Part shown: piece by piece, positions 1-64,000 of the stretch
How positions within the stretch are numbered: the first letter of the stretch is position 1
Layout: each line of letters opens with the position of its first letter
IMG/VR virus record: IMGVR_UViG_3300047496_000430
Coordinates: 1-64,000 of that record
Length of the DNA: 64,000 nt
Strand: one strand, 5' to 3'
From: a virus
Position numbers and translations under genes: made by a program
Notes under the pieces: generated by a model
Database searches by the model: none
Told to the model about the DNA's origin: nothing
The model's input: only the letters and a program-made list of their open reading frames with translations

Positions 1-225
1 GTCCGTGCGCTGGAGGTAGACCGTGGTTGTGTCGACCGCGCGAAGACGCGTGTGGAGCTTCTTGAGCATCTCCGAGAACGTGCTGTGCTCGAAGGGCTCG
101 CAGCTGCGTCCATCTGCATCCTCGGTCGTCAGACTGCCCTCCGACAACTCCGTGTGCGGCAACCGCCGGTACTGCAGCAGGACGTACGGAATCGCAAAGG
201 ACGTGATGGCTTCTTGCGCGCTCAT
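1..225 (-). CDS. Hypothetical protein, N-terminal part, cut by left window edge
   Basis: Seen: an open frame of 75 codons that starts with ATG at 225 and is still open at position 1. Its start overlaps the stop of the gene upstream as ATGA, the normal junction in this cluster. The N-terminus reads MSAQEAITSFAIPYVLLQ. No domain is recognised and the C-terminus lies outside the window. In T4-like and jumbo myophages this position, just after the tail-assembly chaperone and small accessory genes, often leads to the tape measure, but nothing here shows that. Confidence 0.6.
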   Translation of the reverse strand, partial: MSAQEAITSFAIPYVLLQYRRLPHTELSEGSLTTEDADGRSCEPFEHSTFSEMLKKLHTRLRAVDTTTVYLQRTD

Positions 226-704
226 GTGCAGTCGAGCTCCTCGAGAATCTTCGTTGCGTAGCTGTGCGGCCGCGCGATGCGGTAGATAACCGCTCCCTCT
301 GGCGCCGCGCCGAAGTACACACGCGTGCCGTCCCAGAGCTCCAGCGATTCGAGGACTGTGCGTGCCTGTCCGAGAACCTGCGTCCCCCGCACGCGACGGA
401 TGGGTACGGTCTTGAGCAGCTCGGTGACGTCGTCGAGTGAGCAGCTCTGTTCCGCGGGCAGGCCGAGCCCGTGCATCGCGGCGAAGGCTTCTTCAGGAGT
501 GAGGTCCTGTACGCCATGCACGCGAAGGATGTTCGGGTCAACGCGGTCTTCGTTCAAACACTCGGCCTTCTTGCCGCAGCGCACGCAGACGTAGCCATCT
601 GGCCAAAAGCTGCTGGCGCGTCCCACCAAGAGGTCGACCTTCGCGTCCTCGTCCATGACCCTCAAGACCACGGGACACGCGCGGCAGATGATGAGCAGGC
701 TCAT
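222..704 (-). CDS. Small zinc-binding-type hypothetical protein (160 aa)
   Basis: Seen: two Cys pairs, C7-x2-C10 at the N-terminus and C40-x2-C43 followed by C49 (CVRCGKKAEC), which suggests a zinc ribbon. The rest is mixed alpha/beta-like with no recognised family. The start (704) overlaps the stop of the preceding gene by ATGA and its own stop overlaps the next start in the same way, so it sits in a translationally coupled string of small genes. Function unknown. Confidence 0.75.
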   Translation of the reverse strand: MSLLIICRACPVVLRVMDEDAKVDLLVGRASSFWPDGYVCVRCGKKAECLNEDRVDPNILRVHGVQDLTPEEAFAAMHGLGLPAEQSCSLDDVTELLKTVPIRRVRGTQVLGQARTVLESLELWDGTRVYFGAAPEGAVIYRIARPHSYATKILEELDCT

Positions 705-1285
705 GCTTGCGCCACTCCATCCTCGTCAGTGCCGGGACCCTTGGTCAGGCCCGGGTCGACGCCTTCACGTACGCGAACGATGGGGTTGCCTGCTTCGTCC
801 TTCGCGATGGTGCGTGAGGGCACGACGCGTTTTCCGGAAGGGAGGACCTGTACTCGCGAAGGTCCTGGCGCAGGCGGCGATGCAACGGTGAGTTCGGCCG
901 GCAGCTCAATCGCTGGTGGCGCGGGTGCGTCGTCCTGCTCGAGGACAGTGGGTGACGCTTCGTCCTCGCCGCCATCACCGCCGAACACGTGGACGTGGCC
1001 CTCTTCATCGTCGTCGTCTCGTACGTTTGCCCGCACAGGCGGAGACGCTTCTTCCTGCACAGCCAATCGCGGAGTGCGCACCGAGGGCGCAGTCGGCACA
1101 GCACGCGGACGAGGAGCTCCGTTCTGCGCGACAGCCAGCTGCACGACCGCGGAGGCGCCTTCGTCATCGATGAGCGCGCGCAACAACTCACCGCTGCTGA
1201 GACGCAGCACCAAGTAGGTCGCACTCGTTCCGCTCTCGAGCTGCATCTCTTGGGTGATGGCAGTGATGGAGACCTGGAGTTCCAT
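701..1285 (-). CDS. Hypothetical protein, acidic and Pro/Ala-rich (194 aa)
   Basis: Start chosen at ATG 1285, where the sequence gives a GAGG ribosome site five bases upstream; an upstream extension to 1429 would run through the neighbouring gene. The N-terminal 75 residues (MELQVSITAITQEMQLES...) look folded. The middle carries an Asp/Glu run (RDDDDEEGH) and a long Pro/Ala-rich stretch, and the C-terminus is hydrophilic. No family recognised. It starts right after the stop (TAG, 1288-1290) of the gene upstream. Confidence 0.7.
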   Translation of the reverse strand: MELQVSITAITQEMQLESGTSATYLVLRLSSGELLRALIDDEGASAVVQLAVAQNGAPRPRAVPTAPSVRTPRLAVQEEASPPVRANVRDDDDEEGHVHVFGGDGGEDEASPTVLEQDDAPAPPAIELPAELTVASPPAPGPSRVQVLPSGKRVVPSRTIAKDEAGNPIVRVREGVDPGLTKGPGTDEDGVAQA

Positions 1286-1287
1286 CG

Positions 1288-1572
1288 CTACCTCGGGTTG
1301 CCGGGCGCCGCTTGCGCTGTTCGCAGGTTGTCTTTGGTCAGTGAGACGAGCTGCGAGACCGTCTGCGCAAGGACCACGACGTGCTTGCCGACGCGATGGG
1401 CGTTGACGAGCATCGAGCACGAAGCCCACGCCTTGTCAGCGTAGTCGACACCTTCGGGACGCTCTGTTGGCCCGAGATAGGACATGCACGCAGGACCACA
1501 AACGCGCTCGGCGTTGAGGAAGCAGTAGAGCTTCGTTGCCGGCTTCGGCTCAGGACTGTTGTTGCTCTGCAC
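1288..1572 (-). CDS. Small Cys-containing hypothetical protein (94 aa, GTG start)
   Basis: I place the start at GTG 1572 because an AAGGAG motif lies seven bases upstream; it overlaps the end of the upstream gene by 23 bases. The protein has a tight Cys cluster (C-FLNAERV-C-GPA-C) near residues 18-30, then an Ala/Val-rich helical half. Similar short three-Cys proteins occur among small genes of large phages, but I cannot assign a function. Longer alternatives starting near 1668 read as out-of-frame shadow. Confidence 0.65.
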   Translation of the reverse strand: MQSNNSPEPKPATKLYCFLNAERVCGPACMSYLGPTERPEGVDYADKAWASCSMLVNAHRVGKHVVVLAQTVSQLVSLTKDNLRTAQAAPGNPR

Positions 1573-2002
1573 GGATGCGCTCCTTCTCCAGCTGCGCGCG
1601 GGTTTCGAAGATGCCTTTGGCGGCGCTCTGCGCAATGACGCCGATGTAGCGCGCGAGCGCACGCCCAAGACGCTGACGTGTCTCTTGGTTCGAGTCCGGA
1701 GTGACTGTTTCGAGGAAGCCCCACTTCATCAACAGCGCGCCGAGCTCTGTTGCGAAGGTGCGCGCGAAGAGGTTGCGGATGTCGAGGAAGAACTGGCGTG
1801 CGATTTCGTCCTGACTTCCGCTGCCATGGCTGAAGTGATGGACGAGTAGGTCTTCGACTTGCCCCTTCCAGCTACAGACTTCGCACTGTGCGTTCCCACC
1901 TGCGAGCAGCGACGCGGTGACGTCAGCGCCCCCGCAGGTAGGGCAGAAGTACGCCTTGTCCTTGTTGGGCGCACCGTTGTTGCCGTTGGCGGGAAGAGTC
2001 AT
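1550..2002 (-). CDS. Zinc-ribbon hypothetical protein (150 aa)
   Basis: Seen: CPTC at residues 20-23 and CEVC at 40-43, the spacing of a zinc ribbon, after a short polar N-terminus. The remaining 100 residues are helical (FFLDIRNLFARTFATELGALL) and end in a charged Glu/Arg/Gln tail. The start overlaps the stop of the upstream gene as ATGA. It sits directly downstream of the frameshift pair 3704-1999 and upstream of other small genes. Possibly a tail or morphogenesis accessory protein; that is inference from position only. Confidence 0.75.
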   Translation of the reverse strand: MTLPANGNNGAPNKDKAYFCPTCGGADVTASLLAGGNAQCEVCSWKGQVEDLLVHHFSHGSGSQDEIARQFFLDIRNLFARTFATELGALLMKWGFLETVTPDSNQETRQRLGRALARYIGVIAQSAAKGIFETRAQLEKERIRAEQQQS

Positions 2003-2361
2003 GTCAGCGTGTTCTTCTTTCCGAGCTGCTTGTAGAGCTCGTCGAGGTCCTTCTTGCTACGCGCCGGCTTCGCGGGTTCCGGAGCCCTCTCGAGATATCG
2101 AGTCTTCATCCGGCTGCGCACCTGCCCAGAGGCCATAGGTGTGACCGTGAGACCACCAGAGGCGCGCACCTTGGCGACCTCCTCCATCAACAACCGCACA
2201 TGGTCGGCCTTGTCGCGCTTCTTCTGGGTCTCGAGCCAGGGGAACGCGATTTTCATGTACTCCTCAAAGACTTCTTGGCCCTTCTCCTTGGCAATGATGG
2301 CTTGAGCGAGCGCTCGAATCCGTGCGTGCTCTACTTGTTCCTTCTTGAGCACGTACAGCAT
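1999..2361 (-). CDS. Downstream (-1 frame) part of a frameshifted tail-assembly chaperone-like gene (120 aa from ATG)
   Basis: From ATG 2361 this is a helical, charged 120-residue protein (VLKKEQVEHARIRALAQAII...). That ATG lacks a good ribosome site. The same frame is open upstream for 32 more codons, back to the slippery heptamer at 2463-2457 in the end of gene 2451-3704, and those codons have the GC-rich third positions of real coding sequence. The most likely product is therefore the C-terminal 152 residues of a 568-residue frameshift fusion. An independent 120-residue product from ATG 2361 is possible too. Confidence 0.75.
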   Translation of the reverse strand: MLYVLKKEQVEHARIRALAQAIIAKEKGQEVFEEYMKIAFPWLETQKKRDKADHVRLLMEEVAKVRASGGLTVTPMASGQVRSRMKTRYLERAPEPAKPARSKKDLDELYKQLGKKNTLT

Positions 2362-2450
2362 GAGGAGAGACTCTCGGAGTGACCCCTTCGGGGGCGGCTC
2401 GCGGATGGTGGCGAACAGGATGCCTGCGCGCGCCCACCCCTCCGGAGTCT

Positions 2451-3704
2451 CTAGCCATTTCCCACTTTCTCCGCGACGAAGAGCTTGCGCACTCGGATGT
2501 CAAACCAGAAGTAGTTCACACCGAGCGATGCGAGCATGTGGAAGGGATAGCGGATGAGTAGGTTGAACTTCTTCCAGAACAGCTCCGCCTCGAACCGCCC
2601 TTCGCTGTTGAGGTGCGAGGGCATCACATTGCCGTTGATGCTGTACACGCCAATAGCGACAGACATCATCGAGAACTTGTCGAGCAGGTAGCGGTCGCTG
2701 ACGGCCACACCCTTCGACTCTTCCATCACCAAGCGCTTGATGGCGAGGTCTTCTTCACCGCTCATCGAACGGAACGTCGGCTCGAAAACGTTCGGGATGA
2801 TGGGAATCCGCTGGGTGACGAAGCCCTGCATGATGAGGTCGGAGAGGTCGAGCGGTGTGAGCTTCTCCTCGATGATTTTTCGCTGCTCCTCGTTGTTGAG
2901 GATGTCCTTCATCATCATTTCGCGAAACGTGTTGAAGTCGAAGTCGTCGAGACGACGCACGGCTTCCTGGATGTTCGCTTGTGACGCGTCGGGAGATGCG
3001 GCCGGTCCGTCATTGGGCGAATTGCCCAGTCGCCCGGCCATTCCGGCAGGCCCTGCAGTGGCTTCGCGCTCGGCACGCGCATCGCCACTTTCCACGACTT
3101 GCCGCGCTGACTGGAGCTCCTGCAGCGCGCGCAGGTCTTGAATCGTGCCCTCGCTCAACGTGGTCGGCGGCGGTGCCAACATCTGCGGTGGGACCTGTTC
3201 CTTGCCCCGGATGACGCCGTACTTGCGCGCGAGGTTGGGCTGCGACGTAGCGAACATCGACCCGTGCCCCTCACGAAACTCTGGGTCCTCGCGTGCCGCA
3301 GGCGGGAGCATGTCTCCGGGGCGGAGAGCGAGCGGAGCTTGGGTTGCTGCGGCCGCGCGCGCCGGCGGTCCTGTCAACGGTCCACGGGGAGGCACCAGCG
3401 GCATCGGTGCTCCGCCAAAGATTCCCCCACCCGTCGGCGGAGGTGCAGCGCGCGGAGGCGGCGCTGCCTGTTCCGACATCGTGGCATTCTTCGACGCAGG
3501 CCCATCCAGCATAGGAATGGGCGGCGTCTTACCGCCAGCGACGGGAGCGTTGTACCTATTCGGTGCCAGGCGTCCCCCGGCTTCTGCTGCATAGCGCAGC
3601 GCTGCAGGGTCCATCACGGTGGACGAGACGAGGGGTGGTCCGAAAGTCGTCGGCGCCGACGGGTCCTTCTGCACAGCGGATGCGGTCTCGCGCTTCATGG
3701 TCAC
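2451..3704 (-). CDS. Tail-assembly chaperone-like protein, zero-frame product (417 aa)
   Basis: Residues 1 to about 235 are Pro/Ala/Gly-rich and look disordered. The C-terminal 180 residues are folded and helical, with a segment like QRIPIIPNVFEPTFRSMSGEED that resembles tail-assembly chaperone or baseplate-hub-assembly proteins of large myophages; I give this as similarity of pattern, not a proven match. The frameshift signal at its 3' end is the classic mark of tail-assembly chaperones. Upstream lie a strong minus-strand terminator (3745-3777) and tandem TGTACGCC repeats, so it may have its own promoter. AGGTG precedes the ATG by three bases. Confidence 0.75.
   Translation of the reverse strand: MTMKRETASAVQKDPSAPTTFGPPLVSSTVMDPAALRYAAEAGGRLAPNRYNAPVAGGKTPPIPMLDGPASKNATMSEQAAPPPRAAPPPTGGGIFGGAPMPLVPPRGPLTGPPARAAAATQAPLALRPGDMLPPAAREDPEFREGHGSMFATSQPNLARKYGVIRGKEQVPPQMLAPPPTTLSEGTIQDLRALQELQSARQVVESGDARAEREATAGPAGMAGRLGNSPNDGPAASPDASQANIQEAVRRLDDFDFNTFREMMMKDILNNEEQRKIIEEKLTPLDLSDLIMQGFVTQRIPIIPNVFEPTFRSMSGEEDLAIKRLVMEESKGVAVSDRYLLDKFSMMSVAIGVYSINGNVMPSHLNSEGRFEAELFWKKFNLLIRYPFHMLASLGVNYFWFDIRVRKLFVAEKVGNG
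2457..2463 (-). promoter_or_regulatory. Programmed -1 ribosomal frameshift site (G GGA AAT)
   Basis: The heptamer reads G GGA AAT in the zero frame, one codon (GGC) before the TAG stop at 2453-2451. It fits the X XXY YYZ rule and differs only in the last base from the G GGA AAG site of the lambda G-T tail chaperone genes. Starting one base past the GGC codon, AGAGACTC (2452-2445) can pair with GAGTCTCT (2373-2366), and a CCCC-CGAA-GGGG hairpin lies inside that loop, giving possible stimulatory structure. The -1 frame runs on without a stop into 2361-1999. Confidence 0.75.
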
Positions 3705-3705
3705 C

Positions 3706-3724
3706 TGTACGCCAGTTGTACGCC
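3706..3724 (-). promoter_or_regulatory. Tandem TGTACGCC repeat upstream of chaperone-like gene
   Basis: TGTACGCC occurs at 3706-3713 and again at 3717-3724 (plus-strand reading), 11 bases apart, about one helical turn. The pair lies between the terminator of gene 3778-4344 and the ATG at 3704, overlapping the untranslated leader. It could be an operator or a leader regulatory element. No clear -35/-10 pair was found, so the role is speculative. Confidence 0.3.
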
Positions 3725-3744
3725 TGGCTTGTTCAAGGGGCTAG

Positions 3745-3777
3745 AGAAAAAGAAGGGCGGGACTGCCCCGCCCTTCC
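3745..3777 (-). terminator. Rho-independent terminator, minus strand
   Basis: A perfect 10-bp stem pairs 3776-3767 with 3761-3752 around a 5-base loop (3766-3762), followed on the minus strand by CTTTTT (3752-3747 region). It begins immediately after the TAG of gene 3778-4344 (stop 3780-3778). This is one of few convincing intrinsic terminators in the late cluster. Confidence 0.8.
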
Positions 3778-4344
3778 CTACGATTTCTTCCGAATGGCCT
3801 CGAAGAGTTTCACCCGCAGTTCGTGTCCTCCCCACGCCGGCTCCCTACCCGTGGAATACTGAAGGGCCGGATTGACGGGATGGCCGTCGTCGAAGGCGAG
3901 GTCGGCTGCGAGGATGACGTTCTTCAGGTGCTGCGGCGGACTGGCAATGCTCGACAGCTCCCCCTGTAACAAGATGTACGGACCTCGACAAACCGCGGTG
4001 TCTTGCATGCGTATCTCCACGTCCGACGTGAAGAACTGCGAGAGCAGCATCCCCTCCACAACGAGAAGAAGTACCGCCGGGGACATGTAGAGCGCGCTAA
4101 TGTCGACGCGCGTCCACGTGAGCGCGGCGCCGCCTATGTGCATCCGCATCGGGTGCGTCATCGCTACATCGCGCGAGTGCATGAAGCCGATGGGCCACCC
4201 ACCGCCGGCGAAGACAACCTCGCCGACTTGTTCTTTCCGCACGGCTACTTCGTCGGAATCCGAGAGAACCCCGCCGGCGGCTTCACCGGCGCCGTCGGGG
4301 GAGCCTGCAGGACCTTCATCATGTGTCTCTTGCATCGGGGGCAC
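3778..4344 (-). CDS. Hypothetical protein with hydrophobic beta-rich core (188 aa, start uncertain)
   Basis: The C-terminal 150 residues look folded (GFMHSRDVAMTHPMRMH, then a hydrophobic LYMSPAVLLLVVEGMLLSQF and a beta-like region). The first 35 residues overlap the preceding gene by 100 bases. A GTG at 4242, two bases after that gene's stop, is an alternative start that removes the overlap (154 aa); an ATG at 4335 is another. No family recognised. A strong terminator follows its stop, so it ends a transcription unit. Confidence 0.65.
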   Translation of the reverse strand: MPPMQETHDEGPAGSPDGAGEAAGGVLSDSDEVAVRKEQVGEVVFAGGGWPIGFMHSRDVAMTHPMRMHIGGAALTWTRVDISALYMSPAVLLLVVEGMLLSQFFTSDVEIRMQDTAVCRGPYILLQGELSSIASPPQHLKNVILAADLAFDDGHPVNPALQYSTGREPAWGGHELRVKLFEAIRKKS

Positions 4345-4511
4345 TTGCTATTGGTAGGTGTGGTCTTGTCGTGCGGCACCAGGTCGCCGACCTTCCAGCC
4401 AGCACTGTGCGCTTGCTGGACCTTCCGCGTCATCTTGCAGCGCGGGTACGTGCACTCCAGAACGAACTCAGCGAATATCGGGTTCTCGACCTTCGGCATC
4501 GGGCCTCGCAC
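4245..4511 (-). CDS. Zinc-ribbon hypothetical protein (84-88 aa)
   Basis: Seen: a C-x4-C pair (CTYPRC) and a CPRC pair about 35 residues later, typical of a small zinc ribbon. The ORF opens with GTG at 4511; ATG 4499 (84 aa) has AGGAG 11 bases upstream and is equally good. The C-terminus is Pro-rich. It overlaps its upstream neighbour by 44 bases. Function unknown; one of several tiny zinc-binding proteins in this part of the genome. Confidence 0.65.
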   Translation of the reverse strand: MRGPMPKVENPIFAEFVLECTYPRCKMTRKVQQAHSAGWKVGDLVPHDKTTPTNSKCPRCKRHMMKVLQAPPTAPVKPPAGFSRIPTK

Positions 4512-4821
4512 TCCTCTCCTTCACGTCCACCATCTTCACGATGGCCTCGAGAATCTCCTTCTTCGAAGGCTCGCGTGCGTGCGCGTTCGGTGCGAGCTCG
4601 AGACGGCTCTCGGTGAGCGCGATGCGGATGGCCTCACGAGTCATCAGCTGGAGGCGCTTCAACTCCGCCATCACGCGGTCCTCGAACCGCTGCGCCAGTT
4701 CGTAGCAGCCAGGACAGCAGAAGACCGCGGCGAAGATTTTGGCCTTCTCCGCGGGCACCGGCGTCTTGCAGTTCATGCACAGCAGCCCCTCAGCCAAGAG
4801 GACCTCCCGTGAGCCATGCAC
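4468..4821 (-). CDS. Zinc-binding helical hypothetical protein (117 aa)
   Basis: Seen: C15-x2-C18 near the N-terminus and a CCPGC group at about residues 35-39, followed by a long amphipathic helical segment and a polar tail. This looks like a zinc-ribbon or treble-clef head on a helical body. It overlaps both neighbours (32 and 44 bases). No family recognised. Confidence 0.7.
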   Translation of the reverse strand: MHGSREVLLAEGLLCMNCKTPVPAEKAKIFAAVFCCPGCYELAQRFEDRVMAELKRLQLMTREAIRIALTESRLELAPNAHAREPSKKEILEAIVKMVDVKERSARPDAEGREPDIR

Positions 4822-5176
4822 TCAGGCCTTCGGACTCTTCTGGTTCCTCGCGCTGGAGCTCTTCGCGGTCGGCGAGCATGCGCTGGTCGTCGTCGAACTT
4901 CACAATGAGCTCGGTCACGGCCTGGAGTTGAGCACGCAGCGGCTCAGCAAGATAGGGCGTGGTACGCACTGCCCAGTCCAGTGCGTACTCCGCGGCGCTC
5001 TCTAGCTTGCGCAGCTCGATGAGCATGTCGAGCTTTCCGCTCTCGAACAGGCGCACGACGCGGCGAATGAGCTGCTCGTCCCAGCGGAAACGACGAAGGT
5101 ACTCATCGAGCGGCCCGGTGGTCGCGCGGTACGCTGCTGTTCGAACCAGCAAGAGCTCTGCGGTCGTGGGCGTCAT
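4790..5176 (-). CDS. Helical hypothetical protein (128 aa)
   Basis: Almost entirely predicted helix with many Leu, Arg and Glu and an acidic tail (LQREEPEESEG). No motif recognised. Its start overlaps the stop of gene 5173-5577 as ATGA, so translation is likely coupled. Possibly a small structural or chaperone protein; no direct evidence. Confidence 0.7.
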   Translation of the reverse strand: MTPTTAELLLVRTAAYRATTGPLDEYLRRFRWDEQLIRRVVRLFESGKLDMLIELRKLESAAEYALDWAVRTTPYLAEPLRAQLQAVTELIVKFDDDQRMLADREELQREEPEESEGLSAWLTGGPLG

Positions 5177-5577
5177 GCTTGGAAGTAGTCATCGAGCTTC
5201 GACCAGCCGACGAGCGCCGCAGGGTCAGCGGTGACAAGAATGTTGACTGCTCTCGGGGCGCGTTGCGCAACGAGTGCTAGTACATCAGCCTTGTTGATGG
5301 GCCGTGTGGTGAGCTGCAGCTGGTAGCGCATCTCTGGCGGCCACACAGCAGGGAAGTTCGCCGTCGGGGGGAGCGGTGCGTCGGGACTTTGCCACTGCAC
5401 CCAAAGCAGGTATCGCGTGATGCCGTTCGCCTGTTCGATGTCCTGAAGGAACGCGTTGAGACGCAGCGCCTTCTCCTGGTTCACGGAGCAGTCCGGATTG
5501 AGCGTGCTCTTCTGAGCAAGCGCGACCAGCGCTGTGTACTGCTCAAGGGTGAGCGTGAGCGAGGAGGGAATCGACAT
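5173..5577 (-). CDS. Hypothetical protein (134 aa)
   Basis: Start chosen at ATG 5577, eleven bases after the stop of the dNMP kinase; a longer frame up to 5757 only reads through the kinase gene. The protein starts MSIPSSLTLTLEQYTALVAL, has a helical first half and a more beta-like second half (MRYQLQLTTRPINKADVL). No recognised family. Confidence 0.7.
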   Translation of the reverse strand: MSIPSSLTLTLEQYTALVALAQKSTLNPDCSVNQEKALRLNAFLQDIEQANGITRYLLWVQWQSPDAPLPPTANFPAVWPPEMRYQLQLTTRPINKADVLALVAQRAPRAVNILVTADPAALVGWSKLDDYFQA

Positions 5578-5587
5578 GGGCGGTACT

Positions 5588-6667
5588 CTATCCCCGGAAT
5601 CGGTCCGCGAGTAGCGGGTCTTCACGGAGCGCGGTGAGCTGTAGTGCGACCGCGGTTTCGAGGTCCTGCAGCGTCCCAATGTTGCTGATGACCCCGTCGA
5701 AGAGCTCGTCTGGGATGGTCGTTTGTTCCGTCTCGCTGAGGTGCTGCCCTGCCGCACCGATGAGTCCTGCTCCAGGGCGTACGATGCGGATGACCTTGGC
5801 TCCGCGCTTCTTCAGCCCCTCGACCTCGTTGCGGAAGCGGATGTCGGGGATGACGACGAACTCCGGGATGGCTGCTTCCGGACGCGGCGCGTAGTCGAAC
5901 AGGCCGCGCTTTGCCTCGTAGCGCGGGTGCGCCCGTCCTTCGTACTTCTCTCGCGGCGCATCGTCGGGGTAGTCCGCCGGATAGACATAGTCCAGCATCA
6001 CGGACTTGCCCTCGAGCAGTTGCTCCGCCATTCGCAGCGCGTACTCAACCCATACGTCTTGGTAGCATCTGCGTCCGAACTCTGTGCCGAGCTGCTGGAG
6101 AGCATGTCGCGGCGTGAGGTACGCGAACGGTTCGTCGTTTTCGTGCCCGACGAGCTGCCCGTCCTTCATGACCGACTTCTTGTAGAAGCTGCGTGGGTAG
6201 CGGGTATCCGGCAAGTTGCGCTTGTAGCTAGCGCCCCAGAGCGTCTCTTCATCCCAGCCGAACCAGTCCGCGCACGCGCGCTTCAAAGGGTCCGCCAACG
6301 AGACGACGATGCCATCGTGGTTCTTTACGAAGAAGTCGGCTGCCGCAGACTTCCCCGAACCCGCCGCACCACAGATGCCGATAATCATGACTTCGGTCTC
6401 CCCCTTCTTGAGCGCGATGCCGAACTGCTTCGCTAGATTCCCAACAGTGCGCGCGGATACACCCAACAGGCGGGCTACTGCGTCGGCAGTCTGCCCTTCA
6501 CGCAGACACTGCATCGCGCCCTCGACCTCAGCACCCGAGAGCTTCTTCCCTACTGCGCGCCCTTCCGCAAAGGTCACATAGGCTGGGTTCTTTGCATTCA
6601 GCGGCGTTGTGAGCGCCTGTTCTACTGACCATCCGGGAACACCGCCCATGGAATTACTGGTCTCCAT
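5588..6667 (-). CDS. Deoxynucleoside monophosphate kinase with N-terminal HTH extension (359 aa)
   Basis: The kinase part starts at about residue 94 with MIIGICGAAGSGKS, a P-loop at residues 97-107, followed by segments (VSLADPLKRAC, CYQDVWVEYALRM, VVIPDIRFRNE) expected for phage dNMP kinases of the T4 gene-1 kind, which phosphorylate dGMP, dTMP and hydroxymethyl-dCMP. Residues 45-88 form a helix-turn-helix (TADAVARLLGVSARTVGN). An internal ATG at 6388 has AAGGGGGAG nine bases upstream, so a 266-residue kinase alone, close to the family's usual 240 residues, could be made. It works with the dCMP deaminase upstream in dNTP supply. Confidence 0.85.
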   Translation of the reverse strand: METSNSMGGVPGWSVEQALTTPLNAKNPAYVTFAEGRAVGKKLSGAEVEGAMQCLREGQTADAVARLLGVSARTVGNLAKQFGIALKKGETEVMIIGICGAAGSGKSAAADFFVKNHDGIVVSLADPLKRACADWFGWDEETLWGASYKRNLPDTRYPRSFYKKSVMKDGQLVGHENDEPFAYLTPRHALQQLGTEFGRRCYQDVWVEYALRMAEQLLEGKSVMLDYVYPADYPDDAPREKYEGRAHPRYEAKRGLFDYAPRPEAAIPEFVVIPDIRFRNEVEGLKKRGAKVIRIVRPGAGLIGAAGQHLSETEQTTIPDELFDGVISNIGTLQDLETAVALQLTALREDPLLADRFRG

Positions 6668-6669
6668 GG

Positions 6670-7065
6670 TCAGCTCGTGTACCGGCTGACGGTGCCTTCG
6701 AAGACCTGCTTCCAGCCCCAGTCGTCGAGCATGAACTGGCGGTACTGGTCATCGGTGATGACGAGCTGGTCGTCGACGCTGAGGTTCAGCATCCCGAGGA
6801 CGACGTCGTAGTCCTTGGTGTGGTCTTCCGGTTCGGGGAGGTCGAAGTAGAGCGTGATGTGTTCACCCCTGCGGTGCGCCGAGAGACGCGCCTCGAGGGC
6901 CTTGTCGAGGGCCTCGCCGTACGCTTTGTGCGCCTTGAGGAAGACCTCGCGATGCGCGTCGCGATTCTTCTGAATCTGCGCGATGAGGTCAGCCTTGTTC
7001 GCCTTGATGGAGCCGAGGCCCGCATTCTTACCGAAGAAACCACCGATGCCTGCGTCCGGGTGCAT
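6670..7065 (-). CDS. Hypothetical protein (131 aa)
   Basis: Starts at ATG 7065 with AGGAG seven bases upstream. A central helical region (KADLIAQIQKNRDAHREVFL) is followed by beta-like segments (HITLYFDLPEPEDHTKDYD) and an aromatic C-terminus. It lies between the dCMP deaminase and dNMP kinase genes. I recognise no enzyme motif, so a nucleotide-metabolism role would be guilt by association only. Confidence 0.7.
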   Translation of the reverse strand: MHPDAGIGGFFGKNAGLGSIKANKADLIAQIQKNRDAHREVFLKAHKAYGEALDKALEARLSAHRRGEHITLYFDLPEPEDHTKDYDVVLGMLNLSVDDQLVITDDQYRQFMLDDWGWKQVFEGTVSRYTS

Positions 7066-7083
7066 GTTCTTACTCCTGCGGTC

Positions 7084-8403
7084 TCAGGGACCGACCTTCT
7101 TGTGCTTGATGTCCACCGCGTCGAAGAGTTCGAGCGAAGTGCGGATGCGATAGTCATGGAAGTACTGCACCTCCTGGACGCCGCCGAGGTTGATGAGGAG
7201 CTTCGCGCAGTTATGTGCTATGATGCGGGAAGCACCGGCATGATACCAACCACCGCCGGTCTGGAGGTTGTAGACGTGGCCAGACCAACGATAGCGCTCG
7301 ACGTGAACGACCTCATCCAACGCTATCTGGCAGGGGAAGACACCGCTCAGCTCGCGGCGGCGTGCGGCGTTTCCACGGCCACCATCGGAAACCGTCTCCG
7401 CCCACACGGGGTTCTCCGCGAGCGCGGTGAGGGTGGCGCTGCTTACCTGCGCACTCGCCGCATCCCACTCCCGGTACAGGAGGTCATTGCAGCGTATGAA
7501 CGCGGTGAGTCCATCAGTGCTCTGGCCATCCGGTACAACGTAGACCGCACGGCCATCAAGCTCCGCCTGCGCGAAGCTGGTCTCCTTATCAAGGAGAGCG
7601 TGTCGGGTGCTATTGCGCGCGCGTTGCAGAACGAACGCCATCCGACACGGACCGGAACCGGCGAGCGCTGGCTGTGCGATGAGCTGCTCAGGGCCGGGCT
7701 TCCCGTCGTTCTCCAAGGGGCCATCGACCACTACAACGTCGATGTCCGTATCGGGCAGACCGTCGCCGTGGAACTGATGACGTGCGCCGGGACGCCGTAC
7801 CGAGAAGCCCGTGCGCATCAACGACTCAAACACCTTCTCAATCGGCTGACCCTCCTCGTGGTCCGCGCCACCGGCGCCCATCCACTCACCCCCAACGGTG
7901 TGCAGAAGGTGGTCGCCCTCGCACAGCAGCTCTACGGGAGAGAACCCGCGCCCAAGGGTGAGTACTGGGTGGTTCGGGGTGACGGCGAACTCGCCATTGC
8001 GGGTGATGACCCGCACCATCGGGCCCTCGTACCAGCGCCGGTACGCGCGTTGAATAGGCGACGGGCTCGAGACCAGCGTGCCTGACGGAAAGCAGTTCAC
8101 GCAGGGCAAGTGCGTAGCGAAGACAATCTTCTTCGTCTCGCGCGGCACGTCGCAGTTCACGACCGCGTTCGCCTCGGCGTGAATGCAGCCACAAGCTCCC
8201 GGCGTATCGGAGTCACAGCGGTTCGGAAGACCCGACGCGTTGCCGTTGAACCCGACTGCGATGACCTTGCGAAAGTCTGGCGTTGTGATGGCACAGCCAA
8301 CCTGCATGAGCTCGCCCTTGGAGTTGGTACGGCTGCAGGTTGAGCGCTCTGCCATACTGCGGGCGAGGCGCATGTAGATTTCTTCGAACGTCGGCCTGTC
8401 CAT
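7084..8403 (-). CDS. dCMP deaminase interrupted by an intein (439-aa precursor, 144-aa spliced enzyme)
   Basis: The extein has the cytidine/dCMP deaminase zinc site: H75-A-E77 (CIHAEAN) and PC101-V-N-C, deaminating dCMP to dUMP for dTMP synthesis. The chain is broken exactly before the second Cys of the PCxxC motif by a 295-residue insertion (residues 104-398), then resumes CAKLLINLGG. Spliced, it is 144 residues, a usual size for phage dCMP deaminases. The precursor cannot have a proper zinc site, so activity should depend on splicing. The start overlaps the upstream stop as TGATG. It is followed by an unknown gene and the dNMP kinase. Confidence 0.9.
   Translation of the reverse strand: MDRPTFEEIYMRLARSMAERSTCSRTNSKGELMQVGCAITTPDFRKVIAVGFNGNASGLPNRCDSDTPGACGCIHAEANAVVNCDVPRETKKIVFATHLPCVNCFPSGTLVSSPSPIQRAYRRWYEGPMVRVITRNGEFAVTPNHPVLTLGRGFSPVELLCEGDHLLHTVGGEWMGAGGADHEEGQPIEKVFESLMRTGFSVRRPGARHQFHGDGLPDTDIDVVVVDGPLENDGKPGPEQLIAQPALAGSGPCRMAFVLQRARNSTRHALLDKETSFAQAELDGRAVYVVPDGQSTDGLTAFIRCNDLLYREWDAASAQVSSATLTALAENPVWAETVSDGGRGNAARRRELSGVFPCQIALDEVVHVERYRWSGHVYNLQTGGGWYHAGASRIIAHNCAKLLINLGGVQEVQYFHDYRIRTSLELFDAVDIKHKKVGP
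7210..8094 (-). mobile_element. Intein in dCMP deaminase (295 aa, all splicing residues present)
   Basis: Block A begins CFPSGTLVSS (Cys1). Block B has T-P-N-H (precursor residues 142-145) in GEFAVTPNHPVLT. A GFSPVELLCEGDHLL segment matches the usual 'wv.a.eL..GD' region. Block F is GHVYNLQTGGGWYHAG, and block G ends R-I-I-A-H-N followed by Cys+1. Thus Cys1, the TxxH pair, the penultimate His, the terminal Asn and Cys+1 are all there and protein splicing should work. The middle (about residues 175-365) has no recognised LAGLIDADG or HNH domain in this frame; instead the opposite strand carries an endonuclease-like gene. Confidence 0.9.
7240..8085 (+). CDS. Putative homing endonuclease encoded antisense inside the intein (281 aa)
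   Basis: On the strand opposite the intein, ATG 7240 (GGGAAG seven bases upstream) to TGA 8085 encodes two helix-turn-helix units (residues 23-58, GVSTATIGNRL, and 78-114, YNVDRTAIKLRL), then a restriction-endonuclease-like core with E142 (TGTGERWLCDELL), D168 (HYNVDVRIG) and E178 (QTVAVELM), the order seen in Vsr/DUF559-type PD-(D/E)xK nucleases. An in-frame ATG at 7213 is possible, but its ribosome site would lie in the extein. The whole gene fits inside the intein borders 7210-8094. Probable job: cutting intein-less alleles. Function is inferred from domain order. Confidence 0.75.
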   Translation: MIPTTAGLEVVDVARPTIALDVNDLIQRYLAGEDTAQLAAACGVSTATIGNRLRPHGVLRERGEGGAAYLRTRRIPLPVQEVIAAYERGESISALAIRYNVDRTAIKLRLREAGLLIKESVSGAIARALQNERHPTRTGTGERWLCDELLRAGLPVVLQGAIDHYNVDVRIGQTVAVELMTCAGTPYREARAHQRLKHLLNRLTLLVVRATGAHPLTPNGVQKVVALAQQLYGREPAPKGEYWVVRGDGELAIAGDDPHHRALVPAPVRALNRRRARDQRA

Positions 8404-8708
8404 CAGAGAACTCCCCTCTGTTCCAACACTTCACGGATGACACCACGCGCGTACTCGCAGGCGCGCTTCTGGACTGCTCGTGCTTGCGGACTGCCGCGAT
8501 GGGTGACCCCGAACACGAACGCGCAGGTGAACTCCTTCACGAAGGTCTTCTCCCCGTTGGGCGTGCGCCACAGCAGCTGCAGGCCGAACTCACCACCAGG
8601 GCGGGGCAAGAAGACAACACTCTCCGCGCCCGTAGACCGCTGGATGACAGACGTCCATCCCGTCAGCTGCCCACGAAGTCCTTGGAGAAGTGCTTCGTCT
8701 CGCGTCAT
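8403..8708 (-). CDS. Hypothetical protein (101 aa)
   Basis: A small protein with a beta-rich middle (SVVFLPRPGGEFGLQLLWRT) and a helical Arg-rich C-terminus. The ATG at 8708 has GGAAAG just upstream, inside the 5' end of the divergent gene at 8718. Its stop overlaps the dCMP deaminase start (TGATG). It is the first gene of the minus-strand unit that leads into nucleotide metabolism. No family recognised. Confidence 0.7.
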   Translation of the reverse strand: MTRDEALLQGLRGQLTGWTSVIQRSTGAESVVFLPRPGGEFGLQLLWRTPNGEKTFVKEFTCAFVFGVTHRGSPQARAVQKRACEYARGVIREVLEQRGVL

Positions 8709-8717
8709 AGTCTTTCC

Positions 8718-9158
8718 ATGTCCGACCCGACGTACTTCTCCTCAGAGCGCTTCATCTTCGACGACCTCGCCAAGCGCGCGGAGCGGATGGTGGAGGAAGT
8801 ACGCGCGCAGTGGCGAGAGAAGCAGCGCATCACCAACTGCTGCATCACCTGGCCCGCCGAGGTGCTCAAGGACGATGCGGGACGGGAGATTCAGGACGCG
8901 GTCTACTGCGTACTCCCCCCAGGAGAAGAACAAGAGGCACTACGCAGGATGGTCGAAAGGACCAAGGCCTACGCCCTGGTCCTCATCGAACAGAAGAAGG
9001 ACGAACTGCGCGTCCTCTTCGAGAGTCATCACGGCGCGCGCGCCTGGCTCATCCCACTGGAACTTCACGGGGATGTGCGTGTGCCGGGCGCGACGCGCGT
9101 GACAGAGAATGCCGAGTGCGTGGGGCTCTTGTGGAAGCCCGCACGCGGCTCAGCCTAA
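8718..9158 (+). CDS. Hypothetical protein on plus-strand island (146 aa)
   Basis: Starts MSDPTYFSSERFIFDDLAKR, only nine bases from the start of the divergent gene at 8708, with no ribosome-binding site in between, so a leaderless message or a different start is possible. The sequence is protein-like: a helical N-terminus, a Cys pair (ITNCCITWP) and a beta-rich C-terminus ending in a WKPARGSA tail. It ends in a shared CTAA stop with the convergent gene 9155-10027. Function unknown. Confidence 0.65.
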   Translation: MSDPTYFSSERFIFDDLAKRAERMVEEVRAQWREKQRITNCCITWPAEVLKDDAGREIQDAVYCVLPPGEEQEALRRMVERTKAYALVLIEQKKDELRVLFESHHGARAWLIPLELHGDVRVPGATRVTENAECVGLLWKPARGSA

Positions 9159-10027
9159 CCGCCGTTGCCCGTTGCCGGCACAGTGGCTGCAGGCGCGAGC
9201 CCGTTCGAGCGCAGAGCCGCATTGGCGCTGCGACGAATCAGCGCCGACTGCGGGTCGCCGTCGTCGTCATCTTCGACCGTCTCCGGCACTTCGATGCGCG
9301 GCGTTTCCGGCGTCGACGCCGCAGCCACGACGTGTGACTTCTTGGTGCTCGCTTCCGACGTCACCGTCGGTGCTGCGGTCTTCGGCGCGGTGGGCAGCGT
9401 CACCGGCGCCTTCAAGGACTTCTCCACTCCGCGCGCGACCTCCGACGGTGGAATCGCCGCGTACTCCTGGAATGCAAAGAACAGCGCACGGTTGTAGGCC
9501 GTCTGCTCGAGAGAGCTGAGCGCGCGAACGTTCGGGTCGTCGTGATTGAGCGCTTGGCGGAAGTTCGAGATGACCATCAGCGTCGCCGTCGTCAACGACT
9601 CGTCAGAGGCCTGGAGGAGCCCGCTCGTCGCCACGATGCCGGTGACAGATGGAGTGCGCGCCGCCTTCTTGGTCTTCGGCACGCCAACGATGTCGGGTGC
9701 CTTGGCCGCGACCTTCTTCGCCTCTGCTTTGGCGGCTTTCTTGGCCGGCGGCTTGGCAGCTGCCTTCTTCGGAGCACTTGCGCTCTTCTCTGCCGCCTTC
9801 GCGCCCTTCTTGGCAGCCTTCTTCGATGGCTTGGCCTTGGTCGCCTTCGGCGCCGCGGCTTCGACCTCGAAGTGCTTGTTGATGGCCTTGTGCGCTTTCT
9901 CTTTCTCTTCCGCGCTGAAGCTCGCCTTGCCCACCGCACGACGTGCCCCGGGGACACCGCCCTCGGCGTAACGGCCAGAGGCCAGAGCTTCTTTGAATCG
10001 GTCGAACGTCAGCTTCTCGTATTGCAT
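9155..10027 (-). CDS. Lysine/alanine-rich histone H1-like protein (290 aa)
   Basis: Residues 1-50 look folded (YEKLTFDRFKEALASGRYAEGG). Residues 55-125 are an Ala/Lys/Pro-rich repeat tract (AAKK, KKAAAKPPAKKAAKAEAKK) like histone H1 tails or bacterial H1-like proteins. Residues 130-200 look helical and folded, and the C-terminus is Thr/Pro/Ala-rich with an acidic patch (VEDDDDGD). The basic tract suggests DNA binding, perhaps genome packing or nucleoid effects, but low-complexity composition alone cannot prove that. A short 84-base space separates it from the next gene. Confidence 0.75.
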   Translation of the reverse strand: MQYEKLTFDRFKEALASGRYAEGGVPGARRAVGKASFSAEEKEKAHKAINKHFEVEAAAPKATKAKPSKKAAKKGAKAAEKSASAPKKAAAKPPAKKAAKAEAKKVAAKAPDIVGVPKTKKAARTPSVTGIVATSGLLQASDESLTTATLMVISNFRQALNHDDPNVRALSSLEQTAYNRALFFAFQEYAAIPPSEVARGVEKSLKAPVTLPTAPKTAAPTVTSEASTKKSHVVAAASTPETPRIEVPETVEDDDDGDPQSALIRRSANAALRSNGLAPAATVPATGNGG

Positions 10028-10111
10028 GGTCCGGGTCTCCTGTTGCAGCGTGCGGCGTGCGCGCAGCGTGTCTTGTAGTCAGAACGAGAAGTACTACTTC
10101 TTCTCTCGAAG

Positions 10112-10279
10112 TCAATAGTTCTTCCAGTACAAGACGCCAGATAGACCGCCCACACCACAGACCGCCGCAAGTAGCAAGACAATCCAACGCTCCTGGTCTC
10201 CCGCACCGATGGAAATAAGCAGCAGACCGAGCGCTCCGAGCACCAGACCTACGCACGCGCGAACAGCAAGCAGACGCAT
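10112..10279 (-). CDS. Small membrane protein, two transmembrane helices (55 aa)
   Basis: Start at ATG 10279, with GGAGGAG three bases upstream. Two hydrophobic segments (ACVGLVLGALGLLLISI and WIVLLLAAVCGVGGLSGVLY) separated by a charged turn (GDQER) make a helical hairpin. Size and topology fit a small holin or another inner-membrane phage protein. Position next to a lipoprotein and protease on the opposite strand would suit lysis, but there is no direct evidence. Confidence 0.65.
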   Translation of the reverse strand: MRLLAVRACVGLVLGALGLLLISIGAGDQERWIVLLLAAVCGVGGLSGVLYWKNY

Positions 10280-10387
10280 GTTCTCCTCCGCGAGTCTTGT
10301 CCCAGAAATCAACCGGTGGTTGAAGGCACAAGAACACCGAACAAGCACCGCTTGCTCACGACGCGGAGTACGTGGAGAATCCCGCGC

Positions 10388-10804
10388 ATGCGGATACTAC
10401 CCCTCCTCCTCACCACCGTGCTGTGTGGCGCCTTCATCGGATGCCCGCACAGCGGACCTCAACCCCAACCTCCAGCGCCGGACGCGTCTGACGCATGCGT
10501 CAACGAGGCCGGAGCCTCACTCACCGCCACGTCACCCTGCATCTGCAGCTGCGACGCGGGAGCAGACAGCGGCGTCGATGCGCACGTCGACAGCGGCGCA
10601 CCCAAAGACATCTGCGCAGCGGCAGAAGCAAAACTTCTGACGCTCCAATGCAAGGACCCTCGCGGTCGTCTCCTCGGCGGCCCGAACCTCAGCGGGACGA
10701 AGTGGGCAGACATCTGTCGCGACGTGACGGCAGGGCAAGCCGACATGAAACCTGGCTGTATCTCGGTGGCGAAGTCCTGCACGGAGGTCGAAGCATGTCG
10801 CTGA
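10388..10804 (+). CDS. Cys-rich lipoprotein (138 aa)
   Basis: Start at ATG 10388 with TGGAG ten bases upstream. The N-terminus MRILPLLLTTVLCGAFIGC has a short basic start, a hydrophobic core and a lipobox-like end with Cys19 as the lipidation site. The mature part is Pro-rich, then Cys-rich (CICSCDAG and more), which suggests disulfides outside the cytoplasm. It overlaps the following protease gene by 10 bases, so they form a unit. It could be an outer-membrane anchored partner of the protease or a lysis/exclusion lipoprotein; both are inference. Confidence 0.75.
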   Translation: MRILPLLLTTVLCGAFIGCPHSGPQPQPPAPDASDACVNEAGASLTATSPCICSCDAGADSGVDAHVDSGAPKDICAAAEAKLLTLQCKDPRGRLLGGPNLSGTKWADICRDVTAGQADMKPGCISVAKSCTEVEACR

Positions 10805-11649
10805 TTCACATGCCCGTGAAGGGCTACTTGCCTGATGCCGACATGCCCGACCACATCAAGGCGGGCCTGGGACCGGTGACTCCGTTCTCGGTCGCACACC
10901 GCACCTTCGTGTCGATGGCGACATCGCGCGCGCAGGCGGGCACGGACTACGACATCCCCAACGAGCCAGCGGTCTACGACCAGCTCGACATCGGCGCGTG
11001 CGTCCTGAACGCGGCGACTGGCGCCCTCAACATGATTCTCGCCGTCGAGGGGAAGCCGACAGAGATGCTCGCGCGTCTCTTCCTCTACTTCCTCTGCCGC
11101 TCGGCGATGGGCACACTCGACCAGGACTCGGGCACATACACACACCTCGCCGTCGAACGTATCGGCCGCATCGGCATTTGCGAGGAGCGCTTCTGGCCCT
11201 ACGGCGACTCGACCTTCCTCGACGCCAATGGTCACGCCGTACGCCCCGCACCAGAGTGCTGGCCCGAAGCAAGCGACAACCGCGCGAAGAACTGGTTCAA
11301 CATCCAGGACCCGAGCAACGCGTCGCAGCCGAGCCGTCTGGACCAGATGGAAGCGTCCATTCGCGCAGACCATCCCATCATCTTCGGCTCCTCGGTCGAC
11401 AGCGCCATCCAGAACTACCAAGCCGGCCAAGTTCTTGGCATCCCGAATGTGAACGCCCTCATCGGAGGACACTCGATGGTGTTCACCGGCATTCGCTACA
11501 TCGACGGCCAGCGCTGCTGGCGCGTGCGCAACTCGTGGGGCAGCGCCTACGGCGACAACGGTCACCTGCTCATCAACGACGCCTGGGCTTCCTGGGCTGC
11601 GCTCAACGACCTCTGGGTCATCACCCGCTCGAACCAGCTCCTCTTCTGA
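10795..11649 (+). CDS. Papain-like (C1A family) cysteine peptidase (284 aa)
   Basis: The catalytic pattern of papain-type peptidases is visible: Q63 and C69 (QLDIGACVLNAA), H226 (IGGHSMVFTGI) and N246 in RVRNSWGSAYGDNG, the well-known Asn-Ser-Trp-Gly segment. Length suits the catalytic domain with a short N-terminal stretch and no clear signal peptide. GGAGG lies seven bases before the ATG. It overlaps the lipoprotein gene by 10 bases. Phage C1A peptidases are uncommon; the substrate (host protein, virion protein or peptidoglycan-linked peptide) is unknown. Confidence 0.85.
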   Translation: MSLIHMPVKGYLPDADMPDHIKAGLGPVTPFSVAHRTFVSMATSRAQAGTDYDIPNEPAVYDQLDIGACVLNAATGALNMILAVEGKPTEMLARLFLYFLCRSAMGTLDQDSGTYTHLAVERIGRIGICEERFWPYGDSTFLDANGHAVRPAPECWPEASDNRAKNWFNIQDPSNASQPSRLDQMEASIRADHPIIFGSSVDSAIQNYQAGQVLGIPNVNALIGGHSMVFTGIRYIDGQRCWRVRNSWGSAYGDNGHLLINDAWASWAALNDLWVITRSNQLLF

Positions 11650-11668
11650 CAGAAGAGAGCGCGAACCG

Positions 11669-11704
11669 CGAAGCCGTCCTCACAAGGGGCGGCTTCGTTC
11701 ATTT
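11669..11704 (+). terminator. Probable terminator after cysteine peptidase
   Basis: CGAAGCCG (11669-11676) pairs perfectly with CGGCTTCG (11690-11697) around a 13-base loop, followed by TTCATTTT. The T-tract is broken, so termination may be partial. It sits between the peptidase stop and the ATG at 11712. Confidence 0.5.
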
Positions 11705-11711
11705 TGGAGCC

Positions 11712-12587
11712 ATGGACTACGACGAAGCCATCTTCGAACTGACGCACAAGCGAACGAAGAAACCGCTGCAGGAACGAAAGCTCTGCAACAAGACACACCT
11801 CGAACGCACCCTCGCCAGTGCGCGCGACCTGGAAGGCGACGACGAGACCGTGGTCTACGTGAACCTGGTCGTCTTCGGCAACCGCATCATGCAGTGGCGC
11901 CCCAACGGCAACATCATCGTCAGCAGCGGCAACTGGCACACACGCACGACCATTGAACGCTTCCAGCGCTACTTGCCCCACAACTTTCGCCTACGCCCCA
12001 GCAAGAACTACTGGCAACTGCACACGCCGAACTACGGCATCGTGCCCTGGACCGACGGGATGGTGGTGTCCGCCGAGGGTAAGCGCCTCGACATGCCGGC
12101 AGGCCTTGAGGACGTCGACGGACTCACCCTCCTCAACAAGACGCGCGCCTTTGTCGAGAACCTGGTCGAAGAGCTCGCACGGCGCAAGTTCTCGCTCGAG
12201 GCCACGCATGCACCGGGCGGCACGCCAGACTGTCACCTCTGCCACGTGAACGACCTGGATGCCTCACACCTGTGGAAGCACGTGCTCGAGGAGAAGGCGA
12301 ACGCGTGGTTCTTACAGCGACTGTTCGAAGCCGATGGCACTCGGCACCGACCTGCGCGCATCAGCGACCCACGCTTCCGCCAAGAGCTGCTTGCCTCCTG
12401 CTGGTCTGAGAATGCGCACCTGCACAAGGCGCCGCGCGGACGCGCTGCGCAGGTCCTTGAAACAGAACGCGTGATGCTGAACATCGTGCAGCGGAAGCTC
12501 AACCCCTGGCACTACCGCAAGGACCTGAAGACCTTCTTCACGCGGTACCTTCTCAACTGCTTCGGCTTCGAGCACTTCTACGATTGA
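11712..12587 (+). CDS. Hypothetical protein with Cys/His insert (291 aa)
   Basis: Starts at ATG 11712 with GGAG two bases upstream (tight spacing). The protein is well-behaved globular sequence, with an aromatic-rich middle (NFRLRPSKNYWQLHTPNYG) and a CHLC pair followed by HLWKH, which could bind a metal. No enzyme family recognised. It follows a terminator-like hairpin, so it may be transcribed apart from the peptidase. Confidence 0.75.
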   Translation: MDYDEAIFELTHKRTKKPLQERKLCNKTHLERTLASARDLEGDDETVVYVNLVVFGNRIMQWRPNGNIIVSSGNWHTRTTIERFQRYLPHNFRLRPSKNYWQLHTPNYGIVPWTDGMVVSAEGKRLDMPAGLEDVDGLTLLNKTRAFVENLVEELARRKFSLEATHAPGGTPDCHLCHVNDLDASHLWKHVLEEKANAWFLQRLFEADGTRHRPARISDPRFRQELLASCWSENAHLHKAPRGRAAQVLETERVMLNIVQRKLNPWHYRKDLKTFFTRYLLNCFGFEHFYD

Positions 12588-12624
12588 AGCTGCGAGTCGC
12601 AAGAAGAAGTGCCAGTATCGCCGC

Positions 12625-12984
12625 GTGCCTCCCCGTCGCGCAGGGTCACGAGAAGTTCGTGCAGAGTTCGAAGGTCCTCTGATGGAGGCCCTCGACCGTT
12701 TGACGAGCACCCTTCGAAGAGAGCAACGACGCCGCAAACAACCGCTCTCATCACGCTCAGACGTGGTGGGAGCGATTGTTTGCCACTTTTTCATTAGCCA
12801 CCGAGAAGCACTACAGGAGAGCTTGAATGAAGACGCTGTCGTCCACGAGTTCATCCAACGCCTCGCCGCAGGGAAGCCCGTCGGACTTCGTCCAAGAACA
12901 CGCTCCGCGATTCGAAGGCCTGGAGGGGCTACGGCCGCCGGCCTTCCCGAGGTTCCCAACGGTCGAAGACCTACTGGCACATGA
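12625..12984 (+). CDS. Basic helical hypothetical protein (119 aa, GTG start)
   Basis: GTG at 12625; ribosome site weak. Residues 15-80 form a charged helical region (TSTLRREQRRRKQPLSSRSD followed by a hydrophobic IVCHFFISH), which could be a small DNA-binding fold. The last 45 residues, rich in Arg, Gly and Pro, overlap gene 12827-13366 by 158 bases and read like a shadow of it. Either both genes are real with a long overlap, or the end of this one is a recent extension. Confidence 0.5.
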   Translation: MPPRRAGSREVRAEFEGPLMEALDRLTSTLRREQRRRKQPLSSRSDVVGAIVCHFFISHREALQESLNEDAVVHEFIQRLAAGKPVGLRPRTRSAIRRPGGATAAGLPEVPNGRRPTGT

Positions 12985-13366
12985 GCGTGGTGAACGTCTG
13001 CATCCGCTCCTCGAGACCGCGCCGCTTCCGCGACCTCAAGGACTCTTTGCACAGATGCTACAAGGACGCCTGGACGTGCTCGTCGACGACGTAGCGAGGA
13101 ACCCAGACCGCTACACCGAGGAGGCGCTCGCGCTCATCGCGCGTCTTGCGCAGGGACGACAAAAGGTCGAAGACCTGTCCCTCGAGGAGAGACAGGTCCT
13201 GGACCGCGCCACGCTGGACTTCGCGAAGTACATCCCGCCGAAGCCACCACCCGCACCGAAAAAGCCGCCGAAGCTGAAGCTCATCGGCGCGGACGTCGAC
13301 GGGCATCTCGGGGGTGACGCTCTCGAGCTACCCGGCGAGATGGCCTCGCACTGGTGGGAGACTTAG
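12827..13366 (+). CDS. Hypothetical protein (179 aa)
   Basis: ATG 12827 has AGGAG seven bases upstream. After a Ser-rich start the protein is helical (PTVEDLLAHERGERLHPLLE; ALALIARLAQGRQKVEDLSL), with a Pro/Lys linker (IPPKPPPAPKKPPKLKLIG) near the C-terminus. It ends in a TTAG double stop shared with the convergent structural gene 13363-14103. Function unknown. Confidence 0.7.
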   Translation: MKTLSSTSSSNASPQGSPSDFVQEHAPRFEGLEGLRPPAFPRFPTVEDLLAHERGERLHPLLETAPLPRPQGLFAQMLQGRLDVLVDDVARNPDRYTEEALALIARLAQGRQKVEDLSLEERQVLDRATLDFAKYIPPKPPPAPKKPPKLKLIGADVDGHLGGDALELPGEMASHWWET

Positions 13367-14103
13367 GCGTCTGCCACCAAGCTCGCGTCGTACGGATAGA
13401 CGATGGCGTAGTTGTGTGCACCATTCGGTGCTGTCGCCGGGGTGTACGCACCGTTCGGCGCGTTGGTTGCCGGCGAGGTGAAGACCCCCGTGACCGGTGC
13501 GATGGCTGCCCCGTCCATGACTTCGATGTCCGGCGCTGCCGTCGCCAAGCCAGCGAGAGAAATCGGCAGCTGGGAGAGCCCCAGGACCGCGCCGATGCCG
13601 ACGTCGATGAGGCAGTCCACGCCGCCGTTGCCTGCGCCGAGGACGACGCTGGTGACCTTTGAGAAGCACTTCGCACCGTCGACATATCCCGCGACGGCGG
13701 CGGGCGTGAGGGTCTCGCTGATGGCGTCACCGTTGACATCGACGCCGCTGACGACGATGGACGTCGGCGCGTGCGCCGGCGTAACTCCGCTCGTCGTTAC
13801 ACGCACGTTGCGCGGCACGGCCATCTTCGCAGAACCGGTCGTGCCTGTGAGGGACGAGTATGTGTAGCTCGTCGTCGCGACACCCGGAGCGACCGCATTG
13901 AGGATGACCGCGGCCGTTGCTGCCGGAGGAGCCGTCATCTGCTCGACGGTGCGCGTGTACAGCGGCGCGAGCGACTTGGCGACGTCCCGACGTAGGTCGG
14001 CGATTTCACCGCTCTGGCCGTGCGAGCCTTGCGCGAGATGGGGAAAGTTGGGCGCGTCCTTCGCGAACAGGCCAGAACCGTACTTCGAGGCGGGCGTGGT
14101 CAT
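13363..14103 (-). CDS. Virion surface/fibre-like protein (246 aa)
   Basis: Rich in Ala, Thr, Val, Gly and Ser, with repeated beta-strand-like stretches (ATTSYTYSSLTGTTGSAKM; GISETL-like and GVFTSPATNAPNGAYTPAT), as in head-fibre, decoration and short-tail proteins. It is the last of the run of virion genes that begins with the sheath. The first 50 residues are polar and helical and may be the attachment part. No specific family recognised. Confidence 0.65.
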   Translation of the reverse strand: MTTPASKYGSGLFAKDAPNFPHLAQGSHGQSGEIADLRRDVAKSLAPLYTRTVEQMTAPPAATAAVILNAVAPGVATTSYTYSSLTGTTGSAKMAVPRNVRVTTSGVTPAHAPTSIVVSGVDVNGDAISETLTPAAVAGYVDGAKCFSKVTSVVLGAGNGGVDCLIDVGIGAVLGLSQLPISLAGLATAAPDIEVMDGAAIAPVTGVFTSPATNAPNGAYTPATAPNGAHNYAIVYPYDASLVADA

Positions 14104-14115
14104 CGTTGTGTCTCC

Positions 14116-14700
14116 TCAACCAAGGGGTGTACCGAGCGCGGGCTGACCGTATTGGTTCACCCCGTAGGGAATCTGGAAGCCGTGATGCCCGGCACCCCAC
14201 TCTACTGGCGTGCGCGGCGCTTCCATCTTGTTCTTCACGGCCTGGATGCCCTTATTCGCGAGGAGAGTACCTCCAATCGCTGTGGCGCCCAACGCGAGGT
14301 TCGTCTTCAATCCGCTGCCGCCGCCAAGGAAAGAAGTGAACGCGTTGCCTGCCAGCTTCGCGAGGTCCTGCCCTGCTGCAGCCGCAAGACGGACCGTTCC
14401 TTCGTCGTAGCCGGCTGGAAGGTCAGACCCTGCTGGTGTGAGGCGCGGAACGGCCGTGTGGCGCAATGGCGCCGCAGCCTCTTCCACCTTTGCACGCTCT
14501 TCGCGCTCCTTCCGAACGCCGAGCTCCTCTGCCTTCTCCAGCGAGCGCGCTTCTTCCTTGCGATTGCCGGAAACCAGTTCGAAGTTGAACAGTCCAGAAA
14601 GCAACTGCGCCAAGAGCGGCGATATCCCGTTGGCTGTCTTCGTGCAGAAGACATCCTCGGTTCCGTAGGCACGCATCAAGGCGTAGTTGGGAGAGTTCAC
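14116..14700 (-). CDS. Putative virion protein with Gly-rich hydrophobic segment (194 aa)
   Basis: An N-terminal segment with a CTKTANG motif, then a charged helical coil (RKEEARSLEKAEELGVRKER), a second helical region and a Gly/Ala/Leu stretch (GLKTNLALGATAIGGTLL) that might insert in a membrane. The C-terminus is Gly/Tyr/Pro-rich. It resembles, in style, other K-T-A-containing virion proteins of this genome. It overlaps the preceding small gene by four bases. Confidence 0.65.
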   Translation of the reverse strand: MNSPNYALMRAYGTEDVFCTKTANGISPLLAQLLSGLFNFELVSGNRKEEARSLEKAEELGVRKEREERAKVEEAAAPLRHTAVPRLTPAGSDLPAGYDEGTVRLAAAAGQDLAKLAGNAFTSFLGGGSGLKTNLALGATAIGGTLLANKGIQAVKNKMEAPRTPVEWGAGHHGFQIPYGVNQYGQPALGTPLG

Positions 14701-14906
14701 TCGCGGACAGCCTTCATTCGCGACGTCGACATGGTCTTGAGCAGCTTGACGATGCTCCTGGCCGTGTCGTGTGTTTCGCTCTGGGTTCGGTGCAGGGATG
14801 CCACATGGGGTGACGACGGGACGCTGTCACGGTCCGCTGTCACTTCCCTGTCAAGGCTTTCAGCAGACCCTCTATCTGCCCGAGACTGCGTTGAATCTTT
14901 CGCCAT
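14697..14906 (-). CDS. Small polar hypothetical protein (69 aa)
   Basis: Supported by a strong AGGAGG site four bases before the ATG at 14906 and an ATGA-type overlap with gene 14116-14700. Ser/Asp/Arg-rich for 50 residues, then a basic helix (ARSIVKLLKTMSTSRMKAVR). It overlaps the end of the upstream coiled-coil gene by 67 bases. Function unknown. Confidence 0.55.
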   Translation of the reverse strand: MAKDSTQSRADRGSAESLDREVTADRDSVPSSPHVASLHRTQSETHDTARSIVKLLKTMSTSRMKAVRE

Positions 14907-15268
14907 TCTTCCTCCTGACTCGCCGAAAAAGCGTCGAACTCCTCTTTCTTGACGAAGTCGCCGCGTCCTTCACGCAGAAATTGGATGGCTTCTTGTTGCT
15001 GCCGCCAACGACCCTCAAGCCGCGTGTGCAGAGCGTTGAAGTGCCTTTGGAGAGTAGAGAGTACTGCCTCGCGCACACGCCGTTCGACGCGCGCCTCGAG
15101 CGTCGACGTGAGCTCGACGAACTTCGGGTAGTCGGCCTCGAGGTGCTTCTTGAGCTTGTCCTCTAGGGACTTGATGCGCGCTCGATAGAACATGAACGAG
15201 CCCGCTCCAGTGCCGCCACCGGAGACGAGAGCCGTAAATGCGTGTTCGACAAGAGAGGGAATGTCCAC
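14840..15268 (-). CDS. Membrane-anchored coiled-coil protein (142 aa)
   Basis: Residues 5-28 are hydrophobic and Gly-rich (HAFTALVSGGGTGAGSFMFY), followed by basic residues and then about 100 residues of heptad-like charged helix (RIKSLEDKLKKHLEADYPKF and on). One N-terminal membrane segment plus a long coil fits an inner-membrane spanin-like or holin-like accessory, or a tail-associated protein. It sits among tail genes rather than next to an endolysin, so the role stays open. Confidence 0.65.
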   Translation of the reverse strand: MDIPSLVEHAFTALVSGGGTGAGSFMFYRARIKSLEDKLKKHLEADYPKFVELTSTLEARVERRVREAVLSTLQRHFNALHTRLEGRWRQQQEAIQFLREGRGDFVKKEEFDAFSASQEEEWRKIQRSLGQIEGLLKALTGK

Positions 15269-15322
15269 GGAGCCTCTTCGAGCGGCCTGGGGTGAGGTCG
15301 TTGTGAAGCATCCGCGGGGATG

Positions 15323-15703
15323 TCATCCGAGCACCCAAATGCGCAGGACGGCAGCTGCTGTCCGCGTGATAGTGAGGGATGTAATTCCTGCCGCGGGGGT
15401 AGGCGAGAAGTATGCCACGAAGCCGCCTGAGGAGAGCTCGATAGGCGTCGCTGAACCGTTGATGACGAGCTGCACCGGTGGTGCACCGGCGACCGGGTCG
15501 TAGCGAATGAACAGCCCCTTGACCCCCGCCGCAGGGGCTGTTCCGAACGCCACGTCTGTCGAGCCGGCACCCGCCGGCAGATTCAGCACGGACTCTTGCT
15601 TCGAGTCGAACGCCCCAGCCCCGTTGAAGGGAATGGGGTCCGGCGGCAGAGTGCCGTCCGCCGGAATCTGGAGACTTCCCTGGAAGGCGAAGGGCGTCGA
15701 CAT
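15323..15703 (-). CDS. Small beta-rich virion protein (126 aa)
   Basis: A beta-strand-rich, Ala/Gly/Pro/Thr-rich protein without charged clusters (GAGSTDVAFGTAPAAGVKGL, PVQLVINGSATPIELSSGG), typical of phage decoration or small fibre proteins. It follows the tail tube gene by 12 bases in transcription order. A tail or baseplate decoration role is likely but unproved. Confidence 0.65.
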   Translation of the reverse strand: MSTPFAFQGSLQIPADGTLPPDPIPFNGAGAFDSKQESVLNLPAGAGSTDVAFGTAPAAGVKGLFIRYDPVAGAPPVQLVINGSATPIELSSGGFVAYFSPTPAAGITSLTITRTAAAVLRIWVLG

Positions 15704-15715
15704 GAAGACCTCCTA

Positions 15716-16474
15716 TCAGGAGCCGGCGATGCCCGGGAACGTCGCGTTGGCGCCACCGGCATTCGAGCTGGTGGAGTTGGTGATGAGCGTGAGGGCCGCC
15801 ACGGCGACAGGCACAGCGCGCTCAAATTGCACTGCGACCGACTCCTGCACGAGGACGCCTTGCGCGTCGGTCGCCCACGAGTGGTTCGGCAGGTAGCAGG
15901 CCTCGAAGAACACGGCAGCCATCGTGTCCTCGTTGATGTCGCGCACGTACATCAAGATGCCGATGGGCTGCGTGAAGAGGTCCGACGCCAGGTTGACGTA
16001 GATGTTCTCGTATCCCGGCGGGATGATGACATCGTGCGGGTTGGAGACCGACGCGGCACCAGCGTTGGGGAACATCGCCGGGACAATCGTCGGAGGGACG
16101 AGGTCTTGGTAGTACGCGTAGAGGATGCGAAGCAGCGACGCACCGTGGTAGTAGATGCGCCCCAGGCCGAGCTGCCCGACGGTGCGTCCCGCGATGAAGT
16201 AGCTGCGCTCCGAGCCAATCTCGAAGATGCGCGAGAACTGACGCGTGTGCGACAGGTTGAAGTTCTGCACCAGGCCAATCGGGAAGACGACCTGGTTCGC
16301 GGCCTGTCCGTTGCCCGAGACGGCAGCAGAGACCGCCGCAGCCCCGCCGATGTTGGCGAGGCGCGGAGGACCTGCAGCGAGCAACGTGCAGCCCGCGTTG
16401 GCGTAGCGCCCGTCGACGAGCCCAGCCTGAACGTAGTTCGTGTTCGGCGACCAGTCAGAGAAGTTTCCAGCCAC
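15716..16474 (-). CDS. Tail tube protein (252 aa, GTG start)
   Basis: Lies directly downstream of the sheath gene, the conserved sheath-tube order of contractile tails. It has GGGAG seven bases before GTG 16474. The sequence carries tube-like segments (FSRIFEIGSERSYFIAGRTV; LGRIYYHGASLLRILYAYY) as in T4 gp19-type tubes, with an Ala-rich insert. It would form the inner channel through which DNA passes. The extent of similarity needs profile comparison. Confidence 0.8.
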   Translation of the reverse strand: MAGNFSDWSPNTNYVQAGLVDGRYANAGCTLLAAGPPRLANIGGAAAVSAAVSGNGQAANQVVFPIGLVQNFNLSHTRQFSRIFEIGSERSYFIAGRTVGQLGLGRIYYHGASLLRILYAYYQDLVPPTIVPAMFPNAGAASVSNPHDVIIPPGYENIYVNLASDLFTQPIGILMYVRDINEDTMAAVFFEACYLPNHSWATDAQGVLVQESVAVQFERAVPVAVAALTLITNSTSSNAGGANATFPGIAGS

Positions 16475-16499
16475 GGCTTGTCTCCCTTCTTGCCTTCTC

Positions 16500-19400
16500 T
16501 CAGATGACGAGAGTCAGCCGGATGTAGTTGCACGGGAAGGGGACATCGAGCGTGATGTCGACGAGCACCGTGTCCGGAGCTGACGTGTCCTGGATGAGGT
16601 TGTTCAGGTTCGCCCCGATGATGATGCCAGATTCCGAGAGGAAGCCGAGCAGCCCTTGGATGACGTGCCCGAGCGAATCCAGGAAGCCCTGGGTGATGTT
16701 GAAGCGCCCGATGAAGTTCTTCAGACCGCGCCGCATGAACTTCGCGACGAAGTCGACGACCTTCGTGATGGAGTCGGTGCGTGTCTCGATGGACGTCATG
16801 TCCGTCGTAAGGGCCATCCGCGAGATGAGCGGCGTGGCCGGCGCATCCTGCACGATGATGTAGTTGCCGCCTGCGGCAACCACGTTGAGCTGGCGCTCGC
16901 TGAACGTGTCGTTCGACCCGATGACACGCGTGAAACCGGTCATCGGGAAGTTGGTGAACGACTGCTGCGGCGGCTGCTGCGAGACCATGCCTGCGATGGC
17001 CGCGTTCAAGTAGAAGCCGTCGATGACCTGCTCGACACCCGAAAGGGTCGCTGCACACTGGTCTGGGAACGTCGACCAGATGCGGCGGTTCAGGTAGCCC
17101 TGCGCCTGCTGCTGGACGGTGAGCGCGATGTTGTCCTTGTCCGGCGTGCCGTCGGGCAGCACGAGGGCTGCGCCACGGATGCGCACGGCGAAGGCCTCTG
17201 CGATGAGCGGCTCAGGAAGCGCGACCGTCGCGTAGTACGCGTCGTCGTTCTCTCCTGGCTGGAAGCCGGAGGTCTGGACCGTAACGACCGAGTCCGTGAT
17301 GTCGCTAATGCTGTATTTGCTGCCGTTGCCGATGTCGAGGTAGACCCCATCGGATACGACGAGCGGACCAGGCGTCACCCCTTGGGCGAGCAAGAGCGCG
17401 CCGAGGTTCGCGACGCCTGTATCGAAGACGTTGGGCGACGGCGTCGAGTTGCCGTTGACGCCCGACGCAACGAGCGTGTCGATTTTCGACGTCGGCACTG
17501 ACGGGTTGATGAGGACGATGCGCTCGCCTTTGTTCTCCGGCGAGCTCATTACCGTGACGTGCGTGCCGAAGACCTGGAAGACGCTCGGGTCGTGGGTCAG
17601 CGGCGCAATGGCGTAGACCTCGTAGCCCTCGAGGAACGTCGCAGCGCGTGTGTATGCCGCGATGGTGCCATCCGGGTAGCCGGAGTTCTGCTCGTCGACG
17701 CCGAGACCCGTGACGTTCGTGTTCGGTGCATTGAGCAGCGCGAAGTAGAGGCCCAGGCCCAGAGGGTTGTCGACGGTGAGCGGTGCCAAGACCGACTCGA
17801 GCGTCGTCGTGTCGCTGAAGTTCAAGAGCGCTGGGCTCTTCGCCTTCGCCGTCACGTCCAGGCGGAGTGCGCGGTAAGCGACGTAGATTTGGCACTTCAC
17901 CGAGGCGACGTTGCCCTGGTAGTCGTGGATGATTTCCGGCTTGATGAGCAGATTGGCCGAGGCATCGACCGTGAGGTTTGGCGTCGGACGCGTCACACCG
18001 CTGCTGGGTGCCGTGGCCGAAAGACCCTTCGCTGTGATGTAGAACGACCCGCCGAGGTTCGCCTGGATGGGGACTTGTCGGTCGAGCTTGAGCTGGTTGG
18101 CATTCCCGCCCGGCGCCACCTTCGTGATAACGCCGAGGAGAACGCCATCGATGAAGATGTAGTCACCCGGGAGCGGCGCGTAGGGCGCGCCTCGCGTGAT
18201 GCCGGCCGTGAGCCCCAGAGTCGCCATCGCCGTACCGCCGACCACCTGAACGATGGACTCGACGCCGAGCTTGGTGTTCGTGAGCGCGAGCGCGCCTACC
18301 GAGAGTGCCGCCACGAGCTCCCCGCCTCCGGTCGCACCGAAGAGCGAGTTGAGCTGGGTGAGGACGAGCGCGGGCGATGTCGCGCCCACGAACGTCCAGG
18401 TCTGCACACCGGTGCCGTCGTCGAGCTCGAGGGTCTCGCCATCCGGAACACCACCACCCGGAATGGGCACGGTGCCGATGACTTGCGCCGACGTCGGGGC
18501 CGCCGTGAAGTTCTGCCCAGGGCACTGGATGAGTGGCGTCTGCTGGGTGCCGTTGCCCGCGTCGATGGCTGCGGCAGCCGTCACGCCAACCGTCGTCCCG
18601 GGGGTCAACCCGAGGCCCACGTTCGCCGTACCTGCGCCGATGAGGATGGACGCCGTCGGTCCGTTCAAGAGCGTCGTGAGTACGAGCTCGTTGCTGCCAT
18701 TCTCCGTCGGCGTCAGCACCGTGCCCGTGACTGCCGCGATTTGCGACAGAATGTCAGCAGGACTCGCGGGCGCCGCGAAGGTGACCGTCAGCGGCGTACC
18801 CGCCCCGTTCACCGTCACGATGACCGTTTCACCATCGACCGTACCGCCCGGACCGTAGACGAGCGTGGTGAGGTCCACGCTGCCCGTAGCGACCGCAGGT
18901 GTCGCAAGTCCGTTGCGGAGGAACGACTCGGTCTGCAGGAGCTCCTGCAGGCTTGAGCCCGTGCCGCCCAAGAAGAAGAACGCGCGGACGGTGCTCGGGT
19001 CGATGACCAGCTGCGCGATGTTGTTGTTCGGGTCGGGGAAGCTCGTCGTCGCCACCGCCGTCTGGCGCTGGGCGTAGTAGCTCTCGCCGGCGTAGACGCG
19101 GTTGGGTCCGAAGCCGAACGCCGCGAGGACCGCTGGCGCTGACGTCGGGAGGACTTCAATGGTCTGGAACTCATTCTCTCCGTACGAGCGAATGCGCCAC
19201 TGCGTAGTGCCGATGCTCTCTACGGTGAACGCGGTGATGCCCGCGCTCGTGAATGCCTTGGCGACTTGTGCGACGACCTGCGCTGGCGACAGCACGTTGC
19301 CGACGAACGCGACCGAAAGGGCCGGACCGTTATTCAGAGAGAGGTCGAGATTCAAACCGTCGAGGCCCCCGTAGATGGGCGGGGTGCCCGGAGCCGCAGC

Positions 19401-19586
19401 TGCGAGCGCGATGGCCGCGAGCGACACCAATGCTTGCGCGTTCAGCACGCCACCGGGGAGGACATCCACGACCTGACGGCACACGCCGACGACGCTGGCG
19501 ACCAGCGTAGGAGTGATGACCGTGGGGGTCACCGTCCTGAAGACTTGGATTACCTCAACCCCAGGACGGGGAAGTTCAGCCGCCAT
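16500..19586 (-). CDS. Tail sheath protein, very long (1028 aa)
   Basis: AAGGAG precedes the ATG at 19586. The N-terminus (PRPGVEVIQVFRTVTPTVIT) and the C-terminal 250 residues (IRGAALVLPDGTPDKDNIAL; FVAKFMRRGLKNFIGRFNIT; LNNLIQDTSAPDTVLVDITL) are sheath-like. Between them are several hundred residues of Thr/Val/Gly-rich, probably beta domains, far more than in T4 gp18 (659 aa). The extra domains probably decorate the outside of the sheath. It is followed at once by the tube gene. Confidence 0.88.
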   Translation of the reverse strand: MAAELPRPGVEVIQVFRTVTPTVITPTLVASVVGVCRQVVDVLPGGVLNAQALVSLAAIALAAAAPGTPPIYGGLDGLNLDLSLNNGPALSVAFVGNVLSPAQVVAQVAKAFTSAGITAFTVESIGTTQWRIRSYGENEFQTIEVLPTSAPAVLAAFGFGPNRVYAGESYYAQRQTAVATTSFPDPNNNIAQLVIDPSTVRAFFFLGGTGSSLQELLQTESFLRNGLATPAVATGSVDLTTLVYGPGGTVDGETVIVTVNGAGTPLTVTFAAPASPADILSQIAAVTGTVLTPTENGSNELVLTTLLNGPTASILIGAGTANVGLGLTPGTTVGVTAAAAIDAGNGTQQTPLIQCPGQNFTAAPTSAQVIGTVPIPGGGVPDGETLELDDGTGVQTWTFVGATSPALVLTQLNSLFGATGGGELVAALSVGALALTNTKLGVESIVQVVGGTAMATLGLTAGITRGAPYAPLPGDYIFIDGVLLGVITKVAPGGNANQLKLDRQVPIQANLGGSFYITAKGLSATAPSSGVTRPTPNLTVDASANLLIKPEIIHDYQGNVASVKCQIYVAYRALRLDVTAKAKSPALLNFSDTTTLESVLAPLTVDNPLGLGLYFALLNAPNTNVTGLGVDEQNSGYPDGTIAAYTRAATFLEGYEVYAIAPLTHDPSVFQVFGTHVTVMSSPENKGERIVLINPSVPTSKIDTLVASGVNGNSTPSPNVFDTGVANLGALLLAQGVTPGPLVVSDGVYLDIGNGSKYSISDITDSVVTVQTSGFQPGENDDAYYATVALPEPLIAEAFAVRIRGAALVLPDGTPDKDNIALTVQQQAQGYLNRRIWSTFPDQCAATLSGVEQVIDGFYLNAAIAGMVSQQPPQQSFTNFPMTGFTRVIGSNDTFSERQLNVVAAGGNYIIVQDAPATPLISRMALTTDMTSIETRTDSITKVVDFVAKFMRRGLKNFIGRFNITQGFLDSLGHVIQGLLGFLSESGIIIGANLNNLIQDTSAPDTVLVDITLDVPFPCNYIRLTLVI

Positions 19587-19601
19587 ACGAGGCTCCTTTC
19601 A

Positions 19602-20573
19602 TCACACCTTGACCACTCGCGGGTCGGTAGCTTGCGAGTCCTGTTGGACCTCGCAGGATTCTTCCACAGGGCCTGGCTGAATGGGAATAGGACGTCCCCC
19701 CATCGCAGGCGGCTTCAACGCAGGAGAATTTGGTCTTGCCGCGCGTACGACGACACGGACAGCAGGGTTCAGAGGATGCGGAACGGTAGGCAGACTGGGT
19801 GGAAGAGCGCCAGGCTGCGGAGTGTTTCCGTAGAAGTCACTGGCATCGGGGAAGAGCGGCGGAGGAGCAGTACTTGTAACCTCCCAAGGCGGGTCAACAC
19901 CAGCGCTCGCAGCCGCACCACCATAGCGACGTAGGTGTGCAATCCGCGAACGGATGCTGAGTGTGATGTCCTGCAGCACCTGCTGGTTGAGCGGCGTACG
20001 CTTCGACGTGCGTACGAATTGAAAAGGACACGCGACCGTCGTCGCGTACCACTCATCTCCCAAATCTGCCTGCACGAGAGACCCCGCGGGTGATGGCGAC
20101 CCGAGAATGGGCTCACGACCAATCTCGAAGAAGCCCTCCTTCATCAGAAGCTCGCGATGAAGCCAAAGCTCCTCGGCGACAATCCACGCGAGGCGGTCGC
20201 ACTCGAGAGGCACACGCGAGCAGCAGTTCACGGACATCGTGCCCGGAACGAGCACGGACTTTGTGCGCGAGTCGGTGCGCACATCACGGTCCATGAGGTC
20301 ACCGAGCCCGATGGTGTAGAACTTCATCGGACCGCGCGTGATGGTGATGGCTGGGCGCTGGCCGACGCTCTCTGCCTTGATGGGATTCTCGTCCGACACG
20401 ACGAGCTCCGAGTCCGGGTCCATCGACCAGTGGTACGCGCCCACGGGCGATGCCGCGAACAGCCCCTGGATAAACGCGACGTAGAGCGTGCGGATGTGCT
20501 CTAGCGGCGAGTCCCGGAAGTTATCTTCCGGGTGGGCTCCCTGCGGCGTTGTCTGCGGGACTTTGGACGACAC
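19602..20573 (-). CDS. Neck / head-tail connector-like virion protein (323 aa)
   Basis: Residues 20-225 look like a folded neck-type protein (HIRTLYVAFIQGLFAASPVG; ITITRGPMKFYTIGLGDLMD; LWLHRELLMKEGFFEIGREP); the last 100 residues are Pro-rich and probably extended. It lies between small membrane-type gene 20521-20874 and the sheath gene, the place of tail-terminator and neck genes in myophages. A tail terminator or completion role is the best guess. Confidence 0.65.
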   Translation of the reverse strand: MSSKVPQTTPQGAHPEDNFRDSPLEHIRTLYVAFIQGLFAASPVGAYHWSMDPDSELVVSDENPIKAESVGQRPAITITRGPMKFYTIGLGDLMDRDVRTDSRTKSVLVPGTMSVNCCSRVPLECDRLAWIVAEELWLHRELLMKEGFFEIGREPILGSPSPAGSLVQADLGDEWYATTVACPFQFVRTSKRTPLNQQVLQDITLSIRSRIAHLRRYGGAAASAGVDPPWEVTSTAPPPLFPDASDFYGNTPQPGALPPSLPTVPHPLNPAVRVVVRAARPNSPALKPPAMGGRPIPIQPGPVEESCEVQQDSQATDPRVVKV

Positions 20574-20874
20574 GCTTCATCTCCTCGAGCTCGCGGGCCT
20601 TGGCCATGTTGTACAGGAGTCCGAGTCCACCGCCGAGCACGGGCAGCGCCGCCATCAAGTAGGGGTACGGAATGTCCGTGCCGTTGATGTGGTTGTAGGC
20701 CTTGTTGGCGAGGTGCGCTCCGCCCGCACCCGCCAGCGTACCAGTCGCAAGACCGAGTGCTCCTGTGCCCATGACCTTGAGCTTGCGCTTCCAGTCGTTC
20801 TCGTCTGCGGCGAGCTTGCAGATGCTCTTCGCGTCATCGAACGAGAGATAGTCGACCAACGAAGGAGTGTTCAT
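20521..20874 (-). CDS. Small protein with two hydrophobic segments (117 aa)
   Basis: Start chosen at ATG 20874 (MNTPSLVDYLSFDDAKSICK); longer frames run through the neighbour. A Gly/Ala-rich hydrophobic stretch (GALGLATGTLAGAGGAHLA) and a second one (YLMAALPVLGGGLGLLY) suggest membrane insertion or glycine-zipper packing. It overlaps the next gene by 53 bases. The layout (short soluble N-terminus plus Gly-zipper) recurs in several virion-type proteins of this genome. Confidence 0.65.
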   Translation of the reverse strand: MNTPSLVDYLSFDDAKSICKLAADENDWKRKLKVMGTGALGLATGTLAGAGGAHLANKAYNHINGTDIPYPYLMAALPVLGGGLGLLYNMAKARELEEMKRVVQSPADNAAGSPPGR

Positions 20875-21767
20875 CAGCGCCCCGCTTTCAGATAGAGGGA
20901 GAAAATACGCGGAGCAGTCTCCGCCATGAACTCCTCGAGGTTCTGTGGGTTGGAGTAGTTCCGTTGAGGGTTCAGCCACAAGTCGCGGAGCGCGCCCGAG
21001 AGCTTGAGCTCGATGCTGAACTCGATGTCACGCGGGGGAATCTCATGCAGCTGCACCTCCTGGTGCACTGTCGCGCGCCCCTGCTCCGTCTGATTCACCT
21101 GCACCACACGCCAGCGACGGTTCTCCGGTTCGACGATGACGTCGCGCGGCTTGAGAGGCGGGAAGTACGCCAAACGCGCAGTCGTGTTCGACTGCTGCAT
21201 CGCCCCAACGTTGGTGTTCTGTTCCGTCTTCGGTGAAGGGTCGAACTGCATCCACGATTCGATGGGCAGCAGGTATCCGCGGATGAAGCCCGTGTCGTAG
21301 CAAGCTCGGCAACCGGACTGCCGGCGTTGTGCGAGCTTAGGATTCCAACAGCTACAACGCTGCCCGAACGTGCGCGCCGGAAGCACCCAACACATGCGCC
21401 CCGCGAACTCGCGGAAGAGCAGCTGCATGTGTCGCCGGAGCTCGAGGGCGATGAGGTCAGGGTCTGGGTCGTTCGAAACCGGCAGGCTGTCGACGAATTC
21501 ACCCGACGGCATATGCGTGGTGCGTACGACGTAGAAGTACTTGCGCCAGCGACTGGTCGCCAGAATCACGTTGTCAACGAAGACGTAGTTGTCCGTGAAC
21601 GCCAGACTCAACGGCACGAACGGCCCGCTCGGGCCCTCACTGCGAAGGACCTGGAAAGTGTAGTCGAGCACGTCCTCCGACGTGTCCTCGAGCTTCCACG
21701 ACACCTCGTGGAAGGACAGGTCGAGCGACCTGACCCGCAGCTCCTTCAGCGTGATGAGGACGGGCAC
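20874..21767 (-). CDS. Neck protein with fibronectin-like N-terminus and zinc site (297 aa)
   Basis: Residues 1-95 look like a fibronectin-III-like beta domain (LSFHEVSWKLEDTSEDVLDY; KYFYVVRTTHMPSG). A C138-x-C140...C153-x2-C156 group (RCSCWN...CRACYDTGF) makes a zinc knuckle of a kind I associate with neck or head-completion proteins of large phages. The C-terminus is mixed. Placed before the connector and sheath genes, it is most likely part of the head-tail junction. Confidence 0.65.
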   Translation of the reverse strand: MPVLITLKELRVRSLDLSFHEVSWKLEDTSEDVLDYTFQVLRSEGPSGPFVPLSLAFTDNYVFVDNVILATSRWRKYFYVVRTTHMPSGEFVDSLPVSNDPDPDLIALELRRHMQLLFREFAGRMCWVLPARTFGQRCSCWNPKLAQRRQSGCRACYDTGFIRGYLLPIESWMQFDPSPKTEQNTNVGAMQQSNTTARLAYFPPLKPRDVIVEPENRRWRVVQVNQTEQGRATVHQEVQLHEIPPRDIEFSIELKLSGALRDLWLNPQRNYSNPQNLEEFMAETAPRIFSLYLKAGR

Positions 21768-21773
21768 GAGTCC

Positions 21774-23135
21774 TCACAGCACGTAGGGCTGGCCCGTCGG
21801 CAGCGTGATAGGTGCCAGCGTTTGTGCGCGCGGCGAGACTCCTGGAGTTCCCGACGACGCCCCCGCCGGTGTGGGACCGCCAACACGCTGCCGAATCTTG
21901 TCGACGATACTGGAGGCCTGGTCCTTGAGCCCGCCGGCATAACGTCCGGCCGCCTCACCGAGCGTTGTGTTGCCCTTCCAGACGCCGCCCATCTGGCTGG
22001 CGATGCCCTGGCTGGCGTGACCTGCTGCCGCCCCCAGCGCACCACCCGCGAGCGCGCCACCGAGTCGATTGCCCGGACCACCAGCAGCGGCGCCGCCCAG
22101 TGCGCCGACGCCAGCACCGACCGCAGTGCTCGCGGCAGAAGGATGCGCGGCCGCGAAGCCGAGCGCCTTGGTGCCGAGGCCCTTCGCCATCTGAAGCGCA
22201 CCGCCCATGTCGAACGCGGACTTGGCGAGCAGTGCGCCCGCCACCTGCGCAGTCTTCTGGAGGTCCGCGGCGTGCGCGGCCTTCTGCGCGTCTTGTCGTG
22301 CAAGTGAACGTCCGAGCTCGTCAGCGAAGGCCATCTTCTCCTCGGGCGCGTCGTACTTCTTCGTCGCGGACAAGTAGCCCCGGCGCGCGCCGAACGCGGC
22401 ACCGAGACCCGCACCGAGCAGACCATTGCCGCCCATGATGCCGTGCGCGGCACTGCCGAGCAGACCTCCCGCAAGACCACCACCAGCAGTACCCAACAAG
22501 CCGCGCACACCGCCTGAAAGCGGTGTACCGTGCTCCTCACCTTTCATCGCGCCACCGACACCACCGGCAGCGAGCGCGCCAAGAATGGCGAGCTCTGCAG
22601 GTGCCAGCGGTGCCGCAGACTTCGCAACGCCACCGCCGAGACCCTGGGAATTGTCCTGCACACCCTCCGCAGGAACATCGCCCGGCGCACCGGCACCCTG
22701 TGCGCCCTGTCCCGGAACCGGCGCAGCGGGTACTGCGGCAACCGGCGACCCGGACATCCCGTTCTCGAGGCGCGCGAGCTCGAGCTCGAGGAGCTTCTTC
22801 TTCAGCCGGATGCTGCTGCGTCGGTCGTAGAGGTTGTCGTCGTCCTTGTTGGTGAGCTTGCGCTCCTCGCGACGTTGCTGGTCCAGCATCTCGGCCTGGA
22901 CCTCCTCCTGCTCGAGGGCGAGCGCCTGCTCGAAAAGCTGCGTGCCCTTGAAGCGGTCGAGGAACTTCCCGTCATCGTCGATGTACGAGAGCTTCGTGGC
23001 TGCCGCGAAGTCGCCATTCTGCGCGAGCTGGTAGAGCGTGAGCGCATCGAGCTTCTTCAAGTCCTCGATGAACGCCGCCTCCTTCGCTTGGAGCTCGTTG
23101 CGCGCGTAGCCAACCTTCAGGAACAAATCGAGCAT
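21774..23135 (-). CDS. Glycine-zipper-rich virion protein (453 aa)
   Basis: Residues 1-125 are charged helix (RNELQAKEAAFIEDLKKLDA; EEVQAEMLDQQRREERKL). The rest alternates Gly/Ala zipper segments (LGALAAGGVGGAMKG; GGGLAGGLLGSAAHGIMGG; AAGGPGNRLGGALAGGALG) with short helices, one carrying LQKTAQVAGALLAKSA. Such proteins are found as inner capsid or ejected proteins that may insert in the host membrane; here that is inference from composition. Its neighbour 23145-24722 has the same design. Confidence 0.65.
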   Translation of the reverse strand: MLDLFLKVGYARNELQAKEAAFIEDLKKLDALTLYQLAQNGDFAAATKLSYIDDDGKFLDRFKGTQLFEQALALEQEEVQAEMLDQQRREERKLTNKDDDNLYDRRSSIRLKKKLLELELARLENGMSGSPVAAVPAAPVPGQGAQGAGAPGDVPAEGVQDNSQGLGGGVAKSAAPLAPAELAILGALAAGGVGGAMKGEEHGTPLSGGVRGLLGTAGGGLAGGLLGSAAHGIMGGNGLLGAGLGAAFGARRGYLSATKKYDAPEEKMAFADELGRSLARQDAQKAAHAADLQKTAQVAGALLAKSAFDMGGALQMAKGLGTKALGFAAAHPSAASTAVGAGVGALGGAAAGGPGNRLGGALAGGALGAAAGHASQGIASQMGGVWKGNTTLGEAAGRYAGGLKDQASSIVDKIRQRVGGPTPAGASSGTPGVSPRAQTLAPITLPTGQPYVL

Positions 23136-23144
23136 GACGGACTC

Positions 23145-24722
23145 CTACGCCGCGTGCTTGTTGGCGAGCGTGTTGAAGATGTTCTTCGCAGAGGTAGAGA
23201 TGTCGCGAAGCAGCGGTGCGGCAGCAGCGCCGGTGAGTGCCCCGGTGGTTGCACCGAACCCCGCCGCCTGGAGCGGGTGCCGATGCGCGTAGTCGCCGAG
23301 CTCGAGGCGCACGCGCGTCTGTGCCCTGTTCAGCGCGTGGCCGACGCCCTTGTCACCTTCGGCATCGAGCTTGGTGAGCTTGTCGCGGAGCTTGGTGTTG
23401 TCCCCGTGTGCGTGCGCGTACTCCGCGCCGCCGCCGAGAAGCGCACCGGCCGCAGCGTAGGGCAGACGCGTGAGGAGCTCGTGGCCGTGTTGAAATGCGA
23501 TGTCACGCAGGGAGGCGCACTTCGAGTCGGAGAAAGGGAGTGCTGAGGCCAGCGACTCCTTTCCCGGAGAACGCGCGTTCTGCGGCTCCGATTGACCGAC
23601 CTGCACGCTGTTCTGCGCCGTCGCCCCAATCGTGGGCTCGGTCGCCTGCGCGTTCTGCGCAGTGGAGGTACTGCCTTCTGGAGGTGCGGCGCCTGGCGCC
23701 GAGGGCGTCTGCGGTGCGGCGTCTGCTGCTCCCAGGGTAGGGGACGGCGCCGAGTTCGGTGCCGCCGCCTGGCTTGCCATCGCGAGCGCAGATTCGGTGC
23801 CCGTCAGCGCTGGCGGGTCTGCTGAAGCCGCCTGGAGGATGGTTCCCCGCAGCTGCTGGTAGGACATCCGCATCGCTGCCGCAGCCTGCTGTTGCTGCAG
23901 CACCTGGTCCTGCGCCGTCATCGCGTTCTGCAAGGCATTGCCGACCTGCGCGCGGTACTGGTCCATCTGCGCCGCGTTCGCAGTGTTCTGTTGTTCGAGC
24001 TGCGTCGCTTGCTCTTGCGCCTGCTGCGCAGCTTCTTGAGCAGCGCTGCTCTCAGCACGCGTCTTGTCGAGGAGCTGGCGGAGGTACTGGGACTGTCCCT
24101 GCTCCTCCGCTGCCGCGGCCGCGCCCTCGGCTTGGATGTACTGCTGCGTCGCCGGGTCGAGGGCTGGCGCGAGACCGAGCGCCTGCTTCACGAGGTCGGC
24201 GGTGCTTGCCGTCTTGTGGTGGCGCGCGCGGTCGTGCGCCGCGCCAGCCTCGCGTCCTGCGTGTCCGCCCATGTGCTCGCCGAGCGCGATGCCTCCGAGC
24301 GTGGCCATCGGGTTCTTTGCGCCGTAGCGATGCATCCCGATACCACCCACAAGGCCGCCCAGGAGACGACCGGCGATGTCACCGTGCCGCTCGCTCTTGT
24401 GCGCCTTCTCCTTCTCGAACTCGGCACTGAGCGACGCGTGCGCGCGCTCACGCCCGACCTCTTCCGGGTCGCGCGGCGTCGCGGCGGAGACCTTGTTCTG
24501 TCCCATCGCCGTTGCCGGCAACTGAACAGGCGGAGGAGCCGCCATCGTCTTCCCCATCGCTGCCTGCGGGAGCGGCGGAGGAGAGCCCACCCCCATCTCG
24601 GCGACCTTGCGCTTCGCCTCGGCCAATGCCTCGGGGTGCGCGCTGGCGCGCTTGATGTTGATGAAGAACGCCGCGGCGTCAGCCGACGGGATGCCACGAA
24701 GCAGCTTGTCTTCGAACGACAT
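23145..24722 (-). CDS. Gln/Ala-rich coiled, glycine-zipper virion protein (525 aa)
   Basis: Start chosen at ATG 24722 (MSFEDKLLRGIPSADAAAFF). Residues 120-190 contain Gly-zipper segments flanked by a His-Lys-Thr-Ala motif (HHKTASTADLVKQALG). The middle is Gln/Ala-rich coil (EAAQQAQEQATQLEQQNTAN), then a Ser/Thr/Pro-rich linker and a second hydrophobic Gly/Ala part near the C-terminus. Probably an internal or neck-associated virion protein. No family recognised. Confidence 0.65.
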   Translation of the reverse strand: MSFEDKLLRGIPSADAAAFFINIKRASAHPEALAEAKRKVAEMGVGSPPPLPQAAMGKTMAAPPPVQLPATAMGQNKVSAATPRDPEEVGRERAHASLSAEFEKEKAHKSERHGDIAGRLLGGLVGGIGMHRYGAKNPMATLGGIALGEHMGGHAGREAGAAHDRARHHKTASTADLVKQALGLAPALDPATQQYIQAEGAAAAAEEQGQSQYLRQLLDKTRAESSAAQEAAQQAQEQATQLEQQNTANAAQMDQYRAQVGNALQNAMTAQDQVLQQQQAAAAMRMSYQQLRGTILQAASADPPALTGTESALAMASQAAAPNSAPSPTLGAADAAPQTPSAPGAAPPEGSTSTAQNAQATEPTIGATAQNSVQVGQSEPQNARSPGKESLASALPFSDSKCASLRDIAFQHGHELLTRLPYAAAGALLGGGAEYAHAHGDNTKLRDKLTKLDAEGDKGVGHALNRAQTRVRLELGDYAHRHPLQAAGFGATTGALTGAAAAPLLRDISTSAKNIFNTLANKHAA

Positions 24723-24727
24723 GGTCA

Positions 24728-25234
24728 TCACTCCCAGGTGAGCACGGTGTGCATGTTCTCGCTCAGAGAGTACGCCCACGTCCAGCAGGGAGCTGCGTTG
24801 CTCACCGCAGAGGGCGTGTAGAGCTTACCGACTTGCGTATCTGTGGCGCCGTTTCCGAAGCCAAGGATGCCGCGCGCGTCGGTCCCCGCCACGGTCGCAT
24901 TCACGAGCGTGACGCCGTGGTTCGGGGTCGTCTCGATGAAGACCAGACGCCCTTCCCAGCTGGTGACCAGGAGCCCCGCAACCGCGCCCATCAACTGGGC
25001 CTGAATGTCGCTGAAGAGCAACGTGTTGGGGTCGGGATTCGAGCCCGACGACGCGATGAACGTGTACTCGACCGCCGTGGGCTGCGTGAACTTCAGACTC
25101 TTGCCGACGAGTCCGACAAGACCAACCGAGATGCTCCCAACACTCTTCTGCAACGAGCCGCCGATGAGACCTCCATTGAGGAAGGTCTGCATCTCGAAGA
25201 GCTCGCGGAACTTGTAGGCTTTGTTTTTGGCCAT
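24728..25234 (-). CDS. Structural protein, probably neck or tail (168 aa)
   Basis: N-terminus KFRELFEMQTFLNGG followed by a beta-rich body (VEYTFIASSGSNPDPNTLLF; GRLVFIETTPNHGVTLVNAT; ARGILGFGNGATDTQVGKL). The balanced, beta-rich, Cys-poor composition and place among neck genes mark a virion component. No specific family recognised. Confidence 0.65.
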   Translation of the reverse strand: MAKNKAYKFRELFEMQTFLNGGLIGGSLQKSVGSISVGLVGLVGKSLKFTQPTAVEYTFIASSGSNPDPNTLLFSDIQAQLMGAVAGLLVTSWEGRLVFIETTPNHGVTLVNATVAGTDARGILGFGNGATDTQVGKLYTPSAVSNAAPCWTWAYSLSENMHTVLTWE

Positions 25235-25241
25235 GGTGCCC

Positions 25242-25745
25242 TCAATAGGCGGCGTACGTGGCGTTGACGGCCCAGAGCTCGGAGTGCACGCCCTGGTTGC
25301 TCGGTCCGAGGATACCCTCGATGTTGAGCGCGACCTTGACCTTCATCTTCATCTGCTCCGTGAAGGAGCGAAAGAGCTGGAGCCAATTCATCAACATGGG
25401 CGTCTTGTCGTTGACGCCGACGTTGATGCCCCCGTTCGAGTAGTTGATGTGATTGCGCGTCTGGAGAAGCGCGACCGACTCGATGAGGGAGATGGTCGTC
25501 ATGCGCAGGAGCAACGCCTGTTGGTCACGCGCCAGAAGACCCTCGAGGCTGTAGCGTCCGATGAATGGAGGCGTACCGTTGAAGTCGGAGAGCGCGTCGA
25601 GAACAGCCCACGCAATCTGCCTGTCGCTGGACTCAACGCCGCTGACGATGCGATTCAACTCCGGAAAATCCCGGTGATAAAGCCGCACCATCTGGACGAA
25701 GTCCCGGAAGGCATCGGTCATCCCCGGGATTCCCTGAAGCGACAC
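25242..25745 (-). CDS. Structural protein, head-tail junction candidate (167 aa)
   Basis: A helical protein (GMTDAFRDFVQMVRLYHRDF; SDRQIAWAVLDALSDFNGTP; LLLRMTTISLIESVALLQTR) with a C-terminal beta-like strand pair. This pattern resembles connector or adaptor proteins that follow capsid genes in large phages. It lies seven bases from the next gene in the same operon. Confidence 0.65.
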   Translation of the reverse strand: MSLQGIPGMTDAFRDFVQMVRLYHRDFPELNRIVSGVESSDRQIAWAVLDALSDFNGTPPFIGRYSLEGLLARDQQALLLRMTTISLIESVALLQTRNHINYSNGGINVGVNDKTPMLMNWLQLFRSFTEQMKMKVKVALNIEGILGPSNQGVHSELWAVNATYAAY

Positions 25746-25748
25746 TGG

Positions 25749-26165
25749 TCAGCTCTCTTTCACCGGTGCGGGTGCCGGCTCAGGTGCCTTGGCTGCCGCA
25801 GGTGCTGGAGCAGCTGCTGGAATGGCGGCCGGCTTCGCCTTGGCCGCAACCTCTGCAGCCTTGACCGGAGCCGCCGGAGTTGCCGCTGCCACCTTGCTGG
25901 CCCTAGCAGTGACGTACGCCGCGGGCAGCTGGTTGACGGCAAGCGCGCCAAGCGTGACGAGCTTCTGGAGACCGCCCAGAAGGCGCTTGAGGTCTTCGTC
26001 CGGAATCGCCCCCGAGGCTCCCGGCGGCAAGAGCTTCGGTCCAACGGCGATGGTAATGCCGACCATTCCCCGCTGCTTGAGCGCCGGCGTCGAGACGTCG
26101 GTCATGTTGTAGACAGTGGTCGTCTTCGGCGCAGGGGCCTGCTTCGGTGCGGGTGTCGTGCTCAT
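25749..26165 (-). CDS. Hypothetical virion protein with Ala/Pro tail (138 aa)
   Basis: Residues 15-85 look folded (VYNMTDVSTPALKQRGMVGI; DEDLKRLLGGLQKLVTLGAL). The last 50 residues are an Ala/Pro/Lys-rich tail. The ATG overlaps the stop of the upstream gene by four bases. No family recognised. Confidence 0.65.
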   Translation of the reverse strand: MSTTPAPKQAPAPKTTTVYNMTDVSTPALKQRGMVGITIAVGPKLLPPGASGAIPDEDLKRLLGGLQKLVTLGALAVNQLPAAYVTARASKVAAATPAAPVKAAEVAAKAKPAAIPAAAPAPAAAKAPEPAPAPVKES

Positions 26166-26908
26166 CGGCGCCTCTTGCTGTGACGCGACTCCTGTCGCGC
26201 CGGCTGGTGTTGGACGGCCTTGGTTTGCGGTGCGGGCATCGCGTTGATGACCTCTTCCTCTGCGGTCTCAGCGTTGTCTTCGACGGGTGCGTCGCTGCTC
26301 TCGGCTTCAGCTTGCGCAAGCGCGGCCTCGAGGTCGCTGTCGTTGTCTTCAACGGGTTCGAGGTCCTCCCCTGGTGCGTCCAGCAGGTCGACGCTGACGG
26401 GGGTCGCAGCCTTCTCTTCAACGACGGGCGGAGCCGGCGGCGCCTGCTTGGCCACCACAGCCAACTCCGCAGCGATGTCCGCCGCCTCTTCTTGTGCACG
26501 GATGGTGAGAAGCGTCGGAGTCTGTCCGTCCGGCAGAATGGCAGCCGGGAGGGTGGACTGGTCTTCGCCCATGTCCGGCTCCATCGGCACACCCCACGGC
26601 TTGTCGCGCGCGGCCGAGTCCGGAAGCGGATGCGGTCGGAGCGGCGCCGGCATCTTCGGCGCTGCGACGAGCGTCCGAAGGTCGACGACCTGCCCGTCCG
26701 TCGTACGAACCTCGAGCGCGTGCGCAGCGACCTTTGCCCTGAGCGCGTCCAGGTTCGCAATGACCACGGACTCATCCACGATGCGCGCACGTGCGGGAAG
26801 AATCCGCGCGCCAGCAATGTGCTGCTTCTTATTGACCTTTGTCGGAAGCGCGCGCCGCTCAAAGCGGTTCTTCTTCTCGCGCGAGACGTTGTGAATCGCG
26901 TACAGCAT
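26162..26908 (-). CDS. Hypothetical virion protein with acidic C-terminal half (248 aa)
   Basis: Start at ATG 26908, with GGAGGG five bases upstream and directly after the T-tract of the post-capsid terminator. Residues 1-70 are basic and folded (REKKNRFERRALPTKVNKKQ), residues 120-220 are very acidic (LEPVEDNDSDLEAALAQAEA), and the last ones are basic (RQESRHSKRRR). A structural or scaffold role is possible; nothing recognised. Confidence 0.65.
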   Translation of the reverse strand: MLYAIHNVSREKKNRFERRALPTKVNKKQHIAGARILPARARIVDESVVIANLDALRAKVAAHALEVRTTDGQVVDLRTLVAAPKMPAPLRPHPLPDSAARDKPWGVPMEPDMGEDQSTLPAAILPDGQTPTLLTIRAQEEAADIAAELAVVAKQAPPAPPVVEEKAATPVSVDLLDAPGEDLEPVEDNDSDLEAALAQAEAESSDAPVEDNAETAEEEVINAMPAPQTKAVQHQPARQESRHSKRRR

Positions 26909-26918
26909 CGGCACCCTC

Positions 26919-26963
26919 CAAAAGACTACGGGCGCCAGCACCGATGCCGGCACCAGCGCCCGT
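26919..26963 (-). terminator. Terminator/attenuator after the major capsid gene
   Basis: On the minus strand, ACGGGCGC (26963-26956) pairs with GCGCCCGT (26935-26928) around a 20-base loop that can fold further, followed by AGTCTTTT. The ribosome site of the next gene (GGAGGG) starts right behind the T-tract. Partial termination here would let the capsid message exceed downstream messages. Confidence 0.6.
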
Positions 26964-26987
26964 TACACGCGCGTGAAGCGCGATGGC

Positions 26988-28115
26988 TCAGTACTGCGTG
27001 ATGGTGGGGAAGAACTCACCCTGGTCCACGCGGTTGTTCGGCGCACCGAGCGCGTCCTCGTCGACGGGGATGAACTCCGCGATGAGGCTGTCCGCGTCCG
27101 TGACCGGGTTCGCGTCGGCCGAGTAGGTCTCGAGCTTGCGAACCGCCGCGATGTTGATGACCGCCATGCCGATGTCTTCCCACGCTTGGAACGTGATGAC
27201 GTTGGCAATCTTGTCGATGTAGAACTTCGTGTTGTTCAACACGTAGAACTTGCCGAAGAACTCCGGCTTGGTGAAGACGTAGATGTTCCCCTGGCGGAGA
27301 ATGTCCGTCTTGATGGTGCGGATGTACGAACGCCCCAGGAGGGTGTTGTACTTGTAGCCGTCGACCGCCGTCTCGCTCTGGAGGCGGTCGCCGAAGTCCT
27401 CGAGCGTCCAGCTCAGGATGTCGTCCCAGTCCGTCTCCGTCATCAGGAGGCGCTCGGAACGCAGGCGGTTGCCGTCGAGCAGCTTGAACAACGCCACGAG
27501 GTCCGGGCGCTGGAGCGCGCGCGGCGTCGCGTCGTCGTCGGTCGCAGTGCGCGCGAGCTCGCCCTTGCGGACGGAGAACTCCACGACGCCGGGCGACGAT
27601 TGGAGGGTCGTCGCGTTGAGCGGCGTCGGCGTACCGCCATTGGCCTCGACCTGGAGGGCCTGGACTGCAGCCTCGATGTGCACCGTGAACTCACGGTCCT
27701 CGATTTCCTGCAGGTCCTTCACCGAGTTCTCCTCGATGATTTTGGTGATGGGCATCTCGTAGGCGAGAAGCTCCTGCTCCGTCTTCTGGAAGATTTCCGA
27801 GGCGACGGTGTAGAAGCCGACCTCCGCCTTCGAACCGCGGATGAACCGCGCCGTGGGCTGGCCACGAAAGCTGATGGTCATCGCGCGGCTCTTCGGCTCC
27901 ACGTCGACGATTTTCACCAGCGTGTCGTGGTTCACGCTGCGCTGGCAGTCGGCGCGCGTGACCTGCTCGGGCGGAATGACTTTCCGCGCGTAGGACACTT
28001 CACGGAGACGGTCACGGATGTACGAGCCACCGTACTCCGCCATCTTCTCCTTGCCTTCAGACGAACCGAGCTTCTGGGTGAAGAGCTCGTTGAGAACACG
28101 CGCCGGGACGCTCAT
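26988..28115 (-). CDS. Major capsid protein (375 aa)
   Basis: Preceded by AGAGAGGAATTCC before the ATG at 28115 and followed by a strong hairpin, as for a highly made protein. The chain has HK97-fold-like character: charged helical N-terminal region, long mixed middle (RDLQEIE-type spine segment, LLMTETDWDDILSWTLEDFG) and a C-terminal A-domain-like part (FGKFYVLNNTKFYIDKIANV; ITFQAWEDIGMAVINIAAVR). It sits after protease-like and accessory head genes and before neck genes. A capsid identity is likely from context and pattern; no alignment was run. Confidence 0.75.
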   Translation of the reverse strand: MSVPARVLNELFTQKLGSSEGKEKMAEYGGSYIRDRLREVSYARKVIPPEQVTRADCQRSVNHDTLVKIVDVEPKSRAMTISFRGQPTARFIRGSKAEVGFYTVASEIFQKTEQELLAYEMPITKIIEENSVKDLQEIEDREFTVHIEAAVQALQVEANGGTPTPLNATTLQSSPGVVEFSVRKGELARTATDDDATPRALQRPDLVALFKLLDGNRLRSERLLMTETDWDDILSWTLEDFGDRLQSETAVDGYKYNTLLGRSYIRTIKTDILRQGNIYVFTKPEFFGKFYVLNNTKFYIDKIANVITFQAWEDIGMAVINIAAVRKLETYSADANPVTDADSLIAEFIPVDEDALGAPNNRVDQGEFFPTITQY

Positions 28116-28160
28116 GGGGAATTCCTCTCTTCTGCTTCTGGAGCTGTGGTGGTGGTTGGT

Positions 28161-28691
28161 TCAGCTGCGCCAGCCGGACATGAACCGGAGTTGCCCGCTG
28201 TTCGAAGCAGGCAGACGCGTGACGTAGCCGACCACCGGCGAAACGTCCGCCGTGCCACCGTGGCCGACGAGCCCGGTGTAGTTGCGCCCACCGATGGCGA
28301 TGGTCGCCGCCTTCAAGGGCTGGAGCGGGAACGTGATGGCCGCACCCGCACCGAGCGCGACAGAGGCATCGAAGATGCGCGTGTCGAACTCATATTCGCC
28401 GCGGTAGATGAGCGGGACGCCCTTCTTCGACATTGCTTGGATGTCGTAGCGCCCACGCTCGGCGAAGAGCGGGAACGAGCGCGTCGTCGCGAGCGCGCCG
28501 AGGGTGCCGACGTCGGCCGCGCGCACCGCCTTGTTGCTGCCACCGGGGTCCAGCGTCAGCCACTCGCCGTCGATGACGCAGAGCGCGTTGAGCGGGTTGA
28601 TGAGCGTCTGGTCCGCGATGGGGAAATCGCGAATCTGCAGCGGCAGAACACTCGTCACCGGGGTGAAGTTGACTTTCTGGATGGTGGACAT
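28161..28691 (-). CDS. Capsid-associated structural protein (176 aa)
   Basis: A beta-rich, low-Cys protein (PLQIRDFPIADQTLINPLNA; GRYDIQAMSKKGVPLIYRGE; AAITFPLQPLKAATIAIGGR) directly upstream of the capsid gene. Such proteins in this place are often capsid decoration or vertex proteins. No family assigned. Confidence 0.65.
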   Translation of the reverse strand: MSTIQKVNFTPVTSVLPLQIRDFPIADQTLINPLNALCVIDGEWLTLDPGGSNKAVRAADVGTLGALATTRSFPLFAERGRYDIQAMSKKGVPLIYRGEYEFDTRIFDASVALGAGAAITFPLQPLKAATIAIGGRNYTGLVGHGGTADVSPVVGYVTRLPASNSGQLRFMSGWRS

Positions 28692-28718
28692 GGTCTCTCC
28701 TGGTTCCTTGGCCCGGGG

Positions 28719-29084
28719 TCAGCCCGCAGCGCCGACGATGAAGCGTTCGAGGTCAGAGCCGCCGAGGGCGATACGTTGCTCCCCGTCGGACAGGTGGGCG
28801 ATTTTCGTCCCCATGTCGGGGCCGACGAGCTCGACTGCTTGCGCAATCGCCTCGAACTTGCCGTCTGCAGCGGCCTTCTCGAGGCGCGCACAAAGCGCCT
28901 CGACCGGCGTGTCGACGTCGAGTCCCTTGCCGTGCATCTTCTGCGCGAGCTTGAGGGACGCATCGTGCGTGTTTCGCGTTGCGAGCTCGGCTTCGAGCGC
29001 AGCGATTTTGGTCTGCTGCGCGCGCAAGGTACCCGCCGCATCAGCGAGCACTTCGGAGATTTGTTCGTTGCTCAGCTTGTCCAC
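28719..29084 (-). CDS. Helical hypothetical protein in head block (121 aa)
   Basis: A mainly helical protein (ISEVLADAAGTLRAQQTKIA, ALEAELATRNTHDASLKLAQ) with a coiled-coil-like N-terminal half. A scaffold-like or capsid accessory role is possible from its place just before the capsid genes. Nothing recognised in sequence. Confidence 0.65.
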   Translation of the reverse strand: MDKLSNEQISEVLADAAGTLRAQQTKIAALEAELATRNTHDASLKLAQKMHGKGLDVDTPVEALCARLEKAAADGKFEAIAQAVELVGPDMGTKIAHLSDGEQRIALGGSDLERFIVGAAG

Positions 29085-29095
29085 GTGCTCCTCCT

Positions 29096-30457
29096 TCAGC
29101 GCGCCGTAGCGGCAGCAGTCTTGGACTTCTCTTGTTCGGCTGCCTCGGCGAGCTTGCCGAGAAGAGCGCGCGCGGCTGCCGTCTTGAGAGAGCCCTCGAC
29201 GACCTCAGGCGCCGAGGCAATCTTCGGCCCCGCTTTGCCCGTGTGCTCGAAGGCGACCTGCAACGTCTTGTCCGTCGCCGCACTGAGCGCCGGCTCTTTG
29301 AAGTACTTGCCGAGGTCGATTTTGCGGTCGGCGTAGGCCTGCCCGCGCGTGTAGTCGCGCGCTGCCTGGTTCGAGCCGACGAGTCCTGTGTGTCCTTGCG
29401 GAGCGCCGCCGGCGGGATGACCGCCCGGTTGGCCCGAGGCGCTGGTGTCCGGGGGGACAGCCTTGCCAGCGGTGATGTTGGCGGGGTTGAGCGCGTCCTC
29501 TGCCTGCTTGACGCGTGCGAGCAGACCGGTGGTGAGCGCCGCAATGCTCGCCTCCTTGTCCTTGTTCTCGGGCTCGCTCGCGTGCGCGTGTTCGACCTTC
29601 GCAAGGCCCTTCTCTGCCTCACGGAGACCCTCGGTCTCCTTCTTCTCGGTCGCGGCGCCAGCGGTCTTCGCGCGAATCATCTCGAGGGGACTTGCGGTCT
29701 TCCCTCCATAATTGCGCTGCATCATGTGCTCGCTGCCGCCTGGCGGGTCGTGAAGGTTGTTCTCCACCATCGTCTTGCCGCGCTCCGTGGGCAGACCCTT
29801 TTGCTCCGGCGTGTGCATCGGGACGATGGCGTGACCCTGGCCCTTGTGGTCGGGGAGCGGCGTGCTGGCCGTCGCCTGCGAGACACCCGGTGGGTTGGTG
29901 ACCACGTGCTCCGTGATGGAGGCACCTGTCTTCAGCTGCGCGGAGATGAAGTCGAGGGCACCCGCCAGCTTCTCGACGGTGTTGGCGTCGACGCTGGCCA
30001 TCTTGCTGCCGCAGGCACACTTCTCCTTGCCACACTTCTCGCACTTCTTCTCCTCCTCGGCAGAGGCGGTCTTGTCGCGCTGAAGCTGCGCCTCTTGGGA
30101 CGCGCTGATGTTCGCGGCGGACGCAGCCATCGCTTGCTTCACGAGGTCCTGCAGCATCGGTCGGGCGGTCATCTGGTTCATCGAATCATCTCCTCCTGTG
30201 GAGGCGTGCTTTGGCAGCATTTCAGCGCCCAGAGGGGGCATGGACTTCTGAGACTGCGCTCCCGCGTCGGCAGGTGGCGGGGCGCCGGTGTTGACCCTGG
30301 AGTAGTTCTGCCTGGGAGACATCCCGGCGGGTCCACGCTTCCCGGGTGCGAGAGAGGGTTCGATGCTGGGTGTTGGGATGGGAGCGGTCGCGGTTGCGCC
30401 CGTAGATGACTGCATTGGAGCTTCTGCTCCTGCTTGCTTCGCCACCCAGAGGAACAT
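29096..30457 (-). CDS. Large low-complexity head protein with Cys-rich knuckle (453 aa)
   Basis: Ala/Lys/Gly/Pro-rich and mostly disordered. A CEKCGKEKCACG knuckle lies near residue 140, and the tripeptide K-T-A appears about five times (DKTASAEEE, GGKTASPLEM, AKTAGAATEK, SLKTAAARAL, SKTAAATAR). Charged helical parts alternate with linkers. It could be a core or scaffolding protein cut during head maturation; the protease-like gene lies two genes upstream. Inference only. Confidence 0.65.
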   Translation of the reverse strand: MFLWVAKQAGAEAPMQSSTGATATAPIPTPSIEPSLAPGKRGPAGMSPRQNYSRVNTGAPPPADAGAQSQKSMPPLGAEMLPKHASTGGDDSMNQMTARPMLQDLVKQAMAASAANISASQEAQLQRDKTASAEEEKKCEKCGKEKCACGSKMASVDANTVEKLAGALDFISAQLKTGASITEHVVTNPPGVSQATASTPLPDHKGQGHAIVPMHTPEQKGLPTERGKTMVENNLHDPPGGSEHMMQRNYGGKTASPLEMIRAKTAGAATEKKETEGLREAEKGLAKVEHAHASEPENKDKEASIAALTTGLLARVKQAEDALNPANITAGKAVPPDTSASGQPGGHPAGGAPQGHTGLVGSNQAARDYTRGQAYADRKIDLGKYFKEPALSAATDKTLQVAFEHTGKAGPKIASAPEVVEGSLKTAAARALLGKLAEAAEQEKSKTAAATAR

Positions 30458-30481
30458 GACCGCGACCTCCCATCTCCTGGC

Positions 30482-31255
30482 TCACTGCGGATACTGAACC
30501 GGGTAGCCGGCGGCCTCGAGGAGCTCGAGCGCGCGGATGTGAACTGCCCCTTCGAGGTCCTTCGCCGACGCCGTCTTGGCCGTGTCCTTGGCGATGCCGA
30601 GGTTGAGAACAGACGCGACCTTGCGACCGGCCTCGACGGGGTCGAGCTTTGCGTCGAAGACGAGCGCGACGGCGTACTCGGCCGCGAGGTCGTCGAGGGC
30701 CGAGGCCTCCTTCTTCCTGTCGGCCGGGTGCTCGTGCGCCTTGGCGTTCTCGATGCCCTTGCGGAGGGCCTCGGGCATCTCGTGCTTGCCCTCGCCCTTG
30801 TCGTCCCCACCACCTTCAGATGCGATTTTGCGCATCTCCTGCACGTAGGCATGGGCCATCACGCGGCCCATGAAGTCGGCCTCGGCGAGCTTCGCCGCGG
30901 CTTCCTTCTTCCCCTCGTGCTCACGACGGGCGGCCTCCATCTTCTCGCGCTTCTCCTCTTCCTCCTTCTCGGAGGCGGTCTTCGCCGGAGCGGCTGCCGC
31001 AGCCGGATTGGCTGCCGCGACCTTGGCCATGACGGTGTTGATGCCCCCCGCCGCCGCGACCTTCTGTTCGAAGTCCGCGTAGAGCGCGTTGACTTGCGCG
31101 TCTGTGCACGTCTTCAAGTCGATGCCCTGGTCGGCAGCGAGCTTGGTGAAGAGATTCACGCTCGCCTGCTTCTCCAGGTCCTCGGCTTGAGGAACGGGAG
31201 CCGATGCGGTCTTGGTGCCGTAGAAGTTGGCGAGGAACACATCCATCTTGTCCAT
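30482..31255 (-). CDS. Head protein with repeated K-T-A motifs (257 aa)
   Basis: Begins MDKMDVFLANFYGTKTASAP, then a folded helical stretch (ASVNLFTKLAADQGIDLKTC), an Ala-rich linker, a Glu/Lys coil (EKEEEEKREKMEAARREHEG) and a helical C-terminal half. K-T-A-S occurs at about residues 15, 95 and 235. The charge-rich coil and its place between the protease-like gene and the capsid gene fit a scaffold or core protein. Not proved. Confidence 0.65.
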   Translation of the reverse strand: MDKMDVFLANFYGTKTASAPVPQAEDLEKQASVNLFTKLAADQGIDLKTCTDAQVNALYADFEQKVAAAGGINTVMAKVAAANPAAAAAPAKTASEKEEEEKREKMEAARREHEGKKEAAAKLAEADFMGRVMAHAYVQEMRKIASEGGGDDKGEGKHEMPEALRKGIENAKAHEHPADRKKEASALDDLAAEYAVALVFDAKLDPVEAGRKVASVLNLGIAKDTAKTASAKDLEGAVHIRALELLEAAGYPVQYPQ

Positions 31256-31268
31256 GAAGTCTCTCCAG

Positions 31269-32996
31269 TCAGCTCTTGGTCCGGGCAGTCATTGACGGTA
31301 GCACCGTCTCCACACCGGAACTGGTTTCGCGTGCCGCTACTTCATCCCAGAAAGCGAGCTTGAGGTAGCGCGCAGACAAGGGAGTGAAGACAGTCTCCAC
31401 CGGAGCGGTGGCGAGCTTTCCAAGCTGCTCTGTCGGCACAGACGCCGACAGTAGCAGTTCATGAGCATGAGCCACAAGTTCCATCACCCCTCTTCGATAC
31501 CCGTTGTAGGCAGCTGCCATCTTACGTAGCAGGGGAGAAGAAAGGGAAGAAGCAGAAGACCGCTTCTCTTGTGGCTCCTTCGAGAGAACAGTGACCCTTT
31601 TTTCGATGATGGGTCCGAGTGCGGAGCGCATAGACATCATCGGCGCCAGTGCACGTCCTAGCACCTCAGAGAAGTACTCCGGACCCATGGGCACGTCTTC
31701 GACATCATCAACGCGAGGGAACACCTGACCTCTACGTTCGAGTTCATCCGCACGAGGGCGCATCCCCATTTGAATGAGGATGATTCGCTGGAACTCTCGA
31801 GGACGAAGAACCATACCCATCAGGGTAGGCGTAGACAGCGATTGCTCGAGAGGCGCAGCACCGAGCAAGTCGAGCATGTCCTTCGAGAGGTCCGGCTCGT
31901 TCGCGGTCAGAGCAGGTACTGCTTTCCCGGCGAACTGGCTGGGTACGGTGTCTTTGACGATTTCAGCGTCCTTGTCCTTCGCCTGCTTGCCCAAGAAGGC
32001 GAGCTTCAGCGGGTCCTGGACTGCAGCAACCTTCGCCTCTCCTCCGTACTCGAAGGTAGAAGCGAGCAGCTCGTTACTCTCATCGTAGCCGAGCTTCTCG
32101 GCAAGCTCTGCACCCGGAAGACTCCACAACTGCCCCGAACCCGCAATCTTCATCATCACCTTGGCAGTCTTGTCGGCGCCGATGAAGACGAAGCTGATGT
32201 CGAAGAAGCGCGGATAGTCGTTGTAGACGAACACCTTCCGCCCGTCGGGGAAGATGTGGTTCATCTGCCTGAGCGCGTGGTCGCAATAGTCCTTGCGCGT
32301 GATGGAGACGCCACGGATGCCCTTGCCTGTTCGGCGAATGAGCTCCTTGTGAACCTCGAGCACCGCGTCGCCTGGCGTCTTGTGGATGCCAGGCTTGAAC
32401 GTCGCCTGCGCTTTTCGGTACGCGTCCCAATCCAAACAGATGGAGCACGTATCGTAGGGTACGCGACACCCCATGCTCACGTCGATGTACTGCCCCGCCT
32501 GGAGCTTGTCCCAGACCCCCTCACCGCCGAACTTCTGACACTTGTCCTTGTCGACGCGAGTCACCAACTCAACGCGCCGCATTCGCGGATTCCAAACAGA
32601 GAGCTCGACCTCTCCGAAGGCGCGCGCCGCATCCTTGTTGCGATGGTGGGCGTACGGATGCGCGTAGTAGAACGTCGGGTAGCCGTAGCCCCAGTCCTTC
32701 GACCGGGCCTTGTCGATGAGCGGGTTGCCCGTCCAATCATCTGGCGCGTGAATCAACGACGCTTCAGGGAAAGCATCACCGTTGATGTTCGAAGACCACC
32801 ACTCTGAAGCACCCAGCGCGTTCACCAGAACGTACTGCGACTCTTTGCTGGGGCGCAGCGTCTCGATGTAGCGCACGACGTCGGGCAGCAGCTGCGGAGC
32901 CGCCGTTTTCTCGAACGTCGAAGAGGCAGGACCGAACAGGGGCAGCGCGTGGATGCCCGTCTCGTCCTGACCTCGGAAGAAGGAGACCTTATACAT
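31269..32996 (-). CDS. Putative prohead protease-like virion protein (575 aa)
   Basis: The N-terminal 270 residues hold conserved-looking elements: NINGDAFPEASL (70-81), YAHPYAHHRNKDAARAFGEV (111-130) with His117/118, and YIDVSMGCRVPYDTCSICLD (170-189) with Ser174 and Cys177/184/187. A His followed some 55 residues later by a V-S-M-G segment matches the His/Ser layout of U35-type prohead proteases, and the gene lies upstream of capsid genes. The Cys group may bind zinc. The C-terminal 300 residues are helical and unknown. The protease call is tentative. Confidence 0.55.
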   Translation of the reverse strand: MYKVSFFRGQDETGIHALPLFGPASSTFEKTAAPQLLPDVVRYIETLRPSKESQYVLVNALGASEWWSSNINGDAFPEASLIHAPDDWTGNPLIDKARSKDWGYGYPTFYYAHPYAHHRNKDAARAFGEVELSVWNPRMRRVELVTRVDKDKCQKFGGEGVWDKLQAGQYIDVSMGCRVPYDTCSICLDWDAYRKAQATFKPGIHKTPGDAVLEVHKELIRRTGKGIRGVSITRKDYCDHALRQMNHIFPDGRKVFVYNDYPRFFDISFVFIGADKTAKVMMKIAGSGQLWSLPGAELAEKLGYDESNELLASTFEYGGEAKVAAVQDPLKLAFLGKQAKDKDAEIVKDTVPSQFAGKAVPALTANEPDLSKDMLDLLGAAPLEQSLSTPTLMGMVLRPREFQRIILIQMGMRPRADELERRGQVFPRVDDVEDVPMGPEYFSEVLGRALAPMMSMRSALGPIIEKRVTVLSKEPQEKRSSASSLSSPLLRKMAAAYNGYRRGVMELVAHAHELLLSASVPTEQLGKLATAPVETVFTPLSARYLKLAFWDEVAARETSSGVETVLPSMTARTKS

Positions 32997-32999
32997 ACC

Positions 33000-33524
33000 T
33001 CACCGGTGCTTGCCGGCTCCAAACGCTGCGCCGGTCACACGGTCCTGCAGTGGGTCATGCATGCGGTCGCGGTGCGTAAGAGCCTCCACCGCCATGCTGC
33101 CCGCGTGCATCGGGTCACCCACCATCGAGCGCATGTAGTGCCCAGCGACGATGGGGTCACGCGTGAAGGAGGGGTTGAAAGTACGCAGCGTGGAGAACAT
33201 CTGGTTGAAGAGCTTCGGATTCTCCGCGTGCATCTCACCCAGGTCAGGATTCGCGTCGAGCATCGACTTGAAATCGTGCGACTTGGTCGCGGCGTCGTAC
33301 GCACCTTGAAGGAGCTTCGCACCGCCATACGCGACCGCCGCGCTACCGACTGCGAGCGCAGTGTGCCCTGCGTGTTCACCGAGCATGTGTGCGACCGGAC
33401 TCGCTGAGCCCTGCGCGGCATTGCTCATCAAGGAACCGGCGCCCTGCATGAAGCTACGCGCAGCATCTCCGAAGCCCGCGGTCTTCTTGCTCTCGAGGTA
33501 CGTGCTGACGGGGTCAGTAGCCAT
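33000..33524 (-). CDS. Hypothetical virion protein (174 aa)
   Basis: N-terminus has the ESKKTAGFGDAARSF motif, followed by Ala/Gly-rich hydrophobic segments (GHTALAVGSAAVAYGGAKLL) and a helical C-terminal half. It overlaps the end of gene 33514-34584 by 11 bases. The short K-T-A start plus Gly/Ala membrane-like segment is a recurring design here. Confidence 0.65.
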   Translation of the reverse strand: MATDPVSTYLESKKTAGFGDAARSFMQGAGSLMSNAAQGSASPVAHMLGEHAGHTALAVGSAAVAYGGAKLLQGAYDAATKSHDFKSMLDANPDLGEMHAENPKLFNQMFSTLRTFNPSFTRDPIVAGHYMRSMVGDPMHAGSMAVEALTHRDRMHDPLQDRVTGAAFGAGKHR

Positions 33525-34584
33525 TGGTCACCTGCCCTTGCTGCGGCGAGAGACGTTCGCCGAGATACCGAGCCACTGTTGCGAGAGTACTCGGACTCTC
33601 GTTGTAGTGCTTGTTTGCGTAGTGCAGCGCGGCGAGTGTGCCCGCCCCGCCGACCATGGCCTTGGTGCCGAGCGAAACGTCTGAGGCCTGCTTGATGAAG
33701 GTCGACAGGTCACTCGCCGCCTTCGCGAGTTCATCACGCGCGAGGCGTGTCTCAGCGAGCTTGTTGAGCGCCTGGCAGAACTCTACGAACTCTCCTACGA
33801 GGGGGTGCGCGGGATTCACCATGCGTGCACCACCCATCTTGTCGATGGAAGCGTGCAGCTCGCCGATGTTCCGGAACACCTCGTCCTTCAAGAGACGCGG
33901 CGCCACGAGCGAGCTGGCAACCTTGATGTGGTCGGCACTCGGCGCCACCGAGTCCCAGGCCTGGACGATGTCACCAAGAGACATGCCACGCAGCGCGGCC
34001 TGCTTCACCTGGAAGTAGAGACGGTCGCCGAGGTCGGAGTAGACGACCTCAAGCCCGCTGAGCTGAGAGAGGAGGTGCTCGCGCGCGGAAGCGACCTTGG
34101 TTTGGAGGTCCAGGGCAGGACCGAGAGGGTTCTCTTGCGGAAGGTCCGGCGCCGGCGAACCGAAGAGCGCGGTGAGCTCCGCCTCTGCGCGCGCGGCGGC
34201 GACCTTGGCGTTCGACGGAGGTGTCTGGTAGTCGAGCGTGCCCCGGTCAAAGACCGAACCCCCGCCTCCATCGTTGAGGTCACGAAGGACATCGGCGACA
34301 GAGGCAGGACCTCCCTCGAACTCGATGACCCTGTGCGCGCTGCCCTCTTTGCGGAACTCGTTCAAGTACGCGCTCGTGTTCGCAAACTCGACGACGCGCT
34401 TCACCTGTTCCGGCGACAGACCCGCGGTCTTGACGACGTTGGTGACGGCCGCAGTCAGAGAAGAGTACGTTCCGGCACTCCAATCCGCAGAGGCCTTCTT
34501 GCCGAGCACCTCGAGGTGTTCACCTGAGATGGGTCGCGCGTTCCGCTGTTGAAACAGTCCCTGCTCGGGAAGGTCAGACGACAT
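33514..34584 (-). CDS. Helical virion protein (356 aa)
   Basis: Mostly helix, including VVKTAGLSPEQVKRVVEFAN near residue 50 and several Ala/Leu-rich helices; a Pro/Asp/Gly linker around residue 105-140, and a hydrophobic C-terminal segment (GTKAMVGGAGTLAALHYANK). It is the first gene of the head unit after the plus-strand regulator; 32 bases separate the two divergent starts. No family recognised. Confidence 0.7.
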   Translation of the reverse strand: MSSDLPEQGLFQQRNARPISGEHLEVLGKKASADWSAGTYSSLTAAVTNVVKTAGLSPEQVKRVVEFANTSAYLNEFRKEGSAHRVIEFEGGPASVADVLRDLNDGGGGSVFDRGTLDYQTPPSNAKVAAARAEAELTALFGSPAPDLPQENPLGPALDLQTKVASAREHLLSQLSGLEVVYSDLGDRLYFQVKQAALRGMSLGDIVQAWDSVAPSADHIKVASSLVAPRLLKDEVFRNIGELHASIDKMGGARMVNPAHPLVGEFVEFCQALNKLAETRLARDELAKAASDLSTFIKQASDVSLGTKAMVGGAGTLAALHYANKHYNESPSTLATVARYLGERLSPQQGQVTNGY

Positions 34585-34616
34585 CGAGCACGCCTCCTAG
34601 TTCAGAAAGAAGTAGC

Positions 34617-35333
34617 ATGGAGCGAAAGAGCATGGGAAGTCGAGAAGCGCCTGAATTCGTGGGTGTACTTGAAGCAGCACGCCTGCTGAAGTGCACAAAG
34701 CGCGCGATTCACGTCTATGTTCGCAACGGCACACTACGCCCTCTTCGGGTCGAAGGCGGCATCCGTTTTCGCGCCACAGACCTGCTTGGACTCCAAGAGG
34801 CGCGGTCACGCACAGACCTCACGCTATTGGAGGTGGCATCCATCGCCCTCCAAGCCAGGGCTATTGCGCGTTTCAACGAACAGCGTCTCGAGGAACTACA
34901 CCTAGCGCTGGGCATCCCCTCCACAACCCTGGACCGCACGCCAGCAGGAGTGGTTGGGCTCCACGCCGAGGCAGTGCGTCCACTTCTGGCAGAAGACCTG
35001 CGACGGCACGACTTCATCTACTTCTGGGCCTCCTCTTTTGTCGCAATGGATGAAGACTACCTTGCGCTGGTGGCTCGGCACGTTGGGAGTCGTGAACCCT
35101 GGCGCATCTTCCTAGACCTTGCCTCTCAGCTACTGGCGCAGAGCCCCGACATGGCAACGACGGCCATCGAGCTGCGGCAGGCTTTCGCGGCGCTCGAGGC
35201 CGCACGCCGCAGTCTCCGACACGTGGCCTACTTCTACTGCACGCGTGCCGAATCACAGGAGACGGCCAACCAGTTGTTTCCAGAGAAGCCCTCTCCGGTG
35301 GACACCCTGCTGGCCATCCTCTCCTCGCGCTAA
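34617..35333 (+). CDS. MerR/excisionase-like DNA-binding protein (238 aa)
   Basis: Residues 12-60 (EFVGVLEAARLLKCTKRAIH, VYVRNGTLRPLRVEGGIRFR) have the layout of a winged helix-turn-helix of the MerR/HTH-17 kind: helix, turn, DNA-facing helix, then a wing and an FRATDLL segment. The rest is a helical domain of 170 residues without recognised ligand motifs. It is a lone plus-strand gene between terminase and head genes, with its stop sharing CTAA with terL. Likely a regulator of late genes; the target is unknown. Confidence 0.7.
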   Translation: MERKSMGSREAPEFVGVLEAARLLKCTKRAIHVYVRNGTLRPLRVEGGIRFRATDLLGLQEARSRTDLTLLEVASIALQARAIARFNEQRLEELHLALGIPSTTLDRTPAGVVGLHAEAVRPLLAEDLRRHDFIYFWASSFVAMDEDYLALVARHVGSREPWRIFLDLASQLLAQSPDMATTAIELRQAFAALEAARRSLRHVAYFYCTRAESQETANQLFPEKPSPVDTLLAILSSR

Positions 35334-37141
35334 CCCTGGTCCGTGGGGCCGTTGTAGCCGGAACGAATCGGACCGCGTGCCGGGTCTTCTTTCATCGGCG
35401 CGATGATGTCAGGGCGCGGCGTAATCAGCATAGATGCGAGGAAGCAGTACAAGATGGAGTGGAGCGAGTCGTCCGGGCGGTCGGGGCGGTGCGTGTACTG
35501 AATCGCGCGTGTCGTCTTGTTGTATTCGCTGTAGATGTTGAGACAGTCATTGGCAAAAGGGTCTTCGAACTCCTCCCAGCACGGCAGCTCAATCTGCTTG
35601 CGCTTGATAGCGTTGAAGATGTCACTCATCACTTCTGTACGCATCACCTGCCAGCGGCGCAGGGGGCCGTTCAGCAACAGCTTCTTCTTGAGCTTCGTCA
35701 CGTACTGGTAACGCTGCACGCGACGAGGACCGAACGTTCGAATCAGGCGGTCGTTGGGGTAGTGACCACCGCCGTAGTCTGCGCCAATGACCCGCACGCT
35801 GAAGTACTTCAACATCTCTGCGATGCGGGCGAGCTGTACCTCTGGGTCGACCTCTTCCCCTGTGAAACGGTGAATGTAGAAGATGCGAAACTTCGATTGC
35901 ACGTAGGTGCCAAGAGACAGCACCGTGTAGCTGTTCTCGCCAGTGCCCCAATCGAGTCCCGCGAACACTGGCGTCCCATGCGCGCGGTTCTTGTACTTCT
36001 CGAGCTCCGCTGTGCGCATCGTCACGGCGGGATTGCAGCACTCACGCACCTGCGCCCGCGTCAGCGGACGAAGACCCGAGTCGTAGGAGATGCCAAGCAC
36101 CTCGTTGTAGAACTTCTCTCGTGGGTAGCGCCCGTAGTCGAGGTAAATTTCCTCCCACTTCCTCCACGGCACCATCAACTGTGGGATGCGGTACGCCTCG
36201 AAGATGCCGTCCTTCTGCATGTGCGCCCACTGGGCGTCTGCGTGCATGGGGTTCATAATTTTGCCACAGCGCTCGCAAGATAGGCCACGGCGCTGGATGT
36301 TCTTCTCCCCCAGGACGTTCCAGTAGCGCCCGCCCTCGCCGCTCTTGCAGTCGCAGGGCACGACCCACTCGCCCATCGTCGACATCGGGCGGCCCTTAGA
36401 AGTGCCGCTCCTGTAGTACTCGATGACGTTGTCGAGGCTCTTAGGCGTGCCTGCGTAGATGAAGCGCTGCCAGGCTTCAGGAGCGTGGCTGGTCGCCTGC
36501 TCTATGACGGGGATGTTGTCGCCGAGGATGTCCTGGAGCTCGTCGATAAAAAGGCCCCACGCTGGGATGCCACGACAGCGGTCAGCGTTGAGAAAGGCGT
36601 AGCGCAGTGTGATTTTCGAGCGGTTGACGAACTGCTTCTCGAAGACGTTCTGCTGTAGCGCCGACGCTGTGAACGCGCGCAGCACCTCACTGGTCTCGAG
36701 CGGCTCCTTGATGCGGTCCGTGCTGAAGGTCTTGGTCTGCGTCGCAGAGGGAGACACGTACAGCGTGCGGTATCCCGTCACCAAGCACGCGTAGCCGATG
36801 GCGCGGTTGCCCAGGAGCGTCGACTTCTCAACCTGACGGCCGCAGAAAAGCAACACGCGCTTGGCTGGCGTGTCGTAGATGCGGCGCATGTGGCGACGCG
36901 CCCCAAAGGAGAAGCTCTCGTAGCCGAGACCGTCTGCGCCCGGCATCCGAAACGCGAACTCGGTGAATTGCGAAGGGAGAACGGTCGAGAGTCCGGCAAC
37001 CTGCCGACTCGCCTCTTCGAGGTCAGCCCAGTCGACGAAGGGCTCCGGTTCGGGGCACCAAATTTCTCCGTCGGCGAGCTCAGGCTCATCCTCCTCCGTG
37101 TTGTCGAAACTCAACGCGTGTCCGTGCGCATCAACCAACAT
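35330..37141 (-). CDS. terL: Terminase large subunit (603 aa)
   Basis: ATPase part: a Walker A variant G-R-Q-V-E-K-S-T at residues 101-108 (Glu in place of the usual Gly before Lys) and Walker B LFIDE at about 197-201. Then a Cys group (VPCDCKSG...LSCERCGK) likely binding zinc, and the RNase H-like nuclease with GLDWG, GADYGGG and DDSLHS as its acidic residues. It powers DNA packaging and cuts the concatemer at the portal. The start is ATG 37141 (TTG 37144 just before is the alternative). It ends in a double stop with the plus-strand regulator. Confidence 0.92.
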   Translation of the reverse strand: MLVDAHGHALSFDNTEEDEPELADGEIWCPEPEPFVDWADLEEASRQVAGLSTVLPSQFTEFAFRMPGADGLGYESFSFGARRHMRRIYDTPAKRVLLFCGRQVEKSTLLGNRAIGYACLVTGYRTLYVSPSATQTKTFSTDRIKEPLETSEVLRAFTASALQQNVFEKQFVNRSKITLRYAFLNADRCRGIPAWGLFIDELQDILGDNIPVIEQATSHAPEAWQRFIYAGTPKSLDNVIEYYRSGTSKGRPMSTMGEWVVPCDCKSGEGGRYWNVLGEKNIQRRGLSCERCGKIMNPMHADAQWAHMQKDGIFEAYRIPQLMVPWRKWEEIYLDYGRYPREKFYNEVLGISYDSGLRPLTRAQVRECCNPAVTMRTAELEKYKNRAHGTPVFAGLDWGTGENSYTVLSLGTYVQSKFRIFYIHRFTGEEVDPEVQLARIAEMLKYFSVRVIGADYGGGHYPNDRLIRTFGPRRVQRYQYVTKLKKKLLLNGPLRRWQVMRTEVMSDIFNAIKRKQIELPCWEEFEDPFANDCLNIYSEYNKTTRAIQYTHRPDRPDDSLHSILYCFLASMLITPRPDIIAPMKEDPARGPIRSGYNGPTDQG

Positions 37142-37194
37142 CAAGGGAGTCTCTTCTGCTTGCGGCTCGACGGCAAGTACAACAATATGGCGGA

Positions 37195-37497
37195 GTGTTC
37201 CCTCCGAAACGCGCTGAAGACCCCAACGAGTGGCTGAGCCACATGTGCTTGAGCGTGCAACGTGCGGGAGCGATGTTCACGGGATTTGCACACGTAGAAC
37301 AACGCGAGGACCACTACGAGTGCACCGTGCAGTTGGTGCACCCGTTGGCCCCGAACGTGAAGAAGGCCCTCGAAACATACACGCGCCAGTACGCCCGCGC
37401 GGCCGGGTGGCCCTTGCGCGGCGTGCGCGTGCTCCGTCACGCCGTGGTCTTCAAGACTTCCTCGAGCTCGGTGTCGAGAAGCTCGAAGAAGCGGTAG
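37195..37497 (+). CDS. Possible small plus-strand gene (100 aa, GTG start)
   Basis: The frame reads like protein (HMCLSVQRAGAMFTGFAHVE; ECTVQLVHPLAPNVKKALET; YTRQYARAAGWPLRGVRVLR), better than the opposite-strand frame here, which is Arg/His-rich noise. GTG 37195 has a weak GGCGGA before it; ATG 37243 is another start. The last 20 residues overlap the convergent gene 37437-37853. If it is not real, 37142-37436 holds nothing I can see. Confidence 0.45.
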   Translation: MFPPKRAEDPNEWLSHMCLSVQRAGAMFTGFAHVEQREDHYECTVQLVHPLAPNVKKALETYTRQYARAAGWPLRGVRVLRHAVVFKTSSSSVSRSSKKR

Positions 37498-37853
37498 CTG
37501 AACTTGTGCGGGTCGAGCACGAGGCCAAAACCCTCCGCACGCATCCACCAGCTCTTCACCTCTTCCGTGTAGGCCGCCTTCAGGCGCGGGTATGTCGCGT
37601 TGAAGTATCGCTCCGCCACGCGCGAGAGCGCATTCGGAAATAGCTCTTCCCAGTAGCGTGCCCGCGTCGACATCTCGGGCGTCAAGAAGAAGTGGTAGAC
37701 GATGGCGCCATCGACCATCGCGAACTCCGCCTTGAAGGTAGTGTGCGTGTCATCAACAATGAAGCGAACGGGCTGAAGATTGAAGTCAGTCTTCTGCTCG
37801 GCGGTTACCCGCATGTCCACTGCCGACGGGCTCAAGAACGCTGTCTCCGTCAT
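37437..37853 (-). CDS. Hypothetical protein (138 aa)
   Basis: Start at ATG 37853 (MTETAFLSPSAVDMRVTAEQ). Beta-like first half (VRFIVDDTHTTFKAEFAMVD) and an aromatic, helical second half (RYWEELFPNALSRVAERYFN; SYRFFELLDTELEEVL). It overlaps the end of the upstream gene by 68 bases. No family recognised; it lies just before terL in transcription order on this strand. Confidence 0.65.
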   Translation of the reverse strand: MTETAFLSPSAVDMRVTAEQKTDFNLQPVRFIVDDTHTTFKAEFAMVDGAIVYHFFLTPEMSTRARYWEELFPNALSRVAERYFNATYPRLKAAYTEEVKSWWMRAEGFGLVLDPHKFSYRFFELLDTELEEVLKTTA

Positions 37854-38763
37854 GGGTTGGGTCTCTCTGGGGCAAGACGTCGACCGTGTGGTGACCACCG
37901 GAGAGCTCGTGAATGCTCTTGATGGGAGTCGCGTCGGTTCGCAGCGCGATGGTCTGGAGCTCCTTCTGGAGATGCTCCGTTGGCTTCACGACCATCTCTA
38001 TCATCTCGGTGCAGGCACGAGCACCGTTGACGTAGTTCACGAACTTCTCGTTATCGCCCGGCCCGTCCATCTTGACCGCCGTGTTGGCGTTGAGGATGGC
38101 CATGTCGCGTGTCTCTTCCAGCAGACGCGTGAGCTCGAGCTTGTTGGGGGAGTGCCCCATCTTGATTTGGGCAGCAAGCGCCGACAAAGCTGAGTGTGGC
38201 AGCTCTGCGGCAATACGACGAGGGTCTTTGTAGTAAGTAGACTTCAACAGCGAGGCCGTGCCGTCGAATTCCTTACGCTCTGCCGCCCACTTCACGCGCA
38301 TCTGAAGAAGCAGGCGCAGTTGCGTTGAGTCGAGCAGGCTCATGTTCCAGAAGTAGTACGCATACTTCTCGATGACGCCGACCGTGCAGGACATGTGTCC
38401 GGCACGTGTCACGTACGCCGCGATGGCGGCGTGAGGCGCGTAAGTGATGAGCATCGTGTCGACGAACTCGCGCGCGCGCGGAAGCTCGAGGAGCTCGCGC
38501 GCTCCCTCCATCTCTGGCGTCGAACTGAACCAGCTGTTGAGCCCTTCGTGCAGGAGGAAGAAGCGCGAGGCCGAGTGGTTTCTGTCGAATGGATAGAACT
38601 GCGCCGGCGGCTTGAGCTTCGCCTTCAGCCCCTGCACGTAGGCATCGCTGATGTAGTCGAGCCCCAACTCGAAGCACTCCTCCTTGAGCTGCTCGAGCGT
38701 CGGGGACTCTGGGTGAACGAGCCGCGCCCGGAGCGCGTTCTCTGCCGGACTGCGCAGGCGCAT
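37786..38763 (-). CDS. Hypothetical protein upstream of terminase (325 aa)
   Basis: An all-helical protein with many aromatic residues (HSASRFFLLHEGLNSWFSST; CTVGVIEKYAYYFWNMSLLD) and a polar C-terminal tail. Position two genes ahead of terL, and helical make-up, would permit a role linked to packaging, for example a small-terminase-like function, but no helix-turn-helix or other motif supports that. Function unknown. Confidence 0.7.
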   Translation of the reverse strand: MRLRSPAENALRARLVHPESPTLEQLKEECFELGLDYISDAYVQGLKAKLKPPAQFYPFDRNHSASRFFLLHEGLNSWFSSTPEMEGARELLELPRAREFVDTMLITYAPHAAIAAYVTRAGHMSCTVGVIEKYAYYFWNMSLLDSTQLRLLLQMRVKWAAERKEFDGTASLLKSTYYKDPRRIAAELPHSALSALAAQIKMGHSPNKLELTRLLEETRDMAILNANTAVKMDGPGDNEKFVNYVNGARACTEMIEMVVKPTEHLQKELQTIALRTDATPIKSIHELSGGHHTVDVLPQRDPTHDGDSVLEPVGSGHAGNRRAED

Positions 38764-38764
38764 G

Positions 38765-40759
38765 TCAGCTCTGCTGGAAGGCGAGGACCTTCAAGCCCTC
38801 GACGGTCTGCTCCACAGAGCGGATGGCCTTCTCGAGCGCCGACGTCGGAATCTCCCGAAGTCCCAGGCGCGCGGCGAGCAAGAGCTCGCACATCTTTGAC
38901 TGCGCCTCATCAATGACCGGCAAGTAGCTGATGAAGACGCCGAGGTTCTCGGGGTTGATGAAGCCCAGGCTGAGTACGGTGTCGACGGCGACCGGGTCCG
39001 GGATGACAGCCGCCTCCTTCACGAGGTTCTGGCGGAAGTTCGGGACCGTCGCGAGGAACGCGGCAGCAGACGTCTTCATCTCGTCCCCGAGCTCCGCAGC
39101 AGTCTTCAGCTCGCGCGCGACGCGCACCTCGACTGGGCGGCTCCAGGCGGCAGCCTCGCCGACCTTCTTCAGCGCGTAGTCGGAGTTGACACCGAGACCG
39201 GCCAGCAAGAACAACGTGTCATCGAGCGACAAGAACTGGCGCTCGTCACTGCCGAGCTTTTCCACTGGGTAGCCACTGACGGCGAACGAGTTCTCACCGC
39301 CGTAGCGCAAGAAGACCTTCGGTGTCGCGTGCCCCTGCTTCTGGAAAGCGGCCGGGTCGCCGACGAGCTCAACGTCGGCAGCGTTCCCGAGCGGCATCCA
39401 CGAGAACGTGTCGGGGATGAGCACAGCGCCGTCTTCGCCTTGCGCGATGGTCGCGAGGTTCGGCTGCACCTTCACGAGCACCTGACGCCCGTCGTAGGTC
39501 TCTCCAACCAGCGAGACCCCTTCGCCTCCCGGCATCTGGAGCGTCGTCTTGATGGTCATCGGGATGGTGGCTTGCGCTTTCCCGTTGAGCACTTGGTAGA
39601 AGACGCCTTCACCGCGTGGATGGCTGGTGAAAAGGCTCGCGCCCTCCGACACCAAGAGGCCTGCGATTTCACCCTGCACGGCTTTCTGGCTGCCGTTGGT
39701 GAAGAGGAAGATGGGCAGTGACGTCCCGTCGAGGTCAAGCAGGTTCGGGAAGACGTACCCGATGAGCTCTTTCCCCTCGTGGTCTTGCACACGATAGATG
39801 CCGAAGTCTGTGATGAGCTCCGGCTGCTCCTCCACCTCTTCCGGTGCGGGCGCTTCGCCCGTGGCGAGCGTCGTTGAGCCGTGGACATCTGCTGCAAGGA
39901 CGACCTTCGCGCCCAGCTTGTGCATCGCCTCTGCGCGCGAGAGGTGCTTCACCTCGGGAGCCCAGAAGTGGTGCGTCGCGACCTTGAGCGTGTACCCCTC
40001 GGAGGCGCGTACCAGCTGCATCACTGAAGGGATAACCGCGCTGACCAGGGCGCTGCCGAGCTTCGAAACGGGCCGAGGCACGTACTCCGCGAGCTTCGCG
40101 AGCGCGCTCGACGTTGCATGGCCGTTGCTGACGTACATTGCCTGCAGGCCACGGTCGCCATCGAGCTGCGACAAGAACGAGGCGTGGTCCGACGCGTTGA
40201 TGGTTGGCATGATGGCCGAGAGCACCGAACCCTCCTTGCCCATGCCGACACTCATCGTCGCGCCACCGCCACCGAAGCCGTAGTTCTGCCGGTACGGCGG
40301 ATAGAGCTGCCCAATCATCGACTGGTCACCAGGACCGCGGCCCGTGATGTCGAAGACCTGCGGGCGGAAGATGGCCTGACGAAGACGCGTCTCCGTGAGC
40401 GGGAGCATCTTCGAGTCGTCGGTGACGAGAATGTCGAGCGGCTGGAGCTTTCGGTCTTTGACGACGATGGGGATGCGTGCGTGCTGGATGCCGGCGGCAG
40501 CGAGCGCATCCGGCGGGGCACCGTGCTGAATCTCGGTCTTGTTCGAGACTTCGATGTGGCCGAACGCGAAGCCGCGCTCACCATCCACACGGTCCATGAC
40601 GACGTCGGGCTCGAAGTCCGCGATGTACGGAATCTGCTTGAAGAGCTCTTGCATGATTTCGTTGGGCCACGCGTTGGGGTCCTCCGGCAGGACGACCTCC
40701 GCAGCGACCTTTTCGAAGTTCACGGAGGGCTCGAAGAAGAGACCGTCATTCGTCGTCAT
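38765..40759 (-). CDS. Large virion structural protein (664 aa)
   Basis: Starts MTTNDGLFFEPSVNFEKVAA. Long mixed alpha/beta sequence with many beta strands in the centre (ELITDFGIYRVQDHEGKELI; LDGTSLPIFLFTNGSQKAVQ) and a helical C-terminus holding RELKTAAELGDEM. A Gly-rich loop (NYGFGGGGATMSVGMG) lies near residue 165. Large single proteins of this make-up are common virion components in jumbo phages. No specific family recognised. Confidence 0.7.
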   Translation of the reverse strand: MTTNDGLFFEPSVNFEKVAAEVVLPEDPNAWPNEIMQELFKQIPYIADFEPDVVMDRVDGERGFAFGHIEVSNKTEIQHGAPPDALAAAGIQHARIPIVVKDRKLQPLDILVTDDSKMLPLTETRLRQAIFRPQVFDITGRGPGDQSMIGQLYPPYRQNYGFGGGGATMSVGMGKEGSVLSAIMPTINASDHASFLSQLDGDRGLQAMYVSNGHATSSALAKLAEYVPRPVSKLGSALVSAVIPSVMQLVRASEGYTLKVATHHFWAPEVKHLSRAEAMHKLGAKVVLAADVHGSTTLATGEAPAPEEVEEQPELITDFGIYRVQDHEGKELIGYVFPNLLDLDGTSLPIFLFTNGSQKAVQGEIAGLLVSEGASLFTSHPRGEGVFYQVLNGKAQATIPMTIKTTLQMPGGEGVSLVGETYDGRQVLVKVQPNLATIAQGEDGAVLIPDTFSWMPLGNAADVELVGDPAAFQKQGHATPKVFLRYGGENSFAVSGYPVEKLGSDERQFLSLDDTLFLLAGLGVNSDYALKKVGEAAAWSRPVEVRVARELKTAAELGDEMKTSAAAFLATVPNFRQNLVKEAAVIPDPVAVDTVLSLGFINPENLGVFISYLPVIDEAQSKMCELLLAARLGLREIPTSALEKAIRSVEQTVEGLKVLAFQQS

Positions 40760-40774
40760 GTGTTTCTCCAGCTC

Positions 40775-41419
40775 CTAGACGGTCTTCATGATACTCGCGA
40801 GCGCCGCAGCAGCGGAAGGACTGCTCGTGAGAAGCAACACACCATACACCGTGTCTCCGGGGTGGATACCGCCCACGCCCGCCGAGCACAACGCGTTGAT
40901 TTGGCTGCCTGCGGACGCAAGCGTGTCCACTCCCGTATAGCCGATGGTGATGAGAACCGTACCCCCAACGCCTAGATTTCCAGAGAGGCCCCCGAAGAAC
41001 GACACAGCCTCGAGCTTCTTCGCGAGGGCCTGGTCGAGAAGGTTCTTCAGCGTAGCGAGCTTCGAGGCCAACAGTCCTGCGAGCGCGTTGGCTCCTCCAA
41101 TCTTGGCCGACAGGGAAGCAGAGACCGGCGGAAGACCGAAAGCCAGTGTCGAGGCGATGCCTGCCTGCACCCGCGCGATGCTCAAGAGCTGCTGCTTGAG
41201 CGCAGTGATGGGATTCGTCAGATTGAGACCAAGGGACACGCTCGCCTGCTTCGCCGCAGCGAGCTGGTTGGCGAGGTCCTGCACCAGTGACCCAAGACCC
41301 GTAGGCCCTGTTAGCATCTGGTCGACCAGTCCCACGAGAGGAGAAGCCACAGCCACGGACCCATTGGCCGCAACATGAATAGTTCCCAGAGGGAAGGAGC
41401 CTAGAACGGTGACGCTCAC
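40775..41419 (-). CDS. Hypothetical virion protein, hydrophobic (214 aa)
   Basis: Rich in Ala, Leu, Ser and Gly with few charges: a beta-like N-terminus (VTVLGSFPLGTIHVAANGSV), a helical centre (VQDLANQLAAAKQASVSLGL; ALAGLLASKLATLKNLLDQA) and a Gly-rich C-terminal part (GGLSGNLGVGGTVLITIGYT). Its ATG overlaps the stop of the spike-like gene by four bases, so both may act in the baseplate. Unproved. Confidence 0.65.
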   Translation of the reverse strand: MSVTVLGSFPLGTIHVAANGSVAVASPLVGLVDQMLTGPTGLGSLVQDLANQLAAAKQASVSLGLNLTNPITALKQQLLSIARVQAGIASTLAFGLPPVSASLSAKIGGANALAGLLASKLATLKNLLDQALAKKLEAVSFFGGLSGNLGVGGTVLITIGYTGVDTLASAGSQINALCSAGVGGIHPGDTVYGVLLLTSSPSAAAALASIMKTV

Positions 41420-42645
41420 CCAAGCACCTCTTCATTCCCCGTCTCGATGGACCCTACCAACGATGCCACTGTTGTCAGTGTGCAGGGCAGTGGCACGCCC
41501 GAGACTGGCGTACTGCTGAACTGAATGATGATGGGCGCAGAGATGAGGTCCATCGCAATGAGGTCTCCCTTCCGTGCGACGGGCAGTTGGCCGGCACCGA
41601 GACGGATGATTTGTCCCTTGATGTTGACGAAGGTATTGCCGTCGATGTCGAGACCGTTCTGCGCAGTCAGCTGTCCTGCACCCGCTGCTTCGATAGAGAA
41701 GTCGGAGCCGAGCTTGAGGGTCAACGCACCAGTCACCTTACCGACGAAGTTGCCCTCGCAACGTAGGAAGGTATTGCCCGAGCGGTCGAAGATGAAGCGG
41801 AAGACCGAATTCTTCGGCGTCGCAGAGGAAGCGGCATCTCCGCTCTCTGCGATGAAGCCTTGCGGTGAGACTGCTACTTCGAAAATGATGGGGTTGTCGT
41901 CCCCGCCTGTGATGCCTGCCTGCGACTGTAGGGCGCCACCATCGGGTTCTGCCATCGGGTTGAAAATGCGCCCCTGCGCAATGCGAACATCGGCGTATTT
42001 GTCATTCGCGAAGACACGGAAGGTCTCGAGGTGCTGCGCTGGGTACTTCGTGAGAGAAGGGCCGTCCTGCAACCCCCAGGTCTCCGCGCCGCCGGCGTTG
42101 TAGTGCGAATAGTTCTCGCTGATGTCGATGACCTGGTTGCGCAACGGGATGTAGATACGCTGTGCGAGTTCCGTTGCTCCCAGAGATAGGACGCCGCCGC
42201 GGTGGAGGATGACGAAGTTCCCGTCGCGCGTCCGAAACCAGATGTCGCCTGGATTGATGGGTGGCCTGCCTCCCGCGAAGGTCGCGTCGGTGGGCGTCTT
42301 CGGCGGCGTGCCGTGCGTCGTAGTTCCCAGGGGCGCGTCAGCAGAGGAGTCCGAGACTTTCTCGAACGCCATCAGAAACGCGAGCACGAACGGCGCGGAG
42401 CTATCGGAGGGGATGCAAACCATCACCGTCGCACCGACCTCCGGCATCACGTAGATGCCCTCACCGTTAGAGTGGTGGAGGTACGGCGAGCCCACCTGGA
42501 TGTTGAAGTACTTCTTGCGGTCGTACTGCGCGATGACGTCCACGGTCCACTTCACCGTATTCGTGTTCACCACGCTACCCTGCACGATGTGGGCGGCCGT
42601 CAAGCCCTCCCTGTGCGTGAACGATGTTCGGAAGCGGGGAGGCAT
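41416..42645 (-). CDS. Baseplate spike-like protein with OB-fold N-terminus (409 aa)
   Basis: Start chosen at ATG 42645 (MPPRFRTSFTHREGLTAAHI). The first 120 residues (GSVVNTNTVKWTVDVIAQYD; GIYVMPEVGATVMVCIPSDS) match the pattern of gp5/VgrG/gpV-type OB domains that start central spikes. The later part is beta-rich with a repeated-strand region (LTLKLGSDFSIEAAGAGQLT; NGLDIDGNTFVNIKGQIIRL), as in spike beta-helices. It would sit at the centre of the baseplate and pierce the host envelope. No lysozyme domain is visible. Confidence 0.7.
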   Translation of the reverse strand: MPPRFRTSFTHREGLTAAHIVQGSVVNTNTVKWTVDVIAQYDRKKYFNIQVGSPYLHHSNGEGIYVMPEVGATVMVCIPSDSSAPFVLAFLMAFEKVSDSSADAPLGTTTHGTPPKTPTDATFAGGRPPINPGDIWFRTRDGNFVILHRGGVLSLGATELAQRIYIPLRNQVIDISENYSHYNAGGAETWGLQDGPSLTKYPAQHLETFRVFANDKYADVRIAQGRIFNPMAEPDGGALQSQAGITGGDDNPIIFEVAVSPQGFIAESGDAASSATPKNSVFRFIFDRSGNTFLRCEGNFVGKVTGALTLKLGSDFSIEAAGAGQLTAQNGLDIDGNTFVNIKGQIIRLGAGQLPVARKGDLIAMDLISAPIIIQFSSTPVSGVPLPCTLTTVASLVGSIETGNEEVLG

Positions 42646-42646
42646 C

Positions 42647-43222
42647 TCAGTGAATCTTCCGATAGGCCGCGACCCGGCAACACCAGTCGATGAAGACGTC
42701 TTGCGCCATCGCATGCTTCATGAAGTTCACTGCGGGGTGCACCCACTGGACATTGCCCGGGATGTAACCCTTCTCGCTGTCAATGCGGTCAAGAGAAGCT
42801 ACTGTTTCTCCCTCTGCGAGCGTCTTCTTCGTCATGCCGAGTGGTGCTCCGGTTAGAGCGCATCGGCGTCCTTGTTGTTCAAAAATAGACCACAGTGTCG
42901 CGGCCGTTACTGAGAATACAAATCCTCGGTGACGCGCCTGCGTACGAAGACACCCGTAACGATGCCCACTCAGGTGGCCCGCCGACGCGTACTTCGACCG
43001 GTACGTCCGTGTCTGCATTCGCGCGCAACCGCAAGACTGCGGTCCCTGTTCTACGCGTCTTGGCCTACGCCCTATAGTTGATGCGCGCTTGACTAGCTCC
43101 TTGCCGCACACGCAACGCACACGCCACATAACGTCACCGCGCGCGGCAACTTCACCCGTGGGGGCTAGCACCGTCAACAAGCCGATGACTTTTCCGGCCA
43201 AGTCCTTTCGGATGTTCGGCAT
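42647..43222 (-). CDS. HNH homing endonuclease (191 aa)
   Basis: N-terminal region (DLAGKVIGLLTVLAPTGE, RVRCVCGKELVKRAS, CGCAR) is a Cys-rich DNA-binding part seen in phage HNH enzymes. The catalytic part has CALTGAPLG, SLDRIDSEKGYIPGNVQWV and HPAVNFMKH, the D-R-I-D...GY...N-V-Q-W...N-x2-K layout of HNH homing enzymes. Start ATG 43222 overlaps the RNA polymerase stop as TGATG, so translation is likely coupled. It is a free-standing mobile gene; no intron is seen in the polymerase gene. Confidence 0.85.
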   Translation of the reverse strand: MPNIRKDLAGKVIGLLTVLAPTGEVAARGDVMWRVRCVCGKELVKRASTIGRRPRRVEQGPQSCGCARMQTRTYRSKYASAGHLSGHRYGCLRTQARHRGFVFSVTAATLWSIFEQQGRRCALTGAPLGMTKKTLAEGETVASLDRIDSEKGYIPGNVQWVHPAVNFMKHAMAQDVFIDWCCRVAAYRKIH

Positions 43223-46200
43223 CAATAGAAGTGCTCCGGCACATCCTTGAGGTGCCCGTAACCGGGTTTGCTGGCGTCCCTCTTCGTCAGACCTAGCTCG
43301 CTGCCGAAAGCCATGCCCGGGACAGGGTGCGTCCCGTGGATGTGCGACACGCCGCGCGTTGCCGCCGCCTCCATCAACGTCTCGCGAAGATGCCGGTGCT
43401 GCAACTTCGCCATCCAGTCTTCTTGCATCTCGAGAGGTAGAACTTCAATGCCTTTCAGCGTCGGCTTGTGTTCGATGGGCTTTTTGCTGGCTGCTATGAG
43501 CTCGGCGTTGAGCTTGTAGACCGTCGTCGTCGGGCGATACTCCCCACGAAGAACAGTCGGGTGGTCTCCAGAGTCCGTGACCTCGGTGAGATTCCCCATC
43601 ACGCGCACGATGGTCTCGATGGCGCGGCGCTTGATGCCCTCCTTCGCGTAGAGACCGTGAATCTCGTCGACGAGGTGTCCCTGCACACGCTCCATCGAAT
43701 TCGTCGCCTTGAAGAGCTGGCGCGGGTTCACGACGGTGCGGTTCGGGTCGGAGAGATGCTGACCTGCCTCGACCTGCATGCCGACGACGGGCGGCTGCCA
43801 GGGCATGTAGCCGCTGATGCCCCGCGAGTTGGGCAGCGCCGCGTGCAACGGCATCCCGCGCGCGTCGTTGCTGACGTGGTGACGCTTGCCGCCGACAAAG
43901 ATGTCCACACCTGTCGCGGTCGGTTGAATCTTCTCGACCTTGCCGCTGACCATCGACAGCGTCGCCTCGTTCGGTACGTGCTCCGGCAGCATCAGCAAGT
44001 TCGAGAAGTGCTTGAAGGCGTTGACGACCTTCGAGCCGCTCGCCTCACGCACGCCACCCGTGTGGAAGGCCTTCAAGGTCAGCTGCACTGCGCGCTCACC
44101 AACCGTGTGCGCCGAGAGAACGCCGATGTTGGTCCCGAGCGGATGCAGGTCTCCCGAAGAAGAAACTCCACTGCACTTCTGGCAGATGCCCTGCTCCTCC
44201 TCACACTTCAGCGGCGAACGAACGACGAGCCTGGCGTCCTTCTTGACCGACCGAATCTTACCCACGATGTCCGGTGTGAGCAGCGTGCCCGCCGGTACGT
44301 GCAGACCATCCTGGTCGAAGTCCTTCTGCAGGTAGCGGTCGTGAATGTCCCGCTCCTGCACCGACAGAGCAACGCCCTTATTGGTGCCACAATCGTGCTT
44401 AGTGATGAGCACGTTCATCATGTTCTGCATCAACAGCTTCGACATAACGCCGGGTTTCTCGACACCCTGGACCTTGAGGACTGCGCCCCGCCGCGCACCG
44501 TGCATCTGCGTCCAATAGCTGCCGAGGTCCAGACCCTCAGAGTAGCTCTTGGTGACCGGTGTCGGGATGTCCTGGTCAGCGGAGTCCTGGTAAATCATCG
44601 GGGCCAAGACCATCTGCTTGTACTGCTCCCAGCCCGGCTTCACGCCCGCGCTGTACATCGTGAAGAGATTCGAAGGGTCCTTCTTCATCTTCTCTTCGTG
44701 CAGCGTCTTCATCGTGTTGCCGGCTGTCTTGTAGACGTTGATGGCCTGGCGGTCCTTGTCAGCCTGCGGAATCTTTGTGCTCGCGTAGATGCTCGCGGCT
44801 TCGGCGTGCGCCGCCTTCAAGACCTTGTCGCGCGTCTCATAGTCTGGGGTGAAATCCTTGAGCGACAGCGTGTGCACCCCCGTGGGGACGAAGATGTTCT
44901 TGCTCGGGTCGTGCACGGCAACGTGCGTGTTTTCGAACTTCTGGAACGCGAAGGCATGGCCAGCGGCTGTGGGCAGCGGCAGGCGTACCGAGCCAGAGGC
45001 CGCGCCGTTGCCGATGTCCTTTAGCTTGTTCACGACGTCGCCGTAGAGCTCGTGATGGTTCTTCGCGAGCGTCGTCAGCATCGCGTCAAGCCCCTTGCCG
45101 TCGACCTTCGTGTTGAAGTCATGGAGATAGGTGTCCTGCATCTCCTTCGGCAGCGCAGCCGCGAGCATCACGCGCCCCGGCGTGGTTTTCTTCCCATCCA
45201 GCTCGACGACATCAGTCGACAGCAGATGACCCTTCTGGACGGCCTCGACAACCTGCGCCGGGTTCTTGAAGGTCTTCCCCGTCTCCTTGCCGACGAGCCC
45301 GAGCTTGTAGAGGCCGAGTGCCGACTCGAGCGTCGGCTGGTACATCACGCGCCCCGTCGCCTCGCTGAAGAGGTTGTTCGATGGGAACATCTTGTGGGCC
45401 TCCGCAACGGCCTCACGCGTGATGGGGACATAGGCGCTCATCGAGTCACCGTCGAAGTCGGCGGTGAATCCCCCAGTCACGAGCGGGTGAATCTGCACCG
45501 CGCTACCTTCGACACGACGCGCACGGAAGCCTTGCACCGAGTACTTGTGAAGCGCAGGGTCGCGCTTGAGTAGCACGGGGCGCTCCTCCATCACCCGGTC
45601 GAGCGCACGCCAGACCGAGGGCGTCGGCTTGGCAAGCAGCGCTGGTGCCTGCAGCTCCGTCTGGATGGCGCCCATCTCGCGCAGCTTCCGAATGACAAAG
45701 GGTCGATAGAGGCTGAGCGCTGCGTGACTCGGGAGTCCGACTTCATCGAGACCGAGCGCGGGCTCCGGCACGATGGTCGAGCGCATCGTCAAGTCCTGTC
45801 GCCGGTTGATGAGCACGCGCTGGAAGTAGCCACGCTTCGGCTGGCTTCCGCTGATTTGGTGCAGGATGCCCTTGAGTTTCTGCCCCTCGTACGGGATGCC
45901 GACGCCCATCAGCGCCTTCACGCCGTCGTAGAGACTCTCGCGAAGCTCTTGCTTGTGCGCGTCGTCAAGGTTCTGCGCGATGACCGGGTCCTTCAGCTTA
46001 TCGTTCACCTTCGCGAAGTCCGAGTAGAGCTTCGTGAGTCCCTCGAACTGAAGGTTGCCGTCGGGCAGCCGCGAGACCGCACGCAGCACGGGCGGCATCA
46101 CCGGCAGATTGTGCAGCACGTATGCGTCCGCCGGCTTGAGGTTCGCAGTGTCGAGCGCACGCAAGTACTTCACACGCTTCAAGACACTGTCGACCTTGTG

Positions 46201-49200
46201 CTCACCACGCACCGTTCGCAGTTCTTCTTCGGCCTTCCGCAGGTCCTTCTTCACGTCGATGCGCTCAAGAAGCAGCTTGATGCCAGCACCGCCGGTGATG
46301 CCTGCATGCGTGTCCGTGAGATGCCCGTTGGGCGTGATGCCGCGTGTTCCTGCGATGACGGCGTCGTAGTCCTTCTGCGAGAGCCCGGTGAGGTGTCGAA
46401 TCGGGGCTTCGAAGACAGGGTTGGGGAGCGGCTCGGCCAGCGAGATGCGCGTCCACTGTCGACCCCCGTGACCGCCCGTGAGCTTCTCGTCGAAGAGGCC
46501 ACCCGTGATGGGCTTCGGGTCGCCGTTCCCGTCGACCTTGTTGCGATGCACCAGCTCTGCAGGCTTCGGCAGCTCCTTCGGCGCGAGCGTTCGAATCTGG
46601 TCATCCGTCAACGGCGTGAGGATGAAGTCATGTCCCTTCTTCTCGAGGTTCACACCTGCACCACGCAGGAGGTCTTCGAATTTCTGGAACGCGAAGGTCG
46701 GCTTCGGCGTAGGCAGCGCGCCACCAGTCGCAATGGCTGCCCAAATGCGTCGATGGTCACTGGGCCACTGCTTCGAGGGGCTCGTGTTCGGGTCCGGCCC
46801 TTCAGACTTGTACGACTGCATCTCACGGATGTTCGCCTTCGCGCCGTGCGCGAGGAGCGCGTAGAGCCCGAGGGTTCCCATCGCCTGACCGCCGGTGTGC
46901 CCACCGCTCGCCGGTTGCAGGTTCGAGTCGTAGGTCTCGTGCTCTCCTGACCCAGGAAGCGGGTCCATGCCGCTGCGCACTGAGAGCTTCTTGTCGACCT
47001 GGTGCACGAGCTTGAGCATGTGCATCGGACCCACAAGCGCGTGTCCGAGACTTTGCTTGGTGACCGGGTCGATGAGCTCCTCGGTGTCGGAGAGCCCGTG
47101 CGTCTTCAAGTCACTCTTCACCCGCGCGAGGAAGTCGACGCCCGGCTCAAAGTTCTCGACGAGGTAGGTCTTGCCCGTCTTCTTGGCGACCTTGCCGGCG
47201 GCCGTCTCGAGCACCTGGCTCACGTTCATGCGCCCAGGAACGCCGCTGGGGTTCAGGGCCACTTCGATGTGCTCGCCGTTGGGCGTGTGCGGCATCTCTG
47301 CGTCAGGGAGGATGCGCGTGACGATGCCCTTGTTGCCGGCGCGTCCGGTGAGCTTGTCGCCGACCTGCATCGGCTCCGTGGTCTTCACGTGCACTGAAAC
47401 ACCGTCCGGCCCACGGTGCACACTCACTACCTCGCCCGAGGCGTCCGCGTCCCAGCGCAAACTCTTGTCGGTGTGCGCACCGCTCATGCTGCGCCGAATC
47501 GCGCTGAGGCCAGTACGGTCCTTCAGACGGAACGGCTTCATGGCCGCAACAAGCGGGTCGCCGGGACTGACTCGGCTACCGACGCGCACGATGCCGTCGT
47601 CGTCGAGCTTTGCGAGCTGGTCCTTCTTGAAGACGTTGTGATGCTCGCGCATGAACGCGGCTTTGTTGAGCTTCGTCTCCCCGTCGACCGCGAGCGTGTG
47701 CTTGTGGAGGTGCTCGCTCGAGAGCTTATCCGCCGCAGACTGGCTGATGACGATGCCGTCCTCGAAGTTGTAGCCACGAAAGGGGATGAACGCGACGCGG
47801 AGGTTCGTACCGAGAGCGAGTGTGCCGTTCTTCGAGAAGTTCGTGTCCGCGACCGACTTGCCCTCCTTCACTTCGTCCCCGACCTTCACCGTCGGCGTCG
47901 AGTGCAGCATCCCCTTGGCATCGTTCAACGGGTAGTGCTGGTAGAGCTGGACCTCGTGCTTCTGTCCGCTCTTGTCCGTGATGACGATGGCGTCCTTCTT
48001 CACCGACGTCACGTGCCCATCGACCGGCGCGACGTGCGACGCGAAGTCCCCGACGACCTGCTCGAAGGTGACCGGCCCCGGGACACCCGTAGAGACCTGC
48101 ACCAGCGGCGGCTCACGATGCACCAACGAGATGGCCTGCTCCATCTGCCGGCTGGCCATCGAGGCACGACCGCCGCTGGTGTTCCCCATGAAGGGGATGA
48201 GGTTGGCCGTGATGTTGAAGAGCTGCGCCGGCAATCGCATCACGTAGTGCGCATCTTCGAACTTGCCGTTCTCGATGGCGTTGTTCTTCACGCTCATCTT
48301 CACGGTGTCGGAGATGGGCTTGGGCCGCCCGTTCTCCCAGCGCACCTGGTCGGGGAGCACGACGTTCGCATCTAGGAACGTGGCTGCGTTCACGTGCTCC
48401 ATCTCGTGAGTGCGCGTGTTGTAGAGCTGGATGCGCGCCTCGTTGCCGACCTTCTTCAGACCGACGGGCAGGCGGAGCGTGACGCCTGTCTTCGCACCCT
48501 CGGGGGTGTTGATGGGGTCGAGGAAGCCGAGATGGCTCGGGTTCACGAACTTCGCCTCGTCGACGATGCCGCGCTCGCTACGGATGCCGCCCGGTCCCAT
48601 GATGGTCGTCTGCATTGCAGAGCCGAGCATCTCGAGAGGGTTGATTTGCGACGGCGTGGACGAGGCTTCGTTCTCCTTGAAGGTGTCGCGGACCGGGCGG
48701 TCGAAGAGGTCCATCTTGATGATGTCGCGCACCTCCTTCGCCGTGTTGATTTTCCTCTCAATGCGCTTGCGAATCCCAGGACCTGCACCGCGCAACTTGT
48801 CGTAGGCGAAGTCTCCGGCCGAGCGCAGGTCCTTGAAGACGAGGCTGTCACGGTCATCTTCTGGATGGCCGGCCTGGACCTTGAGCATCTTCTCCGTCGC
48901 GAGCCGAATGGCTTCCGACGTCACATGCGTGAGCGGCTTTCCGAGTGTAACGCTGGTGGAGTCAGGTCGGAGCTTTGAGCGCTCCATTGCCTGGTAGAAG
49001 TGAGCCGCTGCCTCCTCGTGCGACGACGGCGCCGTTCCTTTGCTAGTACGGTAGAACGCCTCGAGCGCGGCGCCGACATTGCGCGCGTTCTTGTTGGCAG
49101 TGAGGATTTCTTTCCCCCACGCCTTCTCGAGCTCTTCGTCCGTCGCGCCGAGCGTCTTCAGCAACGGGTACAACGGCGGGTGCGCCTTGTTGTAGTCCAT

Positions 49201-49668
49201 CGTGAAAATCTTCGTGTCCGGGTCGAAGGCGAGGTCGAACCGGCGCCCGTCCTTCACGTTGAACTGACTCTCGAGCTCACCGTTCTGCCTGCGGCGCGCG
49301 TACACGCCAGGCTTGAGCTGCCACTGGTTCGAGACCTGGTACTCCCGCCCATCGACCAAGTAGCTGTGGCGACGCGTGGTCTTCGGAATCTCCGCTACCC
49401 GGATGCGCTGACGGTCGATGAGTTGCCCGGCCTTGTCCTTCAGCGCGAATGTTGCGAAGACAGGTACGGCCCAACTCTCGCCGTTCACCTTCGCGGCGTG
49501 CTGCCCACGAATGTCATCTGGGTGCAGGTCATCCTGCACCTCGAGGTTCTCGAGGTGGAGCGATTGCAGCTTCCCTTGAATGCTCCCATTCGGGAAGTGA
49601 CTGCGAATGCCCTCGAGCACGTGGCTCTTGAGGTCGTCGAATGCGTCCGTCGGGGCGAGGTAGGCCAA
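43222..49668 (-). CDS. Single-chain fused beta-beta' RNA polymerase (about 2,148 aa)
   Basis: Beta part: HLGFLDPINTPEGAKTGV, GYNFEDGIVIS, GNKGIVTRILPDAEMPH (near 47330) and GGQAMGTLGLYALLAHGA, each matching bacterial RpoB motifs. Beta' part starts near 46600 (DDQIRTLAPKEL): ALHKYSVQGFRARRVEGSAV, then T-A-D-F-D-G-D at 45465-45445 with the three magnesium Asp, and the second zinc site with HDCGT (about 44390) and CEEEQGICQKC (about 44190). The N-terminal beta' zinc site is missing. TTG 49668 has GGAG six bases upstream; ATG 49722 and a frame opening at 49803 are alternatives lacking a ribosome site. It would transcribe phage genes. Confidence 0.9.
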   Translation of the reverse strand: MAYLAPTDAFDDLKSHVLEGIRSHFPNGSIQGKLQSLHLENLEVQDDLHPDDIRGQHAAKVNGESWAVPVFATFALKDKAGQLIDRQRIRVAEIPKTTRRHSYLVDGREYQVSNQWQLKPGVYARRRQNGELESQFNVKDGRRFDLAFDPDTKIFTMDYNKAHPPLYPLLKTLGATDEELEKAWGKEILTANKNARNVGAALEAFYRTSKGTAPSSHEEAAAHFYQAMERSKLRPDSTSVTLGKPLTHVTSEAIRLATEKMLKVQAGHPEDDRDSLVFKDLRSAGDFAYDKLRGAGPGIRKRIERKINTAKEVRDIIKMDLFDRPVRDTFKENEASSTPSQINPLEMLGSAMQTTIMGPGGIRSERGIVDEAKFVNPSHLGFLDPINTPEGAKTGVTLRLPVGLKKVGNEARIQLYNTRTHEMEHVNAATFLDANVVLPDQVRWENGRPKPISDTVKMSVKNNAIENGKFEDAHYVMRLPAQLFNITANLIPFMGNTSGGRASMASRQMEQAISLVHREPPLVQVSTGVPGPVTFEQVVGDFASHVAPVDGHVTSVKKDAIVITDKSGQKHEVQLYQHYPLNDAKGMLHSTPTVKVGDEVKEGKSVADTNFSKNGTLALGTNLRVAFIPFRGYNFEDGIVISQSAADKLSSEHLHKHTLAVDGETKLNKAAFMREHHNVFKKDQLAKLDDDGIVRVGSRVSPGDPLVAAMKPFRLKDRTGLSAIRRSMSGAHTDKSLRWDADASGEVVSVHRGPDGVSVHVKTTEPMQVGDKLTGRAGNKGIVTRILPDAEMPHTPNGEHIEVALNPSGVPGRMNVSQVLETAAGKVAKKTGKTYLVENFEPGVDFLARVKSDLKTHGLSDTEELIDPVTKQSLGHALVGPMHMLKLVHQVDKKLSVRSGMDPLPGSGEHETYDSNLQPASGGHTGGQAMGTLGLYALLAHGAKANIREMQSYKSEGPDPNTSPSKQWPSDHRRIWAAIATGGALPTPKPTFAFQKFEDLLRGAGVNLEKKGHDFILTPLTDDQIRTLAPKELPKPAELVHRNKVDGNGDPKPITGGLFDEKLTGGHGGRQWTRISLAEPLPNPVFEAPIRHLTGLSQKDYDAVIAGTRGITPNGHLTDTHAGITGGAGIKLLLERIDVKKDLRKAEEELRTVRGEHKVDSVLKRVKYLRALDTANLKPADAYVLHNLPVMPPVLRAVSRLPDGNLQFEGLTKLYSDFAKVNDKLKDPVIAQNLDDAHKQELRESLYDGVKALMGVGIPYEGQKLKGILHQISGSQPKRGYFQRVLINRRQDLTMRSTIVPEPALGLDEVGLPSHAALSLYRPFVIRKLREMGAIQTELQAPALLAKPTPSVWRALDRVMEERPVLLKRDPALHKYSVQGFRARRVEGSAVQIHPLVTGGFTADFDGDSMSAYVPITREAVAEAHKMFPSNNLFSEATGRVMYQPTLESALGLYKLGLVGKETGKTFKNPAQVVEAVQKGHLLSTDVVELDGKKTTPGRVMLAAALPKEMQDTYLHDFNTKVDGKGLDAMLTTLAKNHHELYGDVVNKLKDIGNGAASGSVRLPLPTAAGHAFAFQKFENTHVAVHDPSKNIFVPTGVHTLSLKDFTPDYETRDKVLKAAHAEAASIYASTKIPQADKDRQAINVYKTAGNTMKTLHEEKMKKDPSNLFTMYSAGVKPGWEQYKQMVLAPMIYQDSADQDIPTPVTKSYSEGLDLGSYWTQMHGARRGAVLKVQGVEKPGVMSKLLMQNMMNVLITKHDCGTNKGVALSVQERDIHDRYLQKDFDQDGLHVPAGTLLTPDIVGKIRSVKKDARLVVRSPLKCEEEQGICQKCSGVSSSGDLHPLGTNIGVLSAHTVGERAVQLTLKAFHTGGVREASGSKVVNAFKHFSNLLMLPEHVPNEATLSMVSGKVEKIQPTATGVDIFVGGKRHHVSNDARGMPLHAALPNSRGISGYMPWQPPVVGMQVEAGQHLSDPNRTVVNPRQLFKATNSMERVQGHLVDEIHGLYAKEGIKRRAIETIVRVMGNLTEVTDSGDHPTVLRGEYRPTTTVYKLNAELIAASKKPIEHKPTLKGIEVLPLEMQEDWMAKLQHRHLRETLMEAAATRGVSHIHGTHPVPGMAFGSELGLTKRDASKPGYGHLKDVPEHFY

Positions 49669-49786
49669 TGGTTTCTCCGCGGAACTTCTGGGCCGCAGGG
49701 TAGCTCGCACGCGAGAACACATGCAAGGCAGAACCAAGCGGTGGAATAAGAGCACTGGAGGATGACACGGCACGGAAGGAGCGAAA

Positions 49787-49915
49787 ATGGGGCCCGAAAG
49801 CAAGGACGCTGGCGCGCTGTTTCAGCGACGCATCGAGCAGATGTTCGAACTCGAGGAGCAACAAGATGACGAAGATGAACCAGAAGAAGACCTCGATGAA
49901 GGGAATACAACGTGA
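49787..49915 (+). CDS. Acidic microprotein (42 aa)
   Basis: AAGGAG lies five bases before ATG 49787. The product starts MGPESKDAGALFQRRIEQMF and ends in a strongly acidic stretch (QQDDEDEPEEDLDEG). It opens the plus-strand operon divergent to the RNA polymerase gene; the 118-base gap between them (49669-49786) must hold both promoters, but I see no convincing -35/-10 pair, only a CTCGCAC-GCGAG palindrome at 49704-49715. An acidic peptide beside a polymerase gene could bind the enzyme; speculative. Confidence 0.6.
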   Translation: MGPESKDAGALFQRRIEQMFELEEQQDDEDEPEEDLDEGNTT

Positions 49916-50064
49916 AGGTGCTGTTTCTTCTGTTCTTTGGCGCCGGTCTGTTCAACGGTGCGATGCTCTGGATTCGCGAACATCTACGCAGGGAAAGTGA
50001 GCGCTATGCTCGTCAATCCGTACAGGGACCGGCTAGCGACCCTGCCCGGCACGCGCATCCTTGA
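49912..50064 (+). CDS. Single-pass membrane microprotein (50 aa, GTG start)
   Basis: GTG 49912 overlaps the previous stop as GTGA. The first 20 residues (KVLFLLFFGAGLFNGAMLW) are a transmembrane helix, followed by a basic polar tail (REHLRRESERYARQ). It overlaps the next gene by 59 bases. Membrane role unknown. Confidence 0.5.
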   Translation: MKVLFLLFFGAGLFNGAMLWIREHLRRESERYARQSVQGPASDPARHAHP

Positions 50065-50599
50065 GTCAACTTTCGACATCATCGGCGCGAAGTTGCTCGA
50101 CCCCCACAACCAGAGCCGCCTCTGGGAAGTGCAGTGCTTGTATGCCCCCCTTCCCGGCCGCGCGCTAGGTGGTTTTCGCGCGCGGCTCACAGACCAACTC
50201 GGATTCATCACCTTCTGCAACCAACGCGACCTCGAGGTGCTCATCGACAACGCCTGCCCTGGTGACTACTGCGGCTGGAACGACACTTACTACGTCGGGC
50301 CGACACACCGCGACTGGTATGGCCTCTGCTGTGACGAGGATGACCTACGCGACGACCTGTTCGAGTACGAGCTCCTGCTGCGCGCACAGTTCGCCGGCGG
50401 CGCGTTGATACCAGCCTTCCAGGGGCAGCTCGACTACGTGCGTCTGCTGCATCTCGGCAACAACAACGACGTCGAGGAGGAGCGTCTCTTCATAATGGAC
50501 TACGACCCAGACACGGGCGCTTTCCCCGACACGACCTTCGAGAACGTCGAGCGTCGATGGATGCGCAACGGCACTTCGAAAGTTCGATGGCATACATAG
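50006..50599 (+). CDS. Hypothetical protein (197 aa)
   Basis: Start chosen at ATG 50006 (MLVNPYRDRLATLPGTRILE). Globular, aromatic and Cys/Trp-rich in the middle (CPGDYCGWNDTYYVGPTHRD, WYGLCCDEDDLRDDLFEYEL), with a very acidic second half. No family recognised. Lies in the MoxR operon. Confidence 0.7.
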   Translation: MLVNPYRDRLATLPGTRILESTFDIIGAKLLDPHNQSRLWEVQCLYAPLPGRALGGFRARLTDQLGFITFCNQRDLEVLIDNACPGDYCGWNDTYYVGPTHRDWYGLCCDEDDLRDDLFEYELLLRAQFAGGALIPAFQGQLDYVRLLHLGNNNDVEEERLFIMDYDPDTGAFPDTTFENVERRWMRNGTSKVRWHT

Positions 50600-51207
50600 C
50601 CGCGTCCGCTGGCCTACTAGAGAAGACGGGCTGGACATGCACAAGCTGCGACGAGCACATCGAGTACGTCGAAGAAGTCTTCCAGTTGCAGGTTGTGGAG
50701 ATGCGCCTCATCGAAGGACACCTCCGCTACTTGCCCATCATGGCGACGAACGGGGACTACCTGTTCGACCCGCAATTCATCTGCTTTCGCTGCTGGGAAG
50801 ACGCCTACGAAGACCTGAAGGAGCACGTCGATGACATGCCGTCCCTGGACGACATGGGAAGCATGTTCGCCTGCTCAACTTGCGGTAGCGGCATTCGCGA
50901 AGGGGAGTACACCATCATCGCGACGCTCGGAGAGATGCATCGCTCTCGCCGCGCACCACAAGGACACCACGACCCGACGTTCGTGCCTTCAGGAGCGCCG
51001 ACAGTCCTCTGCCTCTACTGCGCGAAGTGTGTCGATGAGCAGTCCATCGATATGTGGATAGGACTGGGACACAACAACGACTGCCTCGAGTGCGCGCACG
51101 TTCGCTGCTGGCGCAACGACGTGACGTGCGAGTGCCACTGCCACACAGACGACCCCTACGAAGAAGAAGACGTCGAAGACGACACTGAGGAGGACACCGA
51201 TGGCTGA
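50557..51207 (+). CDS. Multi-zinc-knuckle hypothetical protein (216 aa)
   Basis: At least four Cys pairs: CTSC (about 28-31), CFRC (about 76), CSTC (about 106), CLYC/CAKC and a CLEC...CWRN...CECHCH group near the C-terminus, ending in an acidic run (YEEEDVEDDTEEDTDG). This suggests two or three treble-clef/zinc-ribbon units. ATG 50587 (MAYIAASAG) is an alternative start. It overlaps the MoxR gene by eight bases and so is probably made together with it. Confidence 0.7.
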   Translation: MDAQRHFESSMAYIAASAGLLEKTGWTCTSCDEHIEYVEEVFQLQVVEMRLIEGHLRYLPIMATNGDYLFDPQFICFRCWEDAYEDLKEHVDDMPSLDDMGSMFACSTCGSGIREGEYTIIATLGEMHRSRRAPQGHHDPTFVPSGAPTVLCLYCAKCVDEQSIDMWIGLGHNNDCLECAHVRCWRNDVTCECHCHTDDPYEEEDVEDDTEEDTDG

Positions 51208-52429
51208 GAAGACCGAGAAGAAAGTGGGCGATGACCAAATCGTGGTGCACAACCTGGAGGACATCCTCCAGATGGCGCTGCTGGTCCCGAAGGATGACCC
51301 GCGAGACCCAGAGTGCCGCTGGGGGGCACCCATCTGCCTCTGGGGCTCGCCAGGCATTGGCAAGTCGGGCCGTGTCGAGGTTGCCGGCACGCGACTCCAG
51401 TTGCCTGTGGAGACGGTCTACCTCGCTACGAGGCAGCCCGAGGACATCTCCGGCGCACCGTTCCAGGACGTCAAGAACGGCGGCATCACTATCGAGACGA
51501 TTCTCGGGGCCGTCCGCACACTCGTCGCCGCGAAGAAGGGCGTGCTGTTCCTCGACGAGCTGTCGTGCGCACGACCCGCCATCCAGGGCGCCGCGCTCGG
51601 TGTCGTCTACGAACGCAAGGTCGGCGACACCGTGCTGCCGCCGCGCGTGCGCGTAGTTGCCGCGGCCAACCCCCCGGAAGAAGCCGCCGGCGGCTGGATG
51701 CTTTCTCCCCCGATGGCCAACCGCTTCATGCACTTCACGGTGCCTGTGCCTTCTCGCGCGGAGTGGAGCGAGTGGCTCATGGGGAACGACGCGAGAGAAG
51801 ACGTCAACCTCGCAGCGAACGAAGCGATGGTTGCCCAGAACTGGGACGTGGTCTGGGCACGCGTGAAGGGCGCCGGCGCGGGCTTCATGCTGAAGAGCCC
51901 GGACGACACGCTCTACGCGCTGCCGCGCGAAGGCAGCAAGGACCGCACGCGCGCATGGCGCTCCCCGCGGTCGTGGGAGCTCGGACTGCGCGCAGTCGCC
52001 ACGTGCCGAGCCCTGGGACGTCCGGAGCTCGAGCTCGAGCTGCTCACTGGCTGCGTGGGTCACGCAGGCGCTGAGATGTGGGCGACGTACAACAAGAACC
52101 TCGACCTCCCGGACCCGAAGGAGATGCTCGAGAAAGGCTGGACGCCGGACAAGATGCGCCTCGACGTCTGCCACGCCGCGTACTCCTCGGCCATCAGCTA
52201 CGCGCTCGACCCAAAGGACAAGAAGGAGCAGCGCGCGCGTGCAATTCTCGCGTGGAAGCTTCTGCAGGGCGGCCTCAACGCGAACATCCCCGACATCATC
52301 GCGCACCCGGCGAAGACGCTCATGAAAGCGGGCTACCGCGCGTCCGTCGATGCGGAGCTCAAGGCTGTGGCGGGTGAAATCACCCTTCGCTTCGGCCACA
52401 ACAAAATCGCGAACATGGTCTCGCGATGA
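51200..52429 (+). CDS. MoxR-family AAA+ ATPase (409 aa)
   Basis: Walker A GSPGIGKS (49-56), Walker B LFLDE (116-120), and a sensor-1 Asn in VVAAANPPEE (N157), with an AAA+ lid after residue 240. The order and the short lead-in match MoxR-type ATPases, which act as chaperones that remodel or load cofactors into partner proteins, usually with a VWA-domain protein. The next gene encodes exactly such a partner, overlapping by four bases (ATGA). GAGG lies six bases before the ATG. Confidence 0.9.
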   Translation: MAEKTEKKVGDDQIVVHNLEDILQMALLVPKDDPRDPECRWGAPICLWGSPGIGKSGRVEVAGTRLQLPVETVYLATRQPEDISGAPFQDVKNGGITIETILGAVRTLVAAKKGVLFLDELSCARPAIQGAALGVVYERKVGDTVLPPRVRVVAAANPPEEAAGGWMLSPPMANRFMHFTVPVPSRAEWSEWLMGNDAREDVNLAANEAMVAQNWDVVWARVKGAGAGFMLKSPDDTLYALPREGSKDRTRAWRSPRSWELGLRAVATCRALGRPELELELLTGCVGHAGAEMWATYNKNLDLPDPKEMLEKGWTPDKMRLDVCHAAYSSAISYALDPKDKKEQRARAILAWKLLQGGLNANIPDIIAHPAKTLMKAGYRASVDAELKAVAGEITLRFGHNKIANMVSR

Positions 52430-53928
52430 GCAACCACGAAGAGCGCATCGCAGTCGCGCGCGCCTTCGCCATCTTGACAGCGCCCTACTACATCGCCGCG
52501 ATTCACGGGTTCGTGTTCGTGGCGGTGCCCGGGTGTCGCACGATGTTCCTCACGCGGAATCTCATCTGCGGGTACGACCCTGAGTGGGCCGTGCGCGCAA
52601 CGGACGAGGAACTGGCCGCGGACATCATCCACGAGGTGAACCACTTCCTGCGTCGGCACTTCGAGCGGTCCGACACCGTGGCGTACCCAGACCTCTTCGC
52701 TCTCGCCGGCGACCTACCCATCAACTCGGACATGCGAACTGCGGGATGGACGCTCGAAGAAGGCTCCATCTACCCCGAGAGCTTCGACCTGCCCGCCGGG
52801 CTGAGCACAGAGGAGTACTACGAACTCCTGCTCAAGAAGAAGAATGAAGAGGAAGAAGAGGAGAAGAAAAAAGAGAAGGACGAACAGGAGGGCGGCGACG
52901 AAGAGGGCGAAGGAAAAGGCGGTGCTCCCGGCGGACAGAACAACAAGACCGACGGCGACCAGAAAGGCGCCAGCGGGAAGAAGCCGCAACCGGACCCGAA
53001 TGCCAAGAACGCTGGAGCGGGCAGCGGCAAGCCAGGCAAGGGGCAAAGCACACCCAGCAAAGGCGGTGGCGCGGGTGGCAAGGGCACACCGGTAGATAAG
53101 AAGTGCGCCGCAGGCAACTGCGGGTCCATCGCCGGTCCCTCCCACCCGCTCGAGCAAGCGACGTTGGAGCAGCTCGCTGCAAGTGTTGGCCGCAACGAGG
53201 TCGAACAGAGGGTCATCGAGAAGCAGGTCTCGCAAGCCATCAAGACACACGCAGCGACGAACGGTCGGGGGTCCGTGCCCGCCGACCTTCTCTCCAAAGC
53301 CGAGATGGACGACGAGCCCTCGACCATTCCCTGGCAACAGGAGCTGGCATCGGTGCTGCGCAACACCTCTGGACGCATCCAGTCCGGTGGTGACGACTAC
53401 TCCATCTCGCGGCCATCAAAGCGTTCTGGACTGCGCCGCGGTCTCATCAGACCTGGCCTGGTCGAGCACCTTCCCGAGGTCGGCATCGTCATCGACACCT
53501 CGGGCTCGATGGGTCCGCAGCAGCTCACTGCGGCCGCGCGCGAGGCCTACGCCGTTTGCCAGGCGCTCGGCATCGACGAGGTCTGGTTCTGCGAAGCAGA
53601 CGCCGCCATCTCACAAGACTGGAAGCGCGTCGGTCCTTCCTTCTTCCGCGACCTCGAGATTCGTGGCGGAGGCGGTACTGACTTCGCGCCCGCCATCGCC
53701 AGCGTGGACCGGTTGAACCCCCGACCGGACCTCCTCGTGTACTGCACCGACGGCGACGGCCACGCTCCTAAGCAGCCGCCACCAAATCTCGAAGTCGTAT
53801 GGGCAGTAGTTCCTTCGTACTTCAACCGCGCTCCCGCTCAATGGGGTCACACGGTCATCATCTCCGATGACCTGGGTCGTCGTCGACGCGAGCTCATCCT
53901 CCCAGACGATACAAAGGACACGCCATGA
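52426..53928 (+). CDS. VWA-domain protein with N-terminal HExxH metallopeptidase-like region (500 aa)
   Basis: Residues 1-125 hold H69-E-V-N-H73 in ADIIHEVNHFLRRH, the motif of the DUF2201-type putative metallopeptidase region. Residues 137-225 are a charged Glu/Lys then Gly/Lys/Pro linker. Residues 350-495 are a VWA-like domain with the MIDAS D357-T-S-G-S361 (IVIDTSGSMG) and GGGGTDF as the third MIDAS part. Such proteins pair with MoxR ATPases, as here. Target unknown. Confidence 0.9.
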   Translation: MSNHEERIAVARAFAILTAPYYIAAIHGFVFVAVPGCRTMFLTRNLICGYDPEWAVRATDEELAADIIHEVNHFLRRHFERSDTVAYPDLFALAGDLPINSDMRTAGWTLEEGSIYPESFDLPAGLSTEEYYELLLKKKNEEEEEEKKKEKDEQEGGDEEGEGKGGAPGGQNNKTDGDQKGASGKKPQPDPNAKNAGAGSGKPGKGQSTPSKGGGAGGKGTPVDKKCAAGNCGSIAGPSHPLEQATLEQLAASVGRNEVEQRVIEKQVSQAIKTHAATNGRGSVPADLLSKAEMDDEPSTIPWQQELASVLRNTSGRIQSGGDDYSISRPSKRSGLRRGLIRPGLVEHLPEVGIVIDTSGSMGPQQLTAAAREAYAVCQALGIDEVWFCEADAAISQDWKRVGPSFFRDLEIRGGGGTDFAPAIASVDRLNPRPDLLVYCTDGDGHAPKQPPPNLEVVWAVVPSYFNRAPAQWGHTVIISDDLGRRRRELILPDDTKDTP

Positions 53929-54230
53929 TGGTCGAGAAGAAGAACGACGACATCCCAACGGCCGCGATTCTGCGCCAGCAGGTCCAGAGCTACTACGCGA
54001 CCATCGCGGAGAAGAACGCGAGCGAAGGCCGAAGCCAGGCTGCGGCCGTCGGGAAAGAGGCACTGGACGCCGCGCGCAGCGGGCGCACGTTCATCATGTG
54101 GTCGAAGCCGCTCAACGCGCAGGCACTGGAACTCCTCCAAGCGGCGAAACTCAAGGTCGAAGACCTCGGCGAGCGTGTCGCCACCAGCTGGCGCATCAGC
54201 TGGGACGAGTCTCCGGTCAAGGCGAAGTAG
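53925..54230 (+). CDS. Small helical protein at end of MoxR operon (101 aa)
   Basis: Start ATG 53925 overlaps the upstream stop (ATGATG; ATG 53928 is the other choice), with AAAGGA six bases upstream. Helical N-terminus (AAILRQQVQSYYATIAEKNA), then beta-like stretches (FIMWSKPLNAQALELLQAAK, ATSWRISWDES). Last gene before a strong hairpin terminator. Could be a partner of the MoxR-VWA pair; no family recognised. Confidence 0.7.
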   Translation: MMVEKKNDDIPTAAILRQQVQSYYATIAEKNASEGRSQAAAVGKEALDAARSGRTFIMWSKPLNAQALELLQAAKLKVEDLGERVATSWRISWDESPVKAK

Positions 54231-54233
54231 CAG

Positions 54234-54267
54234 GAACAGCGGGGTGCCTTCGGGCGCTCCGCTGTTC
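54234..54267. terminator. Strong hairpin between convergent units
   Basis: A 15-bp stem (54234-54248 with 54253-54267, two G-T pairs) closed by a TTCG tetraloop lies in the 47-base gap between the convergent stops at 54230 (+) and 54278 (-). The trailing tract on the plus strand is TTCTTCTA, so it mainly ends the MoxR operon and probably also stops minus-strand read-through. Confidence 0.75.
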
Positions 54268-54277
54268 TTCTAGCTAC

Positions 54278-56356
54278 TCAGACTGCTGCTCCCGCGCGGC
54301 GCGGCGCGCGCTGCTCTGGAAGCGGTCGTGTGTCCACACCGGGGTTCCCCTGTCCAGGCTCCCGCATCGACGCCAGCATCTGCTTGACGAGGTCGGCGAG
54401 CTCGGGGCTCTGCAGCCGCAAGTTGCCGAGCGCGACCTCTTGCTGCTTCGGTGGCATCGCCGAAATCTGCTGCGCCTGCATCATTGCGAACGACGGCAAG
54501 TCGACGTTGAGGCGCGCGCCCTCGTTCTGGTTCTCCGGCTGCATCCGCTGCGCACCAGTGAGCTGGCTTGCGACGCCGGCGAGGAAGGTGGCCGGCGGCA
54601 CACCCATCGCCGTCGAAGGCGGCAGCGCCGGCTGTCCCTGCACCACCTGGCCATCGGGACCGACGACCTGGAGCTCAGGAGGCAGCTGCACGCCGCCCTG
54701 CACCAGCTCCGACCCCGGACCGCCGCCAGCGCCCTGCTGCTCCGGACCACCAGGCTCCCCTGGCGCGAGTGGCGCGGCGGCCGCCTGCTGCAGGACCTGC
54801 TGTCCCTTCGCCTGCATCTTCATCATCACGACCTGCGCCTCGCCTTGAATCTGCGCCATGGCGAGCTGCTGCTTCTTCATCGCAGCGAGCTTCAGGTCCG
54901 ACTCCTCCATCATCGTGTTCGTCTCGTCGGTCTGCGAAAGGTCACTGTCGGCGAGGAGAGCCGTGTCGGAGATTTTACCAGCGGCGTTGAGCTGAAAGAA
55001 GAAGGCCTTGCGCTGCAGGTCGTCAGCCATCTTGAACGGCTTGAAACGCACACTCGCCTCGGGCCAGCCCATGTACGCAGCGACGTTCTTCATCACGAAG
55101 CGCGCAAGCGCCTTGTGGCGCAACGTGTAGCCGATGAACGCGTTCTCGAGCATGCGCATCGAGACGTTCGTACCGGCGTAGCTCATGCCGCCGAGCAAGA
55201 ACTCACGCGGCACGCCCATGCCGACCATGATGTGCTCGGACCACTGTTGAATCTCGCCGGTGAGAAGCAGGGCTCGCCCGTCTCCACCGACGGTCTGTTG
55301 CCCGACGGGCAGCGGGAGGATGGGGATGTAGTTGTTGTCGTAGCGCCAGCGCGCAATCTCGGCAGCAATCTGGTCTCGCCAGTCGACGAGGTTCGTCGTG
55401 GTGTACGGGTCACTCGTCCCGCTGCCTGCCTGCGGGAAGAGGATGCGCAACGGCACGATGTGCTCGAGGAGGATGGCTTCCTGCGCCTTCTTCATCGTCT
55501 GCAGGTAGAAGGCGTCCTTCAGCACGGGCAGCAGCAGCGGCGTGCCCCAGCCACGGTCCTGCGTCGCAAGCGTTGGCCGGCGCAGATGGAAGAAGTTGTC
55601 TTTCGAGAAGATGACGCCCTTCGACTCGCGCATCGCCTGGATGAACACCTGCGGCGTCGACTCGACGACGTCCTTCCGACCCAGCACCACGTCGTTCCTG
55701 ATGAGCGCCGGGATGTTGTAGAAGTAGGTGTACTCACCTGTGATGTCGTTGTACGTGATTTCTATGTCTTCGGGATTCCACCGGATGAGCCGAATGCCGC
55801 TCGCGTTCTTGAAGTAGTAGTCCTTCGGGATAGCGTCGCCGAGGAACCCACACTCCGGACACGTCATACGGAACTGGTAGTTGGTGCAAATCCAGAAGGC
55901 TCGAATCTTCGAGGCCTCATCGCGGAAGTTGCAGCGGGTGCACTGCAAGTATTTCTTGAAGGGATAGCTCAGCGAGATGCAGGCGTTGCCGTACGCGTGG
56001 TAGTCGAGCCCCGATTCGACTTGGAACGCGCGGTAGCGGAGGTGGTCCTGGAAGTACTCCGTGTACTGCTTCTTCACCGCCTCATTCTGGTGGTCGACGA
56101 TGATGTCTGTGACCGGGTACTCGCTCAGCTTGAACACCGTCGCGTTGATGAGCGGGTTCGTCATGAAGTAGTAGCGGCACCACTTGAACAGTCCCTTGAC
56201 GGTGACCGGCAAGTACGTGTGCGCGACGTCGAAGAAGGGACTCGGATAGTTGACCCCCTGGACGTTGCCACCACCCTGTGTGCGCCCGCGCGTCTGCGCG
56301 AAGCGCATGCCGCTGGCGGGCCCCGATGCGACTCCGAATCCGCCCATGAACGACAT
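54278..56356 (-). CDS. Portal protein with zinc-binding insertion (692 aa)
   Basis: The core (residues 40-480) has portal-like segments: VTVKGLFKWCRYYFMTNPLI, RLIRWNPEDIEITYNDITGE, DAFYLQTMKKAQEAILLEHI and GVPREFLLGGMSYAGTNVSM. C139-x2-C142 and C166-x2-C169 form a zinc-ribbon insertion not usual in classical portals. After residue 490 comes a helical Gln/Ala/Pro-rich tail. Twelve copies should form the packaging ring at one capsid vertex. Its start overlaps the stop of the upstream gene (TGATG). Confidence 0.88.
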   Translation of the reverse strand: MSFMGGFGVASGPASGMRFAQTRGRTQGGGNVQGVNYPSPFFDVAHTYLPVTVKGLFKWCRYYFMTNPLINATVFKLSEYPVTDIIVDHQNEAVKKQYTEYFQDHLRYRAFQVESGLDYHAYGNACISLSYPFKKYLQCTRCNFRDEASKIRAFWICTNYQFRMTCPECGFLGDAIPKDYYFKNASGIRLIRWNPEDIEITYNDITGEYTYFYNIPALIRNDVVLGRKDVVESTPQVFIQAMRESKGVIFSKDNFFHLRRPTLATQDRGWGTPLLLPVLKDAFYLQTMKKAQEAILLEHIVPLRILFPQAGSGTSDPYTTTNLVDWRDQIAAEIARWRYDNNYIPILPLPVGQQTVGGDGRALLLTGEIQQWSEHIMVGMGVPREFLLGGMSYAGTNVSMRMLENAFIGYTLRHKALARFVMKNVAAYMGWPEASVRFKPFKMADDLQRKAFFFQLNAAGKISDTALLADSDLSQTDETNTMMEESDLKLAAMKKQQLAMAQIQGEAQVVMMKMQAKGQQVLQQAAAAPLAPGEPGGPEQQGAGGGPGSELVQGGVQLPPELQVVGPDGQVVQGQPALPPSTAMGVPPATFLAGVASQLTGAQRMQPENQNEGARLNVDLPSFAMMQAQQISAMPPKQQEVALGNLRLQSPELADLVKQMLASMREPGQGNPGVDTRPLPEQRAPRRAGAAV

Positions 56357-57930
56357 CAGATGAACTCCGGTGCTCGACCGGCCGCCGCCGGAGTTGTGAT
56401 TCGCTCAGTAGGGGTCGTCTGCCCCTGCTCGGGAGGGTCTCGCTCCGGAGGTCCCGGAGAGAAGATGGGAGGAGCCTGCCGCTTCACTCCACGCAGACGG
56501 TCGATGCCTCGACCCAGAAGAGCACCCGCTTCACTCGTGGCCTTGCCGGCGATGAGATTGCCTGCAAGCGGCATCATTCCGCCAGCGATATTTCCAACCA
56601 CCGAGCCGATGTGTCTTCCGACCGCAGCCCCGCGTCCCTCCCCGCGGTCATCGTACTCTTCACCAGAGACCGCGCGCCGAGCAGCCAGCGCAGCCGGAAG
56701 ACCCACCATCGCCAACGACACAGAGCGCGGCTGTCCGTAACGCTGTTCGTCCCAGCTGGTGCGCAGTGTTCCTGCAGGGTCCTCGCGCAACGCCTTCAAA
56801 TAGCCGGGGATGCTGGTGAGACGCTTGTCTTCGGCTTTCTCCGCCGCCTGCAGACGCTGCTGCACGTCCCCAAGGTGCGCGGTCGCGCGTGCCGCTTGCC
56901 CACGATTCAAGCCAACGACCGCTTTCTCTGCCTTGTCGCGCGCGCGGTGCATCGCCTGTCGCGCATTCCAAGACCCACCGCGCACGCCACGCAGCTCCTC
57001 CGGCGTGAGCATCCCCGTGAGCGAGTGAACTTGCCGCTGCCCGAAGCGCGCGCCGGCGGCGAGAGCTCCCTCGTTCTTGCCGAACTGTGTGAGGTCGATG
57101 CCGGTGCGCGCACCGAATGCACCGCCCAGCCCCGCGCCGAGGAGGCCACCCGTTGCCGCTCCGCGCATGCCCGCCGACAGGCCACTACCGAGCGCGCCAA
57201 GACCATCACTGCCTTCACTCTTCGCTTGCTGGTACGCCGTACGTCCCGTAGCGACACCACCAAGCCCTGCTCCGAGAAGACTGCCCATCCCGAGGCCAGC
57301 TCCCGTGTTGCGGAGCCGCTGCGCCATCGCGCCAGACCAGCCGGCCTGCTTCGCGTGCGACCACGAGGGGGCGAGACTGTTGAGCCGACTCTTCAGCTCC
57401 TCGCTCTCCTCCGAGAGCACCCGCTGCGCGGTAGACGCGTGCCCCTGCAGACGGCCCTTCACGTAGTAGTAGAGGCCGGGGATGCCCTCCTCGTTCACAT
57501 GAGGGATTCCCTGGACCAACGCCTTCGTCTTCTGACCAAGGCCCTTCGCCTTCGCTGCGAGCATCGTCGACGCCGCGTGCTGGTCCTCATGCATCGTCCA
57601 TCCCTCGGGGTGCGAGTGGATGTGGTAGTTCATGTCTGGGTGCCGGAAGGACTGGAAGCGGTCCTGGCCCGCCTCTGGAATCGCGATGGTCACCGGCCGG
57701 AAGCCGAGACTGTGCACGTCCGTCTCAGTGAGCTTGTCCTTCGGGATGACGATGCGCTTGTGGCCCGTACCTGCGTAGACGCCCTGTTCCTTGAGCAGAT
57801 TCGTGAGCTCGCCGAAGCGCCCATGGAGCTGCGCCATCTGCTCCGGCGCGTAGGGCGTCATCTCCCCGGCAGCGAGCTTGCGGAGCTCGTCGCGGAAGGC
57901 GCCCATCACGTCTTCGTTGAGGTCAGGCAT
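56356..57930 (-). CDS. Hypothetical virion protein with His-rich domain and Gly-zippers (524 aa)
   Basis: Start chosen at ATG 57930 (MPDLNEDVMGAFRDELRKLA). Residues 55-140 form a compact domain (HKRIVIPKDKLTETDVHSLG; NYHIHSHPEGWTMHEDQHAA) with five His that could bind metal; the H-x-H-P start recalls JAMM proteases, but the Ser/Asp that should follow are not in place. Then come glycine-zipper stretches (GSLLGAGLGGVATGRTAYQQ; GGLLGAGLGGAFGARTG). Lies right before the portal. Possibly ejected or neck protein; unproved. Confidence 0.7.
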   Translation of the reverse strand: MPDLNEDVMGAFRDELRKLAAGEMTPYAPEQMAQLHGRFGELTNLLKEQGVYAGTGHKRIVIPKDKLTETDVHSLGFRPVTIAIPEAGQDRFQSFRHPDMNYHIHSHPEGWTMHEDQHAASTMLAAKAKGLGQKTKALVQGIPHVNEEGIPGLYYYVKGRLQGHASTAQRVLSEESEELKSRLNSLAPSWSHAKQAGWSGAMAQRLRNTGAGLGMGSLLGAGLGGVATGRTAYQQAKSEGSDGLGALGSGLSAGMRGAATGGLLGAGLGGAFGARTGIDLTQFGKNEGALAAGARFGQRQVHSLTGMLTPEELRGVRGGSWNARQAMHRARDKAEKAVVGLNRGQAARATAHLGDVQQRLQAAEKAEDKRLTSIPGYLKALREDPAGTLRTSWDEQRYGQPRSVSLAMVGLPAALAARRAVSGEEYDDRGEGRGAAVGRHIGSVVGNIAGGMMPLAGNLIAGKATSEAGALLGRGIDRLRGVKRQAPPIFSPGPPERDPPEQGQTTPTERITTPAAAGRAPEFI

Positions 57931-58729
57931 TCGCGAGGAGGGGGAGCTGAAGGTTGAGTCTTGCACGGCTTTCCTCGAGGTACCCGTTGGCGATGGTCAA
58001 ACGGCGCAGCTGCTCATCGACGAGCGACGGGCCCGTGGGCGGCGTGCCTGCCGCGCGCACCGCAGGCCAGCGTTTTCGCAGCTCCTCGGTGTCGATGCCC
58101 TCGGCGGGCACGGTGACGAAGTCCGCGGGCGGCAGCGGCAAGAAGATGCCGTCGTGCTCGTACACGACCGCGATGTACGCCTTCATCTCGCTCGACCACG
58201 CCGTGTCGTCGCGAATGCGGCCAGCGATGTCGCAGCTCACCAAGACCTGGGCGACTGTCGGGACCTGCATCACGTCGAAGTCCGGGAACTCATTGTTGAA
58301 CGCCATCGTGCAGGGGAGAAAGACTTCCCAGCGCTCCCAGTACGAGTCGACGAGGTGCAGGACCTTCAACGCCTGCACCTTCGAGAGGTTCAAGTCGCTG
58401 ACCGACGCCGTCTTGAACGAGTCAGGGATGCCCACCTGCAGCGTCTCCGGCTCCCAGGTGAGCCACTCCGGCCCATATTTTTGCAGCAGAAGCATATCGA
58501 GAACGAGCGGGTGCGCGTCGGGGTGCCGCCAGATGTTGTCCAGCGTCACGCGTTTCGGTACCGCCGGCAGCTTTGTCTCCTTGGTCGGAGACTCGTCGTG
58601 GCTCGTCGTCTCGCCCGGAGATGGGTCCGGCACGTCGATGTTCTCCAGCTTCTTCGGTGCTGGCTTTTGCCCCACCGTGCTGAGCGCCGCGAGGAGCTCA
58701 TCCTCGTGCGTGGGACCTTGAGCTGCCAC
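57923..58729 (-). CDS. Hypothetical protein (268 aa)
   Basis: Residues 1-55 are polar and Pro/Ser-rich; residues 60-260 look globular (VTLDNIWRHPDAHPLVLDML; LSKVQALKVLHLVDSYWERW; GIFLPLPPADFVTVP), with SFKTASVSDLNLSKV in the middle. No family recognised. It is part of the four-gene unit that ends with the portal. Confidence 0.65.
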   Translation of the reverse strand: MAAQGPTHEDELLAALSTVGQKPAPKKLENIDVPDPSPGETTSHDESPTKETKLPAVPKRVTLDNIWRHPDAHPLVLDMLLLQKYGPEWLTWEPETLQVGIPDSFKTASVSDLNLSKVQALKVLHLVDSYWERWEVFLPCTMAFNNEFPDFDVMQVPTVAQVLVSCDIAGRIRDDTAWSSEMKAYIAVVYEHDGIFLPLPPADFVTVPAEGIDTEELRKRWPAVRAAGTPPTGPSLVDEQLRRLTIANGYLEESRARLNLQLPLLANA

Positions 58730-58740
58730 GAAGAAACCTC

Positions 58741-60210
58741 CTAGTACGTGCGCTCGAGGCCGGGCGATGTGTCGTTCGCCATCCGCATCATCATCCGCTT
58801 CTGGTCCAACGGAAGTGCCTTGAAGATGCCCACGGGGTCCTTCTGGAATTCCTTCAGGAAGTCCTCATTAAAGGAGTGCTTCACTGACCACGCGCCGATG
58901 CGCGCCAGACGCCGAAGGTCTTCCTCGGTGACGACGTCGTTGCCGATGACCTCGCTGAACTCTGGCTGCGCCGTCTTCTGACCGCCGAGCACCGAGAAGA
59001 ACGGGTCCGGGATGGTGCGGTCGTAGAGGTGGTCCAGCCCGGCCACCTTGTCGAACTCCCAGAGCGCGAGTGCGACGACTTCGGGGTCGGGTGCAGGCTC
59101 CGCGCTCGCTTCCTTCCACATCTTCTGGCGCGTCTGGTGTTCGATGCCGTTGAGAAGCAGGAGAGCGCCGGTATTTCCGTGGTCGAGCTCGAGGCGTCGG
59201 GCATCGAACGCGACTTTGATTTCATCTTCGGGAGCGAACGTGGAGGAGCCGTACTTCTCGACGATGGGCGCGACGGCGACACTGAGTGCTGCCGCGCGCT
59301 TGAAGAGGTTGTGCGCGAATTCGCGACGCTCCTCGACAGGCATCATCGGGGCGTAGTCGACGAAATACGAGCTGGCTGCCTTGACCTGCGCGTAGCTATC
59401 GAGTGGGTAGCGCCCCGTCGAAGGAAGCGCGTAGTGCCCGACCTTCTTCGCCGTTTCGTACTTGGGTGGGTTCTTGTCTGTGACATCGACGTGCCGCGCC
59501 TGCGGCAGCGCATCAGGCTGCTCGGCAGTCGGGGGGTTCACCACGTCCGGAAGCACTTCCTTGTCGCCGCGCGAACCAGCGACGAGATGTCCGAGCGCGG
59601 CCGTCTTGGTCACAACTGTCTTCGAGGCGGTACCCGTCGAAGGCGTTGGTACCGAGAGCGGTGCAGTGGTGGTGCCGTTGATTTCACCGAGCTTCGCCTG
59701 TGCGAGAAGACTGGCGCGCTCGTGCGGAGTGACGATGCCCCCGTGCTCTCCCTCCAGCGCGCGTGATGCGGCCAGATTGCCCTGAATCGCCTGGTGCGTG
59801 TTCTGCGCGATGGGAACCGCGAGGCCGGCGCGCATCAGCGCCTCGACACCGAATGCGACCTTCTCGAGGACCTCGGGGACACCGACACGAAACATTGCGC
59901 AGGCCTCCTTGAGGTTCTGCGCTGCAACCTTCTGCGCTTCCGTCGGGAGCTTGTGGCCCGTCTTGAGGAAGAAGTCGAGGGCGAGCTGGGTATTGCCCTC
60001 ATCGACGCAAGCGAACTTCCGAATGGTCTCTGTTCCATTCACCAGAACCACTGCGAAAGCCTCGTCCGGAAGACGACTGAGCTCTTCCGTCGTCAGGCGG
60101 TGCGCCGTCTTCACGGAGCCAGGGATGGCGTCGAACGTCGGGTAGACCGACCGGAGAACCGCCCCGTCGAAGTCATCGTGGACATCCAACACAAGCCCGC
60201 TCGTGTGCAT
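58741..60210 (-). CDS. Large hypothetical virion protein (489 aa)
   Basis: N-terminus looks like a beta domain (TSGLVLDVHDDFDGAVLRSV; AFAVVLVNGTETIRKFACVD), followed by helical regions, a Thr/Pro-rich linker with TKTAALGHL, and a helical C-terminal half. K-T-A occurs about three times. First gene of the unit that ends with the portal; the 109-base divergent gap to 60320 probably holds its promoter, but none is clear. Confidence 0.65.
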   Translation of the reverse strand: MHTSGLVLDVHDDFDGAVLRSVYPTFDAIPGSVKTAHRLTTEELSRLPDEAFAVVLVNGTETIRKFACVDEGNTQLALDFFLKTGHKLPTEAQKVAAQNLKEACAMFRVGVPEVLEKVAFGVEALMRAGLAVPIAQNTHQAIQGNLAASRALEGEHGGIVTPHERASLLAQAKLGEINGTTTAPLSVPTPSTGTASKTVVTKTAALGHLVAGSRGDKEVLPDVVNPPTAEQPDALPQARHVDVTDKNPPKYETAKKVGHYALPSTGRYPLDSYAQVKAASSYFVDYAPMMPVEERREFAHNLFKRAAALSVAVAPIVEKYGSSTFAPEDEIKVAFDARRLELDHGNTGALLLLNGIEHQTRQKMWKEASAEPAPDPEVVALALWEFDKVAGLDHLYDRTIPDPFFSVLGGQKTAQPEFSEVIGNDVVTEEDLRRLARIGAWSVKHSFNEDFLKEFQKDPVGIFKALPLDQKRMMMRMANDTSPGLERTY

Positions 60211-60319
60211 TCAAGACTCCTTCTGCGCGACAGTACCCGGCGTTTCAGCTCACGCGCAACAGTAACGGCACTGCTGGCATAAGAGAATCGGACAGCGACG
60301 GCTAGTCCTGGAGGATAAC

Positions 60320-60937
60320 ATGAGCGCAGGCAGCATTCCTGCTTGTTTCGGCAAAGAGCACGACCCTGCCGTACCGCACTGCGCGGGCGGCCCTGACCCC
60401 ACGTACCTGCATCCCGTCACGCAGTTGCGTGTGCGTCAACGCTGCGACTTCTACGACGCGTGCGGAGCAAGAACAGCCGCCGCGACGGCAGCGAACCGTC
60501 TGATAGCGCCACAAGCACTACTTCGCCCTCCGGAGCAGCAGCCGCAGGCGCAGCAGGGCCAACCACAACTGGCACCCGGGATGTCCATCCCGTTCAACGC
60601 GTATCTCCGAGCGAGTGCGCTACAAGCAGAACAAACGCGCCAAGCCGCGATGGCTCAGCCACAGCAACAACGCCCGTTCTTTCAGCCACAACAGCAACAA
60701 CAACCCCACTACGCACAGCCGCCCATACCCGGGGCGCTGTACCCAGCGCAGCAGTTCCAGCTCAACTACATGATGCCGGGCTACTTGACCGCGCCCGAGC
60801 AACGCGCACCTGGCGAGTCCGTCTGGTCAGTGGTACTTCGCGAGGTCTTGCGCGCCATCTTCAAGTCCGTCGGTCACACCATCGCGCATCACTTCGACGC
60901 GAATACGCTCAAAGGACCGCCTCCGCCGAACCGGTGA
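60320..60937 (+). CDS. Gln/Pro-rich protein with Cys knuckle (205 aa)
   Basis: GGAGG lies five bases before ATG 60320. Residues 9-48 hold four Cys (C9...C21...C42...C48) in a compact knuckle. Residues 70-145 are Gln/Pro-rich low complexity (PEQQPQAQQGQPQL; FFQPQQQQQPHYAQ), and the C-terminal 45 residues form a helix (VWSVVLREVLRAIFKSVGHT). Function unknown; the layout (knuckle, linker, helix) suggests a protein-protein adaptor. A perfect hairpin follows the stop. Confidence 0.7.
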   Translation: MSAGSIPACFGKEHDPAVPHCAGGPDPTYLHPVTQLRVRQRCDFYDACGARTAAATAANRLIAPQALLRPPEQQPQAQQGQPQLAPGMSIPFNAYLRASALQAEQTRQAAMAQPQQQRPFFQPQQQQQPHYAQPPIPGALYPAQQFQLNYMMPGYLTAPEQRAPGESVWSVVLREVLRAIFKSVGHTIAHHFDANTLKGPPPPNR

Positions 60938-60942
60938 CACAG

Positions 60943-60965
60943 GAGCCCCGGCTAGTCCGGGGCTC
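60943..60965 (+). terminator. Nine-bp GC-rich hairpin between genes, without T-tract
   Basis: GAGCCCCGG (60943-60951) pairs perfectly with CCGGGGCTC (60957-60965) around CTAGT. No run of T follows, so it may be a weak terminator, an mRNA processing or stability element rather than a full stop; the helicase gene starts 22 bases later. Confidence 0.45.
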
Positions 60966-60986
60966 GTCACTCACTCTAGGACCTGC

Positions 60987-62729
60987 ATGAACGTTCTGAT
61001 TCGCAAGCCGGACATCGGGTATCTCGACAGCGTCCTCTATGTACCGAAGTCGAAGGTGAACGCCGAAGGATTGAAGAGAGCCCTCACTTTTCAGACGAAC
61101 GACCAGCAGAATCCGCTCCCGTTCACGCTCTACAAGGAGACAGAGCACCACCTGCTCTTGCCCCGCGAGTTCTGGCTTCCTGAGGACTTCCTCTTCCCCG
61201 TCGTGGACTGCCGCCCCCAGACATTCCCGGAAGTGGAAATCAACAGCCGCATCCAGCTCGACCACGAGATGCGCGGGGGCAAGCTCGTACCGACGGGCAA
61301 GTCTGTACAGCAAGACGCGATGCGCGCACTCCTTCAGGGTCGCGGCGGCGTTCTCCAGCTGGCGTGCGGCTCGGGCAAGACAGTCGTTGCGCTCGACTTC
61401 ATTGCTCGCCGGCGAACACCGGCACTCATCCTCCTCGACACTGAGGAGCTGATTCGCCAGTGGAGCGAAGAAATCGCGATGTTCCTGGACGTGCCTGGCG
61501 GCATCGGCTTGATGAAGGGCAAGGTCTTCGACTGGAAGAAGTCTGTCGTCATCGCGACGTACCACTCGCTGGCTGCGCACGCGAAGACGATGCCGGAGGA
61601 GGTCCGCCGCTGGTTTGGCACCATCGTCTGGGACGAGGCTCACCACGTCGCAGCTCCGACGTTCTCTCGCAGCGCCGACCTCTTCTATGGTTACCGCCTC
61701 GGCCTGACTGCAACGCCTGACCGTGAAGATGGCCGACACGTCATCTACAACTTCCACATCGGTCCGACGCTCTACAAGAACCTCAAGCAGGACCTCAAGC
61801 CGCGCATCTACTTCATCTGGACAGGACTCGCACTCGACCCGACAGACACGAGGGTCCAAGAGGAGACACGCGACGTCAACGGTGAGCTCCACATCGGCAA
61901 GGTGGCCGCCTTTCTCGGGAAGTGGCCGCCACGCATCCAGTTCGTACTCGACCAAATCACGCTGGCCACCGCGCAGAATCGAAAGGTGTTGGTCCTCTCG
62001 AAGTCTGTTGACGCGCTGGTGAATCTGCTTGGTGCGTGGAACAAGCAGAGTTCGCTCTACAGCGACATCCCCTTCCCCACTGCGCAGGACGTGGGTGAAA
62101 CAGAACCACCGGTAGAGCTCGAAGCGAAAGACTACGAGCGCACGGTGAAGCAGCTGCACGTCACCATCGGAAAGCTCGCGGCGCTCGCGGACAAGACGTC
62201 GGTCAAGGCACAAAGTCTCCAGAGCCAGAAGAACGCCATCGAGCTCATGCTGACGCGCCACGAAGTCTGGAAGAAGTGCGCAGCTATCTGGAACAAGAAG
62301 CGTAGTGAATTCCTAAAGCAGCTCTTGACGGTGCCCAGCACCGCAGGCTTGATGATTCACAAGGTGCCCGCCAAGAAACGCGGTGCGATGTTGCGCGCCA
62401 AGCAGGTCACCTTCGCCATCTCAAAGTACGGGCGTGAGGGCCTCAACGAGAAGAGCCTCGACACGGTGTTGGTACTCGAACCCATCCGTAGCAGGGGCAG
62501 TTTGCAGCAGCTGATGGGCCGCGTACTGCGCGCGCTCGAGGGCAAGAAGGAGCCGGTCGTCGTGTTCTTCGAAGACGACATCGGACCCTTCATAGGGATG
62601 TGCACACGTCTCCGTCAGCATCTGCGCGAATGGTCGCCAGAAGACGGCGGCCCGTTTCACTACGAGCTGCTCGGACACCCAACCAGTAAAGGCAAAGGAA
62701 ACACATGGACAACAACGGCGCGTCCCTGA
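60987..62729 (+). CDS. SF2 DEAH-box helicase, UvsW/XPB-like (580 aa)
   Basis: Motif I ACGSGKT (126-132), motif II D-E-A-H (216-219), motif III T-A-T-P (241-244), and a motif-VI-like QLMGRVLRALEGK near residue 510. The first 100 residues form an extra N-terminal domain, and there is a coiled helical insert around 360-430. Such helicases act in recombination, fork regression or R-loop removal (T4 UvsW), which would serve phage replication. TAGGA lies five bases before the ATG. Confidence 0.9.
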   Translation: MNVLIRKPDIGYLDSVLYVPKSKVNAEGLKRALTFQTNDQQNPLPFTLYKETEHHLLLPREFWLPEDFLFPVVDCRPQTFPEVEINSRIQLDHEMRGGKLVPTGKSVQQDAMRALLQGRGGVLQLACGSGKTVVALDFIARRRTPALILLDTEELIRQWSEEIAMFLDVPGGIGLMKGKVFDWKKSVVIATYHSLAAHAKTMPEEVRRWFGTIVWDEAHHVAAPTFSRSADLFYGYRLGLTATPDREDGRHVIYNFHIGPTLYKNLKQDLKPRIYFIWTGLALDPTDTRVQEETRDVNGELHIGKVAAFLGKWPPRIQFVLDQITLATAQNRKVLVLSKSVDALVNLLGAWNKQSSLYSDIPFPTAQDVGETEPPVELEAKDYERTVKQLHVTIGKLAALADKTSVKAQSLQSQKNAIELMLTRHEVWKKCAAIWNKKRSEFLKQLLTVPSTAGLMIHKVPAKKRGAMLRAKQVTFAISKYGREGLNEKSLDTVLVLEPIRSRGSLQQLMGRVLRALEGKKEPVVVFFEDDIGPFIGMCTRLRQHLREWSPEDGGPFHYELLGHPTSKGKGNTWTTTARP

Positions 62730-63199
62730 GCGAAGTCAGACACAACGTCAAAGAGAAGTGGGCTGTGTTCGTCTGCGGCAACCGCTGCATCATCGGCCGA
62801 CTTCTGCAGTTCGAAGAAGGGGACCGCGCAGAGCTGAGCAACGGCGAGCTCGCCGACGCCGTAGAAGCGACGCCAGTTCTTCGTCTCGGCAGCGCCATCG
62901 ACCTCTTCTCGCCGCTCCGCCCTGTTCAAGTGCAAGGCGCAGACGGCAAGCCGGCAATGGCCTTCGCACGCGACCCGGTAGTCACGGCGCTCGACTTCAC
63001 GGTGCACCCCGTCACCGTGAACATGCGGAGCTACGACTTCTTCTACGTCATCGACGAGATGCACGAAGACGACAAGAAGACCTACCTCGGCTTCATCAAG
63101 AACGTCCAGGAGATGTCCCAACGCTCACGCGCAGCGAAGCTCGACATCGTGCTTCCCGGCAACGGTCCATTGCCCCAGCCACCGCAGCGGCGAGGCTGA
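62705..63199 (+). CDS. Hypothetical protein (164 aa)
   Basis: AAAGGA lies five bases before ATG 62705, inside the helicase's last codons (25-base overlap). The sequence is beta-rich (KWAVFVCGNRCIIGRLLQFE; AMAFARDPVVTALDFTVHPV) then helical (EDDKKTYLGFIKNVQEMSQR), with a Pro/Gln/Arg tail. No family recognised. It lies between helicase and uracil-DNA glycosylase, so a DNA-related role is possible. Confidence 0.7.
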   Translation: MDNNGASLSEVRHNVKEKWAVFVCGNRCIIGRLLQFEEGDRAELSNGELADAVEATPVLRLGSAIDLFSPLRPVQVQGADGKPAMAFARDPVVTALDFTVHPVTVNMRSYDFFYVIDEMHEDDKKTYLGFIKNVQEMSQRSRAAKLDIVLPGNGPLPQPPQRRG

Positions 63200-64000
63200 T
63201 GGTCCCCTCGTACAAGAAGTCGTTACAGGTCCTCTACGACGAGTGGAAGGACTGCAGCGCCTGCGCTCTGGGTGAACAGCGCATCGCGCGCAACGGCCAC
63301 TTTGTCTTCGGGACGGGGACGCTCCGCAGCATCATGTTCATCGGCGAGGGTCCAGGAGACAACGAGGAGCAGGCCGGACAGCCCTTCTGTGGAAAGTCCG
63401 GCACGCTCTTGCGTTCTGTGCTCAAGGCGCTCCAGGTGGAGGACTTCTACCTGACCAATCTGGTGGCGTGCCGGTCCTGCTCTCCACAGGTCGACGCCGC
63501 AGGACAACCAGTCTTCTTCCAACGTCGGCGCGGCCCGCCACGTCAGATGTTCCGCGATGAACCGCCGACCACATCACAAGTGAAGGCATGTCTCCCCCGC
63601 CTCCAGCAGGAAATCTACCTCGTCGACCCCGTCGTCATCGTGGGCCTGGGCGCAGAGTCTACGCGCGCGCTCGCCGGTAGCGGCATCAGCATCACCAAGG
63701 AGCGCGGTGACGACTACCGCATCTCCATCCCGGGCGCTCACTTCAAGCCCGTACTGACAGGCAAGAAGGAATGGGCGCACGGACGCAAGGACGCGCTGAC
63801 CTATCCCGTCGAGCAAGGCGAGGTCGACTACTTGTTCATCCCCACGTTGCACCCCGCATACGTGCTGCGGAAGAAGGACGACAAGGACATCGACAGCCCC
63901 TACCGCCAGTTCGTGACGGACGTGCGAAAGGCCGCGCGCGTCTACGAGGAGTACCTCAAAGAGACACACGGCATTCGCCTGAAGGCACGAGAAACGCCGT
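63199..64000 (+). CDS. Family-4 uracil-DNA glycosylase, C-terminus cut by window edge (267+ aa)
   Basis: C-x2-C (KDCSACALGEQ) near the N-terminus, motif A GEGPGDNEEQAGQPFCGKSG, a second Cys pair after LTNLVACRSC, and motif B LHPAYVLRKK match the family-4 (iron-sulfur, SPO1-polymerase-like) uracil-DNA glycosylases, which remove uracil from DNA. A long insert between the two Cys-rich parts is longer than in the usual 190-230 residue enzymes. Start ATG overlaps the upstream stop (TGATG). Still open at 64000. Confidence 0.85.
   Translation, partial: MVPSYKKSLQVLYDEWKDCSACALGEQRIARNGHFVFGTGTLRSIMFIGEGPGDNEEQAGQPFCGKSGTLLRSVLKALQVEDFYLTNLVACRSCSPQVDAAGQPVFFQRRRGPPRQMFRDEPPTTSQVKACLPRLQQEIYLVDPVVIVGLGAESTRALAGSGISITKERGDDYRISIPGAHFKPVLTGKKEWAHGRKDALTYPVEQGEVDYLFIPTLHPAYVLRKKDDKDIDSPYRQFVTDVRKAARVYEEYLKETHGIRLKARETP

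Follow-up and report, generated by a model that had tools for sequence, protein, structure and literature searches.

An intein in a viral dCMP deaminase gene encloses a homing-endonuclease-like gene on its opposite strand

The deaminase intein and the gene opposite to it

The stretch of DNA analysed here (hereafter the window) comprises 64,000 nucleotides, positions 1 to 64,000 of the IMG/VR virus record IMGVR_UViG_3300047496_000430, and is part of a 177-kb virus record. Its minus strand carries a dCMP deaminase gene that is interrupted by an intein, and the plus strand of this intein carries a homing-endonuclease-like gene. The features of the locus, in window positions, are:

7084 to 8403, minus strand: dCMP deaminase precursor gene with intein, 439 aa, a single open frame
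7210 to 8094, minus strand: intein, 295 aa, Cys1 to Asn295 (precursor residues 104-398)
7894 to 8094, minus strand: N-terminal splicing part, intein residues 1-67, confident model region; both frames constrained
7330 to 7893, minus strand: middle of the intein frame, model of low confidence at residues 126-254; substitutions track the plus-strand frame
7210 to 7329, minus strand: C-terminal splicing part, intein residues 256-295, confident model region; blocks F and G
7263 to 7268, plus strand: Shine-Dalgarno-like GGAGGT, 7 nt before GTG 7276
7276 to 8085, plus strand: homing-endonuclease-like gene, likely start GTG 7276, TGA 8083-8085, 269 aa, wholly inside the intein
7300 to 7407, plus strand: helix-turn-helix (HTH) 1, nuclease residues 9-44 (HTH_23, E 6e-4; helices 10-18, 23-30, 34-44)
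7471 to 7575, plus strand: HTH 2, nuclease residues 66-100 (HTH_7, E 2e-4; helices 67-75, 80-86, 91-100)
7657 to 7941, plus strand: Vsr/EDxHD-like nuclease domain, residues 128-222 (family profile, Foldseek)
7759 to 7773, both strands: VAVE strand of the nuclease (plus) facing the FHGDG motif of the intein strand, by coordinates

Profile searches identified the 7084-8403 reading frame as a dCMP deaminase (phrog_174, E 6e-24; PF00383, E 4e-9). Computed removal of the intein yields a spliced deaminase of 144 aa with its HAE and PCVNCAK motifs restored, which matches 1193 phage records. The intein is inserted inside the PCxxC zinc motif, the second Cys of which is the +1 Cys. The class 1 intein motifs are present (C1, TxxH as TPNH, block F and a C-terminal AHN followed by Cys), and an alignment of 15 family members keeps block A (C1), block B (TPNHPVLT), block F (GHVYNL) and block G (IIAHN, then the +1 Cys). 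The structure model, confident in the two splicing parts, points to a Hint fold: nearly all of its PDB matches in Foldseek are inteins, several of them at probability 0.9-0.99 with modest E-values. When the precursor was compared with intein profiles, a check that the first-pass annotation had proposed, matches were obtained, with scores under the curated cut-offs (PF14890, 17.3 vs 35.8 bits; TIGR01445, 18.6 vs 24.5), which are search thresholds and not biological features. Because of these scores, the intein assignment rests on motifs, fold and relatives. For the middle of the intein frame, neither a nuclease family match (Pfam, NCBIfam, PHROGs) nor a confident fold in the structure model was found. 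A match of the precursor to phrog_15127, labelled 'head protein', covers intein residues, because other members are head proteins with an intein. A split intein or fractured gene is ruled out by the single open frame.

On the plus strand, a frame is open across the intein in codon-register antisense phase, in which the codons of nuclease and intein pair one to one as reverse complements. In this register the C-terminal tail of the nuclease faces intein residues 1-67, and nuclease E166 faces intein F108. Searched alone against Pfam, NCBIfam and PHROGs, the window nuclease gave only DNA-binding, HTH or weak matches and no nuclease domain. Among 15 family members, Pfam detects REase_MTES_1575 in nine and HTH_7 in 12, and the family profile matches the catalytic domain of I-Bth0305I (3r3p, E 6e-6) as well as 3hrl (E 2e-4). 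An AlphaFold2 model of moderate confidence (pLDDT 68) consists of two three-helix units followed by an alpha/beta domain, and its top PDB matches in Foldseek are two 3r3p chains (probability 0.98 and 0.97; TM-score 0.60 on the target, E about 0.03). N154, D156, E166 and R183 are invariant in the 15-row nuclease alignment, which is too diverse for pattern scans; in the comparison with EDxHD enzymes, E130 is nearly invariant and D156 and E166 are invariant, with no position assigned to the H and D of this pattern. Elsewhere in the window, a dNMP kinase gene (5588-6667, minus strand; phrog_139, E 1e-39) has an extra N-terminal HTH segment that weakly resembles HTH 1 of the nuclease.

Much of what the first-pass annotation had read from the letters agrees with these data. 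Its minus-strand intein at 7210-8094 is borne out by the splicing blocks, the model fold and the interrupted zinc motif, and the plus frame indeed stays open within the intein borders to the TGA ending at 8085. The homology predicted for this frame, two HTH units and a Vsr-like core, was recovered by the family profile, Pfam and the Foldseek match to 3r3p, and the intein-frame middle is, as stated there, devoid of any detected nuclease. The proposed start, ATG 7240 or 7213, is probably wrong in view of the comparison of 27 sampled copies: in 25 of them the nuclease begins opposite the His codon of block F (ATG from CAT, GTG from CAC), and in L014 and L046 one codon off. In the window, this position is the GTG at 7276; read on the other strand, the preceding GGAGGT falls on the block F codons AAC CTC and on part of the codon after them. 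In the corresponding intein of Virus Rctr197k, the stretch from the intein end to its own GTG contains a stop and lacks an ATG. Codon choice in block F matches this arrangement: the His codon is CAT in 23 of 27 copies (12.1 expected from the rest of the host ORF, p 6e-6) and the nearby Leu codon CTC in 21 of 27 (6.8 expected, p 5e-9), p-values that are optimistic, as in the other codon test below, in that related loci are counted as independent. The two choices combined produce GAGG or GGAGG some 7 nt upstream of the start in many copies; the Shine-Dalgarno motifs are weaker in some copies and absent from one (L002), and the Helicobacter copy has AAGGAG. We consider GTG 7276 the likely start of the window nuclease. 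The Shine-Dalgarno and start-codon evidence supports a separate translation of the nuclease, from which we infer that its production would be uncoupled from that of the host protein.

A promoter scan found no sigma-70-like promoter around the nuclease gene, which says little because the phage appears to code for its own RNA polymerase. A 2193-aa reading frame (43222-49803, minus strand) matches Rpb2 (beta, E 1e-62) and then Rpb1 (beta-prime, E 1e-24), in this order, and is apparently a fused beta/beta-prime RNA polymerase.

Distribution of the family and its mobility

A tblastn search with the plus-strand product of the window matched 28 phage records, the best being Virus Rctr197k with 60% identity, and a Gordonia phage member used as query matched 129 phage records. 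Contig scans of IMG/VR and GTDB gave no close relatives of the window nuclease. We read 61 loci, counting that of the window. In 60 of them the match lies within an intein, and both frames are open throughout the match and in the same codon register; several loci are near-duplicates, and 49 of the set reduce to 30 at 90% identity. Eight distant relatives (L055-L062), which were fetched after the arrangement had been defined, all agree with it. The host genes are mostly MuF or head-morphogenesis genes, and the inteins mainly occupy the NC motif of MuF head proteins. They occur in phages and prophages of Gordonia, Mycobacterium, Pseudomonas, Salmonella, Escherichia, Klebsiella, Vibrio, Edwardsiella, Aggregatibacter, Cronobacter, Pantoea and Helicobacter, and also on a Chloroflexota and a Streptomyces plasmid. 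The deaminase copies of the window and Rctr197k probably represent an offshoot of this MuF-centred family into a second host gene. A 4-kb stretch of Rctr197k has the deaminase-intein gene in common with the window and none of four neighbouring window genes.

Several single records deserve mention. The Rctr197k gene (KX853510.1, Rctr197k_003, 616-1968) is labelled a putative head morphogenesis protein and its exteins are a dCMP deaminase; the label probably stems from the intein that it shares with head proteins. At L002 (2764-4353), the frame of the head gene contains a further intein N-terminal match after the first, and this gene possibly holds two inteins of the family. Salmonella phage PK2 (1902-2711) is the only record, among those read in detail, in which the antisense reading frame is annotated, namely as a hypothetical protein. 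In the nuclease frame of the Streptomyces platensis plasmid (L047, 2183-3073), a single HTH is preceded by a Cys-rich stretch that may be zinc-finger-like; block F of this copy has Trp in place of His, so that its nuclease start must lie elsewhere.

The sole non-embedded locus of the 61 is a free-standing nuclease homologue in Acinetobacter phage IME285 (455-1345), which abuts a MuF gene (PF04233, E 6e-12) tail to tail and groups with the embedded copies in the tree with moderate support. This arrangement suggests that the nuclease may have been acquired by a mini-intein at the MuF site when it was a reversed neighbour of MuF. The opposite path, an escape from an intein, is just as conceivable; the tree does not decide between the two.

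We looked for signs of mobility among intein-less alleles, of which the first-pass annotation had named those of the deaminase as informative. A search with the spliced MuF gene of Salmonella phage BPS11Q3 gave 373 matching records; among the 60 of these that were listed, most are single uninterrupted pieces and at least nine have an insertion of about 0.8 kb, and the intein-less alleles listed are up to 95% identical in Salmonella phages, for instance in PBSE191. Such intein-plus and intein-minus polymorphism at one site is the pattern expected from homing, intein loss being another route to it. Among phage relatives of the deaminase that lack the intein, the nearest has an identity of only about 37%. 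Because no close intein-less deaminase allele was found, mobility is suggested for the MuF relatives and not for the window copy.

Taken together, we think it very probable that this is a mobile intein whose splicing and homing functions are coded on opposite strands of one DNA segment. On the minus strand, the deaminase mRNA would be translated through the intein, and the Hint splicing domain, formed by residues 1-67 and 256-295, would excise the intein and rejoin PCVN and CAK of the zinc motif, as the conserved catalytic residues and the fold suggest. The roughly 190 residues between the splicing parts would mainly reflect the opposite gene being read through, and the intein would tolerate them as a loop. 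On the plus strand, a presumed separate transcript would be translated from the Shine-Dalgarno motif and start codon that lie antisense to block F. While the anatomy of this gene is shown by its sequence, its product would be a homing endonuclease of the Vsr/EDxHD type with two HTH units, ending just before the intein border. It should cut intein-less target copies at the insertion site, and recombinational repair should then copy the intein in, a step to which the family resemblance and the mixed alleles of Salmonella phages point.

We considered two readings that accept the opposite-strand gene and differ in what it does. According to the first, the family homes and the window copy is past its active phase, the deaminase intein being fixed and the nuclease decaying or unexpressed. 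The distance of the nearest intein-less deaminase allele, the GTG start and the failure to find close nuclease relatives in two large collections would all fit such a state. Against it, the frame and Shine-Dalgarno motif are intact, D156, E166 and R183 are kept, and the comparison with Rctr197k bears the mark of purifying selection, with 51, 42 and 103 variable mid-intein sites at nuclease codon positions 1, 2 and 3, so that we regard a decayed window copy as rather unlikely. According to the second, the gene is a true one with a role other than homing, either cutting the DNA of co-infecting phages or regulating the host gene via antisense RNA. Phage homing endonucleases can exclude competitors (PMC7468147), and antisense overlap with the host gene is inherent to the arrangement. 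However, the gene is wholly bound to the intein and the intein is polymorphic at one site, both as homing predicts, and a purely non-homing role therefore appears improbable. An opposite-strand homing endonuclease remains our preferred interpretation.

Selection on the two frames

In the window alone, the open plus frame is weak evidence because GC content is 65% and long antisense reading frames are common; only about 1.5 antisense stops are expected in this copy, which is not significant by itself. These figures would suit a reading in which the plus frame is a codon-bias shadow of GC-rich coding DNA and its similarity among relatives mirrors the conserved intein. The family contradicts this reading on several counts. 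Codons that create antisense stops (TTA, CTA, TCA) number zero in 22 inteins vs 68 expected from neighbouring ORFs, and the frame is open in relatives of 34-48% GC, in which 4 to 10 stops are expected. In the free-standing IME285 homologue, antisense stops are at chance level (7 vs 7.3 expected). Nuclease codon position 3 varies more than position 1 in ten of ten mid-intein comparisons, and the sums over seven groups are 287 variable sites at position 1 and 519 at position 3 (p 3e-16, again optimistic given related loci). In mid-intein, the window and Rctr197k products have 61% of their amino acids in common when read in the nuclease frame vs 37% in the intein frame, and it is the antisense frame that carries the nuclease and HTH homology. 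A mere shadow is accordingly very improbable: homology, selection and the family-wide absence of antisense stops place the plus frame above chance.

Mid-intein selection thus acts on the nuclease frame, judged from these substitution patterns, and the middle of the intein frame is largely a by-product of the opposite gene. Opposite blocks A and B, variation is about the same at positions 1 and 3 and low at position 2, which is what constraint on both frames would produce. The idea that the intein-frame middle is itself a functional domain, with the nuclease reading secondary, can draw on the conserved FHGDG motif and is scarcely credible, since FHGDG faces the VAVE strand of the nuclease, the model confidence is low, nuclease-family matches are lacking and substitutions track the nuclease frame. 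The first-pass annotation would have been refuted by a lack of homology or codon-level selection on the plus frame, or by broken antisense frames in intein-plus relatives; homology and selection are present, and among the 60 embedded loci read none has a broken frame. Intein-less relatives were found for MuF, at up to 95% identity, and none at close range for the deaminase.

Relation to known mobile elements and consequences

By the usual description, an intein is a single protein whose splicing and nuclease domains share one frame. With canonical mobile inteins of the LAGLIDADG or HNH kind, such as PI-SceI, the present family shares blocks A, B, F and G, a nuclease core located between blocks B and F, and insertion in a conserved catalytic motif. 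Whereas their nuclease is in frame, here it lies on the opposite strand in codon register, has its own Shine-Dalgarno motif and start, and is of the Vsr/EDxHD type. I-Bth0305I and the EDxHD homing endonucleases have the same catalytic domain by profile and fold, and the same build of separate DNA-binding modules plus a nuclease domain; I-Bth0305I is encoded by an intron (the name given to 3r3p is that of a mobile intron protein), whereas the gene described here lies inside an intein on the antisense strand. Fractured genes with split inteins and a new endonuclease family, in which inteins are associated with a Vsr-like nuclease, were reportedly described by Dassa and colleagues in 2009. There, host gene and intein are split, whereas here the intein frame is unbroken and overlapped by the nuclease.

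Nucleases hidden in another frame are known from the ShiLan-type, out-of-frame HNH insertions in phage methylases (PMC11855218). These likewise have a nuclease in another frame of an insertion that is open in the host frame, and a disjunct distribution; they differ in that the nuclease is an HNH enzyme on the same strand and no splicing domain is detected, whereas here the strand is opposite and a splicing domain present. Antisense homing-endonuclease genes occur in nuclear rDNA group I introns (PMC9548176), where the nuclease gene also runs opposite to the strand of the splicing element. That system is eukaryotic and relies on RNA splicing, and its nuclease gene sits in a peripheral loop with no protein-coding overlap. 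Inteins in minor head or capsid genes have been reported for Salmonella, Escherichia and cryoconite phages, and the accessible parts of these papers make no mention of an opposite-strand gene (PMC8425127, PMC11162368, PMC7468147). Overlapping frames are frequent in these phages according to PMC11855218, which cites a preprint on "non-canonical" actinophage inteins. In the open papers searched, we found no description of an antisense nuclease inside an intein; the preprint 10.1101/2025.01.02.630785 may contain one. It is about equally probable that the opposite-strand type has and has not been described before. The broader proposition, a widespread and previously undescribed class of mobile inteins that combines an opposite strand in exact codon register, a nuclease ribosome-binding site and start antisense to block F, and functions linked over the overlap, strikes us as evenly balanced.

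If the arrangement works as proposed, nuclease expression would be uncoupled from the host gene. Splicing and homing would furthermore be tied to each other over the overlapped blocks, which bears on the decay of homing nucleases after fixation. Intein annotation that is blind to the other strand misses such nucleases, and what it shows is an intein with a large insert devoid of features. In Salmonella phages, one gene exists both with and without the intein, which makes homing directly testable in them, and a stop introduced into the antisense frame by a synonymous change of a Leu or Ser codon in the intein would provide a clean nuclease knock-out.

What the first reader, a model, noticed from the sequence alone, without database searches (positions are those of the whole stretch)
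43222..49668. RNA polymerase beta and beta' joined in one phage protein
Beta motifs (GNKG, NFED, GGQAMG) and beta' motifs (ADFDGD, second zinc site) occur in order in one uninterrupted frame of about 2,150 residues. Known phage multisubunit polymerases (phiKZ, AR9) are split over several genes, and small single-chain forms such as YonO are far shorter. This one keeps much more of the bacterial plan, as in naturally fused rpoBC of Helicobacter. No alpha, omega or sigma-like gene is visible in the window, so it may work alone or with a separate promoter factor.
Basis: partly seen in the sequence, partly recalled or inferred. Interest (0 to 1): 0.85.

Follow-up and report, generated by a model that had tools for sequence, protein, structure and literature searches.

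The report
One-chain phage RNA polymerase, sigma partner
A bacterial virus carries both halves of a bacteria-like RNA polymerase joined into one protein and, elsewhere in its genome, a promoter-recognition (sigma) factor that most of its relatives examined also carry, so it probably reads its own genes with a two-part enzyme.

Summary
The minus strand at 43222-49668 encodes one 2148-residue chain: bacterial-type beta followed, almost without linker, by beta' lacking its first zinc site. Predicted halves match nearly whole bacterial beta (Z 34) and beta' (Z 29). It is no artefact: of 255 viral loci, 184 (127 distinct sequences) hold it full length in one frame, and none of the 249 that reach the native beta/beta' border has a gene boundary there. 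A sister clade (isolates Salmonella phage Arash, Vibrio phage D69) keeps the joint but is cut elsewhere, so fusion looks ancestral. Of 45 RNAP-bearing records searched, 36 have a homologue. In 50,697 phage records, close homologues occur only in the four whose RNAP is nearest to this one. No alpha or omega match was found. Best reading: a one-chain core working with a dedicated phage sigma. Bacterial-type phage RNAPs (mReC, 2020) and a divergent fused one (crAss-like phages) are known; my searches showed no text describing the bacterial-plan fusion, its re-splitting or the sigma pairing.

The parts
43222..49668 (-). single-chain beta-beta' RNA polymerase gene, 2148 aa, TTG start with GGAG upstream
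46639..49668 (-). beta part, residues 1 to about 1010
   Evidence: model pLDDT 88.2; PDB match Z 34.3, 855 aligned
43225..46638 (-). beta' part, residues about 1011 to 2148
   Evidence: model pLDDT 88.5; PDB match Z 29.3, 1018 aligned, chain range 16-1375
46636..46680 (-). beta/beta' junction, residues 997-1011, almost no linker
   Evidence: alignment with bacterial RpoB/RpoC; last and first aligned residues (8igr_I; 6xl5_D)
47758..47769 (-). beta NFED motif, residues 634-637
47326..47337 (-). beta GNKG motif, residues 778-781
45898..46026 (-). beta' clamp-helices segment, residues 1215-1257 (the sigma region 2 dock in bacteria, recalled)
   Evidence: alignment
45445..45462 (-). catalytic ADFDGD, residues 1403-1408
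44173..44391 (-). second zinc site, Cys 1760, 1822, 1829, 1832
44053..44085 (-). trigger loop QLTLKAFHTGG, residues 1862-1872, His 1869
49669..50005 (.). divergent intergenic stretch upstream of the RNAP gene; presumed promoter region
   Evidence: my own gene calls; no promoter element was identified here

Best explanation
The gene encodes the catalytic core of a bacterial-type RNA polymerase as one chain: beta, then beta' without its first zinc site. Shown: open frame, motifs, predicted fold, conservation among relatives. Inferred: it is active; it assembles without alpha and omega, because the fusion replaces the platform that brings beta and beta' together; and it is directed to phage promoters by the phage's own sigma-70-family factor (record G000, 156060-156848), which would dock on the retained clamp helices and flap. 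The phage would thus transcribe some of its genes independently of the host polymerase. The fusion was probably present in the common ancestor of this family; a sister clade later cut the fused chain inside beta'.
For: Open frame and ordered domains; invariant catalytic residues; fold matches over most of both subunits; 184 of 255 loci carry it full length in one frame (127 distinct sequences), 14 more cross the junction but are cut by a contig end. Sigma factor: Sigma70_r3 8.4e-10, above cut-off, phrog_351 sigma 5.8e-8, SigA chain 7.7e-7. Homologue in 36 of 45 RNAP-bearing records, all over 100 kb; 25 of 26 of at least 160 kb. In 50,697 phage records 19 match at E 0.01, but only D69, D181, D148 and Arash below 1e-15 (next best 3e-6); these four have the best RNAP matches there (30-32% identity over 69-90% of the chain). 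No alpha or omega match in the record, with controls ringing. Clamp-helix and flap segments align with bacteria. IQ-TREE of 30 chains: fused clade 100, split clade 100, three-piece 99 and nested among two-piece; FastTree of 72 chains agrees.
Against: No activity, interaction or promoter data. The sigma factor could act on host RNAP instead. Its region 2 match is weak (12.4 bits, cut-off 24) and region 4 is not recognised. The clamp-helix residues differ from bacteria. Nine of 45 records gave no sigma match, one of them 170,766 bases long. Each half was modelled alone, so their mutual arrangement was not tested. In the beta-only tree the three-piece group has support of only 0.65.
Confidence: 0.75

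Rival explanations
1. The one-chain enzyme recognises promoters by itself, and the conserved sigma factor serves another purpose: it takes over host RNA polymerase.
For: Phage sigma factors that retarget host RNAP are known (general knowledge). The sigma gene lies about 106 kb from the RNAP gene in this record. Sigma region 2 and 4 profiles barely match.
Against: Close homologues of the sigma factor in the phage collection occur only in the four records whose RNAP is nearest to this one. The clamp helices and flap, which bind sigma in bacteria, are retained.
Confidence: 0.15
2. The chain is the core of a hybrid enzyme that recruits host alpha and perhaps omega and host sigma.
For: The chain keeps nearly the whole bacterial beta and beta'; no alpha or omega match was found in the record.
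Against: Most related records searched keep their own sigma (36 of 45); fusion removes the main need for alpha as an assembly platform (inference).
Confidence: 0.15
3. It is a virion polymerase, packaged with the DNA and injected to transcribe early genes, rather than one made during infection. This concerns timing and can hold together with the best explanation.
For: The gene heads a leftward block that includes terminase, major head protein and tail sheath. In phage Arash the RNAP gene lies one small gene after the portal gene, and the shared sigma gene lies near genes labelled structural.
Against: No proteomic evidence was available; gene position alone does not show packaging.
Confidence: 0.35
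4. Assembly or frameshift artefact joining two genes.
For: None found.
Against: 184 of 255 loci show the same one-piece frame, 127 distinct sequences.
Confidence: 0.01

Closest known systems
mReC phage RNAP (multi-subunit RNAP-encoding Caudovirales, PMC7481178)
   Same: Phage-encoded, alignable bacterial-type beta and beta', on a branch apart from bacteria. Two of its three named representatives come from metagenome 3300017989, from which L341, a one-piece member of this family, also comes.
   Different: The paper speaks of beta and beta' subunits; 'fused' and 'fusion' occur in its main text once each, for crAssphage, and 'sigma', 'split', 'intein' do not occur. Its eight detected capsid proteins matched PF07068; 0 of 44 records here did, but no control genome rang either. 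Supplementary lists could not be read.
crAss-like phage phi14:2 gp66 RNAP
   Same: beta and beta' equivalents in one polypeptide of a phage.
   Different: [quoted passage not shown] this chain matches a cellular profile at 1e-62 and bacterial subunits by fold.
Fused rpoBC of Helicobacter (L149 here)
   Same: beta joined to beta' in one frame (2901 aa).
   Different: Separate origin by phylogeny; L149 has about 20 more residues at the joint and keeps zinc site 1, the phage chain does neither.
Salmonella phage Arash and Vibrio phage D69
   Same: Sister clade; beta still joined to the first half of beta'; same sigma family.
   Different: beta' cut at about window residue 1490; a second sigma-like gene found in 12 of 12 split-clade records and 0 of 13 fused-clade records; the trigger-loop motif is altered.
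Cobetia phage Carin-5 and Yersinia phage YerA41 RNAP
   Same: Phage RNAP related to the bacterial type; Carin-5 has a gene annotated RNA pol sigma factor directly upstream.
   Different: Separate genes in the order beta' then beta; outside the fused-plus-split family in trees.
phiKZ and AR9 jumbo-phage RNAPs; YonO; P23-45 gp64 and gp96
   Same: Phage RNAPs with the two-barrel core.
   Different: Jumbo-phage cores correspond to at least four or five polypeptides (PMC7598289, passages); YonO and the P23-45 enzymes are described as single-subunit and highly diverged.

Membership tests
Bacterial-type beta/beta' RNA polymerase | Beta and beta' domain order, DFDGD, bridge helix, trigger loop, zinc site 2 | tested here: met
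   (Rpb1_1 below Pfam's cut-off, the other four above)
Bacterial-type beta/beta' RNA polymerase | Fold of the two large subunits | tested here: met
   Z 34.3 over 855 residues (beta), Z 29.3 over 1018 residues (beta'), predicted models
Bacterial-type beta/beta' RNA polymerase | Zinc site 1 in the beta' N-terminal clamp | tested here: not met
   segment deleted in the window and in the six other phage rows shown
mReC | Phage branch apart from bacterial RNAPs | tested here: met
   no archaeal or mReC reference sequences were available
mReC | NADxDGD motif used as the paper's filter | tested here: not met
   window has TADFDGD; 100 of 127 distinct relatives have NADFDGD
mReC | Gp23-type capsid PF07068 (all eight MCPs detected in the paper) | tested here: inconclusive
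   0 of 44 records; no control rang; hmmscan of the window head protein shows no PF07068; it matches phrog_2522
mReC | TerL of PF03237/VOG01069 type | tested here: inconclusive
   window TerL matches PF05876 and phrog_675; PF03237 in 17 of 44 family records, 13 over cut-off, not in the window's; VOG not available
crAss-like single-chain RNAP | No recognisable similarity to cellular beta/beta' profiles (as PMC7481178 reports) | tested here: not met
   strong Pfam matches, (Pfam, not the paper's COG models)
Helicobacter-type rpoBC fusion | Same fusion event | tested here: not met
   L149 nests within bacteria
sigma-70 family (the 262-aa partner) | Sigma70 region 3 profile over cut-off | tested here: met
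   39.1 bits vs cut-off 25.3
sigma-70 family (the 262-aa partner) | Sigma70 region 2 and region 4 profiles over cut-off | tested here: not met
   region 2 12.4 bits vs 24; region 4 no match, 11.8 bits over residues 133-159; the SigA alignment covers query residues 71-160
sigma-70 family (the 262-aa partner) | Binds an RNAP core and directs initiation | not testable with these tools
   needs biochemistry

The most novel reading that the evidence does not exclude
A self-sufficient two-component viral transcriptase: a bacterial-plan RNAP core in one chain plus a dedicated sigma, needing no host alpha, omega or sigma, and possibly carried in the virion. Its lineage fused beta and beta' once, long ago, and then re-cut the chain at new places in one clade.
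Probability: 0.4. Interest if true: 0.82.

Novelty: new variant of a known kind. Interest (0 to 1): 0.62.

Why it matters
It would be among the simplest natural sigma-dependent enzymes with a bacterial-plan core: two chains instead of six. That offers a compact system for studying sigma and core without alpha and omega. The fused-then-recut history, with the native border not seen as a gene boundary in any of the 249 informative loci, is a natural experiment on where RNAP tolerates breaks. The family is widespread: one viral scan found 520 stretches encoding a relative (only the best 80 were examined, and the rest may include other RNAPs). The sister clade includes isolated phages (Arash, D69), so the ideas can be tested now.

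Tried and rejected
Artefact or frameshift: rejected by 184 one-piece loci. Helicobacter-type relation: rejected by trees. No tRNA and no Rfam family in the window.

Some 'phage' hits without annotation look bacterial: MT836236 groups with Prevotella. I did not test the other unannotated records (Staphylococcus, Listeria, Enterococcus and others), and 25 of its 65 records were not listed.

Promoter search: an EM search on 77 upstream stretches gave a purine-rich motif (aGAAGaaC) that scored above shuffles (62.5 against 27.6-37.5 at width 9) but looks like composition rather than a promoter. The element GG[GC]A[TC]AAG occurs 27 times in the record, 10 of them 15-60 bases upstream of my own gene calls on the same strand and none on the mirror strand. 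It was picked after looking at the data, so the binomial p (1.3e-9) is not corrected and it is only a lead; which polymerase reads it is unknown.

A viral scan with the Carin-5 beta' found nothing. Literature searches. Recalled, not from a call: the roles of clamp helices and flap in sigma binding, the rifampicin-contact positions, the six-chain make-up of bacterial holoenzyme.

Full report
OBSERVATION. The window is bases 1-64000 of a 177,425-base virus record. On the minus strand, 49668 down to 43222, one frame of 2148 residues starts at TTG with GGAG just upstream. Pfam places beta domains and then beta' domains along it, four of five over cut-off. In an alignment of the window protein with nine one-piece relatives (A1, 41-65% identical to it) the residues of NFED and GNKG, the beta' DFDGD, the four cysteines of zinc site 2 and the trigger-loop histidine are invariant.

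ANATOMY. Against bacterial RpoB and RpoC, the beta part ends in the usual C-terminal helix (window ...LLRGAGVNLEKKG) and the next residues already align with the beta' N-terminus. The first and last aligned residues of structural matches give the same picture: residue 997 at 1326 of a beta chain (8igr_I) and residue about 1011 at 16 of a beta' chain (6xl5_D). The linker is therefore close to nil, whereas Helicobacter anseris (L149) has about 20 more residues there. The seven phage rows shown lack the cysteine-rich first zinc segment of beta'. Clamp helices, flap, bridge helix and trigger loop are present, although residues in the clamp helices differ from bacteria. The rifampicin-pocket segment also differs at several positions; insensitivity is an inference. 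AlphaFold models of the two halves from 72-row alignments have mean pLDDT 88.2 and 88.5. They match bacterial subunits: Foldseek E 6.6e-72 and 6.4e-62; VIA-align Z 34.3, rmsd 3.5, 855 aligned, and Z 29.3, rmsd 4.5, 1018 aligned. The halves were modelled apart, so their mutual placement was not tested.

FAMILY. Viral scans gave 21 loci, the best 80 of 520 relatives, one, the best 80 of 359 and the best 80 of 551; weaker ones were not examined, and some contigs came back in more than one scan. I classified 255 viral loci: 184 one-piece full length (127 distinct sequences), 14 one-piece across the junction but cut by a contig end, 11 two-piece, 37 three-piece, 9 other or partial. Six of these nine end at a contig edge before the junction (L217, L234, L236, L237, L259, L261), leaving 249 informative loci; none has a gene boundary at the native beta/beta' border. 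In two-piece members the first gene aligns to about window residue 1450-1495; in three-piece members its alignment ends about 100-130 residues past the junction. The isolates Vibrio phage D69 and Salmonella phage Arash are two-piece.

PHYLOGENY. A FastTree of 72 chains and an IQ-TREE of 30 chains, LG+F+G4, 1000 ultrafast bootstraps, agree. In the latter: fused clade 100, split clade 100, phage against bacteria 98, three-piece 99 and nested among two-piece members. In FastTrees of the halves the fused and split clades also hold (0.996-1.0), but the three-piece group has 0.65 in the beta half. Since both sister clades carry the beta-beta' joint, and the three-piece form still carries a piece of beta' on beta, the simplest history is one ancestral fusion followed by cuts inside beta'. 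Helicobacter groups with bacteria. Carin-5 and YerA41, with separate genes, fall outside the family but next to it; with no archaeal outgroup and long branches, I do not lean on that.

SIGMA. Region 2 gave a weak hit at 156540-156626 in the same record and region 4 none. The 262-residue frame around it (156060-156848, minus strand) scores over cut-off for Sigma70 region 3, matches a phage sigma family and aligns with SigA. I searched 45 RNAP-bearing records, own included, all over 100 kb, picked by me from those then held (not every such record). Of these, 36 have a homologue at E 0.01 or better. The nine misses are G001, G011, G012, G023, G024, G025, G027, G038 and G040, lengths 103-171 kb; at 160 kb or more the count is 25 of 26. 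The call warns that virus records may be fragments, and some records are near-duplicates, so they are not independent. In the 50,697-record phage collection 19 records match at E 0.01, but only D69, D181, D148 and Arash below 1e-15 (the next is 3e-6). These four also have the best RNAP matches there; weaker RNAP matches among the 65 records were mostly not classified. A second sigma-like gene, Arash gp196, has homologues in 12 of 12 split-clade and 0 of 13 fused-clade records tested. Alpha and omega profiles found nothing in the window's record, while their controls rang in 13 and 14 of 14 genomes.

SETTING. My own rough gene calls put the RNAP gene at the head of a leftward block with terminase (phrog_675), major head protein (phrog_2522) and tail sheath (phrog_279), facing a rightward block. 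In Arash the RNAP gene lies one small gene after the portal gene and the shared sigma gene lies near genes labelled structural. A virion role is possible but unproven.

MECHANISM. Most likely the single chain folds into a normal crab-claw core without the alpha platform, and the phage sigma brings it to phage promoters. Shown: sequence, predicted fold, conservation, presence of the sigma and its association with this RNAP family. Inferred: activity, independence of alpha and omega, sigma pairing, rifampicin insensitivity, timing in infection.

KNOWN WORK. PMC7481178 (I read parts 1-3 of 6 and passages found by search) reports a deep phage clade with beta and beta' and mentions fusion only for crAssphage. 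Two of its three named representatives come from metagenome 3300017989; L341, a one-piece chain, is from that metagenome, so the sets probably overlap. I could not check further. [quoted passage not shown] PMC7598289 was seen in passages. Searches of the held library (listings only, apart from the papers named) showed no paper on a bacterial-plan one-chain phage RNAP with its own sigma; most subscription papers are not held, so this is not proof of absence.

VERDICT. Real, conserved, and a new variant of a known kind; the sigma partner and the fused-then-recut history are the new points. Interest 0.62.

Noticed in passing
L007, L009, L010, L011, L013, L014, L076, L094, L321, L322, L327, L336, L351, L352, L356, L374, L378: 18 of 127 distinct one-piece chains exceed 2260 aa; in these 17 an insertion was located, at or near conserved motifs (window residues about 390, 632-636, 774-822, 1397-1449, 1870). 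Three checked (L009, L013, L094) contain LAGLIDADG matches; L009 also has an intein-splicing match below Pfam's cut-off.
   Followed up: partly
L194:9986-15504: Beta itself is interrupted at window residue about 495 by some 930 bases in one split-clade contig, perhaps an intron or homing element. D181 and D148 have an annotated homing endonuclease under the RNAP match.
   Followed up: no
L023:4897-5673 and L024:5561-6598: A second sigma-like gene confined, in the 25 records tested, to the split clade.
   Followed up: partly
window 51200-53928: Adjacent AAA ATPase and DUF2201 metallopeptidase/VWA-domain genes on the plus strand, divergent from the RNAP gene.
   Followed up: no
G000 intergenic regions, e.g. 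65279, 78785, 106352, 140496, 175930: Candidate promoter-like element GG[GC]A[TC]AAG, 10 of 27 copies lying 15-60 bases upstream of called genes on the same strand, none on the mirror strand; found post hoc.
   Followed up: partly
G000 near 77043, 100565, 133046, 141179: TTTTTCTAGC recurs between genes; by eye it often follows a G+C-rich inverted repeat, as if part of terminators.
   Followed up: no
L308:1541-8366: Cobetia phage Carin-5 has an annotated sigma gene directly upstream of separate beta' and beta genes.
   Followed up: no

What the first reader, a model, noticed from the sequence alone, without database searches (positions are those of the whole stretch)
49787..54230. Phage MoxR-VWA operon divergent from the RNA polymerase
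A seven-gene, fully overlapping plus-strand operon holds an acidic microprotein, a membrane microprotein, an unknown, a multi-zinc-knuckle protein, a MoxR AAA+ ATPase, a VWA protein with HExxH, and a small helical protein, closed by a 15-bp terminator. MoxR-VWA pairs remodel or mature protein complexes in bacteria. Next to a large polymerase and inside a virion-gene region, it could assemble the polymerase or virion, or act on a host complex. The zinc-knuckle and C-terminal small proteins may be specific partners not described before.
Basis: partly seen in the sequence, partly recalled or inferred. Interest (0 to 1): 0.72.

Follow-up and report, generated by a model that had tools for sequence, protein, structure and literature searches.

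The report
Conserved phage MoxR-VWA protein-remodelling cassette
A group of bacterial viruses known from environmental sequences keeps, beside its RNA polymerase, the same six genes, which look like an ATP-driven machine for pulling apart and cutting a protein complex; four of the six parts have no known function and the target is not known.

Summary
The window is part of a 177-kb tailed-phage record. At 49787-54230 (+) seven overlapping genes encode an acidic microprotein, a membrane microprotein, a 197-aa unknown, a zinc protein, a MoxR/Midasin-type AAA+ ATPase, a metallopeptidase-VWA protein and a small helical protein. They diverge from a fused beta-beta' RNA polymerase and end in a strong hairpin before the portal gene. 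The first six form a cassette kept in the same place in about 60 related viral contigs (49 non-redundant); the seventh is not conserved. Catalytic and MIDAS residues are invariant. A promoter-like motif (GCAA-N16-GGn-ATAAGA) is shared by the cassette and the replication block and was not found at the window's virion genes, pointing to early or middle expression. Best reading: a membrane-tethered AAA+/VWA/metallopeptidase remodelling machine acting in early-to-middle infection; target unknown. The MoxR plus peptidase-VWA pair in phages is already published; I saw no account of the four partners, the fixed arrangement or the motif in the passages and listings seen.

The parts
49723..49751 (+). 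promoter-like two-box motif GCAA-N16-GGn-ATAAGA upstream of the first gene (23 bases from box start to box start)
   Evidence: 10 strict hits in the 177-kb record against a mean of 0.23 (maximum 2) in 30 Markov-1 resamplings; 9 of 10 have the same spacing (pattern written after seeing sites). Upstream of the cassette in relatives, same strand: 23 of 61 strict, 45 of 61 with the single box against 8 of 61 in one shuffle of each.
49787..49915 (+). acidic microprotein, 42 aa: short helix-like motif (N/D-x-G-x-x-F-E-x-x-I-D-x-L-F) and acidic tail
   Evidence: Profile hits just upstream of the 197-aa gene in 40 of 61 relatives; pN/pS 0.13, 0.32, 0.37 in three pairs.
49912..50064 (+). membrane microprotein, 50 aa, one hydrophobic segment with G-x-F/L-N-G-x-x-x-W-x-R-E motif, GTG start
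   Evidence: Profile hits in 57 of 61 relatives; pN/pS 0.13-0.30 in four pairs, 1.6 in one. Membrane location is inferred from sequence.
50006..50599 (+). 197-aa protein; AlphaFold2 model pLDDT 94.9; no significant fold match
   Evidence: 61 viral contigs, none confirmed in genome contigs; model; fold searches.
50557..51207 (+). zinc protein, 216 aa, two CxxC...C(xxC) modules (C28, C31, C79; C106, C109, C152, C155), acidic C-terminus
   Evidence: 61 of 61 relatives; C28, C106, C109, C152, C155 invariant in 47 sequences; model pLDDT 88.4; weak PHROGs matches only, best phrog_10952, function unknown, 3.7e-4. Zinc binding is inferred from the cysteines.
51200..52429 (+). MoxR/Midasin-type AAA+ ATPase, 409 aa; invariant K55, D119, E120, N157, R175, R257 (Walker, sensor and finger roles recalled)
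   Evidence: PF07728 above cut-off, PF07726 below; phrog_1297 4.2e-39; invariant columns in 41 sequences; 58 of 59 relatives whose contig reaches.
52426..53928 (+). metallopeptidase-VWA protein, 500 aa; HExxH at 52630-52644, third-ligand candidate D96 (inferred), low-complexity linker about 52843-53100, MIDAS DxSxS at 53494-53508, T418, D442 (roles recalled)
   Evidence: PF13203 and PF09967, phrog_1314; H69, E70, H73, D96, D357, S359, S361, T418, D442 invariant in 37 sequences; 55 of 56 relatives whose contig reaches.
53925..54230 (+). small helical protein, 101 aa, not conserved; on the transcript by overlap only
   Evidence: No phmmer hit at E 0.001 in 117 loci; no family above cut-off.
54232..54269 (+). 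terminator-like hairpin between the cassette and the convergent portal gene
   Evidence: -34.3 kcal/mol, z -6.6, 0 of 200 shuffles as stable; not listed by the T-tract scan.
43222..49668 (-). fused beta-beta' RNA polymerase, the divergent neighbour, not part of the cassette
   Evidence: Pfam Rpb2_6, Rpb1_2, Rpb1_5; NCBIfam beta/beta' models, below their cut-offs; on the opposite strand beside the cassette in all 61 contigs.
54278..56356 (-). portal protein, the other conserved neighbour, convergent
   Evidence: phrog_16240 0.0035; homologue of the annotated Arash portal, 8e-73; downstream in 55 of 55 relatives whose contig reaches.

Best explanation
The six genes make a membrane-tethered protein-remodelling machine used in early-to-middle infection. 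Shown: the conserved cassette, invariant ATPase, HExxH and MIDAS residues, conserved microprotein and cysteine-rich partner genes, and a promoter-like motif shared with the replication block. Inferred: the ATPase forms a ring and pulls on a target; the VWA protein docks on the ring and its MIDAS grips an acidic residue of the target or an adaptor, as in Midasin; its N-terminal zincin domain then cuts the released protein. The zinc protein and the 197-aa protein choose and hold the target. The membrane microprotein anchors them at the inner membrane. The acidic microprotein is the most likely MIDAS ligand, as adaptor or regulator. The target is more likely a host complex, probably membrane-bound, or an early phage complex than the phage polymerase or capsid.
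For: Invariant catalytic and MIDAS residues. Best solved match of the ATPase profile is Midasin, E 9e-18; RavA comes much lower, 1.9e-4. Cassette order conserved while the 197-aa protein falls to about 30% identity. Membrane microprotein in 57 of 61 and acidic microprotein in 40 of 61. The promoter-like motif lies at the cassette and the replication block, on the same strand, in the window and in relatives: 24 hits upstream of the cassette; 15 elsewhere, all on the cassette strand, 10 of them (7 non-redundant) 9.5-10.1 kb downstream, where the window has its replication-block copy; 2 inside RNAP; none within 400 bases upstream of portal. Recognised DNA-replication genes are on +, recognised virion genes on -. 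In phage N4 the homologous gp24 and gp25 are core and middle genes (PMC4193335, passages). The AR9 homologue has an annotated early promoter. RNAP and MoxR-VWA each occur without the other.
Against: No target, interaction or activity is shown. MoxR and VWA distances track RNAP (0.85, 0.82) better than portal (0.69, 0.70) in 28 loci, which would also fit an RNAP client. The cassette always sits between RNAP and portal, which fits a virion or RNAP role too. L074 keeps RNAP, the membrane peptide, the 197-aa and the zinc protein without MoxR-VWA or a visible acidic ORF in its contig, so the partners may work without the ATPase. The strand split is not perfect: a dCMP deaminase and a dNMP kinase match lie on the virion strand. 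Neither partner model matched a solved structure significantly. Membrane topology is inferred from sequence only.
Confidence: 0.5

Rival explanations
1. Virion assembly: the MoxR-VWA-peptidase pair is a chaperone and protease for head, portal or tail proteins, as proposed in PMC7824862 for group 2.2 jumbo phages, with the membrane peptide helping portal or prohead initiation at the membrane.
For: Published proposal for the same domain pair (PMC7824862, passages); ATV p618/p892 precedent as told in PMC3893208 (passages); cassette always next to portal; RPP1 has a structural module, suggested to be expressed mid-phase, beside its gp24/gp25 homologues (PMC4193335); the S-TIM5 copy lies beside Hsp20 and near a gene annotated as virion structural protein, the Moorella phage copy near an HslV-family peptidase.
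Against: Opposite strand to virion genes and shared promoter-like motif with the replication block; homologous portals in D69 and Arash without MoxR or VWA.
Confidence: 0.25
2. Polymerase maturation: the cassette assembles, loads or processes the fused beta-beta' RNA polymerase beside it.
For: Divergent neighbour in all 61 contigs; MoxR and VWA distances track RNAP better than portal.
Against: Homologous RNAP without the cassette in D69, Arash, L014, L027; MoxR-VWA without recognisable RNAP in 8 of 11 other phages; no insert longer than 23 aa separates six RNAPs with the cassette from two without. The two RNAP models could miss divergent polymerases.
Confidence: 0.12
3. Two units on one transcript: membrane peptide, 197-aa and zinc protein form their own function, for example a membrane or nucleic-acid factor, and MoxR-VWA merely shares the promoter.
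For: L074 keeps the first set and lacks MoxR-VWA in its 35-kb contig; the pair occurs without relatives of the 197-aa and zinc proteins in 11 other phages.
Against: One exception among 59 contigs that reach MoxR; L074 is a fragment, so the pair could lie elsewhere.
Confidence: 0.2

Closest known systems
MoxR plus metallopeptidase-vWA pair of group 2.2 jumbo phages (PMC7824862, 2021)
   Same: AAA+ MoxR-type ATPase beside a vWA protein with an N-terminal metallopeptidase domain
   Different: Here two microproteins, a 197-aa and a zinc protein precede it in fixed order, between RNAP and portal; no such partners are mentioned in the passages read
Phage N4 gp24/gp25 (AAA ATPase and vWFA protein, Schitoviridae core genes)
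   Same: Same pair: JWDelta copies are annotated similar to gp24 and gp25 and its VWA gene carries PF13203; core and middle-expressed in N4 (PMC4193335)
   Different: JWDelta has no relatives of the 197-aa and zinc proteins by profile; its RNAP is of another type
Midasin (Mdn1/Rea1)
   Same: Best solved match of the ATPase profile (E 9e-18); works with a MIDAS domain
   Different: Midasin is one giant chain in eukaryotes, without a peptidase (recalled); here ATPase and VWA are separate and a zincin is present
RavA-ViaA of E. coli
   Same: MoxR-type ATPase with a separate VWA partner; ViaA partly at the inner membrane (PMC3893208, passages)
   Different: Weaker sequence relation (1.9e-4); no zincin or microprotein partners (recalled)
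MoxR-vWA ternary conflict systems (PMC7159879, 2020)
   Same: MoxR-vWA core with dedicated partner families
   Different: No VMAP, iSTAND, FtsH or beta-propeller partner was seen by the scans made; bpMoxR matches only below cut-off in the window and in 3 of 41 members at E 0.001
Multimeric-RNAP-encoding Caudovirales, mReC (Weinheimer and Aylward 2020, PMC7481178)
   Same: Metagenomic tailed phages with beta and beta' RNAP; likely the same lineage
   Different: That paper's main text does not hold the words MoxR or Willebrand (term search); lineage identity was not tested by a tree here

Membership tests
DUF2201 metallopeptidase-VWA (PF13203 + PF09967; phrog_1314) | both domains above the curated cut-off in this order | tested here: met
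   87.2 against 23.2 bits and 59.2 against 26.4 bits
DUF2201 metallopeptidase-VWA (PF13203 + PF09967; phrog_1314) | HExxH and complete MIDAS residues | tested here: met
   H69, E70, H73, D357, S359, S361, T418, D442 invariant in 37 sequences; role names recalled
DUF2201 metallopeptidase-VWA (PF13203 + PF09967; phrog_1314) | peptidase activity | not testable with these tools
   needs an assay
MoxR family (PF07726 AAA_3) | above the curated cut-off of the MoxR model | tested here: not met
   22.5 against 27 bits in the window protein; 15 of 41 members match at E 0.001
AAA_5, dynein-related (PF07728), wider MoxR/Midasin group | above the curated cut-off | tested here: met
   28.1 against 22 bits; 34 of 41 members match at E 0.001
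MoxR-VWA chaperone pair (general) | ATPase and VWA genes linked on one strand | tested here: met
   Overlapping genes in the window; in all relatives whose contig reaches except L074; in 10 of 10 other phages looked at, by annotation or hit, within a few genes, adjacent in 5
MoxR-VWA chaperone pair (general) | physical interaction and ATPase stimulation | not testable with these tools
   needs purified proteins
Midasin | AAA ring and MIDAS domain in one chain | tested here: not met
   separate genes 51200-52429 and 52426-53928
MoxR-vWA ternary conflict systems | third component VMAP, iSTAND, FtsH or beta-propeller | tested here: inconclusive
   no such Pfam match in the seven cassette-region proteins and no PADLOC match in five of them; whether those libraries hold all these components was not checked
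mReC phages | RNAP falls in the mReC clade of the RNAP tree | not tested
   fused beta-beta' RNAP found in the window and relatives; no tree with the published sequences

The most novel reading that the evidence does not exclude
The cassette is a new, dedicated multi-partner MoxR-VWA system of phages: an inner-membrane-tethered unfoldase-peptidase, switched on with the replication genes, in which a zinc adaptor and a lineage-specific protein capture a host complex and the acidic microprotein feeds or gates the MIDAS site. It would be a phage counterpart of the bacterial MoxR-vWA conflict systems, used for host takeover or counter-defence and not for building virions.
Probability: 0.27. Interest if true: 0.8.

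Novelty: new variant of a known kind. Interest (0 to 1): 0.58.

Why it matters
The MoxR plus peptidase-VWA pair is a core gene pair of the N4-like phages (PMC4193335, passages) and recurs in many other phages, yet in the passages I read its target is unknown or only proposed. This lineage shows the pair with four constant partners and a regulatory signal, which turns a vague chaperone idea into specific testable claims: membrane tether, zinc adaptor, MIDAS ligand, early or middle timing. It also offers a candidate promoter motif for these RNAP-encoding phages, a lead for what their unusual polymerase or a host factor recognises.

Tried and rejected
RNAP as an obligatory client: dropped as the leading idea because RNAP and MoxR-VWA each occur without the other. 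PF00940 rang in none of its 14 control genomes, so its only positive is JWDelta itself. Searches had no positive control in the same call; supplied it (3 of 5 records matched; L014 and L027 did not). Idea that the zincin cuts the beta-beta' junction: not favoured, since the cassette-free phages also carry a beta-beta' fusion.

Single-protein searches of viral contigs with VWA and MoxR found no relatives; the RNAP and then alignments worked. Fold searches of the zinc protein gave only weak PARP or LIM zinc-finger-like rows, best VIA Z 3.3, rmsd 5.1, 69 aligned. The 197-aa protein gave only weak small-beta-barrel rows, best Z 3.0, rmsd 2.8, 58 aligned, and no viral match at E 0.001; the zinc protein was not run against the viral library. 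A weak match neither shows nor excludes a fold. Sequence profiles of both found nothing convincing among solved structures. PADLOC: no match for five cassette-region proteins, the two microproteins not included. A sigma70 region 2 model found nothing in the record. The sigma70 consensus scan found no promoter.

Distance-matrix correlations (28 of the 61 loci, those with long enough frames for all six proteins) were kept only as a sign of shared inheritance; neighbours tend to correlate. The acidic family is undercounted by the profile: acidic ORFs can be seen in L043, L047, L055, L075 and L082, which the count leaves out.

The 61 contigs were found with the 197-aa protein, so its presence in them is by construction. 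Less dependent searches: by RNAP, 19 of 21 loci have it, six of the 19 being near-identical; by VWA, 34 of 35. All queries favour this lineage. The zinc protein was sought outside it only in the family libraries and in the 13 records.
Full report
What is there. The window is the first 64 kb of a 177,425-bp virus record, apparently of a contractile-tailed phage: large terminase (35330-37141), a major head protein match (26988-28115), a tail sheath match (16500-19532) and a portal (54278-56356), all on the minus strand. The VWA protein carries PF13203 and PF09967 above their cut-offs. The ATPase is AAA_5 above cut-off and AAA_3, the MoxR model, below it. PHROGs places the pair in phrog_1297 and phrog_1314; the latter is labelled 'HNH endonuclease', which its domains contradict. 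The zinc protein has only weak PHROGs matches (best phrog_10952, function unknown, 3.7e-4), the membrane microprotein weaker ones still, and the acidic and 197-aa proteins none.

Conservation. A search with the polymerase gave 21 related viral contigs. Nineteen carry the 197-aa and the zinc gene divergent from it (six are near-identical); L014 and L027 have polymerase and portal but none of the cassette. A search with an alignment of the 197-aa protein gave 61 contigs, 49 non-redundant at 97% DNA identity of that gene. Counts among the 61: zinc gene 61 of 61; MoxR 58 of 59 whose contig reaches that far; VWA 55 of 56; portal 55 of 55; membrane microprotein 57 of 61; acidic microprotein 40 of 61. 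The polymerase is on the opposite strand directly upstream in 58 of 61 by a strict distance rule; the other three (L047, L088, L089) miss it only because stop-to-stop frames overlap. A VWA-led search gave 35 loci, 34 with RNAP, 197-aa, zinc, MoxR and VWA genes together and one (L126) with only MoxR-VWA. The 197-aa protein was not found in the genome-contig collection (one pattern, 105 matches, none confirmed). The seventh gene of the window had no phmmer hit at E 0.001 in the 117 loci held then.

The two microproteins look like real genes by three signs. Profiles seeded from ten and nine sequences recover further members at the same place among 14,734 ORFs. At E below 0.01 no acidic hit lay elsewhere; ten membrane hits fell outside my first distance limit, and of the five printed four are within a few bases of it and one (L048) is 358 bases upstream. 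pN/pS is 0.13, 0.32 and 0.37 for the acidic family and 0.13-0.30 in four pairs for the membrane family, with a fifth pair at 1.6; one very close pair gave no ratio.

Active sites. H69, E70, H73 (HExxH), D96, D357, S359, S361, T418 and D442 (MIDAS set) are invariant in 37 VWA sequences. K55, D119, E120, N157, R175 and R257 are invariant in 41 ATPases. The role names are recalled from general knowledge of these folds. The zinc protein keeps C28, C106, C109, C152 and C155 in all 47 sequences, C31 and C79 in at least 90%. In its model (pLDDT 88.4) C79, C152 and C155 lie at the start of helices that follow strands, a treble-clef-like order; that label is my inference. The 197-aa model is confident (pLDDT 94.9) but matched no solved or viral structure significantly.

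Which target? RNAP and MoxR-VWA dissociate. The whole records of Vibrio phage D69 and Salmonella phage Arash have homologous RNAP (a beta-beta' fusion, split further along in beta') and portal but no VWA, MoxR, 197-aa or zinc protein by profile (positive controls in 39, 40, 103, 104). Conversely, of 11 other phages with the PF13203 protein, PF00623 rings in 2 and PF00940 in 1; 8 have neither, though divergent polymerases could be missed. Against this reading, MoxR and VWA distances correlate with RNAP (0.85, 0.82) more than with portal (0.69, 0.70) in 28 loci. L074 is one contig with RNAP, membrane peptide, 197-aa, zinc gene and portal but no MoxR or VWA in its 35 kb.

When? My home-made gene calls put the recognised replication genes (helicase 60987-62729, DnaB-like helicase, primase, DNA polymerase, UvsX-like recombinase, exonuclease) on the plus strand, like the cassette, and the recognised virion genes on the minus strand. 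Two nucleotide-metabolism matches (dCMP deaminase, dNMP kinase) are on the minus strand. The stretch upstream of the cassette holds a motif GCAA-N16-GGn-ATAAGA, 23 bases from box start to box start. The strict pattern, which lets the spacing vary by a few bases, occurs 10 times in the record, 9 of them intergenic and 9 with exactly this spacing, against a mean of 0.23 (maximum 2) in 30 Markov-1 resamplings. Since I wrote the pattern after seeing sites, that expectation is too kind. The copies stand before the cassette, before the gene that precedes the helicase, before the DnaB-like gene, near the right end, and before minus-strand genes beyond 77 kb; none stands in 1-49722, where the window's recognised virion genes other than the portal and the RNAP lie. 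In 1.15 Mb of the 61 loci (some overlapping in content) there are 41 hits: 24 upstream of the cassette; 15 elsewhere, all on the cassette's strand, 10 of them (7 non-redundant) 9.5-10.1 kb downstream, where the window has its replication-block copy (10.25 kb); 2 inside RNAP; none within 400 bases upstream of portal. Twenty-three of 61 loci have the strict form upstream of the cassette and none has it on the RNAP strand of that stretch; 45 of 61 have the single ATAA(G/C)A box against 8 of 61 in one shuffle of each. This points to joint early or middle expression. Homologues agree: N4 gp24 and gp25 are among 14 core genes of 25 N4-like phages and are middle transcripts (PMC4193335, passages); the AR9 gene is annotated with an early promoter, in a phage whose virion proteins are mostly late (PMC5312081, passages).

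How it may work. The best solved match of the ATPase profile is Midasin (E 9e-18); an uncharacterised protein (2r44), ClpA, PspF and others follow, and RavA comes at 1.9e-4. Midasin and its MIDAS domain dislodge assembly factors from pre-ribosomes (starts of abstracts in the listing). I infer a ring ATPase, a VWA protein that grips an acidic ligand, and a zincin that can cut. The zinc and 197-aa proteins would select the client, the membrane peptide would tether the complex, and the acidic peptide would be the MIDAS ligand or regulator. None of these contacts is shown.

Prior art. A 2021 survey of jumbo phages (PMC7824862, passages) described a MoxR-vWA pair with an N-terminal metallopeptidase in group 2.2 phages and proposed virion assembly with processing. 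The 2007 genome paper of phage 0305phi8-36 (PMC2147016, passages) noted two MoxR-type subunits. Weinheimer and Aylward 2020 (PMC7481178, outline and passages) described RNAP-encoding Caudovirales, very likely this lineage; its main text does not hold the words MoxR or Willebrand. The listings showed no title or abstract start that speaks of these partners or this motif; I read passages of only some of those papers, and most subscription-journal papers and bioRxiv preprints are not in that library.

Verdict. A real, strongly conserved cassette around a known pair; new variant of a known kind, with unknown target.

Noticed in passing
window 43222-49668 (-); L029 22068-29119; L030 21908-33076: The RNAP is one fused beta-beta' chain. 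In Vibrio phage D69 and Salmonella phage Arash it is split inside beta' (near window residue 1,494) into a 1,525-1,527-aa and a 606-609-aa piece, with other annotated genes between.
   Followed up: partly
L015 9992-17908, L019 9974-18631, L071 1764-9797, L088 851-9853: Stop-to-stop RNAP frames of some relatives are several hundred residues longer than the window's; inteins or other inserts are possible.
   Followed up: no
phrog_1314; AR9 BI022_gp029 and other phage records: The label 'HNH endonuclease' on this family is spread through phage annotation although the proteins carry metallopeptidase and VWA domains.
   Followed up: yes
window 56356-57930 (-): A large protein beyond the portal, kept in many relatives, carries a HSHP stretch that recalls JAB/MPN metallopeptidases (recalled); PHROGs and NCBIfam gave no match.
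   Followed up: partly
window 7084-8403 (-): One ORF combines a dCMP deaminase match with a match to a 'head protein' family.
   Followed up: no
record positions 78777, 120440, 133568, 140488, 148545, 158938 (-), 174907, 175910, 176942 (+): Further copies of the promoter-like motif (strict two-box form, or at 140488 and 148545 the ATAAGA box with a diverged first box), mostly before small genes, a possible early regulon.
   Followed up: partly
L136 6.6-8.3 kb: Planktothrix phage Pag-Yong1 carries ORFs annotated as anti-CRISPR AcrVA2 and Cas9/Csn1 family close to its VWA gene.
   Followed up: no
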